Of a DNA stretch of 64,000 bases, positions 1-64,000 are shown in pieces. Positions within the stretch are counted from its first letter, which is position 1. Every line of letters begins with the position of its first letter. Position numbers and translations under genes: made by a program. The notes beneath the pieces are model-generated. The model was not told the origin of the DNA and searched no databases. It was given only the letters and a program-made list of their open reading frames with translations. This DNA is from Paracoccaceae bacterium (GTDB taxonomy: Bacteria; Pseudomonadota; Alphaproteobacteria; Rhodobacterales; Rhodobacteraceae): the NCBI GenBank assembly GCA_026706985.1, contig JAPOXR010000050.1:1-64000 (forward strand), given 5' to 3'.

Positions 1-849
1 ATCAGCATGGAAATGCCACATCCGGGGCGGCCACTCAACTTTTAGGTCAAGCTCTGAGATACGTCCTGTGCCACGGGTCGAGGTTGGATCCCGGCGGAAA
101 TGGCGAATCACTTCCTTTGTATGTCGATCGGAAACCCAATGTGTTTGATGCTTGGATCGACTGTACATTCCTGGAACGGGTGTAACGGCATGTGGCGGAA
201 ATCTCATGCGCGGTCATCAATTCGTTCACTCAAATTGGCTGGCAGTTTTCTGGATCCGATGGCCCGAGATTGTGGAAAGACGTTAGAATCAGGATCTTCA
301 ACTCTCGATTTTCCGGAGCCAGGCTGAGGCGTTCCTTGGATTGCACGAATGTATCGCAGCCGAATATCCGATCTCTGGTTTCATGAAATTTATCGTGGCC
401 CGGATCCGTACTATAAGTCTGATATCCGGAGTTCCCGCATGTCAATTTCCGCTTGCCGTCCCAAATGCGACACCGGACGTCCATTCGGGTGCCACCTTCA
501 AGGTGAAAATGTTTGCTCCGCCCCGGAACTCAAAGCCAATCGATACCCTTCCATTGACTTCTTTCGGGTCGATCTGCGCCAGTGGATTACTGATTTCAGT
601 CAGCATGGATCCGTGGTGCCTGTCCGATTGCTTTTTCACTGAAAGCTCGCTGGAGCCCGGAAAGGAAATGTATGCAGGTGCGCATCCGCTGGACGTATTT
701 GTGATGTATCTTCGTCTGCGAGATATCAGCCTTCAATTGCAGCGGCCTCGAAGGTGATTGCGGGTATAATCTCGACGCCTTGCATTCGCCCATGCTCAGC
801 CATCGTTTGGCAATTTCTCGTGAGACGGGCGCGGCGCACCGCTATCATG

Positions 850-1100
850 ATTGATCGGCGCTTCCAGTGCTGCAGGCATGGTGCCAGCGCGGTAAACCCG
901 ATTGCGTCTCGACGGCCCGGACGGCGAGACGATGCCGGCCTCTTCAAGGCGGTCCAGAACGGGTTCTCGACGAACAGCCCAAGGATGTCTTCCAGCCTCG
1001 GCGACAGCGCGGCACCGAGATTGTCGCACCAGAGAATCGAAGAGAACGTCGATGTGCGCAATGCGTGCAAGTGCATCATCCGCCTGCAACCGGACCGGAA
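850..1100 (-). pseudogene. Possible decayed Fic-family C-terminal region (winged-helix-like), split over frames
   Basis: Minus-strand segments 'LSPRLEDILGLFVENPF' (ORF 726..1169) and 'VLDRLEEAGIVSPSGPSRRNRVYRAG' (ORF 796..1089) abut near 956 in different frames and together resemble the C-terminal tail of Fic proteins. No intact ORF. Confidence 0.3.
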
Positions 1101-1193
1101 ACCCGACGAAACCCGCTTGATCGTGAAGCGGAGGTGGAACGGATTTCGGACCAGGTCGTTGAATTTCAATTTTCTTAGCGATTACTTCTGTGT

Positions 1194-1199
1194 TATAAT
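1194..1199 (+). promoter_or_regulatory. Candidate -10 box TATAAT upstream of RiPP precursor
   Basis: Perfect TATAAT 49 nt before the likely ATG at 1248. The -35 is weak (TTTCTT around 1171). Confidence 0.4.
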
Positions 1200-1247
1200 T
1201 TATAGGACATCTGTCAGATGATTATTCAGAATCTAAAGGAAAGTATC

Positions 1248-1511
1248 ATGAAGACTGCAGTGGAAATGGAAGACATGATTCGTGCCAAAGCAGATGAGGA
1301 CGAAGCATTTCGCGACAGGTTGCTGGAAGATCCGCGCCAGGCGATTCACGAAGCCACCGGGCTGACGGTGCCGGAAGGGTTTTCGATCAGTGTGCATGAA
1401 GAAAGTGCGACCGATTTTCATTTGGTCCTGCCGCCCGCCGGCAGTCGCCTTTCCGACGCAGAACTGCGGAGCGCCGCGGGAGGTTGGGCCCCGACCTCAG
1501 ACTCATACTAG
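1248..1511 (+). CDS. NHLP leader (nitrile-hydratase-like, proteusin-type) RiPP precursor peptide, about 87 aa, core WAPTSDSY
   Basis: MKTAVEMEDMIRAKADEDEAFRDRLLEDPRQAIHEATGLTVPEGFSISVHEESATDFHLVLPPAGSRLSDAELRSAAGGWAPTSDSY. Matches the NHLP pattern (DEAFRxRLLxDPxxAIxEATGLxVPEGxxxxVxEE...HLVLPP) followed by a canonical double-Gly site (L-12, E-8, L-7, G-2G-1). AAAGGA RBS at 1235-1240. ORF track start is 1218. Confidence 0.93.
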   Translation: MKTAVEMEDMIRAKADEDEAFRDRLLEDPRQAIHEATGLTVPEGFSISVHEESATDFHLVLPPAGSRLSDAELRSAAGGWAPTSDSY

Positions 1512-1924
1512 GAACAGTTGGGGTAGACACCACAACTTCACCTGTTAGCCAGCGGCTGTTGTCGGTGTGAACTCAGCCCGTTCCCGCCGCGCCGTTTAAG
1601 GGGCGGTCTAGCGGGGTGTTGTGTGGGCAGACAGGCATGACACCTCATACCATAGTGGTTTTGCTGCGAGAGCACGCATTCGTTTGCGGTGCCGGGTTAG
1701 TATGTCGAGGGTCCGCTCGGCAGTCTGCAGGCCATGAATGTGAAAGCGGCGGTGCCCCATCAAGTTCCTGATCATTCGGAACGTTTTCTCCTGTGACGTC
1801 ATACCGTACCGTGCGACGATGACACTGGCGGCATTCGCCGGCAGATTGGTGGTCGCTGACTGTTGAACAGTATTGCGGAGCTTGGCTGCTTCCGTCAAAT
1901 TGCGGCTTTGGCCTAGGTTTCTCC

Positions 1925-2092
1925 ATGTCGAGCAGAAATATTTTCCGCCGCGAAGCACTGATCCGCCACGTGCAACCCGAAGCTCTGGACGATTTGCTGC
2001 GGGTCACCGCACCGCGCGAAAGAGTTTTCCTTCTGGCGTTCGGAGTGTCCGTCACTTTCGTCTTGGTTGCCGCCGTCGCCATGTTGATTTGA
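1925..2092 (+). pseudogene. Short ORF (55 aa) resembling the N-terminus of an NHLM-type HlyD-like secretion protein, truncated after the TM helix
   Basis: Hand translation: MSSRNIFRREALIRHVQPEALDDLLRVTAPRERVFLLAFGVSVTFVLVAAVAMLI*. Matches the usual start of NHLM secretion proteins (FRxxALxRxxxPExLDxLxxVTxPRxxxxLxA + TM). The adaptor body is absent; the next ORF starts at 2105. Confidence 0.6.
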
Positions 2093-2104
2093 TTCTTCTT
2101 TCCG

Positions 2105-4324
2105 ATGAAAGGCGGTAACCACTCGGATCCGGCCACCGGTCCCACGGCTCCAAAGCGCAACGTCAGGCGGTGCCGTACGCCAATGGTCATGCAGCTGGAA
2201 TCCACCGACTGCGGCGCCGCATGTCTTGGCATCGTGCTCGCGTATTTCGGTTGTTGGGTGCCCCTCGAAGAACTGCGTGAAAGGTGTGGTATCGGGCGCG
2301 ACGGCGCGACCCTTGAGGATATTGCGCTCGCCGCCCGAAGCTATGGTCTCAAAGCAACCGGAAGGTCGTGTCAGCTCCGTGGACTGGCTGATCTGTCAAT
2401 GCCTATGATCCTGTTCTGGGGGTTCAGGCATTTCGTCGTGCTCGAAGGGATTAGGAAAGAGAACTATTACCTGAACGATCCTGCTGAAGGACATCGGGCG
2501 GTCGATGCCCGGACTTTCAACCGCAACTTCACCGGCGTCGGCCTGTTGCTCGAACCGGGCACCGGATTCATCGCCTCCGGCTCGCGCCCGGGCGTCATGA
2601 AGCGATTGTGGCCCTGGCTGCGCGGTTACCGCGCATTGCTGAGCCGCGCGACCGTTTTTGGCCTGCTGCTTGCGCTCACCTCACTTGCCTTGCCGTTTCT
2701 GCTTGCGCAATTCGTTGACCGCGTGCTGGAGAGTCGGCAGACGGATGCAGGCGGAATTCTGTTCATAGCCATGGCGGCAGCCGGCGGGCTTGCATTCCTC
2801 TTCACATGGTTGCAGATGCGCACCCTGAACGCATTGGTCCTGCGACTGTCCATTGACCAGTCGGACCGCTATCTGGATCACCTGCTTCGGCTTCCCATGC
2901 AGTTCTTTTCTCATCGTTTTGCCGGAGATCTGACCCTGCGTATGCGGCTGATAGACCAAGTTGCCGAGGCCGGAGCCGGCCAACTGGTGCGTCTCGGCGT
3001 TGATCTGGCGATGAGTGCGCTCTTCCTGTCTGCAATGCTTGTTTTCGACTTACTGCTGGGACTGACCGTGGCTACCCTGGGCGTCACTTGTGTGATTTCG
3101 GTTCATGTACTGACCAGCCTTCGCCGGGACCGGAACCATAAACTGCGGCGCGAGCAGGGAATCTTCGCCGGCATGAGTGCTGCAGGCCTGCGCATGATCG
3201 AGACCTTGCAGGCGACGGCCAGCGAGAACAAATTCTTTTCCCGCTGGAGCGGTCGACAGGCTCGCGAACTCGGCGCCAGACAGGAGTTCGTGGAACTTGG
3301 CCATGTCGCAGCTGCGCTGCCGCAGCTGTTCCAGTTGTTCGCGGCGGCTGTGGTGTTCGGCCTTGGCGGATGGCGTGCCATGTCCGGGGATATGAGCATT
3401 GGTGCCCTGATAGGATTCTATATTCTGGCCGGGAACTTTCTTCGCCCGCTATCCAGCATTGGCCAGTTCTCTGATCTGCTGGCGACGCTGGAGGCGGATC
3501 TGACAAGAATGGACGATGTCTTCAACTCGCCGAAGGCAGCCGCACTGGCGGGAAGTGACGAAGACCCGCATGGCCGGGTCCGTGCACTCGGCGGCCGCCT
3601 GCGGCTGGTCGGCCACTTGGAACTCCGTGCCGTAACCTTTGGTTTCCAACGGAAACGCCCACCCATCATCGAAGACTTCAACCTGACGATCGAGCCGGGT
3701 CAGCGCGTGGCCGTGGTGGGTGCCAGCGGCTCAGGAAAATCCACCTTGGCACTGTTGGCGGTCGGGCTGCATCAGCCTTGGTCCGGCGAGGTGCTGTACG
3801 ATGGACATTCAATCGCTGACATTCCCAGAGAAGTCTTTTGCCGGTCGGTCTCCATCGTCGGCCAGCGACCGGTGTTGTTCGCCACGAGCATTCGCAACAA
3901 TCTGACGATGTGGGACACGACGACTCCAGAACACCACGTGACCGCCGCCGCCAAGGATACGGCGATTCATGAGGAAATCACCAGTCGGCCAGGTATGTAC
4001 GAGTCAATGGTTGAGGAGCGAGGACACAATTTCAGTGGTGGCCAGCGTGCACGGCTCGAGATCGCCCGGGCCTTGGTCAGCAATCCGTCTCTTCTGATCC
4101 TTGATGAAGCGACCAGTATGCTCGACCCGCCCATTGAGTTGCGGATTGATGATCGTATCCGCCGTCGGGGCTGTTCATGCCTGGTTATCGCCCATCGCCT
4201 CAGCACAATCCGCGACGCCGATCTTATCGTTGTCATGGAACAGGGCCGCATCGTCGAGCGCGGCACCCATGATGAGCTATATGCCCATGACAGCATTTAC
4301 CGCAGGTTAATGAATGACGAATGA
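2105..4324 (+). CDS. NHLM-type bacteriocin export ABC transporter with N-terminal C39 peptidase domain
   Basis: C39 motifs MQLESTDCGAACL, FRHFVVLEG, YYLNDPAEG; Walker A GASGSGKST, signature FSGGQRARLEIARAL, Walker B LLILDEATSMLD. Confidence 0.95.
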   Translation: MKGGNHSDPATGPTAPKRNVRRCRTPMVMQLESTDCGAACLGIVLAYFGCWVPLEELRERCGIGRDGATLEDIALAARSYGLKATGRSCQLRGLADLSMPMILFWGFRHFVVLEGIRKENYYLNDPAEGHRAVDARTFNRNFTGVGLLLEPGTGFIASGSRPGVMKRLWPWLRGYRALLSRATVFGLLLALTSLALPFLLAQFVDRVLESRQTDAGGILFIAMAAAGGLAFLFTWLQMRTLNALVLRLSIDQSDRYLDHLLRLPMQFFSHRFAGDLTLRMRLIDQVAEAGAGQLVRLGVDLAMSALFLSAMLVFDLLLGLTVATLGVTCVISVHVLTSLRRDRNHKLRREQGIFAGMSAAGLRMIETLQATASENKFFSRWSGRQARELGARQEFVELGHVAAALPQLFQLFAAAVVFGLGGWRAMSGDMSIGALIGFYILAGNFLRPLSSIGQFSDLLATLEADLTRMDDVFNSPKAAALAGSDEDPHGRVRALGGRLRLVGHLELRAVTFGFQRKRPPIIEDFNLTIEPGQRVAVVGASGSGKSTLALLAVGLHQPWSGEVLYDGHSIADIPREVFCRSVSIVGQRPVLFATSIRNNLTMWDTTTPEHHVTAAAKDTAIHEEITSRPGMYESMVEERGHNFSGGQRARLEIARALVSNPSLLILDEATSMLDPPIELRIDDRIRRRGCSCLVIAHRLSTIRDADLIVVMEQGRIVERGTHDELYAHDSIYRRLMNDE

Positions 4325-7235
4325 GAACTACTCGGAAGACGCGCTGTCCGCGTTGTTCGTTTCCTCGGGCGAACACCGTGCTGTTGCAGGAAACCGCCCA
4401 ATTCAGCTGAACGATCCCGGTCTGGTCTGGTTCGTCGAGCAGGGCGCGATCGACATTCTGGAGACCGAGTTCGTTGACGGGCGAATGGACGTTCCGTACC
4501 GGCACGTGGCGCGCCTGGAAAGGGGCCGACTGGCATTCGGAGCGGACGGTTCCGGGCATTCTATGCTGCTCGTCGCAAAGGGAATTCAAGACACGGGCCT
4601 GCGTTGTCTACCGCGTGCGGCATTGCACGATGAAACAGCCGCCGGGGGAGACGCCGAAGGAATCGCTCCGGCTTTCATCGCCCAGCTGGACGCATGGATC
4701 GAAGATCTTGCCGGTGCGGTAGCGGCGGAAATCGAGGGCCGCCCCCGCATTGAGTCGTGGCTCGGTTACGGCAGCGAGCCGGGACAAGGAGTGTCTGCGG
4801 CCGAACAAGGGGTTGTATGGCTTGTCGCCGATCAGCTGGATGCATCTTTCCTCGATGTGGCCGAATCCCGACCTGGGTCACAGGGCTTGATGCCGGTAAC
4901 GCGAGACAGCTGGATCAAGCTGCGTGCAACCGGTGGCGTTGCATGCCTCCCGTCACACAAGCTCGGTGTGCAGTTGCTGCTTGAAGAGGGTTTACCCGAG
5001 TTCCACCGACTTGCTCTCAGCGCCGGATCGATTCAACGCCGCCTGCTGGTGGTGGACGACGCGAATCTGCAGGTGGCGTCGGCGGACCTGCGCCGCCGGG
5101 AAAAGTCCCTGGCCAGAAGAGGCTTGTCGGACCTGCTGGAATTCCGCACGCACTCCAAGGGCAAAGGCCCTGGCGGCCATACGGCACTTGACAAGGCCTT
5201 GCGGATTGTCGGTGCGCATGAAGGACTTGATATCCTTACACCGGCAGTATCCGGCGAAACCCAGCCTTCGCTGGACGATTATTGCCGGGCGTCCGCGCTG
5301 CGCCGGCGTGACGTACGGCTGACAGAGGAAGACCGCTGGTGGCTTGGTGACAGCGGCGCGATGCTGGCGTTCCGGCGTGGCCAGGGTCAGCCCGTGGTAC
5401 TTCTGCCCGGCCTTGCCGGACGCTATCGGATAATTGATCCTGAAACCGGCGAGTCCGTGCCCGCCAATGCCGGGACCGGCGCAGGTCTTCGGGACGCCTG
5501 CCTGCTATATCCCGTGCTGTCTTCCAATCGACCAGCCTTGATACGCGAGTTGCTTCACACAGGAATAGCGCCGATGACTGCCGAGATCGTCCGACTCACG
5601 GCCTTCGGCCTCGGCGCGGGACTGTTGGCTTTGACTCCGGCAATCGCGGTGAACCTGCTTGTTGAGCATGCTATTCCCGCCGGTGAGTTGGTTGCCGTCT
5701 TCCAGTTCTCCGGGATTCTGGCTGCAATCGCACTGACGGCGGCCTTGGCTCAGGTGCTGAGGGGCATGGCACTCATGCGCATTGAAGGGCGTCTCACCGC
5801 GCGCATCAGTGCCGCTGTCTGGGATCGTCTGCTGCGTCTGCGGCTGAGGTTTTTCCGCCGCTTCAGCGCCGGCGAGCTCGCGGCGAGATCAATGGTCTTT
5901 CAGGATGTCAGGGACAATGTAGCCGGGATTGCCGTCGATGCGGCATTGTCCACGCTGTTCGCCCTGCCGGCCCTCGGGCTGATGTTCCTCTACGATGCGG
6001 CTCTGGGCTTGATAGTCACCGCCCTGACCTTTGCGGCGCTCGGCGCAGCAACCATCTGCTGTAGCAGCATGATCAATCACCAGCGAAATTACCTGCGGTC
6101 ATCACGCCAGCTTCTGGGCGAATTACATCAGTTCCTGAGCGGAATCGCGAAGCTGCGCACGACCGGGGCCGAAGACATGGCCTTTGCCGCCTGGGCAAGG
6201 CGCTATCGCGAAAACAAGCATGCGGAAATCCAGCAGGCCATTCTGAGTGAATGGATTGTCGCCGTGGCGGCCGCAGTGCCCTTTGTTGGGAGCGCCGCCC
6301 TGTTCGCTGCCGTGGTTGCCCGGGGTGCGGACGGCCTCGCGACCGCCGACTTCCTTGCGGTTCACACCGCGGCCATGTTCCTGTTCCTGACCCTCGTCAT
6401 GCTGGGCAATTCAATCCGCTCGGTTGCCTTTGTCAAGCCGGCCTGCGAGCAGGTGCGGCCAATTCTGGCCGCCGAGACGGCGTCCGGCGCGGCACGCCGC
6501 GTACAACAGACTCTGCAGGGGGAAATCCTTCTCGACAGGGTCAGTTTCAGCTATTCGGAAAATGCCCCGACCTTGCGGGAGGTAAGCATCCACGCGAAAC
6601 CCGGCGAATTCATTGCCATAGTGGGTGAATCCGGTGCCGGTAAGAGCACTCTGCTCCGGCTCGTTCTTGGTTTGGAAAAGCCGAACGCCGGGGTGGTATA
6701 TTTCGATGGCCAGAGTCTCGATCAACTTGATGTCATCACGGTGCGAAAGCAGATCGGCGTCGCGCTGCAGGACGTGTTGCTGCAGAGCAGCACCATTCTT
6801 GACAACATCATCGGCAACGACACTGAATTGAACGAAGAAGATGCCTGGCGCGCGGCACGTCTGGCCGGAGTCGATGAAGATATCCGCGCCATGCCAATGG
6901 GAATGTATACCACGGTGGACGAAAACGCGGCGGCGTTCTCCGGCGGACAGGTGCAGCGAATCCGTATCGCTGCCGCGTTGATACACAATCCCCGCATCAT
7001 CCTTCTCGACGAACCCACAAGTTGGCTGGACACAAGCAGCCAAGCCCGCACAATGCAGGCGATAGAGGATTCCGCCAGTACGCGCCTGGTCATCGCACAT
7101 CGGCTGTCCACGATCCGCAGGGCGAACCGGATCTACGTGTTGCAAGCAGGTCGCGTTGCACAGATAGGTCGCTTTGAGCAACTAGCCGCCGAAGAGGGCC
7201 CTTTCCGCGACCTGGTCCAACGGCAACAGGCGTAA
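4314..7235 (+). CDS. NHLM-type bacteriocin export ABC transporter permease/ATPase (second subunit)
   Basis: 973 aa; long N-terminal domain, TM region, Walker A GESGAGKSTLLRL, signature FSGGQVQRIRIAAAL, Walker B IILLDEPTSWLD. Overlaps the upstream ORF by 11 nt. Confidence 0.93.
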   Translation: MTNENYSEDALSALFVSSGEHRAVAGNRPIQLNDPGLVWFVEQGAIDILETEFVDGRMDVPYRHVARLERGRLAFGADGSGHSMLLVAKGIQDTGLRCLPRAALHDETAAGGDAEGIAPAFIAQLDAWIEDLAGAVAAEIEGRPRIESWLGYGSEPGQGVSAAEQGVVWLVADQLDASFLDVAESRPGSQGLMPVTRDSWIKLRATGGVACLPSHKLGVQLLLEEGLPEFHRLALSAGSIQRRLLVVDDANLQVASADLRRREKSLARRGLSDLLEFRTHSKGKGPGGHTALDKALRIVGAHEGLDILTPAVSGETQPSLDDYCRASALRRRDVRLTEEDRWWLGDSGAMLAFRRGQGQPVVLLPGLAGRYRIIDPETGESVPANAGTGAGLRDACLLYPVLSSNRPALIRELLHTGIAPMTAEIVRLTAFGLGAGLLALTPAIAVNLLVEHAIPAGELVAVFQFSGILAAIALTAALAQVLRGMALMRIEGRLTARISAAVWDRLLRLRLRFFRRFSAGELAARSMVFQDVRDNVAGIAVDAALSTLFALPALGLMFLYDAALGLIVTALTFAALGAATICCSSMINHQRNYLRSSRQLLGELHQFLSGIAKLRTTGAEDMAFAAWARRYRENKHAEIQQAILSEWIVAVAAAVPFVGSAALFAAVVARGADGLATADFLAVHTAAMFLFLTLVMLGNSIRSVAFVKPACEQVRPILAAETASGAARRVQQTLQGEILLDRVSFSYSENAPTLREVSIHAKPGEFIAIVGESGAGKSTLLRLVLGLEKPNAGVVYFDGQSLDQLDVITVRKQIGVALQDVLLQSSTILDNIIGNDTELNEEDAWRAARLAGVDEDIRAMPMGMYTTVDENAAAFSGGQVQRIRIAAALIHNPRIILLDEPTSWLDTSSQARTMQAIEDSASTRLVIAHRLSTIRRANRIYVLQAGRVAQIGRFEQLAAEEGPFRDLVQRQQA

Positions 7236-8258
7236 GCCACCATAGGCCTTGGCCCGAACGCCGTCTCCCTCAAGCGACAGCTTGACATGGTTGATTCCCA
7301 TATAGAGCTCGAACGCCCCGTGTTCGCTGAAAACTGTGCGCCGCCGGGGCCACGAAAGCAGGCCCTCGGCCTTGGCCGGGATGCATAATCGACGGTCTAC
7401 CAGGCGCTGGATCACCGGTTTCCAGTCAAGTTTCGAACTGAATAACCAAGCTGCGAACAAGGCTCGGTAGCTCGTTGCCTCTTCCGGCAGTGCATGCATT
7501 TCAAAGCCAAGACGCGGCAACGCGCCGTTCTCATTGATATCGAAGAGAAGCAGGAAGCGTCCGCAAAGATCCGCCATGCCTGATAGTAAGTGATTCACTG
7601 CGGTTATCGATCCAGGCCATTCCAGCCGCCTGAGCAGGGCCCCGACCTCACGGGGTTTCATGTCCGCCACGAGCAACCTGACCGATCTGGGCGTGCGGTT
7701 CGGGGTCGCCCCGACAAATGCAAGCTTGGCATCCGCCGGCAAGACATCAAGTGCCCACGCCAGCGCACGCCATTCGGGCACGCTGTCATTGCGTGCTGAC
7801 GCCTGTGCAACCGTGTGCGCAATTGCCGCGGGCCCGGCGCCGGTCGCGCCCTTGCCTTGGCCAGGCAGCAATCGGAGATAGATTACCGGTGAGGGAGGGT
7901 CCGTCAGCCCGGCCGGCACTCCTATGATGTCATAGGCCAGCAATACAGATTCGAGCCAATGATCGGTGGCGGATGGGTCATTCAGATGCGTGGCAAGCCA
8001 GGCGTCAACCGATGCCGGTGCCGCTGCTTCACCGCGGGCAATGTGGTGGTGCGTAATCCGCTCTTCTGAAACCGGGATCGAAAAGTCCGCCGCCGGCGCT
8101 GACTCGTCCAGCCTGAACTCAAAGCCGCATAGCGAGGTCGACGCGGCGGCTGGAAAGTTGCCAACCCGCTCAAGCAAACGGATCCAGCCTTGTCCGGCGA
8201 GCAAGGATCGGGGGATCTGGCTGCGCAATCCTGTAAGAACATCCTCGAAGCGCTCCAT
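7182..8258 (-). CDS. Uncharacterised 358-aa protein, candidate RiPP-associated factor
   Basis: Full-length ORF between exporter and methyltransferase; 3' end overlaps the exporter gene by 54 bp. C-terminal ...LSWPRRRTVFSEHGAFELYMGINHVKLSLEG. No confident family assignment. Confidence 0.75.
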   Translation of the reverse strand: MERFEDVLTGLRSQIPRSLLAGQGWIRLLERVGNFPAAASTSLCGFEFRLDESAPAADFSIPVSEERITHHHIARGEAAAPASVDAWLATHLNDPSATDHWLESVLLAYDIIGVPAGLTDPPSPVIYLRLLPGQGKGATGAGPAAIAHTVAQASARNDSVPEWRALAWALDVLPADAKLAFVGATPNRTPRSVRLLVADMKPREVGALLRRLEWPGSITAVNHLLSGMADLCGRFLLLFDINENGALPRLGFEMHALPEEATSYRALFAAWLFSSKLDWKPVIQRLVDRRLCIPAKAEGLLSWPRRRTVFSEHGAFELYMGINHVKLSLEGDGVRAKAYGGLRLLPLDQVAERALFGG

Positions 8259-8279
8259 CAGCTCCTGTCCCCAATCAGG

Positions 8280-9065
8280 TCAGTTGGCTGTCTTGGTGGC
8301 GACTATCTCTCCCCAATGTATGGGTAAGACCGGAAAGGTTCGAAAGCGCGGGAGACCGAATTTCGCTTCGGTGGGTTTCGGAATGATCATCGGCGTGAGG
8401 TCCAGCACCGACGTCACGGTAAAGCCGGTTGCCGCAAGCGCTGCCGCCATGTCTTCCATAGGCGGCGTAGGCTGCACATAGATCCTGCGGAATGCGTCTA
8501 TCTGCTTCCATTCCTGCACGGTCATTTCTCCTGCCCTGCAAAACACGTCTTTGATGTAAACCTTCCCGTCATCGCGCAGCACCCTGGAAATCTCAGCAAA
8601 GAGCTTCTCAAGCTGAAAGGAGTATCCGGCAGATTCGAGAAACAGCACGCAGTCGAATTTCCGGTCCGGAAACGGCAACTCGTGGTAGTCCCCCACCTGC
8701 ACGCAAACCCGCCCTGCGGCCGGAGAATCGGCAATCAGCTTTTGTGCAATTTGGGCTTGGTAGGAAGAGATGGTAATTCCATGCACTTCCAGGTCAGGAA
8801 CATGCAGGGCCGCATAGAGGGCCGGGCCGCAAACGCCGCAGCCGGCATCAAGAACCACCTGGCCGCTGCGAAGACCGGACCGCTTCACGATGGTGCGGTT
8901 GTTGTCGTCATATGACTGGCCTTCAGAGTCGTCGTCGCACAAGATCCCTGCCTGGATAGTGGTGCCGAATTTCAGATAATGGTCGGTCGTTTCGCTCCAA
9001 TAGCGAATCTGCTCTTCCTTCCACCATTGCGCGCTTCCAAGGCCTTCCGCGACACGATTCTTCAT
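8280..9065 (-). CDS. SAM-dependent class I methyltransferase (sterol/tocopherol C-methyltransferase-like fold)
   Basis: Motif I VVLDAGCGVCGPALYAA; LPFPDRKFDCVLFLESAGYSF; ISRVLRDDGKVYIKDVF. The ORF extends to 9362, but the N-terminal extension looks non-homologous; likely start MKNRVAEGLG at 9065. Confidence 0.85.
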   Translation of the reverse strand: MKNRVAEGLGSAQWWKEEQIRYWSETTDHYLKFGTTIQAGILCDDDSEGQSYDDNNRTIVKRSGLRSGQVVLDAGCGVCGPALYAALHVPDLEVHGITISSYQAQIAQKLIADSPAAGRVCVQVGDYHELPFPDRKFDCVLFLESAGYSFQLEKLFAEISRVLRDDGKVYIKDVFCRAGEMTVQEWKQIDAFRRIYVQPTPPMEDMAAALAATGFTVTSVLDLTPMIIPKPTEAKFGLPRFRTFPVLPIHWGEIVATKTAN

Positions 9066-9419
9066 TGACTCCAAATCCCATTGGCACGGAACCATACGCA
9101 GGAAGGGTATCGGCATGCAAGTTCGGCGAAGCGACCGTCCATAGCCCACCCGGCTGATCACTTGCGAACGGACGAAGTCGCCCGCCATTCGGGTATACCG
9201 GGTTCCACGGCGATGCCCCGAGGATCTCAATGGAATGGTGCGGCGATTCAGTTTGTGCCGCAACCGGTCGATACTGACCCTGAAGTGATGCCGCCATGCA
9301 TCGACCTTCCGGTGGCGATGCGGGATCGGGTTCCCGAAACGCCTTGGCAATCCGGCCTGCATCGGACCAGCACCTCCGCTTGACGCTATTCGGTGCGTTC
9401 GATAGCTTGATTTCGATCA

Positions 9420-10406
9420 GTGAATTATACAGGTATCGGAAATCTGCAAATGTGGGGACGTTTGCCGCCACTCCTGTCCGCGCCTTTCGTGATTTCGGAT
9501 GGAGTCTTCATCAGCCCGAAATACCGGCATACACGATTGAATGCCGAGGAAGCGTTCAATCCGGATGGCAGCCTGGACGCGGTTTGCCGCAGGACGATAC
9601 GGATCCACGACGCCCGTTCGCTCACACCGGCACCAAGCATTGAACGCGAGGGCTTCCAATTGATCGAGGCACCGGTTGATCTGGATTTTGGAGATCCCGC
9701 CCAGGTGAACGGCATCTATCGCAAGCATTGCGAACATCTTGTGAAAACCGCTACCGGATGCCAATCCGCCGAAGCTGTGCAGCACGGTTTTCGCGCCGGA
9801 AGAGCTTTAGGTCCTGCCGGTCAGGGTCTCTACGGAGTGGGCGCTCACGCCGACCATTCTCCAATGATAGAGGACTTTGTAGATGTGCCGGAGGGGCAGC
9901 ACTTCGCCCTGTTCAACATCTGGCGTGGAACGAATCCCGATCGCAATATTGAATCGGGGCCGCTGGCGCTGTGCGACCGTTCCACGGTCTCAGCGGACGA
10001 TATCGTTTACGCCGATTGCCTGCGACGCTCTGAACCGCGCACCCGCGTGATCAATTGCCGCTTGATTCACGATGCCGGTCAGATCTGGTATTATTTTCCA
10101 CAAATGAAACCGGGCGAGGCGCTGATTTTCAAACAATACGATTCGCGTCTGGAACACGCTGCTTCGCGCACGGTCTTTCATACAGCATTCCAGGATCCGA
10201 CTACCCCGGAAGATGCGCCATTGCGGGAATCGGTCGAAGTCCGCGTTGTGGCGGTGTTGCCCGAGACCGACCCGGACCGCGAGGGCAGAAAAGCCAGGTT
10301 CCAGGCCGAAGTGCCGAGCAGACGGCTTGACGGCACGGTTTCGACCTGGTGCCAAGAACCGGAGGTTGACTGGTCATACAGCGGCAGTCGCAGTAGGTTG
10401 CCGTAA
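9420..10406 (+). CDS. CmcJ/NvfI-family oxidoreductase (putative Fe/2OG-type hydroxylase/methoxylation partner)
   Basis: Family-typical pattern VHDAR-like 'IHDARSLTPAPSIEREGFQL', 'GAHADHSP', 'FALFNIWRGTN...GPLALCDRSTVSADDIVYAD', 'YYFPQMKPGEALIFKQYDS', 'FHTAFQDP'. Start GTG 9420 or ATG 9450. Confidence 0.8.
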   Translation: MNYTGIGNLQMWGRLPPLLSAPFVISDGVFISPKYRHTRLNAEEAFNPDGSLDAVCRRTIRIHDARSLTPAPSIEREGFQLIEAPVDLDFGDPAQVNGIYRKHCEHLVKTATGCQSAEAVQHGFRAGRALGPAGQGLYGVGAHADHSPMIEDFVDVPEGQHFALFNIWRGTNPDRNIESGPLALCDRSTVSADDIVYADCLRRSEPRTRVINCRLIHDAGQIWYYFPQMKPGEALIFKQYDSRLEHAASRTVFHTAFQDPTTPEDAPLRESVEVRVVAVLPETDPDREGRKARFQAEVPSRRLDGTVSTWCQEPEVDWSYSGSRSRLP

Positions 10407-10603
10407 TTCCAGCGCATTGGTGTCTGCCCTATGGAATCGGTCTCTTTGGATTGCTTGTGGAGCCACCTGCAATTTGAGTCTGGCGTTTTTTCCGAACCTG
10501 ATGAAGGCCGGACTCTGCTTCGTGGCTCCGTTGAAGCCTGCGACACCGCATCTCACTGACCAGGCACGGTTTGCTTCAGGCAACTTTCACCACGGGCCCG
10601 GAT

Positions 10604-12094
10604 TTAATCCGCGGGTGCCTTGCAGTATTCGTCAATGAAGCGCTGGTGAGACGGAAGCCCTTCGACCAGGCTGCCGACCCGGTCACGGATACCGCCGAGG
10701 AAGTCGCCGAGATTCTGATCGCTCATCGAGTTGACACCGGGATGATACTGTTCGGGCACCAGCCCCTGACCGAGCATCACCTGCAGCCACGAGGTCTCGC
10801 CGAAAAGTTCTTCTGATGTCTTGAACACCCGCCCTCCCTGTCTGAACAGTTCGATGCGGTGCCTGAGAGAATCCGGAATCTCCATCATGCGGCATTGCCG
10901 CCAAAACGCTGAATCCGTCCGCTCAGTCACATGGTAGTGCAGGATGATGAAGTCCCGGATGTTTTCGGTCTCGATCTGCATCTGCTTGTTGAACTCAACG
11001 ATATCGGGATCACGGATGCCGTTGTTCGGAAACATCTGCGCCAGACGGGTGATGCTGCGCTGTATCAGGTGAATGCTGGTTGATTCCAAGGGCTCGATGA
11101 AACCGGACGCCAGCCCCACGGCCACGCAGTTCTTGTACCAGTGCCTGCGCCTCTGGCCGGCTCTGAAACGAATCACGCGGGGCTCTGTGAGCAGGCGCCC
11201 CCGAACACTGTCGAGCAGCCGGACCTTGGCCTCCTCGTCGGACCAGTGTCGGGTGCTGAATACGATGCCGTTCCCGACACGATGCTGCAAGGGTATGCGC
11301 CACTGCCAACCTGCCTCGCAGGCGATGGCACGCGTGTAGGGGCGCGGCGGTTCTGTCGGTTCGGTCTGGACTGCAATGGCGCTGTCGCAAGGCAGCCAGT
11401 GACTCCAGTCGTCGTAGCCGGCATGCAGAGTCCGTTCAATCAGCAGCCCGCGAAAACCTGTACAGTCAATGAACAGGTCTCCTTCGATCAGTTGCCCGGA
11501 ATGCAGGCGTAAGCCGGAAATAAAGCCGTTGCCTGGATTTTGCATCACCTGCTCGATTCGGCCTTCCCGCCGGACAACGTCGTGCCTTTCGGCCAACTCA
11601 CGCAAAAACCGCGCATAGAGGGAAGCATCAATGTGGAAGGCATAATCAAGCAGGCAGTTAAGCATCAGCCCGAACCGCCCACTCTGTGCCGCCGCCCACT
11701 CGTTGCAGTATTCTCCGAACTCGTATGCGATGCCCAGTTTCCTGCCTTTGAGCCAGAAGTGATGGAACTCGGCTAACCCCCTGCTTCGTCCGGAATGGCC
11801 AAAGACGTGGAAGTAGTTTCCCCCGAGTTTCCGCCAGTTCTCGAAACAGATGCCAAGCTTGAACGTGCCTTGAACAGCACGCATGAATTCCGGCTCTCTG
11901 ACCGACAGGACACGGTGCTGCCATTTCAGCGGGGGAATCGTCGCTTCCCCTACCCCCACCGTGCCGATCTCCTCTGACTCGATCAGAGTGATGTCAAAAG
12001 TCTTGCCGAACAGCTTTGCGAGTGTCGACGCGGTCATCCACCCGGCAGTGCCGCCGCCCGCGATGACAATTTTACGAATTCTCCCGTTGCTCAA
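10604..12094 (-). CDS. Flavin-dependent tryptophan halogenase
   Basis: GGGTAGWMTAS (FAD GxGxxG), GEATIPPLKW, TFKLGICFENW, and the WxWxIP halogenase motif 'WQWRIPLQHRVGNGIVFS'; C-terminal GLASGFIEPLESTSIHL. Confidence 0.95.
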   Translation of the reverse strand: MSNGRIRKIVIAGGGTAGWMTASTLAKLFGKTFDITLIESEEIGTVGVGEATIPPLKWQHRVLSVREPEFMRAVQGTFKLGICFENWRKLGGNYFHVFGHSGRSRGLAEFHHFWLKGRKLGIAYEFGEYCNEWAAAQSGRFGLMLNCLLDYAFHIDASLYARFLRELAERHDVVRREGRIEQVMQNPGNGFISGLRLHSGQLIEGDLFIDCTGFRGLLIERTLHAGYDDWSHWLPCDSAIAVQTEPTEPPRPYTRAIACEAGWQWRIPLQHRVGNGIVFSTRHWSDEEAKVRLLDSVRGRLLTEPRVIRFRAGQRRRHWYKNCVAVGLASGFIEPLESTSIHLIQRSITRLAQMFPNNGIRDPDIVEFNKQMQIETENIRDFIILHYHVTERTDSAFWRQCRMMEIPDSLRHRIELFRQGGRVFKTSEELFGETSWLQVMLGQGLVPEQYHPGVNSMSDQNLGDFLGGIRDRVGSLVEGLPSHQRFIDEYCKAPAD

Positions 12095-12567
12095 CGACTT
12101 CCTCCTTCTGGCTACCGGGCAGACAGGAGAGCGCCGAGTCCGGACGATCCAATCCCGCGAACGGCGCTATTGCGGCAGCCCACAATTAAGCCGTTCGGGC
12201 CGGGCAAAAGTGCAGACACCCAATCCGAATGTTCCGCACTCCTGGATTTTCCGGAAATGCCACTCTCAGGTTTCCTGCCTTGATTGCCTGTGGATGTGGA
12301 ATGCACATGAAGTTCTCTTAATCTGGAGTGCTGTCTTTCTCATCGAGAGGAAATGGCACGCTATGTGTGGCAGCAGTTACGCATCTACGTAATTCTTCAG
12401 GGATGACACTGCCAGTTTCAATTCATCTGGAAACAACTATCCCACAATCCGATCCATTGCTGCCCGGTGATGTCTGAAGTCTGCCGGATGATTCGGGGTG
12501 AGTAGTGTTCTTGATTTGGAAGGAACTTGACGACACGTCCGATGGCTGGTTGGCCTCAACTGGAAGA

Positions 12568-12583
12568 CACACCCCACGCATCT
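12568..12583 (+). repeat. Candidate attL-like direct repeat CACACCCCACGCATCT
   Basis: Identical 16-mer at 19309-19324, bracketing the R-M/recombinase block. Confidence 0.5.
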
Positions 12584-12802
12584 GCGATGCTCTCGACGAT
12601 GCTTCGAGAAAACGCGCACATAGCCGCAATATTCCTTATTTCACAAACAGTTAGCCTTGCAGCTCCCGTTGTCAGTTTCCCTTCCTCTCCTCTAATCCCC
12701 TGCACCGTCAGGACACGTTGCCGTCAGAGTGACTCGCGGCATCGTCCTATCAGACATCCTCATCTTCCGGTTGACCGGCGAATTCCGTGGCCATGGGCTC
12801 AG

Positions 12803-15493
12803 CTATTGCAACACCAGATACTGATGGCCCACCACGGTTCCCTTATCGCGAATACCATGGCTTTCGCAGTGGGCAACGCATTCTGTGTAAGTATCAGCCA
12901 CCCGGAACCACGTTTTAGCGATTCGAGCCAACTCTTTCGCCATATCGCACTTCTTGCTAGATCCTAGATGAAAAACAGCCACACCGTCAGATTTTAGCCT
13001 CTCTCGACACTGGCGCAGGATGGGATAGTACACCTCAAAGCTGCGCTTTTGCCGTTCGTCGACGAACGCTAGTGGCCGCTCCCGAAAGTCGTTCGCTTCC
13101 CAACCGCAAAACCACAGGCGCATCCAGTTCCCGAGATGGAACCGCGTGCTGTCGAAGAAAGGCGGAGAGGTCACTATCGCGTCCAGATTATCAACCGCGG
13201 CCGGCCACCATGCTGTAGCGTCTTGAAAAATTGAATAGCCAGGAACAAAGTCATCCGGTATCGGTGTTGCTAGACTACGCTTCACCTTGTCGCGAAGCCT
13301 TGGAATCAAGGCGCGGTATTCTGCATTACCGCTCGGTGCAAACGGCGTGATGGGATGCGACCGGCGACTAAGCGCATAGGGGCGATTGCCGTGAAGGATG
13401 TGCAGCAGACAAGCAAAGACCAAAGATTGTGATGCGTTTTCAGGTGGATTATCGAGGAAAAATCTACGCGCTAGCAGTACTTCTTCAAATGTCCTTTCGT
13501 GAAAATAGGAGGCCAGAACTCCATTGAACCGAATCAACTCAGCAGACTTGCGCTCGTCCGCCTGTAACCCTTGTGTTTTCAGATAATCTTCCAGCCTCCC
13601 GACGGTTCTTTCACATACAGTAGCGATGCACTGCCCGATCTTTCCGTCCGTGATGTGAACTGCGGGCGGCGATATGTCGAAACCCCAGCATTCGACACCA
13701 TGGAGCGCGGCCTCAAACGGGATCGTGCCAACGCCCGAGAACGGGTCTAGCAATCGGCCACCGGGCGTCGTGAAAGTCCTGACCAGATGCGCAGCCAGTG
13801 ACGGCTTCATTTTACCTTGGTAGGAGCAGAGCGAATGGCGCGGATGTCCCCAGTTGCGCTTTGCATACTCTCCCTGCTGATGCGGCAAGAACTTCTTGAA
13901 TTCTGACCACGCTACTGACCAGCTATTCGATTGATTCCTGATACCGTGGGTGCGCGTGCGCTTCCCCGGCTTCGGAGCGAATACAAGCAATTTCTGTGTC
14001 AGCTTTGCTTGACTCCGCGAGTACCGCTGACGCAGCGTTATCTCATTGGTGAGATCAAACCCGGCTGCGTCCAGCGACTGCGCAATGAATTGGTCCGTCG
14101 GAACATGCACGCCGGCGTACGCGGAATCGCCAATATCGATGACGATCGTTCCACCCTTCCGAGTATGCACGGCCAACGCATGGAGAATCATGTGCATCTC
14201 TGAAGCGAAGCACGAAACCATGCGAGGTATTCGCATATCGTAGGCATGCGCTTCGAGGGCCTCTACGACCGGTGCGGCAGCGGGTGGCATTTCGCCGACA
14301 GGCTTGCCCACGGTTACATCGTTAATCCCCACTGTCATGGAGCCAAAGCGGAATCTGGATAAGTCTTCCCGTTCCTTCAGGCAACGCAGGAACCACAGTT
14401 CGACCTTCGTATTCCTGAAATAGTTGGTACCATTGAGATAAGGTGGGCTTGTGATCACTGTATCGACGGAAAGCGCGGGAATACGGTCCAAGTTTTTCGC
14501 GTTCTCCAGTAGAAGCACCGGCGTATGGTCGATCAGCGAAAGGTCTTCAATGTCGCGGGCCATCACAGTGAGTGCCGCGCGAATTTCCGTCCGCAACTCG
14601 ATGCGATCGCCAACCAGTTCCTGCTCGGTCTTGAACCTCAGATCACCCCGTCGAATCAGGCGAGATGCTGGGATCAGAGCGCGAAGGACCGCGATGGTCA
14701 AGAAGCGCGCTGACAGCGGAGCGGTACATCCAATGTCGTCAATCAACGTCCGGCAACGCAGTACATCGGCGAACACCTCTTTATCAAAAAATGTGCTATC
14801 GCCAAACACTGCATTGTAGGTCTGCTTCAACCGAAAGTCCTGCTGAGTGGCGTCGATCCGCTCGTTCAGAGTCTCGCCGAGCCCTGCAAGCTCGTCCGCC
14901 AGCTCAGTGCGACTGCGGTCACGCAATCGCAGGGCGATGACCTTCGATGCTGTGAGGAACTGGAGAAGCGGGTTGATCTCGGCGTAATAGGCTCTTTTGC
15001 CGAGACGGCACGCGGTGAGCGCCGTTGTGCCTGTTCCGCCGAAAGGATCGAACACGCTTCTCGCGTTCGGGCAATACCTGCCGATGACCGACTCGACGAA
15101 TGCAGGGGAATATCCCTCCAGCCAAGGATACCACCCATGCAGCGGCTCGTGACGGCCACCGCAGAAGGTTGCCTGAATTGGGTCGAAGGCGATGGGGTTG
15201 GGAGCCTCAAATCCCGGCAGCCACGCGGCGGCCGATTGTCCGTTGGTCTCAAGATGACCACGGAGAATCGAGAGGCAGAATGCGTTGAGAGTCTTGTCCT
15301 CGGCCTGAGCATGCTCCTGGAGGGTTACGAAGCTCTCGTAACCGAGAGCATTTCGGAGCGAGTCGCTGGAAAGATGGCGTACCGCGTTGAAAACGTTCTC
15401 GTCTCTCTTGCCGAAGGCGAGAGTCAAACTGGATCGCCCCGACGCCGATTTCGGACAGTCCCTGAAGTAGACGTTCTTGTACGACTGCGCCAT
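12803..15493 (-). CDS. Fused double DNA methyltransferase (two N4C/N6A-type MTase domains)
   Basis: Two sets of motifs in one ORF: DPFGGTGTTALTA + VITSPPYLNG, and DPFSGVGTIPFEAAL + IVTSPPFFDS. ORF called to 15529 from TTG; likely ATG (MAQSYKNV) at 15493. Confidence 0.9.
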   Translation of the reverse strand: MAQSYKNVYFRDCPKSASGRSSLTLAFGKRDENVFNAVRHLSSDSLRNALGYESFVTLQEHAQAEDKTLNAFCLSILRGHLETNGQSAAAWLPGFEAPNPIAFDPIQATFCGGRHEPLHGWYPWLEGYSPAFVESVIGRYCPNARSVFDPFGGTGTTALTACRLGKRAYYAEINPLLQFLTASKVIALRLRDRSRTELADELAGLGETLNERIDATQQDFRLKQTYNAVFGDSTFFDKEVFADVLRCRTLIDDIGCTAPLSARFLTIAVLRALIPASRLIRRGDLRFKTEQELVGDRIELRTEIRAALTVMARDIEDLSLIDHTPVLLLENAKNLDRIPALSVDTVITSPPYLNGTNYFRNTKVELWFLRCLKEREDLSRFRFGSMTVGINDVTVGKPVGEMPPAAAPVVEALEAHAYDMRIPRMVSCFASEMHMILHALAVHTRKGGTIVIDIGDSAYAGVHVPTDQFIAQSLDAAGFDLTNEITLRQRYSRSQAKLTQKLLVFAPKPGKRTRTHGIRNQSNSWSVAWSEFKKFLPHQQGEYAKRNWGHPRHSLCSYQGKMKPSLAAHLVRTFTTPGGRLLDPFSGVGTIPFEAALHGVECWGFDISPPAVHITDGKIGQCIATVCERTVGRLEDYLKTQGLQADERKSAELIRFNGVLASYFHERTFEEVLLARRFFLDNPPENASQSLVFACLLHILHGNRPYALSRRSHPITPFAPSGNAEYRALIPRLRDKVKRSLATPIPDDFVPGYSIFQDATAWWPAAVDNLDAIVTSPPFFDSTRFHLGNWMRLWFCGWEANDFRERPLAFVDERQKRSFEVYYPILRQCRERLKSDGVAVFHLGSSKKCDMAKELARIAKTWFRVADTYTECVAHCESHGIRDKGTVVGHQYLVLQ

Positions 15494-15519
15494 GGCCCCT
15501 CGATCTGAATCACTCTGTC

Positions 15520-15556
15520 GTGATACCAACTACCATACTATGGTAGTTGGTATCAC
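15520..15556. promoter_or_regulatory. 18-bp perfect inverted repeat with 1-nt centre between endonuclease and methyltransferase genes
   Basis: GTGATACCAACTACCATA-C-TATGGTAGTTGGTATCAC read directly. Confidence 0.85.
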
Positions 15557-15628
15557 GAGTCAATAGGCCCTCAAGGAAATCGGCGCTAGAGAGGTCGGCG
15601 GGGCAGGGAGGCGTGGGCAAGTCCCGCA

Positions 15629-16885
15629 CTATGCGACTCTGTCGGCAACCCGTAGCCATTCGGCGCGGGCAATCACGTAGCTAGCCGACCTACGTTCCTC
15701 GACTTGGAGCGCTGCCACGGGATTCTGGATCATGCGCAGGCGCGGCGAGACGCTGTCCATGTGCTCGACGAGCGCTAGGACGTAACTGTCACCGTGTTCC
15801 TGCGCTGCCCGGTATTCCGTCGGCGTCAGACTTACCGCGCCCAGCGCGGCAACACTACTCTTCACCTCAACCACCATCGCTCGATCTTGCCGCCGTGCCC
15901 AGAGATCAAAACCGTACCCGCGACGATTGGTGTAGAAGGCGACCTCCCAACCCTGGGAACGGAGTACCTTCGCGACGAAGCTTTCCGCATCCGCACCATC
16001 ATTGCTCACGCGCGTCGCGGGCGGCGAAAGCAATTCCTCGACCTCTGGAGGCTCCGGTATCCGAAGTTGCGGCGGGGGTGCGGGTGCCACGGGAGCAGCG
16101 GCGGGCACAGCTTGTGCCCCGACCCAATCGGCGGTCAGCAGGAGCCGCGTTCCTTCGCGTACCATGCTGGTGCCGAGCGAGAACAAAGAGAATGTGTGCA
16201 ACCCGACATCGCGCCAGTTCGAATACGCCTTGTCCCCTGGTATCCGGTCGCGGACCTCGGAATGAAGCGTATCTTGTTCCTCAGGCGTAAGCGCGCGATA
16301 AGCCGTAATCGCGGCGGCTGCCTTGGACGCTTCGCCTCTGCGTCGTATACGAGAGACGAAGAAGTCGAACTCGTTCCGGTCGATGTATCCCTCGCAGCGC
16401 TTCAGAACCTGTTTCGTTACCTTATATGCTCGGAGGTCGAAGTCCCCATATTGTCCGACTCGGTTGCGTGGTGTCCAAGGCTCGACCGCGAACCGGATGG
16501 CGGACAGGGATTGTTCAAGCACTGCCGCCGGATCATCTGTATAAGCAAGGTCTCGTCCCCGATCTGTAAGGACGGTCTGGTGCCATCTCGTGCCGTTCAC
16601 GCGTTGCAAGAGCTGCAACGGCTTGTCCATGACCAGCAAGTGATGACGCCGCAGTTGTACGCCCGGGTCGTCAACTTCCGTTCCGATGATCCTCGCGAGT
16701 CTCTGATAGTCGTGGTCAGTGAGCTGAATGCTGCCTCCGCCGCCCCGGTTCTCCAAATATTCGGCGATGGCCTTCAGCCAAGAAACCGCGACATGGACGC
16801 GAGTGATAACGAACCAGCCACGGTCGCCCCGGTCTCCCTCATCAAGGCGGTCCACGAGTGTGCGGCGGACCCCTTCCAGACTCAT
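15629..16885 (-). CDS. Putative restriction endonuclease with C-terminal Mrr/DUF3883-like PD-(D/E)XK domain
   Basis: C-terminal 'AESFVAKVLRSQGWEVAFYTNRRGYGFDLWARRQDRAMVVEVKSS' fits a D-x(n)-ExK nuclease core; adjacent to the MTase. Confidence 0.75.
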   Translation of the reverse strand: MSLEGVRRTLVDRLDEGDRGDRGWFVITRVHVAVSWLKAIAEYLENRGGGGSIQLTDHDYQRLARIIGTEVDDPGVQLRRHHLLVMDKPLQLLQRVNGTRWHQTVLTDRGRDLAYTDDPAAVLEQSLSAIRFAVEPWTPRNRVGQYGDFDLRAYKVTKQVLKRCEGYIDRNEFDFFVSRIRRRGEASKAAAAITAYRALTPEEQDTLHSEVRDRIPGDKAYSNWRDVGLHTFSLFSLGTSMVREGTRLLLTADWVGAQAVPAAAPVAPAPPPQLRIPEPPEVEELLSPPATRVSNDGADAESFVAKVLRSQGWEVAFYTNRRGYGFDLWARRQDRAMVVEVKSSVAALGAVSLTPTEYRAAQEHGDSYVLALVEHMDSVSPRLRMIQNPVAALQVEERRSASYVIARAEWLRVADRVA

Positions 16886-16998
16886 GCGAAGTACCCGGTT
16901 GGGAATTCCGTGGGTCCAGAAGACCCGAGACGTCGGCTACGCCTCCGGTTCAGGGCAGGATCCAAGATAGACGCGAGCGTTTGCACGGGTTTGACCTA

Positions 16999-18156
16999 TC
17001 ACGAATTCACGGTTGTCGAGCTGGCTACGTAGCGTAGCTTCCTCTGAATCGCCACCGCCACCCGCTCAGTAGCTTGGCTCAGGGTCGCATCGTCAAGATG
17101 AACGTAGCGGTTCGTCGTGGACGCTCGCCTATGCCCGAGCAGGCGTCCCGCGACATGCAGGCTCTCGCCGTTCATGACCGCGTGCGAGGCGTGCGCATGG
17201 CGCAGGTCATGTAGCCGCGCATCCGCCACGATCCCTGCCGCGTCGCGCGCTCTGGTCCAGAACGCCCAAAGGTCATTCGTACTCAACGGCCCGTTTCCCT
17301 TGCCGTCCGGAAATACCCACTCCCCGGACGCTGTTTCGGCGAGGCCGTTCAGCAGCTCCCGCGCGGCCCCGCCGAGCAGAACGTGCCTGGGTCCGGTCTT
17401 CGCGTCAATCAGGGCGAGCCGGTCGGGCTTGACCTCACACCATCGCAGGCGGCGTATCTCGCCCGGCCTGCACCCCGTCAGCAGGAGCAGGCGCACCGCC
17501 GCGACGCAGACCGGGCTTTCCGTCTCCCGCTGAAGCAGGACCGCGCCGAGCAGCCGCCCGCGCGGCGGACGGCGATAGCGGACGATGCCGGTGCACGGGT
17601 TCCCGGCGGCTTCGGGCCGATGGCCCCACGCGATGGCGCAGTCGAACATGGTGCGCAGTATGTCATGACTCCGATTCGCGCCGCCCGGCTTCCTGCGTCC
17701 GTATTCGTGGAAGAAGCGGGCAATATCGGCTCGCACCACCGAGCCGACACGAAGATGGCCGAGAGCGGGCAGGATGGCGCTGTTGAGATAGCTCAGGGTC
17801 GCCTTGACCGTGGATGGCTTCCACGACGGCGAGCGCCGTTCGACGTATTCCGCTGCGAACTTCGTCAGCGTCGGGCCGGAAGCGGGAAGGGGCACGGGAC
17901 TCCCGCCTCCCTTCTCGCGCGCGAGGAAGGCGAGCGCGGCGGCGCGGGCCTGGTCGGCCTTCACCGCGTCCGGCTTGCCGAGCGTGACGCGGCGCGGCGT
18001 GCCGTCGCGGCGGAACCGGAACACCCAGGACCGCGCGCCGTTCGACTGGACGCGCAGCATGAAGCCTTGCAGGGCGGTATCGTGGATGGCGTATTCGCGC
18101 TCACGCGGACGGGCCGCGAGCGCGAGCGCATCGGTCAGGCGGGCGCGTTCGGTCAT
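16999..18156 (-). CDS. Tyrosine recombinase/integrase (Int2)
   Basis: TGCRPGEIRRLRW, LHDLRHAHAS, LLGHRRASTTNRYVHLD. Start MTERARLTDAL at 18156, in ATGA overlap with the upstream recombinase stop. Confidence 0.9.
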   Translation of the reverse strand: MTERARLTDALALAARPREREYAIHDTALQGFMLRVQSNGARSWVFRFRRDGTPRRVTLGKPDAVKADQARAAALAFLAREKGGGSPVPLPASGPTLTKFAAEYVERRSPSWKPSTVKATLSYLNSAILPALGHLRVGSVVRADIARFFHEYGRRKPGGANRSHDILRTMFDCAIAWGHRPEAAGNPCTGIVRYRRPPRGRLLGAVLLQRETESPVCVAAVRLLLLTGCRPGEIRRLRWCEVKPDRLALIDAKTGPRHVLLGGAARELLNGLAETASGEWVFPDGKGNGPLSTNDLWAFWTRARDAAGIVADARLHDLRHAHASHAVMNGESLHVAGRLLGHRRASTTNRYVHLDDATLSQATERVAVAIQRKLRYVASSTTVNS

Positions 18157-19011
18157 CGGCCCGCCTCCCCGCCGTCGAGCATGTCGGCAAGGCCGCGCGA
18201 CACCCGGTTGGCCGCGTCGAACACGGAGCCCTCGGCAAGGTGCGCGTATCCGAAGGTGGTCTTGATGTCGGCATGGCCGAGCAGCCCGGCCACGACGCGC
18301 AGGCCCTCGCCGCCGTTGACCGCGACCGCCGTTGACCGCGACCGCCGCGAGCGAATGGCGGAGATCGTGAATGCGCAGCCTCGGAAGCCCCGTCGCCGCA
18401 CGGACCATGTTCCATGCCTTGTCCACCGAGACAGGCCCGCCGCAGGGGCAGTTGGTGCGCCGCTGCTGCGCCGCGAGGACGGCGCGGGCGGGCGACGCAA
18501 GCCAGATCGTGCGCGGACCCGTCTTGCTGTCGGGCAAAACCGCGTGGTCGCCGTGAACGTGCTCCCATTTGAGGCGCAACGCCTCGGACTTGCGCGTGCC
18601 GGTGTAGAGCAGGAAGCGCAGCGCGGCGACCGCGACCGGATGGTCCGCTTCCGTGCCGTCGAGCGCACGGCCGAGCGCGGCGAACTCGTCGTCCGTCAGA
18701 TAGTGCGCCTCGAAGCCCGTCTTGCGCCGCCGCAGTCCCTTGCACGGGTTGGAGTCCTCGCGCCGCAGTCCGAGCGCCTCCGCGTGCTTCATCATCGACG
18801 ACATCGCCGCGAGCGCCCAGTGCGCCGAGCCGGGGCGCGTTGCCGCGATATCGTCGTGCCAGTTGCGCACGTCCTTCGCGCCGATCGCATCGACCGGGCG
18901 ACCGCCGAACGCCGGCAGTATCCAGCGCTGCACGGTATGCGCGTACGTCTCTCGCGTCGTCGGCTTCCACCGTTCGGCGCAGTCGGCGAGGAACGCCGGT
19001 GCACGATCCAC
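18153..19011 (-). pseudogene. Tyrosine recombinase/integrase (Int1), frameshifted
   Basis: TGTRKSEALRLKW and [15 protein letters not shown] in one frame (ORF 16999..19011); continues in another frame as [29 protein letters not shown] (ORF 18153..18668) after a 16-nt tandem duplication. Confidence 0.85.
18311..18342. repeat. 16-nt tandem duplication CGCCGTTGACCGCGAC x2
   Basis: Read directly; 16 is not a multiple of 3, so it causes the Int1 frameshift. Confidence 0.95.
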
Positions 19012-19308
19012 GTCTTGCGCCCGTTCGCAGCGGCGAAGGCGCGCGCGCTCGCCATCGTGATCTTCGTTCTGTTCGCCATGCTCCGATCCCTCCCGTTCGT
19101 TTCGGTCGCGACCGGCGCGTCGCGGGCGCCCCGTTGGGGAACACCCAGGACACGCCGGGTAACGGCGCCGGGTTCGAAGGTGGGAAGGGTCGGAAGTGCT
19201 GCGCTCAAACGCCGCGCGGGCTGCAAGCCGTTGTGACTACCGGGCTTTCAGCGCTTCGCGGATGCGTGGCCGGAATGCGATTCTCTACGCCCTTCGGCGT
19301 TTCGGTCT

Positions 19309-19324
19309 CACACCCCACGCATCT
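19309..19324 (+). repeat. Candidate attR-like direct repeat CACACCCCACGCATCT
   Basis: Identical to 12568-12583; lies just beyond the recombinase genes. Confidence 0.5.
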
Positions 19325-19544
19325 AAAGATGCACTAAACGAGGCTCACCGGCTCTCGTTCGAGAGGTTTTCCTTGTATTATAGGCATTTAGTCCGACTTC
19401 ATCCATTTGCCGTGATCCCTGTCGCGGGTGGCCTTGTCTGTTGCCTGCAGCCGTTTTGTTCTTTCGGACCGGACGGCCCGCCGGCATCGCTCGGCGGAGT
19501 TCCCGGCTTCCAGTGTCGGCAACCGGGAGTTTGCTGTGCCGTTC

Positions 19545-19730
19545 TTCCGTTCCACAAGGCGCAAGTTCATACAGTTTCCGGAGGTTGAGCCGGAACTCGC
19601 CAGACGTGCCGAAAGGGTGCCCTATGCGCAGGGCAGTGTCGCCGGTTATCGACCGGCGGCCGTTGAGAATCCCGGTGATGCGGTTCACCGGCCACACCGG
19701 GCGGGCGGCTTCCTTGCGCGGTCATGTCGG
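19545..19730 (-). pseudogene. HigA-type antitoxin remnant
   Basis: 'EAARPVWPVNRITGILNGRRSITGDTALRIGHPFGTSGEFRLNLRKLYEL' matches the HigA HTH core (PxNRIxxIxNGxRxITxDTALRLxxxFGTSxEFWLNLQxxYEL). In-frame stop just upstream; no HigB found. Confidence 0.65.
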
Positions 19731-19957
19731 TCGCGGCTCGCGACGACGAATCGTCTCGTGGAGAGACGAGGTTGGCCGGAAGCGGAACGGCGGCTGGCGC
19801 TCAAGGGGACAGCCCCGGAAATCATCCGGAAAAACCGGAGTTGACCTATCCGCCGATCAGGAACCGGTTTCGAAACTGCTGAAATCAGGACTCCACCGAA
19901 ATTGTGGGTTATTGTCATTGTCAATTGGCGTTAAATTCGTCCCCGGGGATACCACAG

Positions 19958-21382
19958 ATGGGTTTGAACAAAGAAATGCCGGCAATGGATGCCTATGCGA
20001 CGAAAACCGACCGCACCGCGGCTTTGGGTGTCATCCGGCAACTGCTTGGTGAGCGGCTGCAGACCGGTGAGGCGGCGCGTGCCCAGCATTGCCACAGCAC
20101 AACCATTATTGAGCCTCAGCTTCCCGATGCGGTCGCATTTCCCCGGTCCGAGGGTGAGGTATCCGAAATTGTGAAAATCTGTTGCCGCTACCGTGTGCCT
20201 GTGGTGGGTTTCGGCACCGGCACATCACTGGAAGGCCATGTCAACGCCCCGATGGGTGGTGTGTCGGTGGATTTCGGGGAAATGAAACGCGTTGTGGCGG
20301 TCAATGCGCAGGATCTGGACTGTGTTGTCGAACCCGGGATCACCCGAAAGGCGCTGAATGAGGAACTCCGCGACACCGGACTGTTTTTCGCAATAGATCC
20401 GGGCGCGGATGCCAGCATCGGCGGCATGGCGGCGACACGGGCCTCCGGAACCAACGCTGTCCGCTACGGAACCATGCGGGACAATGTCCTGGCACTGAAA
20501 GCCGTCATGCCGGATGGAAGCATCATCTCCACTGGTCAGCGTGCCCGCAAGAGCGCTGCCGGCTACGATCTCACGCGGCTGCTGATCGGATCGGAAGGAA
20601 CTCTTGGGCTGATTACCGAACTGACGCTGCGGCTGCATGGGTTGCCGGAAGCGATTTCATCCGCCAACTGCGGATTTCCGGATATCCACTCCGCCTGCCT
20701 GGCGGTGATTGACACAATTCAATTCGGAATTCCGGTCGCCAGGATTGAGTTATTGGATGAATTGTCTGTCCGGGCCGTCAATGCCTATTCCGGTCTGTCA
20801 CTTCAGGAAATGCCGTTGCTTCTGCTGGAGTTCCACGGCAGTTCGAGCGCCGTCGCCGAGCAGGCCGCCGCCTGCGGAGAGATATTTGCCGAAAGAGGCG
20901 GCACGGCGTTTGCCTGGTCGGCAAATCCACAGGAGAGAAACAGGCTTTGGCAGGCGCGTCACGATGCCTACTGGGCAACCCTGCGACTGCGGCAGGGAGC
21001 GACCTGCATAACCACGGATGCCTGCGTTCCGATTTCGGCACTGGCCGATTGTGTGACCTCGGCACAGGAGAAAGTGAAATCGCTCGGCATGATCGCTCCG
21101 ATCGTCGGCCATGCCGGTGATGGAAATTTTCATATGACGCTGTTAATTGATCGGGATAACCCGGCTGAGACCGCTAAGGCCGGCGAATTTGTCGGCTGGT
21201 TGGCTGAATGTGCTGTTTCGATGGGCGGTACCTGCACCGGTGAGCACGGAATCGGGCAGGGCAAGATGCGTTACCTGGCGAAGGAATTGGGTACGGCGAC
21301 CTGCTGGATGACACGTATCAAGGAGGCGATTGACCCGCTGAACATTATGAATCCCGGCAAAATCACAGCGGGATCGGGCTGA
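19958..21382 (+). CDS. FAD-linked oxidase, D-lactate/glycolate dehydrogenase-like (GlcD/Dld family)
   Basis: VPVVGFGTGTSLEGHV, GADASIGGMAATRASGTNAVRYG, GHAGDGNFHMTLLID, GTCTGEHGIGQGK. Likely start MGLNKEMP. Confidence 0.9.
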   Translation: MGLNKEMPAMDAYATKTDRTAALGVIRQLLGERLQTGEAARAQHCHSTTIIEPQLPDAVAFPRSEGEVSEIVKICCRYRVPVVGFGTGTSLEGHVNAPMGGVSVDFGEMKRVVAVNAQDLDCVVEPGITRKALNEELRDTGLFFAIDPGADASIGGMAATRASGTNAVRYGTMRDNVLALKAVMPDGSIISTGQRARKSAAGYDLTRLLIGSEGTLGLITELTLRLHGLPEAISSANCGFPDIHSACLAVIDTIQFGIPVARIELLDELSVRAVNAYSGLSLQEMPLLLLEFHGSSSAVAEQAAACGEIFAERGGTAFAWSANPQERNRLWQARHDAYWATLRLRQGATCITTDACVPISALADCVTSAQEKVKSLGMIAPIVGHAGDGNFHMTLLIDRDNPAETAKAGEFVGWLAECAVSMGGTCTGEHGIGQGKMRYLAKELGTATCWMTRIKEAIDPLNIMNPGKITAGSG

Positions 21383-21424
21383 CGCGGTCAAACCGCCGGG
21401 AATTAAGGAGAGAGTTGGCAAGAG

Positions 21425-21880
21425 ATGCGCAAATTCCTGGTCATTCTCGATGACAGCAATGAATGTGCGAATGCCGTTCGTTTCGCTGCCATGCGTGCGG
21501 CAAAGACAAATGGCGGGATGGTCATACTGTCGATCATTCCGCCCGAAGAGTTCCAGCACTGGATCGGCGTCGGTGATATTATGCGGGAAGAGGCGCGCGA
21601 AAGAATTTGGATTCATTTCAACACTTTCGCCGTCGGGATTCGCAAGGGCTACGGGATTGAGCCGGAGCTTATGATCCGCGAAGGACCGGCGGTTACTGAA
21701 ATACTGGGTCAGATCAACGACGATCCGGAAATCGGCATTCTGGTTCTTGCCGCCGGAACCTCCGGCGATGGACCGGGCCCGCTGGTTTCGAGTCTCAGCC
21801 GCTCCTCCGGCACCCTGCCGATACCGATCACGATTGTGCCGGGAATGCTGAGCAGGGAAAGGCTGGAGGCACTCACCTGA
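21425..21880 (+). CDS. Universal stress protein (UspA family)
   Basis: MRKFLVILDDSNECANAVRFAAMRAAKTNGGMVILSIIP; C-terminal ITIVPGML. Confidence 0.85.
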   Translation: MRKFLVILDDSNECANAVRFAAMRAAKTNGGMVILSIIPPEEFQHWIGVGDIMREEARERIWIHFNTFAVGIRKGYGIEPELMIREGPAVTEILGQINDDPEIGILVLAAGTSGDGPGPLVSSLSRSSGTLPIPITIVPGMLSRERLEALT

Positions 21881-21954
21881 GCCGCATACCCGCAATCGAT
21901 TGACTCCCCGGGCACCAGTTGCCAGTGTTGAGACACTCATCCAGAGGAAACAGA

Positions 21955-22506
21955 ATGTTTATTCAAACAGAGCCGACGCCAAATCCAGCGACGCTGAAAT
22001 TTCTGCCCGGGCAGACGGTGATGACGTCGGGAACCGCGGACTTTCCTGACCCGGAGGCAGCTGAACGATCGGTGCTGGCTTCGCGCCTGTTCCGAATATC
22101 GGGAATTGAGCGGGTTTTCTTCGGGTCGGATTTCGTCACCGTGACAAAAGCCGACCCGGTGGATTGGGCGCATATCAAACCCGCAATTCTCGGTGCCATC
22201 ATGGAACAACTGCAGTCCGGCTATCCGATCATCGATGAAGCTGTTGAGGCGCAGGGATCAGACGCTGACGACAGCCCGGTAATCAAGCAGATCAAGCAAT
22301 TGCTGGATACAAGGGTGCGCCCGGCTGTGGCCCAGGATGGTGGCGACATCACCTTTCACGGATTCGACCGGGGGGTGGTATATCTGCATATGCAGGGCGC
22401 ATGCGCTGGCTGCCCTTCCTCCACAATCACGCTCAAAATGGGCATAGAAAATCTGCTCCGTCACTATATTCCGGAAGTTATCGAGGTGCGTCCGGTTGTC
22501 GCATGA
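21955..22506 (+). CDS. NifU-family Fe-S scaffold (Nfu-type) protein
   Basis: MFIQTEPTPNPATLKFLPG N-terminal Nfu domain; C-terminal GACAGCPSSTITLKMGIE with CxxC. Confidence 0.95.
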   Translation: MFIQTEPTPNPATLKFLPGQTVMTSGTADFPDPEAAERSVLASRLFRISGIERVFFGSDFVTVTKADPVDWAHIKPAILGAIMEQLQSGYPIIDEAVEAQGSDADDSPVIKQIKQLLDTRVRPAVAQDGGDITFHGFDRGVVYLHMQGACAGCPSSTITLKMGIENLLRHYIPEVIEVRPVVA

Positions 22507-23104
22507 CGGCCCGGTTCTGGGCATGGACACGTCAGGGGAAACCTGCTCGGCGGCATTGGTTTTGCGGGGCAGAATCCTGACCGAACGTAACTACGAGCCG
22601 ACAGCAGGCCGCGCAGAGGAACTGTTTCCGGTGCTGCAGGACATGCTGGCAATGGCAGGTCTGGTTTGGAAGGATGTCCGGACCATCGGCGTTGTCACCG
22701 GTCCAGGCAATTTCACCGGCATCAGGCTGGCGGTGGCGACGGCCCGCGGCCTGGCAATGTCACTCTCGATTCCGGCCACCGGAATCAATTCCTTCGCCGC
22801 AGCCGCCTTTGCAGTGCCCCGCCCCTGCCTCGCTGTGATCGGCGTGACCGGTAGTCACCTCTATGCAATGCGCCTGCCGGACGGCGAACCGGTCAGCGGT
22901 GATCTGGATAGGTTACAGACACCGGAGCGCCCCATCCCCGTGGTCGGCGGAGAGGCGGCGGCGGCGGCGGCGAAAAAATGGAAATGCGAATGGCGGCGGC
23001 CGGTCTGCGCGCCGGGTGCGGCGGCGGCGAAAATCGCTGAAACGGCCGAACCGGTTACATTTGCGCCGCCGGTGCCATTCTTTGTCCGTCCGCCGCTGAC
23101 ATAA
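22496..23104 (+). CDS. tsaB: tRNA threonylcarbamoyladenosine biosynthesis protein TsaB
   Basis: LGMDTSGETCSAALV, GRAEELFPVLQDML, GVVTGPGNFTGIRLAVATARGLA. TTG start overlapping the nfu stop. Confidence 0.9.
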   Translation: MSHDGPVLGMDTSGETCSAALVLRGRILTERNYEPTAGRAEELFPVLQDMLAMAGLVWKDVRTIGVVTGPGNFTGIRLAVATARGLAMSLSIPATGINSFAAAAFAVPRPCLAVIGVTGSHLYAMRLPDGEPVSGDLDRLQTPERPIPVVGGEAAAAAAKKWKCEWRRPVCAPGAAAAKIAETAEPVTFAPPVPFFVRPPLT

Positions 23105-23247
23105 TTTCTCTGCCGCCGCCGTAACCGGAAACCCTGTCACTCCGAATTCGGTTGCAGTTTCCGGCTACGTCCCGAATAAGACTGAACGGGCCTCAGAGGC
23201 CGAAGCCGCGGGAATATTGCGGTTGTGACAATGCTTGGAGGAAGGGA

Positions 23248-24237
23248 ATGAAATCCATGAAAAAACTGGCTGCGGCGGCTGCCGCACTCGGATTTGCGGC
23301 TTCCGCCGCCTCTGCCGAGCCGGCGCTCATTTACGATATGGGCGGAAAATTTGATAAGTCATTCAATGAAAGTGCCTATAATGGCGCTGAAGCCTGGAAA
23401 GCCGCATCCGGCTCTGATTACAAGGACATTGAACTGCAGTCACAGGCGCAGAGGGAACAGGCGATCCGCCGTTATGCCGAACAGGGAAACAATCCTGTGG
23501 TCATGACCGGATTTGCATTCGGCTCGGCGCTCAATTCTGTTGCGCCGGATTTTCCGGATACCAAATTCGCCATTATCGATATGGTCGTCGATCAACCGAA
23601 TGTGCGTTCTGTGGTTTTCAAGGAACATGAAGGATCATTCCTCGTCGGCTACATTGCCGGTCTGACCACCGACTCTGACGTTGTCGGGTTTGTCGGCGGG
23701 ATGGACATTCCGCTCATCCGACGTTTCGCCTGTGGTTATGTGCAGGGCGTCAAGGCGGCTGATCCGTCAATCGAAGTTATCCAGAATATGACCGGCAACG
23801 AACCCTCTGCCTGGAATGACCCGGTTAAGGGTGCGGAGCTGACAAAAGCCCAGATCGCCGCTGGAGCGGATATCGTCTATCATGCCGCCGGTGGAACCGG
23901 AGTTGGTGTGCTGCAGGCGGCGGCGGATGCCGGAATCCTTGGTATCGGTGTCGATGCCAACCAGAACCACCTGCATCCGGGTTCGGTTTTGACCTCCATG
24001 ATCAAACGGGTTGACCTTGCTGTGCAGGAGGCATTCGCCGGTGGTGCCGATCTTGAAACCGGGATCGTTGCCCTGGGATTGGCCGAAGACGGGGTCGGTT
24101 TTGCCCTCGACGAGCATAACGACAATCTCATTTCCGACGAAACCAAAGCCATGGTGGCAAGCGCACGCGAACAGATCATTGCCGGCGATTTGATGGTGCA
24201 TGACTACACGATGGATGACAGCTGCCCCGCCAGCTGA
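23248..24237 (+). CDS. BMP/PnrA-like ABC transporter substrate-binding lipoprotein
   Basis: Signal peptide, 'ALIYDMGGKFDKSFNESAYNGAEAW', 'HEGSFLVGYIAGLTTDSDVVGFVGGMDIPLIRRFACGY', 'GVDANQNHLHPGSVLTSMIKRVD'. Confidence 0.93.
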   Translation: MKSMKKLAAAAAALGFAASAASAEPALIYDMGGKFDKSFNESAYNGAEAWKAASGSDYKDIELQSQAQREQAIRRYAEQGNNPVVMTGFAFGSALNSVAPDFPDTKFAIIDMVVDQPNVRSVVFKEHEGSFLVGYIAGLTTDSDVVGFVGGMDIPLIRRFACGYVQGVKAADPSIEVIQNMTGNEPSAWNDPVKGAELTKAQIAAGADIVYHAAGGTGVGVLQAAADAGILGIGVDANQNHLHPGSVLTSMIKRVDLAVQEAFAGGADLETGIVALGLAEDGVGFALDEHNDNLISDETKAMVASAREQIIAGDLMVHDYTMDDSCPAS

Positions 24238-24240
24238 CCG

Positions 24241-25803
24241 GTGACCGGTAAAGAACAGTCGGCGCGGCCTGATGATGCCGCGCCGGCGATAGAACTCAGA
24301 GGCATCTCGAAATCCTTTGGACCCATCCGGGCCAACCGGGATATTTCGCTTTCGGTCGCCTCCGGCACGATTCATGGAATTGTCGGTGAGAACGGAGCCG
24401 GCAAATCCACCTTGATGTCGATTCTCTATGGTTTCTATAAGGCTGATGCCGGCGAAATCCGGATTAACGGAAAACCCACAGCCATTCCGGACAGCCAGGC
24501 GGCAATCGGCGCCGGAATCGGCATGGTTCACCAACATTTCATGCTGGTGCAGAACTTCACCGTATTGGAAAATGTTGTGCTCGGAGCCGAGGATGGGCCG
24601 CTCCTTGGCCCTTCACTCGCCAAAGCGCGTTCATTATTGACCCGGCTTGCCGGTGAATATGAACTCAGTGTTGATCCCGATGCGGTCATCGAGGAACTCT
24701 CGGTCGGATATCAGCAACGCGTGGAAATTCTGAAGTCGCTGTACCGGCAGGCCGATATCCTCATTCTCGACGAACCGACAGGGGTATTGACCCCATCCGA
24801 AGCCAGCCATCTGTTTCGGATTCTGCGCAGCCTGCGGGATGAAGGCAAAACCATCATCCTGATCACCCATAAGCTGCAGGAAATCATGGCGGTCACCGAC
24901 ACGGTCAGCGTGATGCGGCAGGGTGAAATGACCGCCACTGTCAGGACCTGCGACACTATGCCGGAGGAGCTGGCGCAGCTTATGGTCGGCCGCAAGGTCC
25001 TGCTGCGGGTCAAAAAACAGGCGGCGAATCCGGGAGATGTCGTACTCGATGCCACAAATTTGACAGTGACAGACGATCGGGGCGTGGAGCGGTTAAAGGA
25101 TGTGTCATTGCAAGTGCGCAAAGGCGAAATCCTCGGAATCGCCGGGGTCGCCGGCAATGGTCAGACCGAATTGCTCGAAGTTCTCGGCGGGATCTCATCC
25201 GCCACCGGCAGTATTCGTATCAATGGTAAGGAAGTCAGCTGTTCGGGTCCGGGTTCAGACGCAGGGTCACGCCGCCGCTGCGGGGTTGCGCATGTGCCCG
25301 AGGACCGACAGCATCTTGGATTGGTAATGGATTTTCACGCGTGGGAAAACATGGCCTTCGGATATCACCATGACAGCCGCTACAATCACAACCGGCTATT
25401 CATGGATAACCGCGCAATCAGGCACGCCACTGCCAGGAATATGGAGCATTTTGATGTCCGGCCGGCCACAGCTGAATCCGTGGCCCGGAATTTTTCCGGC
25501 GGCAACCAGCAGAAGATCGTGCTGGCTCGTGAATTCACCCGGGGGCCGCAACTTCTGGTTGTCGGGCAACCGACACGCGGGGTCGATATCGGAGCCATTG
25601 AATTCATTCATCAGCGCATCGTCGATCTCCGCGATTCCGGCGCCGCGGTGCTGCTTATCAGCGTCGAGCTGGACGAGATTTTGTCGCTGTCCGACCGTGT
25701 TGCTGTCATGTTTGACGGACGGATCATCGGCGAACGTATCACTTCGGAAACGAATGAAAACGAACTTGGCCTGTTGATGGCAGGAATTACAAGTGAGAGC
25801 TGA
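24241..25803 (+). CDS. ABC transporter ATP-binding protein, two NBDs (nucleoside/BMP type)
   Basis: GENGAGKSTLMSILYG; MVHQHFMLVQNFTVLENVVLG; second NBD GVAGNGQTELLEVLGG; FSGGNQQKIVLARE. Confidence 0.93.
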   Translation: MTGKEQSARPDDAAPAIELRGISKSFGPIRANRDISLSVASGTIHGIVGENGAGKSTLMSILYGFYKADAGEIRINGKPTAIPDSQAAIGAGIGMVHQHFMLVQNFTVLENVVLGAEDGPLLGPSLAKARSLLTRLAGEYELSVDPDAVIEELSVGYQQRVEILKSLYRQADILILDEPTGVLTPSEASHLFRILRSLRDEGKTIILITHKLQEIMAVTDTVSVMRQGEMTATVRTCDTMPEELAQLMVGRKVLLRVKKQAANPGDVVLDATNLTVTDDRGVERLKDVSLQVRKGEILGIAGVAGNGQTELLEVLGGISSATGSIRINGKEVSCSGPGSDAGSRRRCGVAHVPEDRQHLGLVMDFHAWENMAFGYHHDSRYNHNRLFMDNRAIRHATARNMEHFDVRPATAESVARNFSGGNQQKIVLAREFTRGPQLLVVGQPTRGVDIGAIEFIHQRIVDLRDSGAAVLLISVELDEILSLSDRVAVMFDGRIIGERITSETNENELGLLMAGITSES

Positions 25804-26904
25804 ATGAACTCGCAGATGCCGAAATGGGCGGATGTTGCCTTAATTCCGCTGCTCAACCTGTTACTGGCATTCCTGGTCTCCGGCCTCGTGGTTCTGTGGA
25901 TCGGAGAAAACCCGCTGCACGCATTGGTCATAATCATTAAGGGATCAATCGGTTCCGCCTATTCCTGGGGTTACACGCTTTACTATACGACCAATTTCGT
26001 CTTCACCGGATTGGCGGTGGCAGTCGCCTTCCATGCGAAAATGTTCAATATCGGGGGTGAAGGTCAGGCAACGCTGGGCGGTCTGGGCGCAGCCTTGGCA
26101 TGCCTCTCCATCGACTGGCCACACTGGCTGCTCGCTTTTCCTGTTATCGTTGCCGGCGCCGCCCTGTTCGGTGCCGCTTGGGCGGCTGTGCCGGCATATC
26201 TGCAAGCGCGCCGTGGAAGCCATATCGTGATCACAACGATCATGTTCAACTTCATCGCCTTCGCGCTGCTCGTCTATCTGCTGGTTCATGTCATGAAGGC
26301 CCCGGGTTCAATGGCACCCGAGACCAAAACTTTTCCGCCCGGCGCCCATCTCCCGACTGCGCATGAAATGCTGGCTTGGTTCGGCATCGGATTTCCGAAA
26401 TCGCCGCCGCTCAATGTCAGTTTTCTGCTGGCACTGGCCGCCTGTGTTTTTGTCTGGGCATTAATCTGGCGGACCCGGCTCGGCTACGCCATCAGAGCCT
26501 TCGGATTCAGCGAGCCGGCCGCCGTATATGCCGGAATTTCCCCCTTCCGGGTGATCATGATCTCGATGCTGATCTCCGGCGGACTGGCCGGGATGATGGC
26601 CGTGAACACGGTTGCCGGCGAGGCCGAACGGTTATTGATCGATTCTGTCCAGGGGGCAGGATTCGTCGGAATTGCGGTGGCTCTGATGGGCAGATCCCAC
26701 CCGGTCGGTGTCCTGTTGGCGGCGATACTGTTCGGAATTCTATATCAGGGTGGTGCCGAACTGGAGTTTGAACTGCCGGCGGTCAGCAGGGAAATGATCG
26801 TGGTCATACAGGCGCTGGTCATTCTCTTTACCGGTGCGCTTGACAATATGGTGCGGATGCCGGTGGAAAAACTGTTCATCCGGATGCGTCGGGGAGCCCC
26901 GTGA
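25804..26904 (+). CDS. BMP-type ABC transporter permease
   Basis: Hydrophobic; 'AKMFNIGGEGQATLGGLGAAL' typical of this permease family; contiguous with the ATPase gene. Confidence 0.9.
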   Translation: MNSQMPKWADVALIPLLNLLLAFLVSGLVVLWIGENPLHALVIIIKGSIGSAYSWGYTLYYTTNFVFTGLAVAVAFHAKMFNIGGEGQATLGGLGAALACLSIDWPHWLLAFPVIVAGAALFGAAWAAVPAYLQARRGSHIVITTIMFNFIAFALLVYLLVHVMKAPGSMAPETKTFPPGAHLPTAHEMLAWFGIGFPKSPPLNVSFLLALAACVFVWALIWRTRLGYAIRAFGFSEPAAVYAGISPFRVIMISMLISGGLAGMMAVNTVAGEAERLLIDSVQGAGFVGIAVALMGRSHPVGVLLAAILFGILYQGGAELEFELPAVSREMIVVIQALVILFTGALDNMVRMPVEKLFIRMRRGAP

Positions 26905-27872
26905 TGGATTTTGCGACAGTCATTCAGATTCTCGACTCGATGATGCGGCTGTCAACACCGTTGATCTTTGCCTGTCTTGCCGGCCTTTTCTCAGAAAGAG
27001 CCGGAATTTTCGATATCGGCCTGGAAGGCAAAATGCTCGCATCGGCATTCTTTTCAGCCGCTGTCGCCGCCTTCACCGGATCCGTTCTCCTCGGCATGAT
27101 GGCGGGTTTGACGGCGTCAATGCTGCTGGCGCTGGTGCATGGCATGGCGTCGATCACATTCCGTGGAAATCAGCTGATTTCCGGGGTCGCGATTAATTTC
27201 TTTGCCTCAGGCATGACCGCATTGATTGGCCAGAATTGGTTCAAGCTGGGCGGGCGCACACCGTCTCTGAGCGGAGATGGCCGCTTCCTGCCAATCGAAT
27301 TTCCGTTCGCCGTGAATATTGAATCGGTACCGATATTGGGGCCGATCTACAGCGAACTCTTTTCCGGACATACTTTCCTGGTCTATCTCTCCATTCCCAC
27401 GGTTTTTCTTGCCTGGTGGATTCTGTTCCGCACCCGGTTCGGATTGCGCCTCCGGGCAGTGGGCGAGAACCCCGAAGCCGTAGATACCGGTGGCCTGTCA
27501 GTGACCGGGCTGCGCTATCAGGCAACCTTGATCTGCGGTTTGCTGTGCGGTTTGGGAGGTGCCTATCTGTCGACCGGGATGGCCGCCGGATTCATCCGGG
27601 ACATGACTGCCGGCAAGGGATTCATCGCGCTGGCGGCATTGATTTTTGCGAAATGGCGCCCTGTTTACGCCTTGTTGGCATGCCTGCTTTTCGGATTGTT
27701 GGAGGCCATAGCCATCCGGTTTCAGAATATCGAGATTACCGGCCTCGGCACGGTCCCGCTGCAGCTGATGCAGGCGCTGCCCTATATCCTTACCGTAGTG
27801 ATCCTCGCCGGATTTGTCGGCAAGGCAATTCCGCCCCGTGCCGGTGGTGAACCTTATGTGAAAGAGCGCTGA
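26901..27872 (+). CDS. BMP-type ABC transporter permease
   Basis: 'PLIFACLAGLFSERAGIFDIGLEGKMLASAFFSA'; 4-nt overlap with the upstream permease. Confidence 0.92.
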   Translation: MMDFATVIQILDSMMRLSTPLIFACLAGLFSERAGIFDIGLEGKMLASAFFSAAVAAFTGSVLLGMMAGLTASMLLALVHGMASITFRGNQLISGVAINFFASGMTALIGQNWFKLGGRTPSLSGDGRFLPIEFPFAVNIESVPILGPIYSELFSGHTFLVYLSIPTVFLAWWILFRTRFGLRLRAVGENPEAVDTGGLSVTGLRYQATLICGLLCGLGGAYLSTGMAAGFIRDMTAGKGFIALAALIFAKWRPVYALLACLLFGLLEAIAIRFQNIEITGLGTVPLQLMQALPYILTVVILAGFVGKAIPPRAGGEPYVKER

Positions 27873-27898
27873 GGGCGGATCACGGGAATAACCCGTTG

Positions 27899-27916
27899 CC
27901 GGTATACGGATACCGG
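27899..27916. terminator. Hairpin (7-bp stem CCGGTAT/ATACCGG, 4-nt loop) between convergent genes
   Basis: ccggtat-acgg-ataccgg read directly. Confidence 0.4.
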
Positions 27917-27948
27917 GCCCACGCAAAATCGACTTCAATTTCCAATTG

Positions 27949-28761
27949 TCAGAATGAATAGCGCAGCGACCAGCGGATTCCGTGTCCCCTCACCTTGGTC
28001 CTGTTCGGCGACAGGTTGAGCAAAACCGGCTCTCCCGTTCCGTCATGCCTGACCTCCCGACCCCCTCCCTGCCCGGTCCGGGCTTCATCAAGGTCGCTGT
28101 AGCGCCAGGCGACATCAAAGGTCACGTTTTTTCGTCCAATTCAAAGGCCATGCCTGCAGACACCATCCAGGCCAGACCAGTATGGTTGCCACCCGGAGCG
28201 ATCGTCATTGTCGTCGGAAAGGATATTGATTTGGACCCGACGCTGTTGTGCGCAACACCGACACCTCCCCCGATGAATGGCCAATATGAACCCGAAGGGC
28301 CCATCCTGTCGAAATCGAAAAACCCGGCCGCCATTGCCGACACGGAGGACAAGGTCACAACCGTTGACTGTCGCCTTCCAGGAGCAAGGAAGTTCGCCTC
28401 GCCGGCGAATTCAAACTTTGGCCGGTATTCGAACAGCAACTCATAACGCACCCGGTTTCCCGCATCATAACCGATCCGACGCCGTCCCGAGCGAGCCATA
28501 GGAACCCCCGGGCCTTCCCGCCGGACCCCGTCCACAGCCATAGAGTGGCCTGAATCCCCTGCTATCGCAGTTGACATCACGAAAATCGGCGTCGCTCGAC
28601 AGATCAAATCCAATACTGCCACGCAGGTAATGCGCCGCACTCTCGGTTGCATCGGCGGCGCCTGCCCACAGGAAAACCGCAATCGCCGCCGAACCGACAT
28701 GCCGACGCAAGCCCTTGCCCTGAAATGAGTGCGCTGCGAATTTCGGAGCATTCAAGCACAT
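27949..28761 (-). pseudogene. Outer-membrane beta-barrel protein (opacity/porin-like), two frameshifts
   Basis: N-term in ORF 28465..28761 (signal peptide, SAAHYLRGSIGFDLSSDADFRDVNCDS), middle in ORF 28122..28751 (GYDAGNRVRYELLFEYRPKFEFAGEANFL...GMAFELDEK), C-term in a third frame (NVTFDVAWRYSDLDEA...GHGIRWSLRYSF*). Confidence 0.75.
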
Positions 28762-28952
28762 GCCGCGCCTGCCTCATTGCCGCCTGATTTCAACTAACCC
28801 AACATTAGACAGATGCACAGGCCCCGTTGAAAGCTTCCTGCCCGTCGATGCGGGTTATGTGACTTAACGATACCGCCACCGGCAAGAGACCTGCTTCATG
28901 ACGCCATCTCCGGAGCCAATCCTTGACGAGGGTATTTTCGAAATCCCTCAGG

Positions 28953-29909
28953 TCAGTATATGTCGGGTACCTCCCTCAACAGTTCCCTGACCAGGGTTGC
29001 GGCATTGGCCGCCGCAATTCCGAGGAATATGTTCATCTGGTTTGCACCTTCCCCACCGCCGGCGAGGTCTGCAAGACTGCGAACGGCGATAAACGGCACA
29101 TCGTTGGAATAGGCGACATGGGCCATTGCTGCGCTTTCCATATCGAGAACACGGGCATCGAAAGTCTCGAAAACCCAAATCCGGAAGGCTGCGTTGTCGA
29201 CGAAAGCGCTGCCTGAAACCCCTGACCCGCCGACTGTGACTTGCGGACTGCTTTCAAGGCAGGTTCCATCCTCCATGCAACCCTTCAAGGTCACCTTGTC
29301 AGCGGCACGCCGCGCCGCTGCCATCAGCGACTCATCCACGGGAAACCAAAATCGCGTTTCCGGCTTATCAAGCCCGGCACGGAGTATCGTGACTGAACGC
29401 GGGAACATCATTCCGAAATTCCCATAAGGATAGTCGAAGAAGGGAACCTTTTCCCATCCGCCTCCAACTTCACGGGCAAATAACATCTCCAGATACTGTC
29501 CCCAGCGCTCCGCTATCACGACATCGCCAATATTCAGCGAAGGGTCAACGCCACCCGCGATGCCGGAAAACACAATCTGCCTGATGGCAAACCGGTTCAG
29601 CGCCAGTTGAGTGTTCATCGCTGCGTTGACAATGCCGATCCCGCTCAGAAACAGCACCACTGTTTGTCCTTCAAGTGTGCCGGTCGTGAACTCCACGCCA
29701 TTTACCGTATGATCCGATTTATGACTGAGTCCGCCCTTGAGTATCTTCAATTCCGGCGCGAAAGCGGAGACAATGGCGATGCGTGGTGTTTCATCCCGGA
29801 AACTCTCCGCGTCGGCCGAAACCAATGTGAAGGCCACAAGCGGTAGAACTGCCGATAGACCGGAAAACAGAACCCGAATAGCCCGCAGCCAAATCGCCTG
29901 ATTATTCAT
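28953..29909 (-). CDS. Exported 5'-methylthioadenosine/S-adenosylhomocysteine nucleosidase-like (phosphorylase superfamily)
   Basis: IAIVSAFAPELKIL, VVLFLSGIGIVNAAMNTQLAL, IVFSGIAGGVDPSLNIGDVVIAERW, VLDMESAAMAHVAYSNDVPFIAVRSLADLAGG; N-terminal signal-like segment. Confidence 0.85.
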   Translation of the reverse strand: MNNQAIWLRAIRVLFSGLSAVLPLVAFTLVSADAESFRDETPRIAIVSAFAPELKILKGGLSHKSDHTVNGVEFTTGTLEGQTVVLFLSGIGIVNAAMNTQLALNRFAIRQIVFSGIAGGVDPSLNIGDVVIAERWGQYLEMLFAREVGGGWEKVPFFDYPYGNFGMMFPRSVTILRAGLDKPETRFWFPVDESLMAAARRAADKVTLKGCMEDGTCLESSPQVTVGGSGVSGSAFVDNAAFRIWVFETFDARVLDMESAAMAHVAYSNDVPFIAVRSLADLAGGGEGANQMNIFLGIAAANAATLVRELLREVPDIY

Positions 29910-30153
29910 TGTGCAGTCCTCATATGTGAAAAATTGGTTCGACCGGTCCGACTGCATTGCCGGACTCTTCCGTGATCGGCAATGCGGATTACACAGAGGC
30001 GACATTTCCGGAACTCCGGAAGCAATTTTGAATTTTCGACTCAGCTTCCTACACGGCACTCATTCCTTCAATGTTTCCGGGGCCCGGAGCGCATCCCATG
30101 CACAGCACCCATATGGTAACATCGATAAATGATGTGAATTTCACTTTGAACCA

Positions 30154-31773
30154 TTGCGTGGAGTGATGCCGGTGCAGACTGCAGCAGGGTATGATTTTAT
30201 CATTGTCGGAGGCGGATCCGCGGGATGTGTGCTGGCAGCCAGATTATCCGAGCTTGAAGATTGCCGCGTCTGTCTGATTGAAGCCGGCGGGCGGGACTGG
30301 CATCCCCTCTACCACATCCCGGCCGGTTTCGCGAAAATGACCAAAGGCATCGGCAGCTGGGGCTGGGCAACGGTGCCGCAGAAGCATCTGAACGGCAGAT
30401 GCCTCACCTATACCCAGGCGAAAGTGATTGGCGGCGGCTCCACCATCAATGCACAGATCTATACGCGGGGAAATGCGCTCGACTATGAGGAATGGCGTCA
30501 GCTTGGCTGCGCCGGCTGGGGTCATGAGGATGTTCTTCCCTATTTTCGTAAGGCCGAAAACAATGACAGTTATGATAACAGCTATCACGGCACCGGGGGA
30601 CCTCTTGGCGTGTCGCGCCCGGCGGCGGCGCTGCCCATCTGTGACGCATTTATTGAAGCCGCGGGGACTCGGGGAATTCCCCGCAACCCCGACTTTGCCG
30701 GAGAATTCCAGGAAGGCGTTGGATATTACCAACTCACTCAGTCAAATGCGCGCCGTTCATCCGCGGCGACCGCCTATCTGCGCCCGGCCCGCAAGCGTTC
30801 CAACCTCGATCTTCTGCTGAATTCCCAGGCTCTGCGGCTCGAAATCGACCGAAACCGTGCGACCGGGGTTGTCATTGCCGACGGCAGGGACGAAAGAATC
30901 ATTCGCGCGGAAAGCGAAGTCATCCTGTCATCAGGCGCCATTGGATCGCCGAAACTGTTGATGCTTTCGGGCATCGGTCCGGCCGGCCATTTGCGTGCGC
31001 ACGGCCTGCCCGTCGCATGCGACCGATCCGCTGTGGGATCAGATCTTCAGGACCATCTGAATGTCTGCGCCATTGCCGAATGCACCGGCAGGCACAGCTA
31101 TGACGGATACGCCAATCCGCTATGGTCGGCGCTCGCCGGCATCCGCTACCTGCTGACGCGCCGCGGACCGGTTGCATCCAGCCTTTTTGAGACCGGCGGA
31201 TTCTGGCATGTGGCGGAAGCTGAGAGATCACCCGATACCCAATTTCATCTTGGCCTCGGAACAGGAATCGAATCCGGAATCGCGCGTATGGAGAAAGACG
31301 GAATCACTCTCAATTCTGCCTATCTGCGCCCCCGCTCACGCGGTACCGTCAGGCTCGCGTCAGCGGACCCGCTTGCGGCACCCCGGATTGATCCGAATTA
31401 CTGGTCTGACCCGCATGACCGCGACATGGCGGTTCGGGGCCTGAAACTGGCACAGAAAATTCTGGCGGCAGATCCGCTTGCACCCTTCATCGACAGGGAA
31501 GTTCTGCCCGGAGCGGATGTCAGGACAGATGCGGATTTCCTCAGCTATGCCGCTTCCATGGCCAAAACCGACCACCATCCCGCGGGCACATGCAGGATGG
31601 GATCGGATGCGGATGCGGTGGTGACGCCGGAACTGCGATGCAACGGCATCACTGGGCTGCGGATCGCGGATGCTTCGATCATGCCACGGCTGATTTCGTC
31701 GAACACCAATGCGGCAACAATCATGATCGCTGAAAAAGCCGCCGACATGATCAAGGAAGATCACTCGGCCTGA
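30154..31773 (+). CDS. GMC-family FAD oxidoreductase (choline dehydrogenase-like)
   Basis: YDFIIVGGGSAGCVLAARLSE; VIGGGSTINAQIYTRGNALDYEEW; HPAGTCRMGSD; DASIMPRLISSNTNAATIMIAEKAADMI. Confidence 0.95.
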   Translation: MRGVMPVQTAAGYDFIIVGGGSAGCVLAARLSELEDCRVCLIEAGGRDWHPLYHIPAGFAKMTKGIGSWGWATVPQKHLNGRCLTYTQAKVIGGGSTINAQIYTRGNALDYEEWRQLGCAGWGHEDVLPYFRKAENNDSYDNSYHGTGGPLGVSRPAAALPICDAFIEAAGTRGIPRNPDFAGEFQEGVGYYQLTQSNARRSSAATAYLRPARKRSNLDLLLNSQALRLEIDRNRATGVVIADGRDERIIRAESEVILSSGAIGSPKLLMLSGIGPAGHLRAHGLPVACDRSAVGSDLQDHLNVCAIAECTGRHSYDGYANPLWSALAGIRYLLTRRGPVASSLFETGGFWHVAEAERSPDTQFHLGLGTGIESGIARMEKDGITLNSAYLRPRSRGTVRLASADPLAAPRIDPNYWSDPHDRDMAVRGLKLAQKILAADPLAPFIDREVLPGADVRTDADFLSYAASMAKTDHHPAGTCRMGSDADAVVTPELRCNGITGLRIADASIMPRLISSNTNAATIMIAEKAADMIKEDHSA

Positions 31774-31785
31774 CCGCACAGCCGG

Positions 31786-32562
31786 CTATGCCGCTCCCGC
31801 ATAATCGGCACCGGTCTTGGCACCGGTGATATAGGCGACCACATCCTGGCCATCGGTTTCCCTGCGGTCGAGATTGGCGACGATCCGGCCACGGCGGAAG
31901 ACAATGATCCGATCCACCAGATCCATGACCTGTCGCATATTGTGGCTGATCAGTATCAATGGCTCGCCGGCTTCCTTGAGCTGCCTGACGATGTTCTCCA
32001 CCTGCGCCGTTTCCTGAACCCCCAATGCCGCCGTCGGCTCATCCATGATGGTCAGCCGTGAGTGGAAGGTCGCGGTGCGGGCAATGGCGACACATTGCCG
32101 CTGACCGCCCGACATGTTGCGGATGGTGTTGCGGATATTGGGGATCTTCACTGCGGTCCTTTCAAGCCCGGCGACCGTTGCTTCCCGCATCCGCTTATAA
32201 TCCAGCAGCCGGAACGGACCGAGCCAGTTCCACTTGGTCATTTCGCGACCCAGGAACAGATTATCCGGCACATCAAGATCGTCGGCGAGCGCCAGGGTCT
32301 GGAAAACGGTCTCAATACCGGCTTCGCGCGCATCCAGCGGACCGGCGAAATTCACCTCGTCACCATAGAGCCAGATCCTGCCGCGCGTCTTCTGCTCAAC
32401 GCCGGTGATCTGGCGCACAAAGGTCGATTTGCCGGCGCCGTTATCCCCCATTATGGCGACATGCTCGCCACTCTTGAGTTCAAAATCAGCCCCTTCCAGC
32501 GCATGCACGCCGCCATAATGCTTGGTCAGATCCTCGGTCTTCAGGACAATTTCATCGCTCAT
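31786..32562 (-). CDS. Sugar ABC transporter ATP-binding protein (Frc/Rbs-like, single NBD)
   Basis: GDNGAGKSTFVRQITG; MSGGQRQCVAIAR; LTIMDEPTAAL. Confidence 0.92.
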   Translation of the reverse strand: MSDEIVLKTEDLTKHYGGVHALEGADFELKSGEHVAIMGDNGAGKSTFVRQITGVEQKTRGRIWLYGDEVNFAGPLDAREAGIETVFQTLALADDLDVPDNLFLGREMTKWNWLGPFRLLDYKRMREATVAGLERTAVKIPNIRNTIRNMSGGQRQCVAIARTATFHSRLTIMDEPTAALGVQETAQVENIVRQLKEAGEPLILISHNMRQVMDLVDRIIVFRRGRIVANLDRRETDGQDVVAYITGAKTGADYAGAA

Positions 32563-32572
32563 GACCGGACCC

Positions 32573-33763
32573 TCACGCCTTCATCGCAGCGCGGCGCTGC
32601 CGCCACTGGTCAAGGACAACGGCGGCGACGATGATGCCGCCTTTGACCATTTCCTGATAGAAAGCGTCGAGCTTGAGATAGGTGAACCCGGAAATAATGA
32701 CCCCGAAGATCATCGCTCCGAGCACGGTGCCGATGATCGACCCGCGACCGCCGGCCAGCGACACGCCGCCGATAACCGCCATGGCGATGGCATCAAGTTC
32801 GTAGACAAAGCCCATTCCGGCCTGGGCGGTCACATTGCGTGATGTCAGCAGAATGGCTGCAAATCCCGCCAGCATGCCTGCCATCGCATAGACCATAACC
32901 TTGTGCCATGCGACGTTGATGCCCGACATCCGGGCCGCATCCTCATTCGACCCGATGGCGTAAGTGTGTTTGCCATAAACCGTGTATTTCATCACGAAGT
33001 GAAACAGGATTGCGAGCAGCAGGAAGTAGATTGCCGGGTTCTGGCCATCGAAGACCTGGGTCATCACCCAACTGTCGGAAAACAGGCCGAATGTCAGCCC
33101 ATCGATCAGGTTCCCATTCGAGATCGCCGCATATTCATCTGTCGGAAATGAAATCGGGTTGCCCTTCGACCACCATTTGGCGACACCCCGCGCGCTCACC
33201 ATCATGCCAAGCGTTGCGATGAAAGGCGGAATCCTTGTATAGGCGATCAGCAGCCCGTTGATTGAGCCGGCGATCACCCCGCATACGAGCCCGACGGCAA
33301 TCGGTAGAATAATCGGCAGATCCATCGCCCAGGAACCGAATATCGCCTTAGGGTTGGGGTTGCCGTTCACCAATTCGGTCTGCGCGAAACTCATTGAAAT
33401 CATCGCTGTCGCGCCGACAATCGACCCCGAACTCAGGTCGATTCCGCCGACGATGATGACCTGCGTGACCCCCAGTGCAATGATGCCGATAATTGATACC
33501 TGCAGGATGATGATCTTGATCCGCGCCATATTGAGGATCGTGCCGTCGCGCTTGGTGTTGAAATCGAAGAGCATGCTCTGGCCCTTCATATAGGGGAGCA
33601 GCTGACCAAGCGCTTCGAAGATGAAAATAATCAGGAGCAGGGCAATGAAGATATTGAACTCGTTCGGCCAGGCCCGCTTCGACTTATCGAATGTCAGGCC
33701 GCCCGTGCCGTGCGATTTATCAGTCATTGTCCCTCCCCCAGATCCTTGCGGCCGGGGCGGCAT
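32573..33763 (-). CDS. Sugar ABC transporter permease (Frc/Rbs-like)
   Basis: VTQVIIVGGIDLSSGSIVGATAMI; ALGMMVSARGVA; AIGSNEDAARMSGINV; GGVSLAGGRGSIIGTVLGA. Confidence 0.92.
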   Translation of the reverse strand: MPPRPQGSGGGTMTDKSHGTGGLTFDKSKRAWPNEFNIFIALLLIIFIFEALGQLLPYMKGQSMLFDFNTKRDGTILNMARIKIIILQVSIIGIIALGVTQVIIVGGIDLSSGSIVGATAMISMSFAQTELVNGNPNPKAIFGSWAMDLPIILPIAVGLVCGVIAGSINGLLIAYTRIPPFIATLGMMVSARGVAKWWSKGNPISFPTDEYAAISNGNLIDGLTFGLFSDSWVMTQVFDGQNPAIYFLLLAILFHFVMKYTVYGKHTYAIGSNEDAARMSGINVAWHKVMVYAMAGMLAGFAAILLTSRNVTAQAGMGFVYELDAIAMAVIGGVSLAGGRGSIIGTVLGAMIFGVIISGFTYLKLDAFYQEMVKGGIIVAAVVLDQWRQRRAAMKA

Positions 33764-33795
33764 GGAACGCCGCCCCGTTTCCGGTTTTCCCGAAA

Positions 33796-34767
33796 TCAGT
33801 TCAGATCGAGGAAATCGCCGATATTGTCAGGGGTGACCAGCTTGAACGGGATATAGACCTTCTGATCGACATCCTCACCGTTCACCAGCGCGATGGCGGT
33901 ATCAACCGAACCCGCGCCCTGCCCGAAAGCATCCTGAAAAACGGTCACATCCAGCTCGCCGGCCTGCATCGCAACCAAGGCGTCCTGGGTCGCATCGACG
34001 CCACCGACTTCCACATCGGCCATATCGATACCCGCGGCTTTCATAGCCTGGATGGCACCAATGGCCATCTCATCATTATTGGCGATGACAAAGTCAAAAT
34101 CCTCACCCGAGGAAAGCCAGTTTGTCATCAGCGACTGTGCTTCGTCGCGGCTCCAATTGGCAGTCTGCTCGTCGATGAGTGTCATGAAGTTGCACATATC
34201 CATGCCGATGACATCATGGACGTCCTTGGACCGCTGGACGGCAGCCTGGTTCGAAAGCTGGCCGTTCATCAGGTAACCGCTGGCCCCGCCCGCTTTACCG
34301 GCAGCCCGCAGATTGCGGCAGATCTGGAACGCCTCAAGCGTGCCCGACTCGATCTCGTTCGATGCGACGAATGCCTGTGTCGCCGACAGGTCATTCACAT
34401 TGTCCGGCTCACGGTTGACATAAACCAGCGGCACATCTTCCGCTGCCGCCGACACCGCGGCACCGGCGGAGGTATCAACAATGTTGACGATAATGGCATC
34501 AACGCCCGAAGCGACGAAATTCTTCACCTGGTCGATCTGCTTGCCGATGTCATCCGTCGCATCTTCGACCTGTAGGTTAACACCGCTGAGCATACCGGCG
34601 TGATCAACCATGCCGTTCCGCATAACGGTCAGGAAGTTGTCGTCGAAACGTGCGATCGATGCGCCGATCTCCTGCCCGGCGGCACTGGTTGCAATGAGCG
34701 TGGCAATGCCCGCCGCCACAATTGATGATCTCATGAGTTTTCTCCTTTCAAATGGTGTCCGGCGCAC
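33796..34767 (-). CDS. Sugar ABC transporter substrate-binding protein (periplasmic binding protein)
   Basis: GASIARFDDNFLTVMRNGM, FVASGVDAIIVNIVDT, ANNDEMAIGAIQAMKAAGI. Confidence 0.92.
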   Translation of the reverse strand: MRRTPFERRKLMRSSIVAAGIATLIATSAAGQEIGASIARFDDNFLTVMRNGMVDHAGMLSGVNLQVEDATDDIGKQIDQVKNFVASGVDAIIVNIVDTSAGAAVSAAAEDVPLVYVNREPDNVNDLSATQAFVASNEIESGTLEAFQICRNLRAAGKAGGASGYLMNGQLSNQAAVQRSKDVHDVIGMDMCNFMTLIDEQTANWSRDEAQSLMTNWLSSGEDFDFVIANNDEMAIGAIQAMKAAGIDMADVEVGGVDATQDALVAMQAGELDVTVFQDAFGQGAGSVDTAIALVNGEDVDQKVYIPFKLVTPDNIGDFLDLN

Positions 34768-34958
34768 CCGTCACAAACCGGAATAGTGCCGCTTTCTCCG
34801 CGCATGCGGGTGAATGCGGCGAATGTCCGGGGAAAAGCGAAAGCTTCCTACGCTCAACTGCATAGCCATCCCCTTCTCTAGGCAGCAGTTTACCGCCCGG
34901 TTCAACTTTTGCAACTGATTGTGTTTTCCGGCACCGGGGCAAGCGCATGCCGCCTCAG

Positions 34959-36074
34959 CTATCCGATGCGGATTCCTGAGGCGGGATCAAAAAACACAGC
35001 CTTTTCCATGTTGAAGGCGAATTCAATCACCTCGCCTGGGGCAGCATCCGTGTCAGCCCGCATCCGGGCCACACACTCGGCCCCGCCGAAAGTGGTTGTG
35101 ACGAAAGTGTCCGATCCGGCCGGCTCCGTTACCCCAACCGCACTCGCACAGCTTTCGATCAGCGCCGAACGATGGTCCACCCCATCCTTGTCAGTCAGCG
35201 CTTCCGGCCGAATCCCCATCGTGACCGTCTTCCCGGACATCGATTTGAGATCAGCGTCCGCATCCTGGATTGCCAACCTCACGATCTCGCCGAAGCTGTC
35301 GCTTGTTTCAGCATAGACCGCCGCCGCATCCACGCCGATGGTCACCGGCACAAGATTCATCGACGGCGATCCCATGAAAGTCGCGACAAAAAGGTTGGCT
35401 GGCGTATCGTAGATCTCCTTCGGGGTTCCGAGTTGCTGAACAAACCCCTCATGCATCACCGCGATCCGGGTCGATAATGTCATCGCTTCGATCTGGTCAT
35501 GGGTCACATACACGATCGTTGTGCCGAGATTCTGATGCAGCTTCTTGATTTCGGTCCGCATATCGACACGCAGCTTGGCGTCAAGATTGGACAAGGGCTC
35601 GTCGAACAGAAACACATCTGGTTTGCGCACCAGCGCCCGGCCCATGGCGACCCGCTGCCGCTGCCCGCCCGACAGCTGCGCCGGTTTCCGATCAAGCAAC
35701 TCACCGATCTGCAGGAGTTCCGCCACCTCCTGCATCGCCGCCTGGCGTTCGGGTTTCGGCACTCTGTGCATTTCGAGGCCGAAAGTGATGTTCTTCGCAA
35801 CCGTCATATTGGGATAGAGTGCGTAAGACTGGAACACCATCGCGATGTTGCGCCGTGAGGGGTGCACGCCATTCATGAGATTACCCTTCAGGCGGATTTC
35901 GCCGCTGGTGATATCCTCCAGCCCGGCGATCATGTTCAGGAGTGTGGATTTTCCGCAGCCGGAAGGCCCGACGAGCACAAGAAACTCACCTTCACCGACC
36001 GAGATATCGACATTGTGAAGCACTTCTACCAAGCCGTAGGATTTTGATGCGTTGCTGATTTCGAGAAAGCCCAT
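34959..36074 (-). CDS. UgpC/MalK-type carbohydrate ABC transporter ATPase
   Basis: [55 protein letters not shown]-terminal TOBE-like region. Confidence 0.95.
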
Positions 36075-36077
36075 ATT

Positions 36078-36962
36078 TCAGCCTTTCACTGAACCTGCCA
36101 TCAGACCGCGCACAAAAAAGCGGCCGGCGACGATATAGACGAGCAGGGTTGGCAGGGCGGCGAGAATAGCTCCGGCGAAATGGACATTGTATTCTTTCAC
36201 CCCGGTTGATGACTGGACAAGATTATTGAGCGCCACCGTCATCGGTTGACTGGAAAAATCAGCGAATGACGCGCCGAACAGGAAATCGTTCCAGATATTG
36301 GTGAACTGCCAGATCACGGAGACAACAGTGATCGGTCCCGAAGAAGGCAGCATGATGCGCCAGAAGATCTGGAAGAAGCCGGCACCGTCAATCTGCGCCG
36401 CCCGCACCAGTTCGGTGGGAAAAGCGGCATAATAGTTTCGGTAATAAAGCGTCGTGAAGCCGATCCCGTAGACCACATGCACCAGCACCAGCCCCCAGGT
36501 TGTTCCCGCGAGGCCGAATAATCCGAGCATGCGCGCCATCGGAATCAGCACGATCTGGAACGGAATGAAACAGGCAAACAGCATCAATCCGAAAAGTATC
36601 GTATCTCCGCGGAACCGCCATTTGGTGAGCACATACCCGTTCAGCGCACCGAGAATCGTGGATATGAACACCGCCGGCACGACCATCTTGATCGAATTCC
36701 AGAAATAGGGCTTAAGCCCGGTCGCCTGCACCCCGACCTGCGCCTCGGACCAGGCTTGCCGCCACGGCTCAAAGGTCCAGACCTGAGGCAGCGCCATCAT
36801 ATTGCCGCCGGTGATCTCCGATAATGGCTTGACCGAGTTCACTCCCATGACAAAGAGCGGCAGCAGGTAAAAGAAAGCGAACAGCAGCAGCAACAGGTAA
36901 ATCAGTACCTTCGCCGTGCTTCCGGTGCGGATCGCCGAATCCTGGTTCAGCGCAGCCATCAC
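36078..36962 (-). CDS. Carbohydrate ABC transporter permease (MalG-like)
   Basis: Hydrophobic, 'ELVRAAQIDGAGFFQIFWRIMLPSSGP' EAA loop. Confidence 0.92.
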   Translation of the reverse strand: MMAALNQDSAIRTGSTAKVLIYLLLLLFAFFYLLPLFVMGVNSVKPLSEITGGNMMALPQVWTFEPWRQAWSEAQVGVQATGLKPYFWNSIKMVVPAVFISTILGALNGYVLTKWRFRGDTILFGLMLFACFIPFQIVLIPMARMLGLFGLAGTTWGLVLVHVVYGIGFTTLYYRNYYAAFPTELVRAAQIDGAGFFQIFWRIMLPSSGPITVVSVIWQFTNIWNDFLFGASFADFSSQPMTVALNNLVQSSTGVKEYNVHFAGAILAALPTLLVYIVAGRFFVRGLMAGSVKG

Positions 36963-37903
36963 CGCCGGTCCCGCAATTCAGAATAAAGATAGGGAACCAT
37001 GATGGCGGCAATGGTCATCAGCATAATCGTTGCCGAAGCCGCACCAATTCCCATTTGGTTGCGGGTAAAGGTGTAGGAATACATGAAGGTTGCGGGCAAC
37101 TCGGTCGCCCGACCCGGACCGCCTCCGGTCAGAGCAATCACCAGATCGTAGGTCTTGATTGCGAGATGCGCGAGTATGACGAAAGCGGAGAGGAAGGCCG
37201 GCCGCAGCTGCGGAATGATGATCCGCCAATACAGGTTCCAATTCGAGGCGCCGTCAATCTGCGCCGCCTTAAGGATTTCATTGTCGATACCTCGAAGGCC
37301 GGCAAGAAACATTGCCATCACGAACCCGCTGGTCTGCCAGACCGCTGCCAGAACAACCGTGTAAATCGCGTATTCCCGATTCTTGATCCAATCGAAGGCG
37401 AAACTTTCCCAGCCCAAAGCGTGCATCGTGTTCTCGATCCCGATTCCGGGATCCAGCATCCATTTCCAGGCTGTGCCGGTAACGATGAATGACAGAGCCA
37501 TCGGGTAAAGATAGATTGGTCGCAGCACCCCCTCGCCTCTGATTTTCTGATCGAAGAAAATCGCCAGTGCCAGCCCGACCGCCGTACAGATCACCATATA
37601 AAGAAGCGCGAACACCCCCATATTGGTGACCGCCGTCTCCCAATGGCGCAGACGGAACAGCTTCAGGTAGTTCTCCAATCCGACCCAGCCGAAACTCGGC
37701 AGGATACGGCTGTCGGAGAAGGACAGGTAAAAGGTGAAAAGAATAAATCCGTAGACAAACACAAGCGCCATCGCCAAGGATGGCGACAAAACCAGCTTCG
37801 GAAGCCAGACCTGCAGCCGGGTTCGAAAATCTCCTTCGACCGGCATGGCCATGCCGATTTCCTCCCTCAGGCGTGGGAGACCACCCGAGAGCGGTCTCCA
37901 CAC
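36959..37903 (-). CDS. Carbohydrate ABC transporter permease (MalF-like)
   Basis: 'NEILKAAQIDGASNWNLYWRIIIPQLRP' EAA loop; 4-nt overlap with the next permease. Confidence 0.92.
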   Translation of the reverse strand: MWRPLSGGLPRLREEIGMAMPVEGDFRTRLQVWLPKLVLSPSLAMALVFVYGFILFTFYLSFSDSRILPSFGWVGLENYLKLFRLRHWETAVTNMGVFALLYMVICTAVGLALAIFFDQKIRGEGVLRPIYLYPMALSFIVTGTAWKWMLDPGIGIENTMHALGWESFAFDWIKNREYAIYTVVLAAVWQTSGFVMAMFLAGLRGIDNEILKAAQIDGASNWNLYWRIIIPQLRPAFLSAFVILAHLAIKTYDLVIALTGGGPGRATELPATFMYSYTFTRNQMGIGAASATIMLMTIAAIMVPYLYSELRDRR

Positions 37904-37909
37904 TTAACT

Positions 37910-39160
37910 TTATTTGGCGATCGATACCGCGTCGACGAGCTCCTGAACAGCAGTCGCGCTGTCAAACTCGCCGTTGAAATGCGCTGTAACGACGTCATAG
38001 ATCGCATTCCGGACGCTGGCCGGTGACGCATGGCCATGGGCCATGGAACCGAACAGGTTGCCGCTCGAAGCGGCAGCGGCCAGATCCTTCATGCCCTGCT
38101 TACCGCAGTCATCAAAATCCGCATCGCTGACATCAGTCCGTGCCGGCACCGATCCCTTGACCACGTTGAAGGCTGATTGGAAGGAGGGTGAAAGAATTGC
38201 CGAGGCAAGGGCGGCCTGTTCCTTCGAAACCGTTCCTCCCTGATCGAACATCGCGAACTGGTCGGCATTGAAAGTCACCTGGTCCTGGGTTCCCGGGAAA
38301 CGGAAACAAAGGAAATCGGTGCCCGGCATCTTGCCGGCATTGAGAAACTCGCCCTTGGCCCAGTCACCCATCATCTGGAAGCCGGCCTCGCCATTGATCA
38401 CCATTGCGGTGGCGAGATTCCAGTCACGACCGGAGAAGTTTTCATCAACATTGGCACGGATGAACGCCATCCTGTCAAAGGCCTCCTGCATCGCATCAGA
38501 ACCGAGCGCTTCTTCATCAAGGTCAATGAAGGCCGCCTTGTAGAGGTCGGGGCCGCCAGTCGACATAACCACGGCGTCAAATACCGTGGCTTCCTGCCAG
38601 GCCTGACCGCCATGAGCGATCGGTGTCACACCGGCTGCCGCCAGCGCATTGACAGCTGCCATGAACTCTTCCCAGGTCTGCGGGACGGCGATGCCATTGG
38701 CATCAAGGACCGCTTTGTTCGCCCACACCCAGTTCGTCGAATGGACATTCACCGGAGCCGAAATCCACTTGCCGTCATGTTTTGCAAAGGCCTGCAGCGC
38801 ACCCGGAACGACTGCATCCCAGCCCTCCTGAGCGGCAATCTCATTCAGGTCAGCCAGAGCGCCTTGCTTGGCCCAGTCCAGGATGTCGAATCCCAGCATC
38901 TGAACCGCTGTCGGCGCATTGCCGGCGGTGACACGGGCACGCAGCACAGTCATTGCCTGCTCACCGCCGCCACCCGCGACCGGCATGTCCAGCCAGCCGA
39001 TTCCCTGGCTTTCCAGATCCTGCTTGAGAACATTCAGAGCGGCCGCTTCGCCACCTGATGTCCACCAGTGTAATACTTCAACATCCGCCGCGGTCGCAGC
39101 TCCCGCCGCCAGCGACGTGGCAGCTATCAAACCGGCAATACCAGTCTTTCGGTTTTTCAT
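37910..39160 (-). CDS. Extracellular solute-binding protein (sugar)
   Basis: Signal peptide; [40 protein letters not shown]. Confidence 0.93.
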
Positions 39161-39344
39161 ATCTATCTCCCAACTCTTCGGAAACTTCCGCCCGCTTCAG
39201 CAGGCTCGGTAAGGGGAAGCGTTATCGGGAAATTCACTGCCGAAGTCAATGTCCCCACCGCCCGGCAGGGGAGTGCCCATGATCACCGGTATCAAAAGCG
39301 GTCAGTTCGGAGAAGTGCCGTACAATCCGGATACGGGTACCGGA

Positions 39345-40118
39345 TCAATATCCGAAATCCGGTTTGCGGCCATCCCGGAAAGCCGCCAACCCCTCGGCCA
39401 GTTCGTCGGTGCCGGCCGCCAGGCTGCCGGCCATTGCTTCGAGCACACGCTCAGTTTCCTCACCTTCAGCGGCATTGATTGACATCTTGACCAATTCGGT
39501 TGCACGCGGCCCGCGTTTGAGCAGGGAAGTCGCCAATTCCTCCGCCGCAGACGCACCGGTTCCGGTGGGCACGACGCGATCGACAATCCCGAGCCGCCGC
39601 GCCTCTTCGGCGGTGAAAATCTCGCCCAACAACGCCATGCGCCTGACTGTCTGCGCACCGAATCGCCGCACCGCACGCTGCGTTCCGGACCAGCCGGGGA
39701 TAATGCCGAGACCGGATTCGGGCTGGCCGACCTTAATATGCTCCTCGGCGATGCGGATATCGGCGCAGGCCGCAAGTTCCAACCCGCCACCGAGAGCGTG
39801 CCCGTTCAGCACCGCGACAACCGGCTGGCGCAACCGCGCCAACGCATCGAAAGCCGTATGCCCGTCTCGGATCCAGTGCCGCCCGAACCGTTCCGGGTTT
39901 TCGCCCGACCAGGCTTCAATATCGCCGCCGGCGGAAAATGCTTTGCCTTCGCCCGATAGAATGACAACCCGGATATGTTGATGATGCTCGATTTCCCGGC
40001 AGCGCTGGAAAAGCCCGTCGACCATGGCGGCATCCAGCGCATTCAGTTTTGCCGGCCGGGCGATCCGAAGCCGAGCAATCGTGCCATCGATGGTCAAGTC
40101 AATCCGTGATCCGCTCAT
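39345..40118 (-). CDS. Enoyl-CoA hydratase/isomerase
   Basis: ARPAKLNALDAAMV; LSGEGKAFSAGGDIEAW; LNGHALGGGLELAACADIRIAEE. Confidence 0.93.
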   Translation of the reverse strand: MSGSRIDLTIDGTIARLRIARPAKLNALDAAMVDGLFQRCREIEHHQHIRVVILSGEGKAFSAGGDIEAWSGENPERFGRHWIRDGHTAFDALARLRQPVVAVLNGHALGGGLELAACADIRIAEEHIKVGQPESGLGIIPGWSGTQRAVRRFGAQTVRRMALLGEIFTAEEARRLGIVDRVVPTGTGASAAEELATSLLKRGPRATELVKMSINAAEGEETERVLEAMAGSLAAGTDELAEGLAAFRDGRKPDFGY

Positions 40119-41686
40119 GGCGCCAGCCCTATCGGGGATGGGAAAAACAGCGCCGCATCCATAACCCGCAACGCATCGGCCACCCGCAGCGGCGCTTTTG
40201 CCTGTGCCAGCACATCGCGCTCCAGATCCACACCCTGGGCAATCTCTGTGACTTCCAGCCCGCCACCGGTCAGCCGCATCACGCAGCGCTCCGTGATATA
40301 GGTGACTTCCTGGCCCAACTCGATGGCCCGTCGTCCCGAAAAGGAGACATGGTCCACCTCCGGCACAAGCTTGGCGGTGTGACCTTCCCGGTCAATCACC
40401 AGTTTTCCGTCCTCAATCCGCATCTTCGCTCCGGCATTGAAAGTTCCCGAAAACACAATCCGCCGGGCCCGCGCCGTGATGTCGATAAAGCCGCCGGCAC
40501 CCGCCGTCCGGTGCGGAGTTGATTTCAACCGCGAGACATTGACGGATCCATCGGCGCCGATTTCCAGAAACGAAAGCAGCGAAGCATCAAACCCTCCGGC
40601 CTGAAAATAGGTGAATTGATGCGGCGAGGTCACGAATGCATCGGCATTGGCGGCACAGCCGAATTTGAAATCCAGCAGCGGAACACCGCCTATGGCACCC
40701 TGCTCAATCACCCAGGTGACGGCACCGTGGAAACCCTCTTCAATGAACACGCGGGGCACATTGGCGGACACACCGAAACCGATATTCACTGCCCATCCCT
40801 GACGCAGTTCCCGCGCAACACGCCGCGCAATGATTTTGGGCACGCCGAAATCCATCCTGCGGAAACTGTCGATTGGGCGGATCAACTCGCCGGATATCGC
40901 CGGATCGTAATCCGTTGCGGTGGTCTGCAGCATGTCAGGCGCCTCGACCACCGCATCGACAAGAATTCCCGGCACATGCACATCATGCGGACGCAGCGTC
41001 CCGTTCGCGACCGTTTTTTTCACCTGCGCGATGACAATCCCGCCACAATTATGCGCCGCAAGTGCCATCTCCATGGCACCGAGATAGGCACCTTCGGATG
41101 CGAAACCCAGATTGCCGCGCTCATCGCCGGTGGTCGCACGGATGATGGCGACATCCGGGCGGAGCGCGGCAAAATACAGCCAGTCCTCGCCCTCGAACCG
41201 CACACGTTTGACGATGGGCTCAGCGGCTGCGGCCGCATTCATGGCACCGCCTTCGAGGTCGGGATCAACGAATGTCTCCATACCGACTTTGGTCAGAACC
41301 CCGGGGCGGTGCCCGGCCCCTTCCCGCAACATGTCGAAGATGATGCCTGACGGCAAATTATATGCCTGGACCTGATTGCGGGCGATCATTTGCCAGATGC
41401 GCGGTGGCTCGGCTGCCGATGGCCCCGAGGGATAACTCCCGCCGATGATCTTCGACAGGCATCCGGGTTTGGCGATATGGTCGACACCCTTGACGCCGAA
41501 CATATCTCCAGCGGCAATGGGATGAATGGTTGTGAGGTTTTTCGGGGAACCTGCGACTTCGAACCTTTCGCCAAGCGCCTGCAATACCCGGTCAGGGCAA
41601 CATAATCCGCTTGAGGAATTGACCGCCACAACGGCGTTATCCGGTATCAGTGCCACCGCGTCATCGGCACTAAGCTGTTTTGTCAA
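40115..41686 (-). CDS. Acyl-CoA:acetate/3-oxoacid CoA-transferase (two-domain)
   Basis: MTKQLSADDAVALIPDNAVVAVNSSSG; GDERGNLGFASEGAYLGAMEMALAAHNCGGIVIAQVK; VNIGFGVSANVPRVFIEEG; VTWVIEQGAIGGVPL. Confidence 0.92.
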   Translation of the reverse strand: MTKQLSADDAVALIPDNAVVAVNSSSGLCCPDRVLQALGERFEVAGSPKNLTTIHPIAAGDMFGVKGVDHIAKPGCLSKIIGGSYPSGPSAAEPPRIWQMIARNQVQAYNLPSGIIFDMLREGAGHRPGVLTKVGMETFVDPDLEGGAMNAAAAAEPIVKRVRFEGEDWLYFAALRPDVAIIRATTGDERGNLGFASEGAYLGAMEMALAAHNCGGIVIAQVKKTVANGTLRPHDVHVPGILVDAVVEAPDMLQTTATDYDPAISGELIRPIDSFRRMDFGVPKIIARRVARELRQGWAVNIGFGVSANVPRVFIEEGFHGAVTWVIEQGAIGGVPLLDFKFGCAANADAFVTSPHQFTYFQAGGFDASLLSFLEIGADGSVNVSRLKSTPHRTAGAGGFIDITARARRIVFSGTFNAGAKMRIEDGKLVIDREGHTAKLVPEVDHVSFSGRRAIELGQEVTYITERCVMRLTGGGLEVTEIAQGVDLERDVLAQAKAPLRVADALRVMDAALFFPSPIGLAP

Positions 41687-41775
41687 GACGGCCCTCCGCT
41701 CACTCAGCTATTGCTATAAGTGTCCGTTCGGCGTTGCGGAATGTACCAACGAATGTTGCAAACTTTCTTTAAGCA

Positions 41776-42735
41776 CTATTTTTTTGTGATCTTCGGTCCA
41801 GCGTACACGACATAAATCGGTTTATCTGCCACGATAGGCCAAGAGAAATGGAGGCGAAGGGTTAAGTGCGGAACCTTTCCGTGCCAAGTGCAAAACAAGG
41901 TGTCATTCAGATCCTCGGGATGGTCGAAAGTAAGCTCGCTGCGGAAACGATTCTTCTCGGAAGTTGAAGAATCGGAAAAGTGTGCCCGCTGGCCCGTGAA
42001 GTAGTCCTTAATGATTCTGTGGCCGTTCTTGGTACGGTTACCTTCCGCATCGAACTCCTGCGACAACTGGTCCAATAATGCAGATAGCCAGAGAATCTTC
42101 TCTGACGCGCTTTTCGCGAATGGAACTCCTTCAAGTGGTTTGAAGCAGTCTTTGGCGAAAGTGAGTCGCCCGAACTGATGATAGCAAACTTTTCTCAACT
42201 CGTCCCATGATCGAATCGACGTCTTATTCTTGAGTGCGTCCTCAAGCGCGTCTTTTGTCCACCAGTTATCCAGAGTTGCATTGCAGTTTGCGCATCCTTC
42301 CGCCTCTCTAGACCAGATCACCTCCACGGGAGCATAATTCCAGTCCGACGGTGAGAAACTCACCAAGCCGCAGTCAACACCGTGCAACCTCCTGAAAGCA
42401 GCCTCTCCCACCGCCGAATCCGTAACAATTTTATCTTTACATTCGAGCCAGTCCCCTCTCGAATGACAGCGCAAGTCGTCCCAATACGGGCCAGCCTTTG
42501 TCAGCCATGTCATCGCTGCACGGCGCTCGCTATCAAGATCGAATTTCATGACTGCTTGGTACACTGAAAGATTCGGAATTGGCGTCGCGTTCAGCATGGC
42601 CCGATGGCAGAGCAATTCACTACCGTAGCGTCGTGCCACTTTGCGCATAATCATCACACGCTTAAATGCCTCACGAAATTCTGATACCCTTTTGAATTGC
42701 TGATTGACCGACAAGTCGTTGGCCAAGAGTTCCAT
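41776..42735 (-). CDS. Uncharacterised CxxC-containing protein, third gene of putative defence operon
   Basis: 319-aa ORF with EGCANCNATLDNWW and C-terminal FCTWHGKVPHLTLRLHFSWP...IYVVYAGPKITKK; 1 nt from the upstream ATPase gene. Confidence 0.75.
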   Translation of the reverse strand: MELLANDLSVNQQFKRVSEFREAFKRVMIMRKVARRYGSELLCHRAMLNATPIPNLSVYQAVMKFDLDSERRAAMTWLTKAGPYWDDLRCHSRGDWLECKDKIVTDSAVGEAAFRRLHGVDCGLVSFSPSDWNYAPVEVIWSREAEGCANCNATLDNWWTKDALEDALKNKTSIRSWDELRKVCYHQFGRLTFAKDCFKPLEGVPFAKSASEKILWLSALLDQLSQEFDAEGNRTKNGHRIIKDYFTGQRAHFSDSSTSEKNRFRSELTFDHPEDLNDTLFCTWHGKVPHLTLRLHFSWPIVADKPIYVVYAGPKITKK

Positions 42736-42736
42736 A

Positions 42737-43885
42737 TCAACTCCAGCCGGCGAAATCGTTCATGTCATTGTCAAATTGATCGAAGAACCCCTTGGGCCAA
42801 CTGTCAATGTTGCCGTAAGAATCGATTGCCGGACTCTGCACTTGCGGACTACTGTCATTTTGTTCTGCACTTCGTTGGTTAAAAAAATGAAGTGCGACAC
42901 TCTCACACGACAGCATGCCCTTTCTGACTGCCCGGCGGATACCGTTAAGCACATGATCGCTGTGTGTCTCGATCAAAACTTGTAAGCCAGCAGAGGCTAC
43001 TTTTCCCAGAAATTCACCCATCGCTGCCTGGCCCGCGGGGTGAAGATGAACTTCCGGATTCTCAATCAGCAATAAGTCCTCTTTATCAGCCGACAAGGCT
43101 GCGACGACGATGGGAAGTACCTGCGTTAGCCCAAATCCGGTGTGCACCGGACGATGAAAGTCGGTATCGCTCGATACTCGAACTCCCAGTGTAACTGCGT
43201 TGGCGCGCGGGACCCGCTCGATTGCCAAAACAATACCAGGGAAAAAGCCGGCCATGTGTGCCTCCACTTGCCGGAATCGTGTAGGCGGTACTCCAGACAC
43301 CAAAAGCTCCGGCAAAACATGACACTCACGACCGGAAAAGAGGAGGCTGGCAGCATATTCACCACGAGAACCTACAACTGGTGTTAGTTGCGGATCATCG
43401 TACGCGTAGTATTCGCGGGGGCCCAGTCGCTCAGCGGTTATGTAAGTAAGTTGACACAATCGTTTTGTCAGCGATTGATTATTCACGTTCGATGGCACCA
43501 GACACTGAAGCCCATGAGGATTGTCAATGTCCCAACTACCGTCGTTTTTCGTTTCTCCCACTGCCCGCCGAACCGCCATAGACATTTCATCTCGTTCGCC
43601 CGCAAATTCCCACTCGAAACGATCCTCATCACCATCAAACAATGCGATCTGAAACTCACGACGCCCATAAACCTGGTCAACCACATCGGCCCCGGTGCCA
43701 AGACTAATCGCCGCCCCATTCAGCATCAGTCGCAAAGACCTCTCGTGCTCGCGCATAGTTTGGTGCAACAGAACCAGCGCCTGCATCACCGATGACTTTC
43801 CGGATGCGTTCCCGCCCGACAGCAATGTCAACGGCCGTAGGGGAAGTTTGAGCGTCTTGAAGCACTTAAAGTGCTGCAGGTTCAT
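42737..43885 (-). CDS. AAA/OLD-like ATPase with DUF3696-type C-terminus
   Basis: MNLQHFKCFKTLKLPLRPLTLLSGGNASGKSSVMQALVLLH; TYITAERLGPREYY; DLLLIENPEVHLHPAGQAAMGEFL; VLIETHSDHVLNGIRRAV. ORF called to 44062; likely start 43885. Confidence 0.9.
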   Translation of the reverse strand: MNLQHFKCFKTLKLPLRPLTLLSGGNASGKSSVMQALVLLHQTMREHERSLRLMLNGAAISLGTGADVVDQVYGRREFQIALFDGDEDRFEWEFAGERDEMSMAVRRAVGETKNDGSWDIDNPHGLQCLVPSNVNNQSLTKRLCQLTYITAERLGPREYYAYDDPQLTPVVGSRGEYAASLLFSGRECHVLPELLVSGVPPTRFRQVEAHMAGFFPGIVLAIERVPRANAVTLGVRVSSDTDFHRPVHTGFGLTQVLPIVVAALSADKEDLLLIENPEVHLHPAGQAAMGEFLGKVASAGLQVLIETHSDHVLNGIRRAVRKGMLSCESVALHFFNQRSAEQNDSSPQVQSPAIDSYGNIDSWPKGFFDQFDNDMNDFAGWS

Positions 43886-45014
43886 TCGTGATATCACCAA
43901 GAGCTCCCTGCAGTGCTTGCCGAGCCATGCTAAACCGACACTTGACCTTTTTGGCGTCATTTGGTCCATACGTGATAGCCGTGCTGAATTCGTCGTCCGC
44001 AAGAAGACTATAAACAGACCGTCGAACGCTTTCCGCACATTCCGAGACGCGCTTCTTTTCATACAACGACAAGCCGGTGATCATTACGTCCCAAAATGAA
44101 GCGTTCAAGACACTACGCCAATTCTGGTCCGGCTGGTGTTTTCGGAATGAATGGCGGCCAAACAACATGAAGTTATTGTCAAGTCCACGCCGGAAATCGG
44201 CAGATAAGTCCGAGAGAGCGTCAGGCTGCATCGTATTCATATGGCGTAGACTCTGCGCAAGAAAGTCATCCATGTCACCGCGGTATTTATCAATACCAAG
44301 AAGTTGAAACGCGCAAAAGCGATTGACAAACTCACGATCCCTCATGGTACGTGAATTTAGACTATTGCCTGTCGCTTTAAAGAATGCCTCGGATTTTGAC
44401 TCACGCTTCAAAAAGCGTGTTGCTTCGCCCATAAACAAACAATTCCGCATTTGTTGACGTGTGAGAGGCACACCTCCATTGACTCTCTCGAAGATGTCAA
44501 GGCGAGCACGCTCCGGCACCTTTGAGTCGATGATAAATAGAATTAGGTTACAATCTTCGATTCTGTTCTTGATTTTCGAAGGTAAGTCAGTGAAGGACTG
44601 ACCATCAAGCTCGTTTCTGTCAGGAAGCTTCAGCCTGAGTTTCTTCTTAATGAACTGCCAGAATGTAGACAGACGCTGCAAACCGTCTACAACGATCATG
44701 CGCCCCTTTTCGTCTTCGGCCATGTAGAATACGGGCAGGGGTATGCGCATAATCACCGACTCGATCAATTTGCTTTGCTTTTCTACGGACCAAATGAAAT
44801 CCCGCTGGAAATCAGGGTCCATTACGTAGGTCGATTGGTCTATGCGCCGAATCACGTCGTGAATGGTACGGCTTTCCTGCCGGATCAGCAGATCATCAAG
44901 TGGGTAATCACCCCAAGACCCACTCGACGGGTCCAGACCTTCAACGTCATCACCGTCGCTCAACGGATTTTGAGGTAGGGTGACAATGCTGTCGCTACTA
45001 TTTGGCTTGCTCAT
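43866..45014 (-). CDS. DUF262-domain protein
   Basis: YVMDPDFQRDFIWSVEKQSKLIESVIMRIPLPVFYMAEDEKGRMIVVDGLQRLSTFWQFI. Confidence 0.9.
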   Translation of the reverse strand: MSKPNSSDSIVTLPQNPLSDGDDVEGLDPSSGSWGDYPLDDLLIRQESRTIHDVIRRIDQSTYVMDPDFQRDFIWSVEKQSKLIESVIMRIPLPVFYMAEDEKGRMIVVDGLQRLSTFWQFIKKKLRLKLPDRNELDGQSFTDLPSKIKNRIEDCNLILFIIDSKVPERARLDIFERVNGGVPLTRQQMRNCLFMGEATRFLKRESKSEAFFKATGNSLNSRTMRDREFVNRFCAFQLLGIDKYRGDMDDFLAQSLRHMNTMQPDALSDLSADFRRGLDNNFMLFGRHSFRKHQPDQNWRSVLNASFWDVMITGLSLYEKKRVSECAESVRRSVYSLLADDEFSTAITYGPNDAKKVKCRFSMARQALQGALGDITNEPAAL

Positions 45015-45429
45015 GGTAAATCGTTGCTTAGCGCTTTGGTAAATTGCATTCGTCGAAGATTCCCGCTGCTGAGAATTTCCTTTGTGTCAAAAAGTGTCAA
45101 GTTATTCCTATGCCCTGTGCAAAATTGCCTGTATCTCTATCTCGGAATTAGTGCGCTGAGATTTGGTACATCTCAGCCGTTGTGCCATAATTCTATAGGT
45201 TTCTGCTTTCCGGGCAAATTTCCCAATGCTACTCCGCCGTCCACATCAGCTATAGTGGGAATTCGGCCATAGACCAGATGCAGAGTGTCAATTGAACTGA
45301 GAACTTCTGACGCGCAGACAGAAAAGCCGCGTTGTGATCAAAAAGCTGTACGATGCAAGCGCGATAGTAGTTCTCAGGCTTGCATCCTCGTCCACGCTGA
45401 TTCCTGACTTTCATATTTGGCCGCTGTTT

Positions 45430-45567
45430 AGGGTCAGGATCTATAACCGGAACTTGACGATTGCGGCAAGCGTGCAGGCTGAGAGGAACACGTCCGGACA
45501 GCGGTCATATCGCGTGGCAACCCGCCGCCGGTCCTTGAGTCCGGCGAAGCTGTTCCCGGTCACGTGA
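45430..45567 (-). mobile_element. IS5-family (IS427-like) transposase C-terminal remnant with possible terminal inverted repeat
   Basis: Minus frame ...TGNSFAGLKDRRRVATRYDRCPDVFLSACTLAAIVKFRL* (stop at 45441) matches the IS5 transposase C-terminus (F..LK.RRRVATRYDK....FL....LA...). 'tagggtcaggatctataa' just outside resembles an IS5 end. Confidence 0.7.
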
Positions 45568-45594
45568 CGCTTCCTGTGGAGTTCTGCATCATGG

Positions 45595-45616
45595 GGAACC
45601 GGCGTGAGCCGGTTCC
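45595..45616. repeat. 9-bp stem hairpin GGAACCGGC-gtga-GCCGGTTCC
   Basis: Read directly; lies between IS remnants. Confidence 0.6.
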
Positions 45617-45817
45617 GCCCTGTAACTGTCCAAACTGGGGCGTTGCCGGTATTTGGTGATCTCCGGTATTGGGCCGCTATGCTCCGGGAGGGTTCGCCGG
45701 CTGGTGTGGAAAGTCGTATATAATCAATAATAATCAGTTATTTATCTTGCACATGGTGGCACAAATCAGTAGTGTGTCAGGCATTGGAAACAGCATTCCT
45801 GGGACAGTTCCGAGCCG

Positions 45818-46440
45818 ATGCGGACCGCCGCCGCACCGACCGATCCGGCTCCAGCGACGCTGGAGGAGGCCCCCGCCGTCCCGGCTGAGGCTCGTGCCGC
45901 CTTTGCCGGGGCACAGGAGGCTTTGACCGGAGCCGAGGCTGAGATCGCGGATCTCAGGCTGCGGCCCGGCTGGTTCAGGCGGAACGTGTTCGGGCGCAGG
46001 CCTGAGAAGCGGATCGACGATCTTCCGCTTCCGCAGACAGGCCTGTTCGGGGCCGCCGGAATTGATGCCGATCAGGCGGTGAACGGGGCCGGAATCCGTT
46101 TCAGCGCCGATGTTCCGGTGCGCACCGTGCGGCGGAGGAGTTTTCCGACGGGGAGCCGAGCAGGTCTGCGGGCATGTTGTGAACCGGCTTGTCCAGCGGC
46201 CGGCCTCCTATGAGATCCTGCGGATTGTCACGCCGGTGCTGAAGCGGTGGGGAACCGACACGTTCCTGCCGGCGGATCCGGCGCGCAGCTGCGCCGATGT
46301 GAGCGTCCTTACGGGGCGTCGCGCACCGGCGGCATCAGCGGATGAAGGCGGCCGGGGTTACGCTGTCACGTCAGACTCTGACCAACTGGGCCGGCCGCGC
46401 CATCGACCTTCCTGAGCCGGTGCGGTTCACGGATATGATC
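45818..46440 (+). mobile_element. IS66-family transposase remnants, multiply frameshifted
   Basis: Frames give LRPGWFRRNVFGRRPEKRIDDLPLPQ, VNRLVQRPASYEILRIVTPVLKR, MKAAGVTLSRQTLTNWAGRAIDLPEPV in IS66 order, in different frames. Confidence 0.75.
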
Positions 46441-46956
46441 CCGCTCAGGAACCGCCTGTCATCAACCCCTGGAATGCCCCCACCTCGGGGAAAAACGGCC
46501 GGATGCGTTCAGGCCGTGCCTCCGTCAGCCGGAAAAGATTACGCATGCCACTGCTCACTGCCTGTGTTCCTGTTCAGTTGGGCATTCTGCCGGTTTTTGA
46601 TCCGGTGGGCATGCCCACCGGATCAATCCGTCAGCCTCACAGACTGGGGATTTTTACTTCGGCACTATTGGGGAGTATTCACCCGGCACTGACACACTAT
46701 GGCGAGATTCCGCTTGAATTTCTCGAAGCGTATGTCTGCAAGCACAAGGTACCGGGGTCGATGTCCGACCGGTGCGGGATCACTCCGCTTGCGTCGAAGC
46801 CCTCCCGGACGGGCACCGCTCCGGCCCCAACACCGTGAAGGACGACAAGGTGGCCGAGTTATCGGGCGAACGCTGAACACGATGTGGAGGAAACAACACA
46901 GGCCTTTCCTTCGAGCAGGCAGCGGTTACAATCGGCCGAAATGAGAGGACGCATGG

Positions 46957-47775
46957 ATGAGTATTTATTTTCAAAATTCCTATCAGCGCGCCTTCGGCAC
47001 GTTTCCACTGCAGGGTGACATAGCGCGGCAAGCGATCCTCGCCGCGGCGGAGGCCGGTTACCGGGCCTTCGATACGGCGCAGATGTACGGCAATCAGATC
47101 GAGACCGGCGAAGCCTTGAAAGCTACGGGAGTTGCCCGCGAAGATCTCTGCGTAACAACCAAGGTGGATCCGGAAAACTATGCCGGGAGCAGATTCATGG
47201 CCTCTGTGGATCAGAGCCTGAGGGAATTACAGCTTGACTATGTCGATGTCCTGTTGCTGCACTGGCCACCGCGGAACGGCAGGATTGAACCGTCGGTGAA
47301 GCAGTTGCTGTCCGCCCATGACCGCGGGTTGGCGAAACATATCGGCGTTTCCAATTATACGATCCGGATGATGCACGACGCCCAATCCATCACCGACGGG
47401 TTGATCATCACCAATCAGGTCGAGTTCCACCCACTCCTGAACCAGGACCGTCTGCTCGCCGGCGCCGATGAGGCGGGAATTCCGCTCTCGTCCTATTGTT
47501 CGGTCGCCCGGGGCGAAGTGTTCAAACACCCCGAATTCGCCGTAATCGGCGATGCCTATGGCAAGAATGCGGCTCAAGTGGTTCTGCGCTGGATCCTGCA
47601 AAAGGGCGTCAGTGTGAACACCATGTCGACCAAGCCTGAGAATATCAGGGCGAATTTCGACATTATGGATTTTACCCTGTCAAGCCCCGACATGGCACGG
47701 ATCGGGAAACTTACGCAGACAAATTACAGAATTGTCGACAGGAATCTGGTACCCTGGGCACCTGACTGGGACTGA
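46957..47775 (+). CDS. Aldo/keto reductase
   Basis: AFDTAQMYGNQIETGEALKATGV; TTKVDPENYAG; YVDVLLLHWP; LAKHIGVSNYT; NQVEFHPLLNQ. Confidence 0.93.
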   Translation: MSIYFQNSYQRAFGTFPLQGDIARQAILAAAEAGYRAFDTAQMYGNQIETGEALKATGVAREDLCVTTKVDPENYAGSRFMASVDQSLRELQLDYVDVLLLHWPPRNGRIEPSVKQLLSAHDRGLAKHIGVSNYTIRMMHDAQSITDGLIITNQVEFHPLLNQDRLLAGADEAGIPLSSYCSVARGEVFKHPEFAVIGDAYGKNAAQVVLRWILQKGVSVNTMSTKPENIRANFDIMDFTLSSPDMARIGKLTQTNYRIVDRNLVPWAPDWD

Positions 47776-47798
47776 TCGACTGCCCGGCGCGCAGGATT

Positions 47799-48743
47799 TC
47801 AACACAGGGTTCTGAACCGCTCGACGATCCTGTCCAGAACTTCCCCCGGATCGCGTTGCCACCAGTCAGCAGCGGAAAAAATCTCAACTTCGCATGCGCC
47901 TTCATATCCGGCACTCTCCACGGCGCGGCGGATATTTTTCAGATCCGCGACACCATCGCCCATCATGCCCCGGTCCAGCAGCATGTCACCGGTATCGGCG
48001 AGCCAGTCGCAGAGATGGTATCCGAAAATCCGCGGTTCGGCGGCGGCCTGCAATGTCTGCCGCAGCGTCGTGTCCCACCAGACATGATAAACATCAACCG
48101 CCACTCCGACATTGGGTGCGCCGGTCTGTTCGCAGATGCGGATGGCCTCGGCGACGGTGAACAGGCATGTCCTGTTGCCGCCGAACATCGGATTGAGGGG
48201 TTCCAGTGCCAGATTGACGCCGCGGTCTGCCGCATATTCCGCCAACTCAGCGACACGCTCCACCAGCAGTAGCTGGCTCTCGGCAACGCCCCGGGTGCCC
48301 GGTTCGGTGCCTCCGGTCACAATGGTGACTATATCGGTCCCGAGTGCCGCCGCCATATCGATCGATCCGCGAGCCTCATCGAGATTCGGCGGTGCCGTCG
48401 CGCCGACGATATAGGGGGTGCGGCAAAGCCCAACCACCTTCATCCCGTTGGCACGTACCCTCTCGCCGATGGTCTGCGCCGACGCGGCGATCTCCCGCCG
48501 CCAGAACACCAGCCCGGCAAAGCCACGCTCGGCGCAGGCGTCAATCACCCGTTCCACCGGCCAGCCCGCACCGTAACCGTCCAGATTATGGCCGAGTGTC
48601 GCGGTGTTCAGGGCCAACGCGCTGAGATCACTGGAAAAGTCACGCAATACCGTAGAGTCCCATGAATTTCCGCATCCGGTCGACAGCACCGCCCGGATCG
48701 GAAAGCAGTCCAGCCTTGTCCGCCAATCGGAAACATTCGACAA
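47799..48743 (-). CDS. Sugar phosphate isomerase/epimerase (TIM barrel); true start probably internal, near 48640
   Basis: VERVIDACAERGFAGLVFWRREI; VNLALEPLNPMFGGNRTCLFTVAEAI; VGVAVDVYHVWWD; YEGACEVEIFS. Confidence 0.88.
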   Translation of the reverse strand: MSNVSDWRTRLDCFPIRAVLSTGCGNSWDSTVLRDFSSDLSALALNTATLGHNLDGYGAGWPVERVIDACAERGFAGLVFWRREIAASAQTIGERVRANGMKVVGLCRTPYIVGATAPPNLDEARGSIDMAAALGTDIVTIVTGGTEPGTRGVAESQLLLVERVAELAEYAADRGVNLALEPLNPMFGGNRTCLFTVAEAIRICEQTGAPNVGVAVDVYHVWWDTTLRQTLQAAAEPRIFGYHLCDWLADTGDMLLDRGMMGDGVADLKNIRRAVESAGYEGACEVEIFSAADWWQRDPGEVLDRIVERFRTLC

Positions 48744-49791
48744 AATATGGCAAGGGCCGCATCGACTGGGCTCCGCCGGGCATCACGAAATGCGGCTGGA
48801 ACCCGTTCAGCCACGCAAGGAAAACGATACCGGTCTTGTAAAATTGCGTCGGCGCACGGAAAATCTGGCGTGCCAGGGGCACGGTCGGGTCCAGCGTCGC
48901 ATGAAACCCTTTCCGGTCGCCACGACCCAACTGTTCAATAGCCTTACCGACAGCGACCGCCAACGGATCGAAAATACCGAGCAACGCGTGGCTGTAACCG
49001 AATTCGTCGCCGGCTATCAGCTCCGGATAGTTGAAATCGTCACCGGTGTACATTTTCACATTTGCCGGCAGGCGCCGGCGCATGATGATCTCCTTCTCCT
49101 TGTCCAGAAGCGAGATTTTAATGCCGTCAATTTTGGCCGCGTTTTCCTCGATGACGGCGAACACGGTCGCAAGCGCTTCCTCAAAACAGTCGCTGCCCCA
49201 GTAGCCGGCAAGCATCGGATCAAACATTTCACCGAGCCAATGCAGGATCACCGGCTGGTCACAGGCCGCCAGCACATCGCCGTAAATCTGAATATAATCG
49301 TCCGGCCTTTCCGCAACCCGGACCAGTGCCCGGCTGGCCATGATCACCAGACGACCGCCAATCTCCTGAATTGCCTCGGCCTGTTCGAGGTAAGCGCGGC
49401 GGACATCATCAAGCCCGGGCATGTCTTCCGACTGCAGCTGGTCGGTACCGCACCCGTTGAACACCCGAGCTTGGGGAAGTTCCGCTCGGGTTCGCCGAAT
49501 GAGTTCAAGCGCCTCCGGCCAACCCAGCCCCATTCCACGCTGCGCCGTATCCATGGCTTCGGCAATGCCAAGTCCCAATCCGGCCAGATGACGCCGAAAC
49601 GCCATTGTCGCATCCCAGTCGAGCGCCGCTTTCCCGGAGGGATCATTGTCGGTGAAGGGATCGGCCACCACATGCGCTGCCGAAAGCACGATCCGGACCG
49701 GATCGGGGCCGATCGCCACAGCTTCGATCGGTGTGCCCTGCAGGACATAGTCCCGGAGCGTGCCATCTGAATCGGGGAGTGCAATCTTCAT
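48640..49791 (-). CDS. DUF993 / dihydrodipicolinate synthase-like family protein
   Basis: MKIALPDSDGTLRDYVLQG; VFNGCGTDQLQSEDMPGLDDVRRAYLEQAEAIQEIGGRLVIMASRALVRVA; ILHWLGEMFDPMLAGYWG; MYTGDDFNYPELI. Confidence 0.85.
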   Translation of the reverse strand: MKIALPDSDGTLRDYVLQGTPIEAVAIGPDPVRIVLSAAHVVADPFTDNDPSGKAALDWDATMAFRRHLAGLGLGIAEAMDTAQRGMGLGWPEALELIRRTRAELPQARVFNGCGTDQLQSEDMPGLDDVRRAYLEQAEAIQEIGGRLVIMASRALVRVAERPDDYIQIYGDVLAACDQPVILHWLGEMFDPMLAGYWGSDCFEEALATVFAVIEENAAKIDGIKISLLDKEKEIIMRRRLPANVKMYTGDDFNYPELIAGDEFGYSHALLGIFDPLAVAVGKAIEQLGRGDRKGFHATLDPTVPLARQIFRAPTQFYKTGIVFLAWLNGFQPHFVMPGGAQSMRPLPYFVECFRLADKAGLLSDPGGAVDRMRKFMGLYGIA

Positions 49792-49792
49792 T

Positions 49793-50563
49793 TCAAAATC
49801 TCGGCACCAGCATACCACCGTCGGCACTTATAACCTGGCCAGTCGTATAGGGTAGAGTTCCCGACGCCAGTGAGCCGATGATTTCGCCCACCTCTTCGGG
49901 CAGTCCCACCCGCGGAATCAACGTCAATCCAGCCGCTGCCCGTTGTCCATACTCGCCGATCACCGGCGTGGTCATGGCGGTGTCAATGAGACCCGGCTGC
50001 ACGTCATAGACAGCGATGCCCTCGGATCCCAGACGCACCGCCCAGACTTTGGACACCATCGCCGCCGCCGCCTTTGAGGCACAGTATTCGCCGCGCGCGG
50101 GCGCGACCGCTTCCGCATTGGCGGATGTGACATTGACAATGCAATGGAAGAGCGAAGCATTCCTTTCACGGGCAAGCAGACGTTTCGCGAATGCCTGACT
50201 CATGAAAAACACCGCCCTCGCATTGACCGCAAAACATCGATCCCAGCTTTGTGCGCCGGCCTCAAGCGGGTCACCACGATTCATCACGCTGACGCCGGCA
50301 TTGTTGACAAGCGTTGTCAGGGGGCCGATTTCGGCCTCCGCCTTTGCCAATGCATGATCGTGGGCGTCGATATCCGCCATATCGAGCGGAATGGCGGTGA
50401 CGCTTGCACCCGTCGCGGCGATCTGTTCCACAGCCGCCGCCAGTGAGGCATCGTTCTGCGGCCCGTTCACCGCCACAGCGAAACCCCGCCGGGCAAGCGA
50501 CAGCGCGCTTGCAAGGCCAATTCCCCGGGTGGAACCTGTCACCAATGCCGCCTGCCCGCTCAT
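49793..50563 (-). CDS. SDR family oxidoreductase
   Basis: MSGQAALVTGSTRGIGLASALSLARRGF; LVNNAGVSVMNRGD; GEYCASKAAAAMVSK. Confidence 0.92.
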   Translation of the reverse strand: MSGQAALVTGSTRGIGLASALSLARRGFAVAVNGPQNDASLAAAVEQIAATGASVTAIPLDMADIDAHDHALAKAEAEIGPLTTLVNNAGVSVMNRGDPLEAGAQSWDRCFAVNARAVFFMSQAFAKRLLARERNASLFHCIVNVTSANAEAVAPARGEYCASKAAAAMVSKVWAVRLGSEGIAVYDVQPGLIDTAMTTPVIGEYGQRAAAGLTLIPRVGLPEEVGEIIGSLASGTLPYTTGQVISADGGMLVPRF

Positions 50564-50752
50564 ATCGGTGCTCCCTGTTTCAGCGCGCCGCACGACCGGA
50601 ATATACGCCGACCCGGTCCGCACCTCCATAGATTGGCGTGATTTCGGCCCTTGCGGGCCGGGCACCCCTCGGTGACTGATCATATTGCAGCCGGTTGCAC
50701 TCGCTGCGGGTTCAAATACAAACCTCTGAAATCGGTATGGCGGAATTGATCC

Positions 50753-52195
50753 ATGCAGGCGGAAATGGAACAACAGAACCTGATTGATGGGCGATGGCGG
50801 CCGGCCGGTGACGGAGGCCTGTTGCAGGTGCGCTGTCCCTCGGACGGGTTGGCATTCACACGGATTCCCGAATCAACGAATGAAGATGTCGACGCCGCTG
50901 TCCGGGCGGCACGGAAGGCGTATGAATCCGGAGCCTGGTCCAGGCTGACGGCCACGGACCGGGGTCGGCTGCTGCTGCGGTTGGCCGAACTGACGGATTG
51001 TAACAGGGAACGGCTCACAACAATCGAGGCCCGCGACACCGGCAAGCCGATGCGGCAGGCGCGGGCGGATATCGAAGCCACTGTCCGATACTTCGAATTT
51101 TACGGCGGCGCTGCCGATAAGCTTCACGGCGAAGTAATCCCATTCAGCGACGGCTATCATGTGCAGGCGGTCCGCGAAGCATTTGGCGTCACCGCCCATA
51201 TCACCCCCTGGAATTATCCGGCGCAGATGTTCGGGCGCACTCTGGCACCCGCTCTCGCCGCCGGAAATGCGGTGGTTTTAAAGCCGGCGGAAGATGCCTG
51301 CCTCGCACCACTCGCACTTGCCGGACTGGCGCTGGAAGCGGGCTTTCCCGCAGGCGCGGTTAACATTGTCTGTGGAACCGGCGAGGCGGCGGGAAGGCAC
51401 CTGGCAGCGCATCCGGGCGTGGATTTCCTTTCCTTCACCGGTTCACCGGAGGTCGGCGCATCGGTGCAGGCGGCAGCAGGACGGAATCATGTCGGCTGCA
51501 CCCTGGAGCTGGGCGGAAAGTCACCACAGATTGTTTTTGCCGACGCCGATCTTGATACGGTGGTGCCCGTGGTAGTGAATGCGATTGTTCAGAACAGCGG
51601 CCAGACCTGCTCGGCAGGCTCCCGGGCACTGATTCAGAGATCGGTTTTTGACCGGGTTATGGCGATGCTGTCGAGCCGGTTCGCATCATTGACAGCGGCG
51701 CCGCATCATGAGGACCGCGATCTCGGGGCGTTGATTTCGGCGGCGCAGTTGAAACGCGTCGAGGCATTTTTTGAACAGGCGGATACCGCTCCCCTATGCC
51801 GCGGCGATGTGTCGGGCAGCGCACCGGAAGGCGGGCATTATTTTGCGCCGGCACTGTTCGGACCGGTCTCTCCGGAAGCAAGGATTGCCCGTGAAGAGGT
51901 ATTCGGTCCGGTTCTCTGCTGCATCCCGTTCGACGAAGAGGCGGATGCGGTCCGGCTTGCCAATGCAACGGAATACGGTCTCGTTGCCGGTGTCTGGACC
52001 AATGATGGCAGCAGACAGGTCCGAATGAGCAGGGCGCTTCGCTGCGGTCAGGTTTTCATCAACTGCTTCGGCGCCGGCGGCGGAATCGAACTGCCCTTCG
52101 GCGGGGTCGGCAAATCCGGACATGGGCGGGAAAAGGGTTTCGAAGCGTTGCGCGGATTCACGCAGACGAAAACAATCATTCAGAAATTCGGCTGA
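50753..52195 (+). CDS. Aldehyde dehydrogenase family protein (betaine-aldehyde-dehydrogenase-like)
   Basis: ITPWNYPAQMFGRTLAPALAAGNAVVLKPAE; FTGSPEVGASV; LELGGKSPQIVFADAD; NSGQTCSAGSR. Confidence 0.93.
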   Translation: MQAEMEQQNLIDGRWRPAGDGGLLQVRCPSDGLAFTRIPESTNEDVDAAVRAARKAYESGAWSRLTATDRGRLLLRLAELTDCNRERLTTIEARDTGKPMRQARADIEATVRYFEFYGGAADKLHGEVIPFSDGYHVQAVREAFGVTAHITPWNYPAQMFGRTLAPALAAGNAVVLKPAEDACLAPLALAGLALEAGFPAGAVNIVCGTGEAAGRHLAAHPGVDFLSFTGSPEVGASVQAAAGRNHVGCTLELGGKSPQIVFADADLDTVVPVVVNAIVQNSGQTCSAGSRALIQRSVFDRVMAMLSSRFASLTAAPHHEDRDLGALISAAQLKRVEAFFEQADTAPLCRGDVSGSAPEGGHYFAPALFGPVSPEARIAREEVFGPVLCCIPFDEEADAVRLANATEYGLVAGVWTNDGSRQVRMSRALRCGQVFINCFGAGGGIELPFGGVGKSGHGREKGFEALRGFTQTKTIIQKFG

Positions 52196-52211
52196 GACTT
52201 GGAGACGGAAT

Positions 52212-52961
52212 ATGCGGCTAGCGGGCAGGACAGCATTGATCACTGGTGGAGCGGAAGGGTTCGGCCGCGCGATAACCGAACGGTTTTCGGCCGAGGGCGC
52301 GGCTGTGATGATAGCGGATATCAATGACGCGTCGGCGGCACAGGTGGCGGCCGCCCTGCCCGGAGAGGCACGTGCGGTGCATTGCGATGTGGCCATGGGC
52401 GCTGATGTCGCCAATGCGGTCGAGGAAACACGGGAATGGTCGGGAACGCCCCGGATTGTTGTCAATAATGCCGGATGGAGTCACCGCAACCAACCGCTGC
52501 TTGATGTTGATGAGGCGACATTGCGCAGGGTCTACGACATTAATGTGTTTTCGATTTACCATATGGTGCAGGCCATTGTGCCGCATTGGCGGGCCGAGGG
52601 CGGTGGTGTGATGATCAACGTCTCTTCGACGGCAGGCCAGCGGCCCCGGCCCGGACTTACCTGGTATAATTCCTCCAAGGGCGCAGTCAGCCTGATGACA
52701 CGTTCCCTTGCCGTTGAACTCGCGCCGGATCAGATCCGGGTATGCGGGATCGCACCTGTGTTGGGAACGACGGGATTGCTGGAAACATTCATCGGCAAAC
52801 CCGACACGCCCGGGAACCGGCAACAGTTTCTTTCCACGATTCCCCTCGGCCGGCTTTGTGACCCGCAGGATGTGGCCAATGCGGCTTTGTTCCTTGCCTC
52901 CGACGAGGCCGGTTTCCTTACCGGTCTGATTCTGGATGTGGATGGCGGCCGGAGCGTTTGA
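52212..52961 (+). CDS. SDR family oxidoreductase
   Basis: MRLAGRTALITGGAEGFGRAITERFSAEGAAVMIADI; VVNNAGWSHRN; TWYNSSKGAVSLMTRSLAVEL. Confidence 0.92.
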   Translation: MRLAGRTALITGGAEGFGRAITERFSAEGAAVMIADINDASAAQVAAALPGEARAVHCDVAMGADVANAVEETREWSGTPRIVVNNAGWSHRNQPLLDVDEATLRRVYDINVFSIYHMVQAIVPHWRAEGGGVMINVSSTAGQRPRPGLTWYNSSKGAVSLMTRSLAVELAPDQIRVCGIAPVLGTTGLLETFIGKPDTPGNRQQFLSTIPLGRLCDPQDVANAALFLASDEAGFLTGLILDVDGGRSV

Positions 52962-52964
52962 CCA

Positions 52965-55124
52965 ATGACAGAAGCCGGTTCACTGCCCGGACAACGCGCC
53001 AAGCTCGAAGGCGGCAAGAGCTTTGTCATGGAAACGGAATTTGAACCGGCCGGGGATCAACCCGAGGCTATCGCGGAACTCACGCAGGGGCTGCTTGACG
53101 GCGAACAGAATCAGGTCCTGCTCGGTGCCACCGGGACCGGCAAAACCTTCACCATGGCGAAAATCATCGAGTCCACACAGCGCCCCTCCATTGTGCTGGC
53201 CCATAACAAGACCCTTGCGGCACAGTTATACGGAGAGTTCAAGGGATTCTTTCCACACAATGCCGTGGAATATTTTGTCAGCTATTACGATTACTATCAG
53301 CCGGAAGCCTACGTTCCGCGCACCGATCTTTATATCGAAAAAGAGGCAATGGTGAATGAGCAGATCGATCGGATGCGGCATTCCGCCACCCGGTCACTGC
53401 TGGAGCGCGATGATGTCATCATCATCGCATCGGTATCCTGCATCTACGGTATCGGCTCGGTGGAGACGTACGGCGCGATGACACAGGATATCATCGCTGG
53501 AGAGGAGTATGACCAACGCGCGGTGATGTCCGATCTGGTGGAACAGCAATACCGCCGCAACGACCAGGCGTTTCAACGCGGCACCTTCCGGGTACGCGGT
53601 GACTGTCTGGAGATCTGGCCGGCGCATCTGGAGGACCGGGCCTGGCGACTGTCCTTTTTTGCCAACGAGGTCGAGTCAATCCGTGAATTTGATCCCTTGA
53701 CAGGACAGAAAACCGACGAATTGGAACGGATCCGGATCTATGCGAATTCCCATTATGTGACACCGCGCCCGACCCTGCAGCAGGCCGTTCTGGGTATCAA
53801 GGCTGAACTCCGCGAAAGGCTCGATCAGCTTGAGCGGGAGGGCAAGCTTCTGGAAGCGCAACGCCTTGAACAGCGGACAACTTTCGATCTGGAGATGATT
53901 GAGACCACCGGTTCCTGCGGCGGCATCGAAAACTATTCGCGTTTCCTCACCGGCCGCAAACCGGGCGAACCGCCGCCGACACTGTTCGAGTATATCCCGG
54001 ACAATGCCATCGTCTTCACCGATGAATCGCATGTTTCGGTTCCCCAGCTCGGTGCCATGTACCGCGGCGACTTCCGACGCAAATTCACTTTGGCGGAACA
54101 TGGATTCCGCCTGCCATCCTGTACCGACAACCGGCCGCTGAAATTTGAGGAATGGGACATCATGCGGCCGCAGTCGATCTTCGTGTCCGCGACCCCGGGA
54201 AACTGGGAACTGGATCAGACCAGCGGCGTGTTCTCGGAACAGATCATCCGACCGACCGGACTTGTCGACCCGAAAGTCATCGTGCGCCCGGTCACCAGTC
54301 AGGTTGATGAGCTGGTTCACGAAGCGCGGCGGACCGCGGAAGAAGGATACCGCACCCTGGTGACGACGCTGACCAAGAAGATGGCGGAGGATCTGACAGA
54401 ATATCTTCACGAACAGGGTCTGCGTGTGCGCTACATGCACTCGGATATTGAAACACTGGAACGTATCGAAATTCTCCGCGACCTGCGCCTCGGCACATTT
54501 GACATTCTTGTCGGCATCAACCTGCTGCGGGAGGGGCTGGATATCCCGGAATGTGGATTGGTGGCGATCCTGGACGCCGACAAGGAGGGGTTTCTGCGCT
54601 CCGAGACATCCCTTGTGCAGACGATCGGCAGAGCCGCACGTAACGCTGAAGGCCGTGTGATCATGTTTGCCGACCGGATCACCGCCTCCATGGAACGCGC
54701 CATCAGCGAAACCGAGAGGCGGCGTGAGAAACAGTCGGCATACAATGCCGAACATGGAATCACACCTGAATCGATCCGCAAGAATGTCGCCGATGTGATG
54801 GCCGGCCTGTATGAGGCCGACACCGATCAATCGCGCATAACCGCCCGGGTGGAACGCCCGCTTGTCGGGGCGAATCTGGCGACGCATCTCGAAGCGCTGC
54901 GCAAACAGATGTTCGAGGCGGCGGAGAATCTCGAATTCGAGGAAGCCGCCCGCATCCGCGATGAGATCAAACGGCTTGAGGCAGTGGAACTCGCGGTTGC
55001 CGAAAATCCGCTGGCGCATCAATCCGACATCGAAGAGGCGGTGAATTCGGCTCAGCAGAGGAAGGGTAGATCGATCTCCGGCCACGCCGGTCGCCCGGCT
55101 TCGCGCCGCAGAAAGCGGCGCTGA
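52965..55124 (+). CDS. uvrB: Excinuclease ABC subunit B
   Basis: [60 protein letters not shown]-terminal UVR motif [28 protein letters not shown]. Confidence 0.98.
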
Positions 55125-55130
55125 AGCGTG
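55062..55130 (+). repeat. 69-bp direct repeat copy A = 3' end of uvrB
   Basis: 63/69 identical to 56486-56554 by hand alignment; encodes [20 protein letters not shown]. Confidence 0.95.
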
Positions 55131-55495
55131 ACGCTGTTGTCCGGAGACGACGAACGCGAGGGGCGGCGGAACTCGCCGGTGAAACCTGCAGGACCTTCCC
55201 GGCCGTGCCCTGCGGATACTGGCGTCACCGACGGAACTGCAGTCCCGGTTCTTCAGCCTGCTGGAGATCAATCCCGGACGGGGTGTTGCCATGTAAGTGA
55301 CGGGCCGGCTCACCCCAAATCCGCCGTAGAACCCTTATCCCACTGGAATTTCCCGACTGCCACACCGGTGAAGTTCCGACCGGCGCTCATGGCCGGTTTT
55401 GATTTTCCGATTGCGGGCCGGGCACCAACCGCTGGCCTATGGGGCGTAACGAACTACGATTCGTCAACGAAGGCGGAATGGCTCTGGAGGCATCA

Positions 55496-56152
55496 TCAAG
55501 AGCGCCTCGATTCCGCTAAATTGATTCGTTCAGCAGGATAGACTTCTGGAAACCGACTATGTTGCCTGCACCAATCTGCAGAAACTGGAGCAAGCCATCG
55601 GGTAAGTTCAGTAATGTTGCCGTAGTGTTTCTGCAGATTCCATTGAATGATTGGTTCATGATGGGCAACACGATTACGAAGTATCCGTATCTGAGTTAGC
55701 GGCGCGGAAAATTCCTTGCGGGCGCGGCATTTTCCGCCATTCCCAATAGCGATGCGGAACAGGGTTTGCTGCCAAAGTTGCTCGTAATCCGGCGAAAACA
55801 TTGATGTCCAGAAACTGAAGGTGAGTGCAGCCACTACGCGCCCTGCCGCGACATCCCTATCGTTGCCCTTAAGATCCTCGTATGCCTTTTCAATTTGGCG
55901 TCTCTGGTTTTCGACACGAAGAAAGTTGACTTGATCGAACCAACGCTCACACACCGCGTCAGCGAGAACAACGTGAATGCGGTTGCGGAGTGTCACCTCC
56001 AGCATCTGCAAAGGCGTATACAGAGATTCGGACAATCGAGTATTCAGTGCATAAAGATCAAGCGCTTGTTCGTGATTTCCTGCGGCCCACTCAAGATAGC
56101 GATTGAAGCGTTCGAAGGACAGTGCCTCTTCGATTCTGCTTACCACGGGCAA
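55496..56152 (-). CDS. Abi family protein (Abi_2-like, HEPN motif)
   Basis: FERFNRYLEWAAGNHEQALDLYALNTRLSESLYTPLQMLEVTLRNRIHVVL; FSFWTSMFSPDYEQLW; ILRNRVAHHEPI (R-x4-H HEPN motif). Confidence 0.85.
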   Translation of the reverse strand: MPVVSRIEEALSFERFNRYLEWAAGNHEQALDLYALNTRLSESLYTPLQMLEVTLRNRIHVVLADAVCERWFDQVNFLRVENQRRQIEKAYEDLKGNDRDVAAGRVVAALTFSFWTSMFSPDYEQLWQQTLFRIAIGNGGKCRARKEFSAPLTQIRILRNRVAHHEPIIQWNLQKHYGNITELTRWLAPVSADWCRQHSRFPEVYPAERINLAESRRS

Positions 56153-56485
56153 CGAACCTTTTTCTCGATACTTGACAAATGGCGATCATACATCGATATT
56201 GAATTTTGGAAACCCCGGTACCGTCTCTGCCTAATGCACGCGGCCGGGGTAAATTGTTTCCGGACGTCATCCCACGATGCCCGGCAGGAGTCTCTGCTCA
56301 TCGCATTGCCTCTCGGTGGCCGCTATATATGGGCATCCATCGCACTCGCCTTGAAGAACAGAAACACCGCCTGGCGCGAAGCGCAAACACCCCATCCGTA
56401 AGGGTGCTGCGGAAACAGTGTCCCTTTCAGACATCAGCTGTTAATTTACAACAGCTTCCGGCTGACAAAGTATGAAATCAAGAAA

Positions 56486-56554
56486 AAGGGCAGATCTATC
56501 TCCGGCCATGCCGGTCGCCCGGCTTCGCGGCGGCGAAAGCGGCGCTGAAGCGTG
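56486..56554 (+). repeat. 69-bp direct repeat copy B = second uvrB 3' end
   Basis: Encodes the same peptide [20 protein letters not shown] with six synonymous differences from copy A. Confidence 0.95.
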
Positions 56555-56658
56555 TTAATTGCGGCTGATCGCGGCGTTCAGCATCCGTCCGCACTTCCCA
56601 ATCCGATTTTCGGAGTTTACAGAGTCCGGCGACAGGTGGACTGACCAATGGTAGCGAA

Positions 56659-57879
56659 ATGACAACCCAATTCGAGCAAGAGTTCCACCGTCAACTGGAA
56701 CAGCTGAAGACGGAAGGAAATTACCGGTATTTCGCTGATCTTGAAAGACTGCGGGGTGCCTTTCCGCGTGCCCGGAAATTTGAGCACGGCGGGACCCGCG
56801 ACGTCACCGTCTGGTGTTCCAACGACTATTTGGGAATGGGGCAGCATCCGAAGGTGCTGCGGGCGATGAAAACCGCCATTGATGATTTTGGTTCAGGCGC
56901 CGGCGGAACACGCAATATTTCGGGAACCATGCATCTGCATGTGGAGTTGGAACAGGAACTCGCCGATTTGCATCAAAAACCGGCGGCGTTGCTGTTCACA
57001 TCCGGCTATGTGTCCAACTGGGCCACGCTGTCGACTCTGGGTTCCCGGCTGCCGAACGCAGTGATTTTTTCCGATGCCATGAATCATGCTTCGATGATTG
57101 AGGGAATCCGGCATTCTCGGGCGGAGAAAATCATCTGGCGGCATAACGATCCGCGCGACCTCGAAAAAAAGCTCGCTGATTTCCCCGACTCCTGCACTAA
57201 GATCGTCGCCTTCGAATCCATTTATTCCATGGATGGTGACATCGCGCCGATCGCCGAGATCTGCGACGTGGCTGAGGCATTCGGTGCCATGACATATCTG
57301 GATGAGGTGCATGCGGTCGGGATGTACGGCCCGCACGGTGCAGGCATTGCCGCCCGCGATGGAGTTGCCGACCGGCTGACATTGATTCAAGGCACCCTCG
57401 GCAAAGCCTATGGTGTGATTGGCGGATATATCGCCGGCTCGGAGGAACTCTGTGATTTCATCCGCTCATTCGCAAGTGGTTTCATTTTCACCACCTCGCT
57501 TCCTCCCGCTGTCACCGCCGGTGCGCTCGCGTCGGTGCGGCATCTGAAAGAAAGTTCGATCGAAAGGCTGCGGCACCGCCGGCGCGTCAAGGAATTGCGC
57601 GCGCAACTCGACTGTGAAGGCATCCCGCATGCGGCAAATCCCGGCCATATCGTTCCGGTCATGATCAACAACCCGGAGAAATGCCGTCGAATCAGCGACA
57701 TGCTTCTCGAGTTCCATGGCATCTATGTTCAGCCGATCAACTATCCGACCGTTCCGAAAGGATCCGAGCGTCTGCGCATCACGCCGACCCCACTGCATTC
57801 GGAAGCGGATATCGCACAATTGGTCGCGGCCCTTTCTGAATTATGGTCGCAGTGTGCGCTTTCAAGAAAGGTTGCCTGA
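56659..57879 (+). CDS. hemA: 5-aminolevulinate synthase (ALAS)
   Basis: [71 protein letters not shown]. Confidence 0.97.
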
Positions 57880-57884
57880 GAAAG

Positions 57885-59369
57885 TCAGGTATATTTCGTG
57901 CCCGCTGTCCGCATGAGTTCCACAATGCGGTCAATCTGCAAATGCTGTTCGAGATGTGCGGCCAGTGAATCCAGCGCCGCCTCAACCTGCGGCCGGTAGC
58001 TGATTCCGCCGCCCCTGGCACCGATTCTCCGTAGCCAGGATTTTCTGAATCCATCATCGGCAAACAATCCGTGAAGATATGTGCCCGATATGCGGCCATC
58101 AGTTGAGACCGCACCATCACTGCGGTGGCGGCCATTCTCCTCAATGGTGGCGAAAGGCCTTGCCGTATCGCTGCCCCGCGTCTGACCGATGTGAATTTCG
58201 TAGACACGAATCCGGTCCCGACTGTCGCCCGCACTTGCCGTGACCTCGCCTACCCTTTTCTCCGCCTGCATCACGGTTTCAACATCCAGCAGTCCGAGAC
58301 CGGCCGCTTCGCCCGCACAACCCTCGATACCCCCGGGGTCGCGGATAACCTTGCCCAGCATCTGGTAGCCGCCGCAGATTCCCAGCACGTGGCCACCGCG
58401 GCGGATATGGGCATGAATATCAACATCCCAACCCTGTCCGCGTAAAAAGGACAGATCCGCACGCGTCGATTTACTTCCCGGCACAATGACCAGGTCGGTG
58501 TCACCGGGGAGCGCCTGCCCCGGCTCCAGCATCGAAACGGAAATATCGGGTTCGAACCGGAGCGGATCCAGATCATCAAAATTGGCAATCCGCGGCAGGG
58601 ACAGGCAGGTAATTCGGATACCTCCCCGTTCCGCCGGCCTGTTCCTGAGGTCCTCAGAATCTTCCGATGGCAGCCACCGGACTTCCTGCAGCCACGGAAC
58701 CGTGCCCAGATGCGGCCAGCCGGTTCTGGCTTCAATGTCCTGTTCCCCGTCCCGGAACAGGCTGGGGTCACCCCGGAATTTATTGATGGCAAATCCGCAC
58801 ACCAGTTCCGCATCCGCACTGTCCAGCACCACCTTGGTGCCGACCAGCTGCGCAATGACACCTCCTCTTTCGATATCTCCCACGATCATCACCGGTATTT
58901 CGGCGGCCCGCGCGAAACCCATATTTGCGATATCGTCGCGCCGGAGATTGGTCTCCGCGGCGCTGCCTGCGCCTTCGACGATGACAATGTCGTGACGCGC
59001 CGCCAAGCGCCCATAGCTTTCCAGGACAGCGCGCATCAATCCCGGCTTAAGGGCGGCATAGTCGCGGGCTTTGACAGTCGTCAGACGCCTGCCCTGGACA
59101 ATGATCTGGGCACCGGTTTCTGTTTCCGGTTTCAGCAGCACCGGGTTCATATCCGCATGTGCTTCAATCCCGCATGCCTGCGCCTGCAGCTGCTGCGCCC
59201 GGCCGATCTCGGCCCCCTCCGCCACCGCCGCGGCGTTATTAGACATGTTCTGCGGCTTAAACGGACAGACGTTCAACCCCCTCCGGACCATAGCGCGGCA
59301 AAGTCCGGTCACGATAACCGATTTGCCGACATTTGATCCGGCCCCCTGAACCATGAGGGATATGGCCAT
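57885..59369 (-). CDS. cobQ: Cobyric acid synthase
   Basis: MVQGAGSNVGKSVIVTGLCRAM; PFKPQNMSNNAAAVAEGAEIGRAQQLQA; ICGGYQMLG; GTYLHGLF. Confidence 0.97.
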   Translation of the reverse strand: MAISLMVQGAGSNVGKSVIVTGLCRAMVRRGLNVCPFKPQNMSNNAAAVAEGAEIGRAQQLQAQACGIEAHADMNPVLLKPETETGAQIIVQGRRLTTVKARDYAALKPGLMRAVLESYGRLAARHDIVIVEGAGSAAETNLRRDDIANMGFARAAEIPVMIVGDIERGGVIAQLVGTKVVLDSADAELVCGFAINKFRGDPSLFRDGEQDIEARTGWPHLGTVPWLQEVRWLPSEDSEDLRNRPAERGGIRITCLSLPRIANFDDLDPLRFEPDISVSMLEPGQALPGDTDLVIVPGSKSTRADLSFLRGQGWDVDIHAHIRRGGHVLGICGGYQMLGKVIRDPGGIEGCAGEAAGLGLLDVETVMQAEKRVGEVTASAGDSRDRIRVYEIHIGQTRGSDTARPFATIEENGRHRSDGAVSTDGRISGTYLHGLFADDGFRKSWLRRIGARGGGISYRPQVEAALDSLAAHLEQHLQIDRIVELMRTAGTKYT

Positions 59370-59385
59370 GAAGCAGCCTCCCGGC

Positions 59386-60033
59386 TCAGTACTCGATGCC
59401 GGGCTGCGCCTTTATTCCGGAGCGGAAAGGATGCTTGATCAATGCCATTTCCGTCGCCAGGTCGGCAATCTCAAGCAGTTCCTCAGCGGCGTTACGGCCG
59501 GTCAGAATCACATGCGTATCGGGTGGTTTCTGTTGCAGCAGAAACGCACGGATTTCAACAACATCCAGATAGCCATAGCGGATCGCGATGTTGATTTCAT
59601 CCAGCAGCACCAGCCTGGCACCGGATCCGCCGATCAGTTCCTTCGCCCGGTTCCAGGCCGCAGCGGCCATCTCGATATCGCGCGATTTGTCCTGGGTTTC
59701 CCAGGTGAATCCTTCGCCCATCGTGTGAAATTCACATATCTCGGCAAAGTGCAGGTTGATGAGGTCGCGCTCTCCCGTCGCCATTCCACCCTTGATGAAC
59801 TGCACAACGGCACAGGGAATGCCATGTGCGATGCAGCGGAACACCATCCCGAACGCAGACGACGACTTACCCTTGCCCTTACCGGTGTGGATGATGATCA
59901 GCCCCTTCGCTTCGGTCTTCGTCGCCATGATCTTGTCTCTGGCGGCTTTTTTCTTGGCCATTTTCCGCTTGTGGCGCTCAAATTCCTCATTCATCCGGGT
60001 TTCTCCCTGACCGCATGCGCTATCCGACAGCAA
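59386..60033 (-). CDS. cobO: Cob(I)yrinic acid a,c-diamide adenosyltransferase
   Basis: GLIIIHTGKGKGKSSSAFGMVFRCIAHG; VVQFIKGG; VLLDEINIAIRYGYL; VILTGRNAAEELLEIADLATEM. Confidence 0.97.
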   Translation of the reverse strand: MLSDSACGQGETRMNEEFERHKRKMAKKKAARDKIMATKTEAKGLIIIHTGKGKGKSSSAFGMVFRCIAHGIPCAVVQFIKGGMATGERDLINLHFAEICEFHTMGEGFTWETQDKSRDIEMAAAAWNRAKELIGGSGARLVLLDEINIAIRYGYLDVVEIRAFLLQQKPPDTHVILTGRNAAEELLEIADLATEMALIKHPFRSGIKAQPGIEY

Positions 60034-60051
60034 TTCTCACTGCTGCAAAAA

Positions 60052-63000
60052 TTATGCAACCGCAGCCTGCATCAGATTGAACAGATGCTGTCTGGCGGAG
60101 TTCGACCGTGGTTGCCACAGACCCCGCTCAATGGCCTCATGCAACCGTGCCGCAATCTCCGCCAAGGCCGGCGGATTATTGTCAGCAATGAAGTTCCGCG
60201 TCGCCTCATCTTCGACAAATGCGCTGTAGACGAGGTCGAAATGGTGTGATCTCACAGCTCCGGCAGTTGCTGCGAAGGCGAACATGTAATCAACCGTCGC
60301 CGCCATCTCGAAAGCGCCCTTATAACCGTGACGTTTGACACCGTTGATCCATTTCGGATTGACCACGCGCGAGCGCACCACCCGGCCGATTTCCTCTTCC
60401 AGAGTCCGGATCACCGGCCGTTGCGGGCGTGAATGGTCGTTATGGTAGATTTTCGGCCGCTTACCCCTCAGCATTTCGACCGCGGCCGCCGCTCCACCTT
60501 CGAATTGATAATAATCGTCGCTGTCCAACAGGTCATGTTCACGGTTATCCTGATTCTGGACAATGGCTTCAGTGGCAGCGAGCCGGGTCGAAAAGGCCGC
60601 ATGCGCCGTCTCACCGGAGGCCGCACCCCCATAGGCGTAACCACCCCATTCGATATATGCCTCTCCCAGATCCCCGCGCTCACGCCAGACCCGTTCATCA
60701 ATGAGCGCCTGCAAACCGGCTCCATAGGCACCCGGCTTGGAGCCGAAGACGCGGTATCCCGCACCGTCCGGTCCCAACCTGTCACAATCGGTTTTGAACC
60801 GTGCCGCCGCCGGATTCAGCTCCGCCGGTTCCGCCAGCGACATGACAGCCCTAGCGGCAGCGGCGACCAGATCCATCTGCGACGGGAACGCATCTCTGAA
60901 AAACCCCGATACACGCAGCGTGACATCCACCCGGGGCCGTCCCAGCGCACCCGGAGGAATGACTTCGAAACCCGTCACACGATGGCTGACACCATCCCAG
61001 AGGGGGCGTGTGCCCATGAGCGCCAATGCCTGGGCGATATCATCCCCGCCCGTGCGCATATTGGAAGTGCCCCAAGCCGTGAGTGTCATTGCGCGCGGCC
61101 ATTCCCCCTCGTCCTGAAGATGCCGATCAATCAACAGAGAAGCCGATTTCCAACCCAATTCCCATGCCGTCCGCGTCGGCAGCGAACGGCTGTCAACCGA
61201 ATAGAAATTACGGCCGGTCGGAAGAACATCCGGGCGTCCACGGGATGGCGCTCCGGACGGTCCGGGTCGGACAAACCGCCCGTCGAGAGCCGACAGCAGT
61301 CCGCCGATTTCAGCCTCCCCGCTCGTATCAACGGATGGTTTGAGTAACTGCCTCAACTGTTGCGATACAAGCTCCGAGGCAGGGCCCGGCGGCGCTTGCT
61401 CGCCCGAAATCAACAGGGCGGCGAATAATTCAAGCCGCTCAACCGTGTCTCCGGCACTCCGCCATCGGTCGGCTGACAGGTTTCTCAATGCATCCGGACG
61501 CACGGCCTGCCATGTATCCGACATGTCGCAGTCCAGAGGATCAAAAGCTTCCGGCAGACCGAAATCGGTTGCCAATGCCCGCAGCATTGACTCGTTCTCC
61601 CGCATCCCATCGCCCCTCGGTACGCGCACCAGAGCCGCCAGCAGGTCGCGTCGGCGCCCGCCCGAGGGTGCCTCGCCGAAAACATGCAGACCATCCCGGA
61701 TCTGGCTTTCCTTGAGTTCGCACAGATACGCGTCCAGTTTGCGCAGGCGGCTGTCGGCGTCATCGTCAGCCTCAATTCCGGCATCAGCATCGATCTTCGC
61801 CACCGTAAGGGTTTCAAGAATTTTATTCCGCAGGCTGTTGATCCGGCGCGGGTCCAGCCCGGCGGCTTCATAATATTCGTCGATGAGCAGTTCCAACTCC
61901 CTCAATACGCCGTAAGTTTCGGCGCGTGTGAGCGGCGGTGTCAAATGGTCAATGATGACTGCCTGCGAACGGCGCTTTGCCTGTGTTCCCTCGCCTGGAT
62001 CATTGACAATGAACGGGTAAATATTCGGCATCGGACCAAGTGCGGCTTCCGGAAAGCAGGATGCAGACAGCGCCGTGGCCTTGCCGGGCAACCATTCGAG
62101 ATTGCCGTGTTTGCCGAGATGAATGACAGCATCGGCCCGGTAACTGAAACGGAGCCAGAAATAGAGAGCCAGGTAGAAATGCGGTGGCGGCAGGTCGGGG
62201 CTGTGAAATGTCTCCGCGGGATCGATATTGTAACCACGCGCGGGTTGTATCACCACCGCCAGATTGGCGAAGCGGTGAACCGGGAGTATGAATTCCTCCG
62301 CCAGGAGCGATGGATCACTCTCCGGCGGGCCCCATCTCGTTTCCATAGCATGCCTGAGTGATGCCGGGAGTTTCGCATAATGGGTGCGGTAATCGGCAAG
62401 CGCGAGGCGGCAGCCGGCACAGCGTGACCGGTCAAGCTGATTGGTCGGGCCGGCGAGAAGCAGACGCATCAGCTGTGCCGAATCCTGTGGCACCTCACCA
62501 CAATCATATCCCTCCGCCCGCATCGCTTCGAAGACGCGGACTGCCGAAGCCGGCGTATCCAACCCGACCCCGTTCGCGATCCTCCCATCCCGGTTAGGAT
62601 AATTCGCCAGCAGCACGGCAACCCGCCGATCCGACGGAGACCGCTTTGCCAGAGCGATCCAATTCGCCGCCAGATCAGCGGTGAATTCCACCCGGTCCGG
62701 TCGTGACATGTGGTTTGTCACCGGACATTGTGTTGCCTCGTCGCGCCGTGTTTCGGATTTGAACGCGATCGCCCGTGCCGTGATTCTTCCGTCAATTTCG
62801 GGCAGTGCCAAATGCATTGCGATGTCACGTGCCGGCAATCCGGAATCAGAATCTTCCCAGGCCTCTTCGCTCAGCGACGCCAAGATTGTCTGCAGCACCG
62901 GCCTTCCGGGCTGATCCAGAATTGTCGGCTTCCAATCGAAGCTGCTCTGTCCGGGTGAGCCCAGCGCGAAGCTTGTCAGATTAATCACAAAGTCCGGTGT

Positions 63001-63771
63001 GGACCCGGCCATCAGTTTCACCACCGTGGCCGAGGACACCGGATCTTTCAGTGAGACGGCGTAGAGCGGCAAGGGATTGATGCGGCGCTGCCGGAGTGCA
63101 TCAATCAGGTCATCGACCGGAGCGGTACTGCCCGCCTGCAGCAGTGCCCGGTAAAAGACAATGGCGCAGATCGGCTGTCCTTCGATCCAGTGACGCTTGA
63201 TTTCGGTGATCCCGGAAGAACGGCTTCCCGGCCAGTAGAGGCCGCTTCTGAGCAGAGGACTCGGTGCCGGAGGCGGCGTTCCACCCTGCAGCATGTAACT
63301 GCAATAGTTCAGAAAATCCGCCGCATTGTCCTGACCACCCTCGAGGCAATAGCCGAGGAGCCTTTCCCAGTCCTCCCGCTTGACACTCGACAGTTCGAAC
63401 AACTCGTCATCGGGACGGTCATCTCCGGGCAGCACTGCAAGCTGCACCCCCGCATCCGGCAGACGGGTGGCCAACTGTTCCAGGCAATAGCTCCAATAAG
63501 ACAGGCCTCCGAGTGCCCGCACAACAACCAGTTGCGAACCGAGAGCTGTATTCTCGATATAATGGTCGGTGGAAAACGGATGCTTGAGCCAGGAAAGCTG
63601 ACCCAACCGAAGAAAATCCAACCCCCGGTCAGTGCGCGCATTGGCCGCTGCCAATACCGCCAATTCGCTATCGGCGGCCGAAAGAAAAACAATCCTTGCC
63701 GGTGTCTGTCCGGCGTCGACCGGCTCGGTCCCGTCTGCAACAATCCCGCTCTGAGCCGCGAGAAGATGCAT
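60052..63771 (-). CDS. cobN: Cobaltochelatase subunit CobN
   Basis: 1239 aa; ADAVIHLGKHGNLEWLPGKATALS; YPFIVNDPGEGTQAKRRSQAVIIDHLTPPLTRAE; GTSNMRTGGDDIAQALALMG. Confidence 0.97.
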   Translation of the reverse strand: MHLLAAQSGIVADGTEPVDAGQTPARIVFLSAADSELAVLAAANARTDRGLDFLRLGQLSWLKHPFSTDHYIENTALGSQLVVVRALGGLSYWSYCLEQLATRLPDAGVQLAVLPGDDRPDDELFELSSVKREDWERLLGYCLEGGQDNAADFLNYCSYMLQGGTPPPAPSPLLRSGLYWPGSRSSGITEIKRHWIEGQPICAIVFYRALLQAGSTAPVDDLIDALRQRRINPLPLYAVSLKDPVSSATVVKLMAGSTPDFVINLTSFALGSPGQSSFDWKPTILDQPGRPVLQTILASLSEEAWEDSDSGLPARDIAMHLALPEIDGRITARAIAFKSETRRDEATQCPVTNHMSRPDRVEFTADLAANWIALAKRSPSDRRVAVLLANYPNRDGRIANGVGLDTPASAVRVFEAMRAEGYDCGEVPQDSAQLMRLLLAGPTNQLDRSRCAGCRLALADYRTHYAKLPASLRHAMETRWGPPESDPSLLAEEFILPVHRFANLAVVIQPARGYNIDPAETFHSPDLPPPHFYLALYFWLRFSYRADAVIHLGKHGNLEWLPGKATALSASCFPEAALGPMPNIYPFIVNDPGEGTQAKRRSQAVIIDHLTPPLTRAETYGVLRELELLIDEYYEAAGLDPRRINSLRNKILETLTVAKIDADAGIEADDDADSRLRKLDAYLCELKESQIRDGLHVFGEAPSGGRRRDLLAALVRVPRGDGMRENESMLRALATDFGLPEAFDPLDCDMSDTWQAVRPDALRNLSADRWRSAGDTVERLELFAALLISGEQAPPGPASELVSQQLRQLLKPSVDTSGEAEIGGLLSALDGRFVRPGPSGAPSRGRPDVLPTGRNFYSVDSRSLPTRTAWELGWKSASLLIDRHLQDEGEWPRAMTLTAWGTSNMRTGGDDIAQALALMGTRPLWDGVSHRVTGFEVIPPGALGRPRVDVTLRVSGFFRDAFPSQMDLVAAAARAVMSLAEPAELNPAAARFKTDCDRLGPDGAGYRVFGSKPGAYGAGLQALIDERVWRERGDLGEAYIEWGGYAYGGAASGETAHAAFSTRLAATEAIVQNQDNREHDLLDSDDYYQFEGGAAAAVEMLRGKRPKIYHNDHSRPQRPVIRTLEEEIGRVVRSRVVNPKWINGVKRHGYKGAFEMAATVDYMFAFAATAGAVRSHHFDLVYSAFVEDEATRNFIADNNPPALAEIAARLHEAIERGLWQPRSNSARQHLFNLMQAAVA

Positions 63772-63990
63772 TCATCCCCCGGCCGCTGCGTTCAGCGAAC
63801 TTTCGACAGCGGTTCGGTCGATTCCGGTCAGACCGATCACCACCAATCGGCTGCGGCGCACTTCATCCTTTCCGAACGGAATGTCAAAATAGCTGTTCAC
63901 ACGTCTGCCGACGGCTTGCACCACGAACCGCATCGGCTTGCCCGATACACAGGCAAATCCTTTGACTCTGATGAGATCGTGTCTCAGCAT
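63772..63990 (-). CDS. cobW: Cobalamin biosynthesis protein CobW, C-terminal part (runs off window)
   Basis: LRHDLIRVKGFACVSGKPMRFVVQAVGRRVNSYFD...RRSRLVVIGLTGIDR, typical CobW C-terminal domain next to cobN. Confidence 0.8.
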   Translation of the reverse strand: MLRHDLIRVKGFACVSGKPMRFVVQAVGRRVNSYFDIPFGKDEVRRSRLVVIGLTGIDRTAVESSLNAAAGG

Positions 63991-64000
63991 CGCTTGCCGG

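Follow-up and report, generated by a model that had tools for sequence, protein, structure and literature searches.

What product does the compact locus at positions 1248-12094 of the window (the 64,000-nucleotide stretch of Paracoccaceae bacterium DNA analyzed here) encode, and is it the small linear halogenated peptide that was first proposed? Sequence comparisons confirmed that the region is a proteusin (NHLP-leader RiPP) gene cluster. The parts named in the first-pass annotation (an NHLP precursor, two exporters, a methyltransferase, a CmcJ/NvfI enzyme, a Trp_halogenase and a 358-aa ORF) were all recovered in their places with Pfam and NCBIfam models, although a small ORF at 1925-2092 had been missed and the methyltransferase ORF over-extended. 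On balance, we favor a pathway in which this cluster gives rise to a halogenated, prenylated, oxidized and methylated octapeptide that is exported from the cell. The host bacterium is kin of sponge symbionts.

The 87-aa precursor (1248..1511, forward strand) scored 66.5 bits against the NHLP leader model TIGR03793, above the cut-off of 50.9. Ahead of the core its leader carries LSDAEL, an LXXXXL-type motif of the kind recognized by SrpI (PMC10858898), and a double-glycine boundary (AAGG) is followed by the eight-residue core WAPTSDSY with Trp at position 1. Also on the forward strand are a C39-peptidase ABC exporter of the NHLM ABC1 type (2105..4324; Peptidase_C39, 2.6e-33) and a second ABC exporter subunit of the NHLM ABC2 type (4314..7235). 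Their best NCBIfam models were NHLM_micro_ABC1 (826 bits) and NHLM_micro_ABC2 (654 bits), each slightly under its equivalog cut-off (853 and 709, respectively); thus, of the family-model checks proposed earlier, those of the leader and the CmcJ/NvfI protein exceeded their cut-offs and those of both exporters fell just short. By these scores both exporters are divergent NHLM members, such exporters being a usual companion rather than a requirement. The missed ORF (1925..2092, forward strand; 55 aa), here called mini-HlyD, corresponds to the N-terminal and transmembrane part of the NHLM HlyD adaptor (TIGR03794, weak at 15.3 bits). A 70% identical short ORF is present in loci L027-L029, and similar short ORFs lie upstream of ABC1 in L136 and L153. 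The full adaptor, again a usual companion and no requirement, is absent, and the 55-aa N-terminal segment alone is kept in the same form in relatives.

Gene order is conserved, an outcome that the first-pass annotation had named as support for its reading: all eight ORFs, including mini-HlyD, have the same order and orientation in three loci from Boseongicola sponge MAGs, which are nearly identical and were counted as one lineage. The proteins are 75-87% identical to their Boseongicola counterparts (70% for mini-HlyD), and dN/dS values of 0.12-0.34 at dS of about 0.54-0.68 for the eight ORFs between the window and these MAGs indicate purifying selection. Judged from the strands of its genes, the locus would be transcribed in three to four units and not as a single operon.

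The halogenase (10604..12094, reverse strand; PF04820, 618 bits) retains the GxGxxG motif, the WxWxIP motif (residue 263) and the catalytic Lys and Glu when aligned with 6Y1W and BrvH, its nearest solved relatives (625 bits for 6Y1W). It belongs to an Xcc4156/BrvH-like clade, and BrvH and Xcc4156 are presumably indole-type enzymes. Grouping with free-Trp or unrelated-substrate halogenases had been named as an outcome that would speak against peptide tailoring, and the answer is divided. The window protein falls outside the free-Trp halogenases, exemplified by PrnA and RebH, and the RiPP-linked halogenases, comprising the window copy and a second copy next to an NHLP precursor in the same genome (contig C61, core IGDIDTW, halogenase 66% identical), formed one clade with an SH-aLRT of 100. 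This clade is nonetheless nested within gammaproteobacterial TonB/SapC-locus halogenases, which are up to 70% identical to the window halogenase and share its sequence clade. At L031, the TonB/SapC locus examined, the genes present encode a TonB receptor, SapC, Cupin_8 and another halogenase. TonB/SapC halogenase loci yielded no NHLP precursor, and the nearest homologues outside RiPP loci are non-RiPP enzymes. In the explanation we favor, the window halogenase was acquired from the gammaproteobacterial TonB/SapC-locus lineage.

This ancestry, together with the separation of the halogenase, methyltransferase and CmcJ transcription units from that of the precursor, could mean that these three enzymes form an adjoining small-molecule pathway, acting for example on free indole or tryptophan, that merely lies beside the proteusin locus. 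We regard this as very unlikely, since a diverged lineage keeps the eight ORFs in the same arrangement and on the same strands, an independent halogenase (the 66% identical copy) also sits beside an NHLP precursor, and the CmcJ gene recurs with NHLM exporters at five further loci (L136, L137, L139, L153 and L212), in three of which (L137, L139 and L212) an NHLP precursor was seen.

The core sequences bear on the substrate of the halogenase. The Boseongicola precursor homologues have the core WAPTSSSY, whereas the near relatives L139 and L212 lack a halogenase and have the Trp-less core IAPTDDSY, so that Trp1 and the halogenase appear together. The pairing is not strict, since L137 has the Trp-containing core FAPGGDSW, yet no halogenase within the stretch read. 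Nguyen et al. (JACS 2021) reportedly described srp proteusin clusters with the brominase SrpI. These clusters (PMC10858898) share with the window an NHLP leader with an LXXXXL-type motif, a flavin halogenase, ABC exporters and an origin in sponge-associated bacteria, and srp-type loci (SrpE core GLCCCW) also contain a homologue of the 358-aa protein. The window differs in having a CmcJ-type oxygenase and a methyltransferase in addition, a halogenase of another PF04820 clade, and the core WAPTSDSY in place of LCCCW, in which Trp occupies position 1 and not the C-terminus. A tblastn search of the window gave no YcaO relative, and its contig has no radical SAM gene, as had been noted from the sequence at the outset, and membership in the srp clusters was rejected because of the missing YcaO, the other core and the other halogenase clade; the earlier view that this is a distinct set thus holds. 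The SrpI-like halogenases, assigned as such by a locus with a GLCCCW core (SrpE core LCCCW) and not by the SrpI sequence, are only 24-26% identical to the window protein and form a separate, distant clade, and an SrpI type was therefore rejected for the window halogenase. MibH (5UAO) reached only 180 bits. MibH and the SrpI-like enzymes thus have in common with the window halogenase the PF04820 family and, as predicted for the latter, action on peptidyl Trp, but are distant in sequence. On this phylogeny, flavin halogenases appear to have been recruited twice into proteusins.

The gene that had been left as unknown encodes the 358-aa protein (7182..8258, reverse strand), which structural models and gene context make interpretable as a probable ABBA-type peptide prenyltransferase. 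Neither Pfam nor NCBIfam matched the window ORF, NCBIfam was also negative for two relatives, none of 18 family members matched a Pfam prenyltransferase family, and the family sequence profile found no prenyltransferase in the PDB; assignment to a known sequence family was rejected on these grounds. Matches of the profile to Protein A in the PDB look compositional, and profile self-comparison found no internal repeat, only trivial overlaps. DMATS (PF11991) was not found in 349 Pseudomonadota genomes, nor was the 358-aa family in the viral contigs scanned. In two structure models resting on four close sequences (mean pLDDT about 40 in each), ABBA prenyltransferases nevertheless made up all 19 of the top PDB fold matches of the first and 10 of the 11 of the second, with E values of 0.08-0.75 and none below 0.05, and the peptide enzymes KgpF and LimF were among them. 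A remote homologue (L122) has a C-terminal domain matching MstE (1.6e-31), an arrangement resembling that reported for the peptide prenyltransferase-terpene cyclase NctPC, with its MstE-like class II cyclase (PMC13290415), whereas the window protein is stand-alone and lacks a cyclase. Genes neighboring relatives of the 358-aa protein encode SHC-like (cyclase-like), geranylgeranyl-reductase and MpaB/Lcp (MpaB-like) proteins. All strong homologues found come from genomes that also encode an NHLP precursor. They include those of every LCCCW locus examined, where the gene adjoins the precursor each time.

The absence of a sequence match to any known prenyltransferase model would also fit a leader-binding protein, a chaperone or another partner that does not prenylate, perhaps an ABBA-like barrel that has lost catalysis, in which case the product would, as first proposed, be halogenated, oxidized and methylated only. 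A general partner would likewise be expected at NHLP loci whose enzymes differ widely (YcaO, halogenase, CmcJ) and at loci whose cores are devoid of an aromatic residue (RCCC), as is observed. We consider this unlikely: ABBA prenyltransferases dominate the fold matches of both low-confidence models, the MstE-like cyclase fusion and isoprenoid-type neighbors suit catalysis better than a general adaptor, and SrpI requires no trans-acting recognition protein (PMC10858898). We take the 358-aa protein to be a probable peptide prenyltransferase of the ABBA-barrel type, a previously unrecognized terpene-attaching enzyme that the proposed tailoring set of halogenase, CmcJ-family oxygenase and methyltransferase, although correct in these genes, had left out. 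A small linear halogenated peptide is therefore probably an incomplete description of the product.

The most plausible prenyl acceptor is the C-terminal aromatic residue. At 358-aa-family loci most cores have W, Y or F as their last residue, whereas none of the NHLP cores of genomes lacking the family does; some family loci have cores without a C-terminal aromatic residue (RCCC, RCCCCC, AGCM). It is possible, if doubtful, that the protein instead prenylates Trp1, with Tyr8 or the same Trp as the target of the halogenase. The IAPTDDSY loci carry the 358-aa protein but no Trp, and the presumed indole-type character of BrvH and Xcc4156 also argues against this assignment. In its favor, the C61 core IGDIDTW has a single aromatic residue for both enzymes, and Trp is the substrate of MppC (PMC12715784) and of NctPC, which is reported to geranylgeranylate Trp (PMC13290415). 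The mpp lanthipeptide cluster of Moorena likewise combines a halogenase (the brominase MppI) with a prenyltransferase (the leader-dependent alpha-beta-beta-alpha enzyme MppC) that modify a single RiPP whose leader is long and structured (PMC12715784, PMC12615548), as is predicted here, but has a Nif11-type leader, a lanthionine synthetase and a macrocycle, none of which occurs at the window locus. The NHLP precursor PalX, whose octapeptide core likewise has an aromatic last residue, is prenylated on its C-terminal Trp by PalQ, but PalQ has an isoprenoid-synthase rather than an ABBA fold and its three-gene cluster lacks a halogenase (PMC10853753).

The CmcJ/NvfI-family oxygenase (9420..10406, forward strand) scored 179.5 bits against NF041278 (cut-off 80), matched NvfI (7EMZ, 1.8e-14) and has an intact HxD...H iron site (H143, D145, H253). 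The SAM-dependent methyltransferase (8280..9065, reverse strand; Methyltransf_11, 1.9e-16; nearest solved structures 6UV6 and 3BUS) lies in a frame open to 9362, and since the Boseongicola match spans only the last 285 residues, its start is probably near 9065.

In the pathway we favor, the structured NHLP leader with its LSDAEL motif would present WAPTSDSY, the halogenase would halogenate, most likely brominate, the indole of Trp1, and the 358-aa protein would prenylate Tyr8. The CmcJ/NvfI enzyme may hydroxylate or otherwise oxidize the core and the methyltransferase may methylate the peptide or its prenyl group, after which the C39 exporter would cleave behind GG and both NHLM-type ABC proteins with mini-HlyD would export the octapeptide; the order of these steps is itself a prediction. 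We know of no characterized proteusin in which halogenation, prenylation, 2-oxoglutarate-type oxidation and methylation are combined on an 8-mer. More broadly, we see an evenly balanced case for the 358-aa family being a new stand-alone ABBA-barrel branch of leader-guided, proteusin-specific peptide prenyltransferases, acting here and in LCCCW clusters, such that sponge proteusins would be both brominated and terpenylated, some with cyclized terpenes, and proteusins would have gained peptide halogenation on at least two occasions, from flavin-halogenase lineages unrelated to each other. This prenyltransferase reading offers a testable explanation for the orphan gene beside the precursor in every LCCCW locus examined and, if true, would mean that the sponge proteusins still missing have been sought by mass spectrometry at the wrong masses. 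The RiPP-linked halogenases would represent a second lineage, of independent origin, among candidate leader-guided peptide halogenases, and may be useful as biocatalysts because they are close to enzymes with solved structures. LCCCW clusters are common in sponge microbiomes, and their product is still cryptic.

Two further candidates were set aside. An NHLP match on contig C37 has the motif CTLCSCYPW and is apparently a true nitrile hydratase alpha subunit rather than a precursor. A reading of C36 and C61 as two halves of one locus was unsupported, as the contigs do not overlap and differ in identity to the G436 homologue. C61 starts with a repeat that is present at many contig ends.

All of the genes listed for this locus (1248-12094) in the first-pass annotation were recovered in place. 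The precursor leader matched TIGR03793 (66.5 bits), the two exporters had NHLM_micro_ABC1 and NHLM_micro_ABC2 as their best NCBIfam models, each slightly below the equivalog cut-off, the halogenase matched PF04820 (618 bits), and the CmcJ-type enzyme, with an iron site at H143, D145 and H253, matched NF041278 (179.5 bits). A SAM methyltransferase (MT) is also encoded, and the family profile search returned no match for the 358-aa protein (7182..8258, minus strand). As judged from its leader and exporter type, the cluster is a proteusin, and since an exporter is of the C39 type, cleavage is predicted at the GG site, leaving the core WAPTSDSY. An ORF absent from that annotation (1925-2092) encodes an N-terminal piece of an NHLM HlyD protein; because its counterpart in relatives is likewise short and conserved, it is probably a genuine mini-adaptor rather than debris.

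The conserved synteny sought as support for this cluster was borne out, with 8 of 8 ORFs in the same order and orientation in three Boseongicola sponge MAG loci, which are almost identical among themselves and count as one lineage; their core is WAPTSSSY. Pairwise dN/dS (at dS of ~0.54-0.68) ranged from 0.12 in the precursor to 0.34 in the mini-HlyD, with values of 0.17 in the halogenase, 0.18 in the 358-aa protein, 0.20 in CmcJ, 0.26 in the MT, and 0.15 and 0.21 in the two exporters.

The closest solved structures to the window halogenase are 6Y1W (625 bits), 9LUQ (534) and BrvH 6FRL (472), compared with 180 bits for MibH. A 164-sequence tree placed the window and Boseongicola halogenases and one from contig C61 of the window genome in a single clade (SH-aLRT 100) nested within gammaproteobacterial enzymes with identities of up to 70%, and the window lineage thus apparently gained its halogenase by transfer from gammaproteobacteria. 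The neighbourhood read for one such relative (L031) comprises a TonB receptor, SapC, Cupin_8 and another halogenase; halogenase loci of this TonB/SapC type yielded no NHLP precursor. Halogenases from loci with the LCCCW core, which is that of SrpE (PMC10858898), grouped apart in a long-branched clade; long branches leave the depth of that split uncertain in this quick tree. Because these separate clades agree with an identity of only 24-26% between LCCCW-locus and window halogenases, proteusin loci appear to have recruited flavin halogenases from two lineages. The BrvH/Xcc4156 clade points toward bromination. Since SrpI is, in addition, an obligate brominase (PMC12615548), bromination is favoured by analogy for the window enzyme.

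Two AlphaFold models of the 358-aa protein, built from only four close sequences, were poor (pLDDT 41 and 39); ABBA prenyltransferases took 19 of the 19 top Foldseek places with the first and 10 of 11 with the second, no single match being significant. Strong homologues occur in 11 of the 385 genomes of the class, each with an NHLP precursor above the cut-off, usually a few hundred bases to a few kilobases away in the loci read, and every GLCCCW-core locus read carries a family member. Weak homologues lie within ORFs of ~690-735 aa. One from another bacterial family of the class (L122:493-2667) is a 725-aa fusion to a C-terminal class II terpene cyclase domain that matches SQHop_cyclase; sequence comparison also matched this domain to prenylcyclase 6IJ1 (6.8e-34) and MstE (1.6e-31). 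The fusion has an architecture like that of NctPC. On contig C68 of the window genome, an MpaB/Lcp oxygenase gene lies between two family copies, which have a geranylgeranyl-reductase family gene as their neighbour. Taken together, the consistency of the fold matches, the cyclase fusion and the neighbourhood make an ABBA peptide prenyltransferase the best reading of the 358-aa protein, and a quite probable one.

In loci of this family, most cores have W, Y or F as their last residue (exceptions RCCC, RCCCCC and AGCM), compared with A, S, G, D or Q for NHLP cores from genomes that lack a strong homologue (L154-L156), the sequences compared being related rather than independent samples. Because Tyr8 is the sole aromatic residue of the core IAPTDDSY, the sequences point to position 8 as the putative prenyl acceptor in the xAPxxDS[YW] group. 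At one locus (L147, G409:C1:1012001-1032000), 11 tandem NHLP precursors occupy 6279-11889 with a family gene in mid-array; 11 of 11 cores end in Trp, and they are likely a combinatorial precursor set serving one modifying enzyme. In an LCCCW locus (L142:10724-12025), a squalene-hopene-cyclase-like domain carries a fused NHLP leader, with equivalents in L141, L144-L146, L150, L204 and L208-L210, where the leader domain may be a docking module on the enzyme rather than a precursor.

Beyond the window and Boseongicola, a common set of genes (exporters, CmcJ, 358-aa protein) is shared by L137 (core FAPGGDSW), L139 and L212 (both IAPTDDSY), L136 and own-genome contig C36; no precursor was identified on the stretches read of the last two. 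A squalene-hopene-cyclase-like gene is present in L137, L139 and L212, with no halogenase or MT seen in the stretches read there, whereas the window and Boseongicola loci have the opposite set, halogenase and MT without the cyclase. Within the xAPxxDS[YW] group the halogenase co-occurs with Trp as core residue 1, although a core with Trp does not always come with a halogenase, as at L137, where the Trp is C-terminal and no halogenase was seen.

In the proposed pathway, whose step order, sites, halide and prenyl length we infer from gene-level observations, the leader would be bound through its LSDAEL segment, Trp1 halogenated, Tyr8 prenylated, the core oxidised by the CmcJ-type enzyme, and the peptide or its prenyl group methylated by the MT, before C39 cleavage after GG and export. 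The predicted leader-guided halogenation of a short core resembles srp, but the cluster lacks those srp-defining features that were tested. The mpp lanthipeptide cluster likewise combines a halogenase with a leader-dependent ABBA-type prenyltransferase (PMC12715784, PMC12615548), as predicted here. A literature search, beyond whose scope key subscription papers may annotate the 358-aa gene, found no account of this gene combination and, within the same scope, no prenyltransferase described for srp clusters.

The window genome (75 contigs, 3.14 Mb) holds further such loci, and three relatives of the same genus also have 358-aa-family genes, at NHLP/YcaO loci. The second halogenase, on C61 (66% identity), adjoins an NHLP precursor with core IGDIDTW. 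A 358-aa-family gene there (L107, 1-60 and 60-905) is truncated by the contig end, and intact copies exist elsewhere; since the initial 59 bases recur at other contig ends with 98-100% identity, the break suggests a mobile element inside this gene. A second proteusin locus type (L108, C68:20000-38000, 1-9504) combines an NHLP precursor with core RCCC, YcaO, two 358-aa-family genes, the MpaB/Lcp-type oxygenase, the geranylgeranyl-reductase-family flavoprotein and an RND transporter. Adjoining the window cluster, 12803-16885 encodes what may be a restriction or defence pair, namely a DNA methylase-like protein of 908 aa (N6_N4_Mtase) and a protein of 418 aa that resembles NOV_C/Mrr-like nucleases, and the far end of the window (57888-63771) carries cobalamin biosynthesis genes for a CobN-type chelatase and a CobQ/CobB-type amidotransferase.
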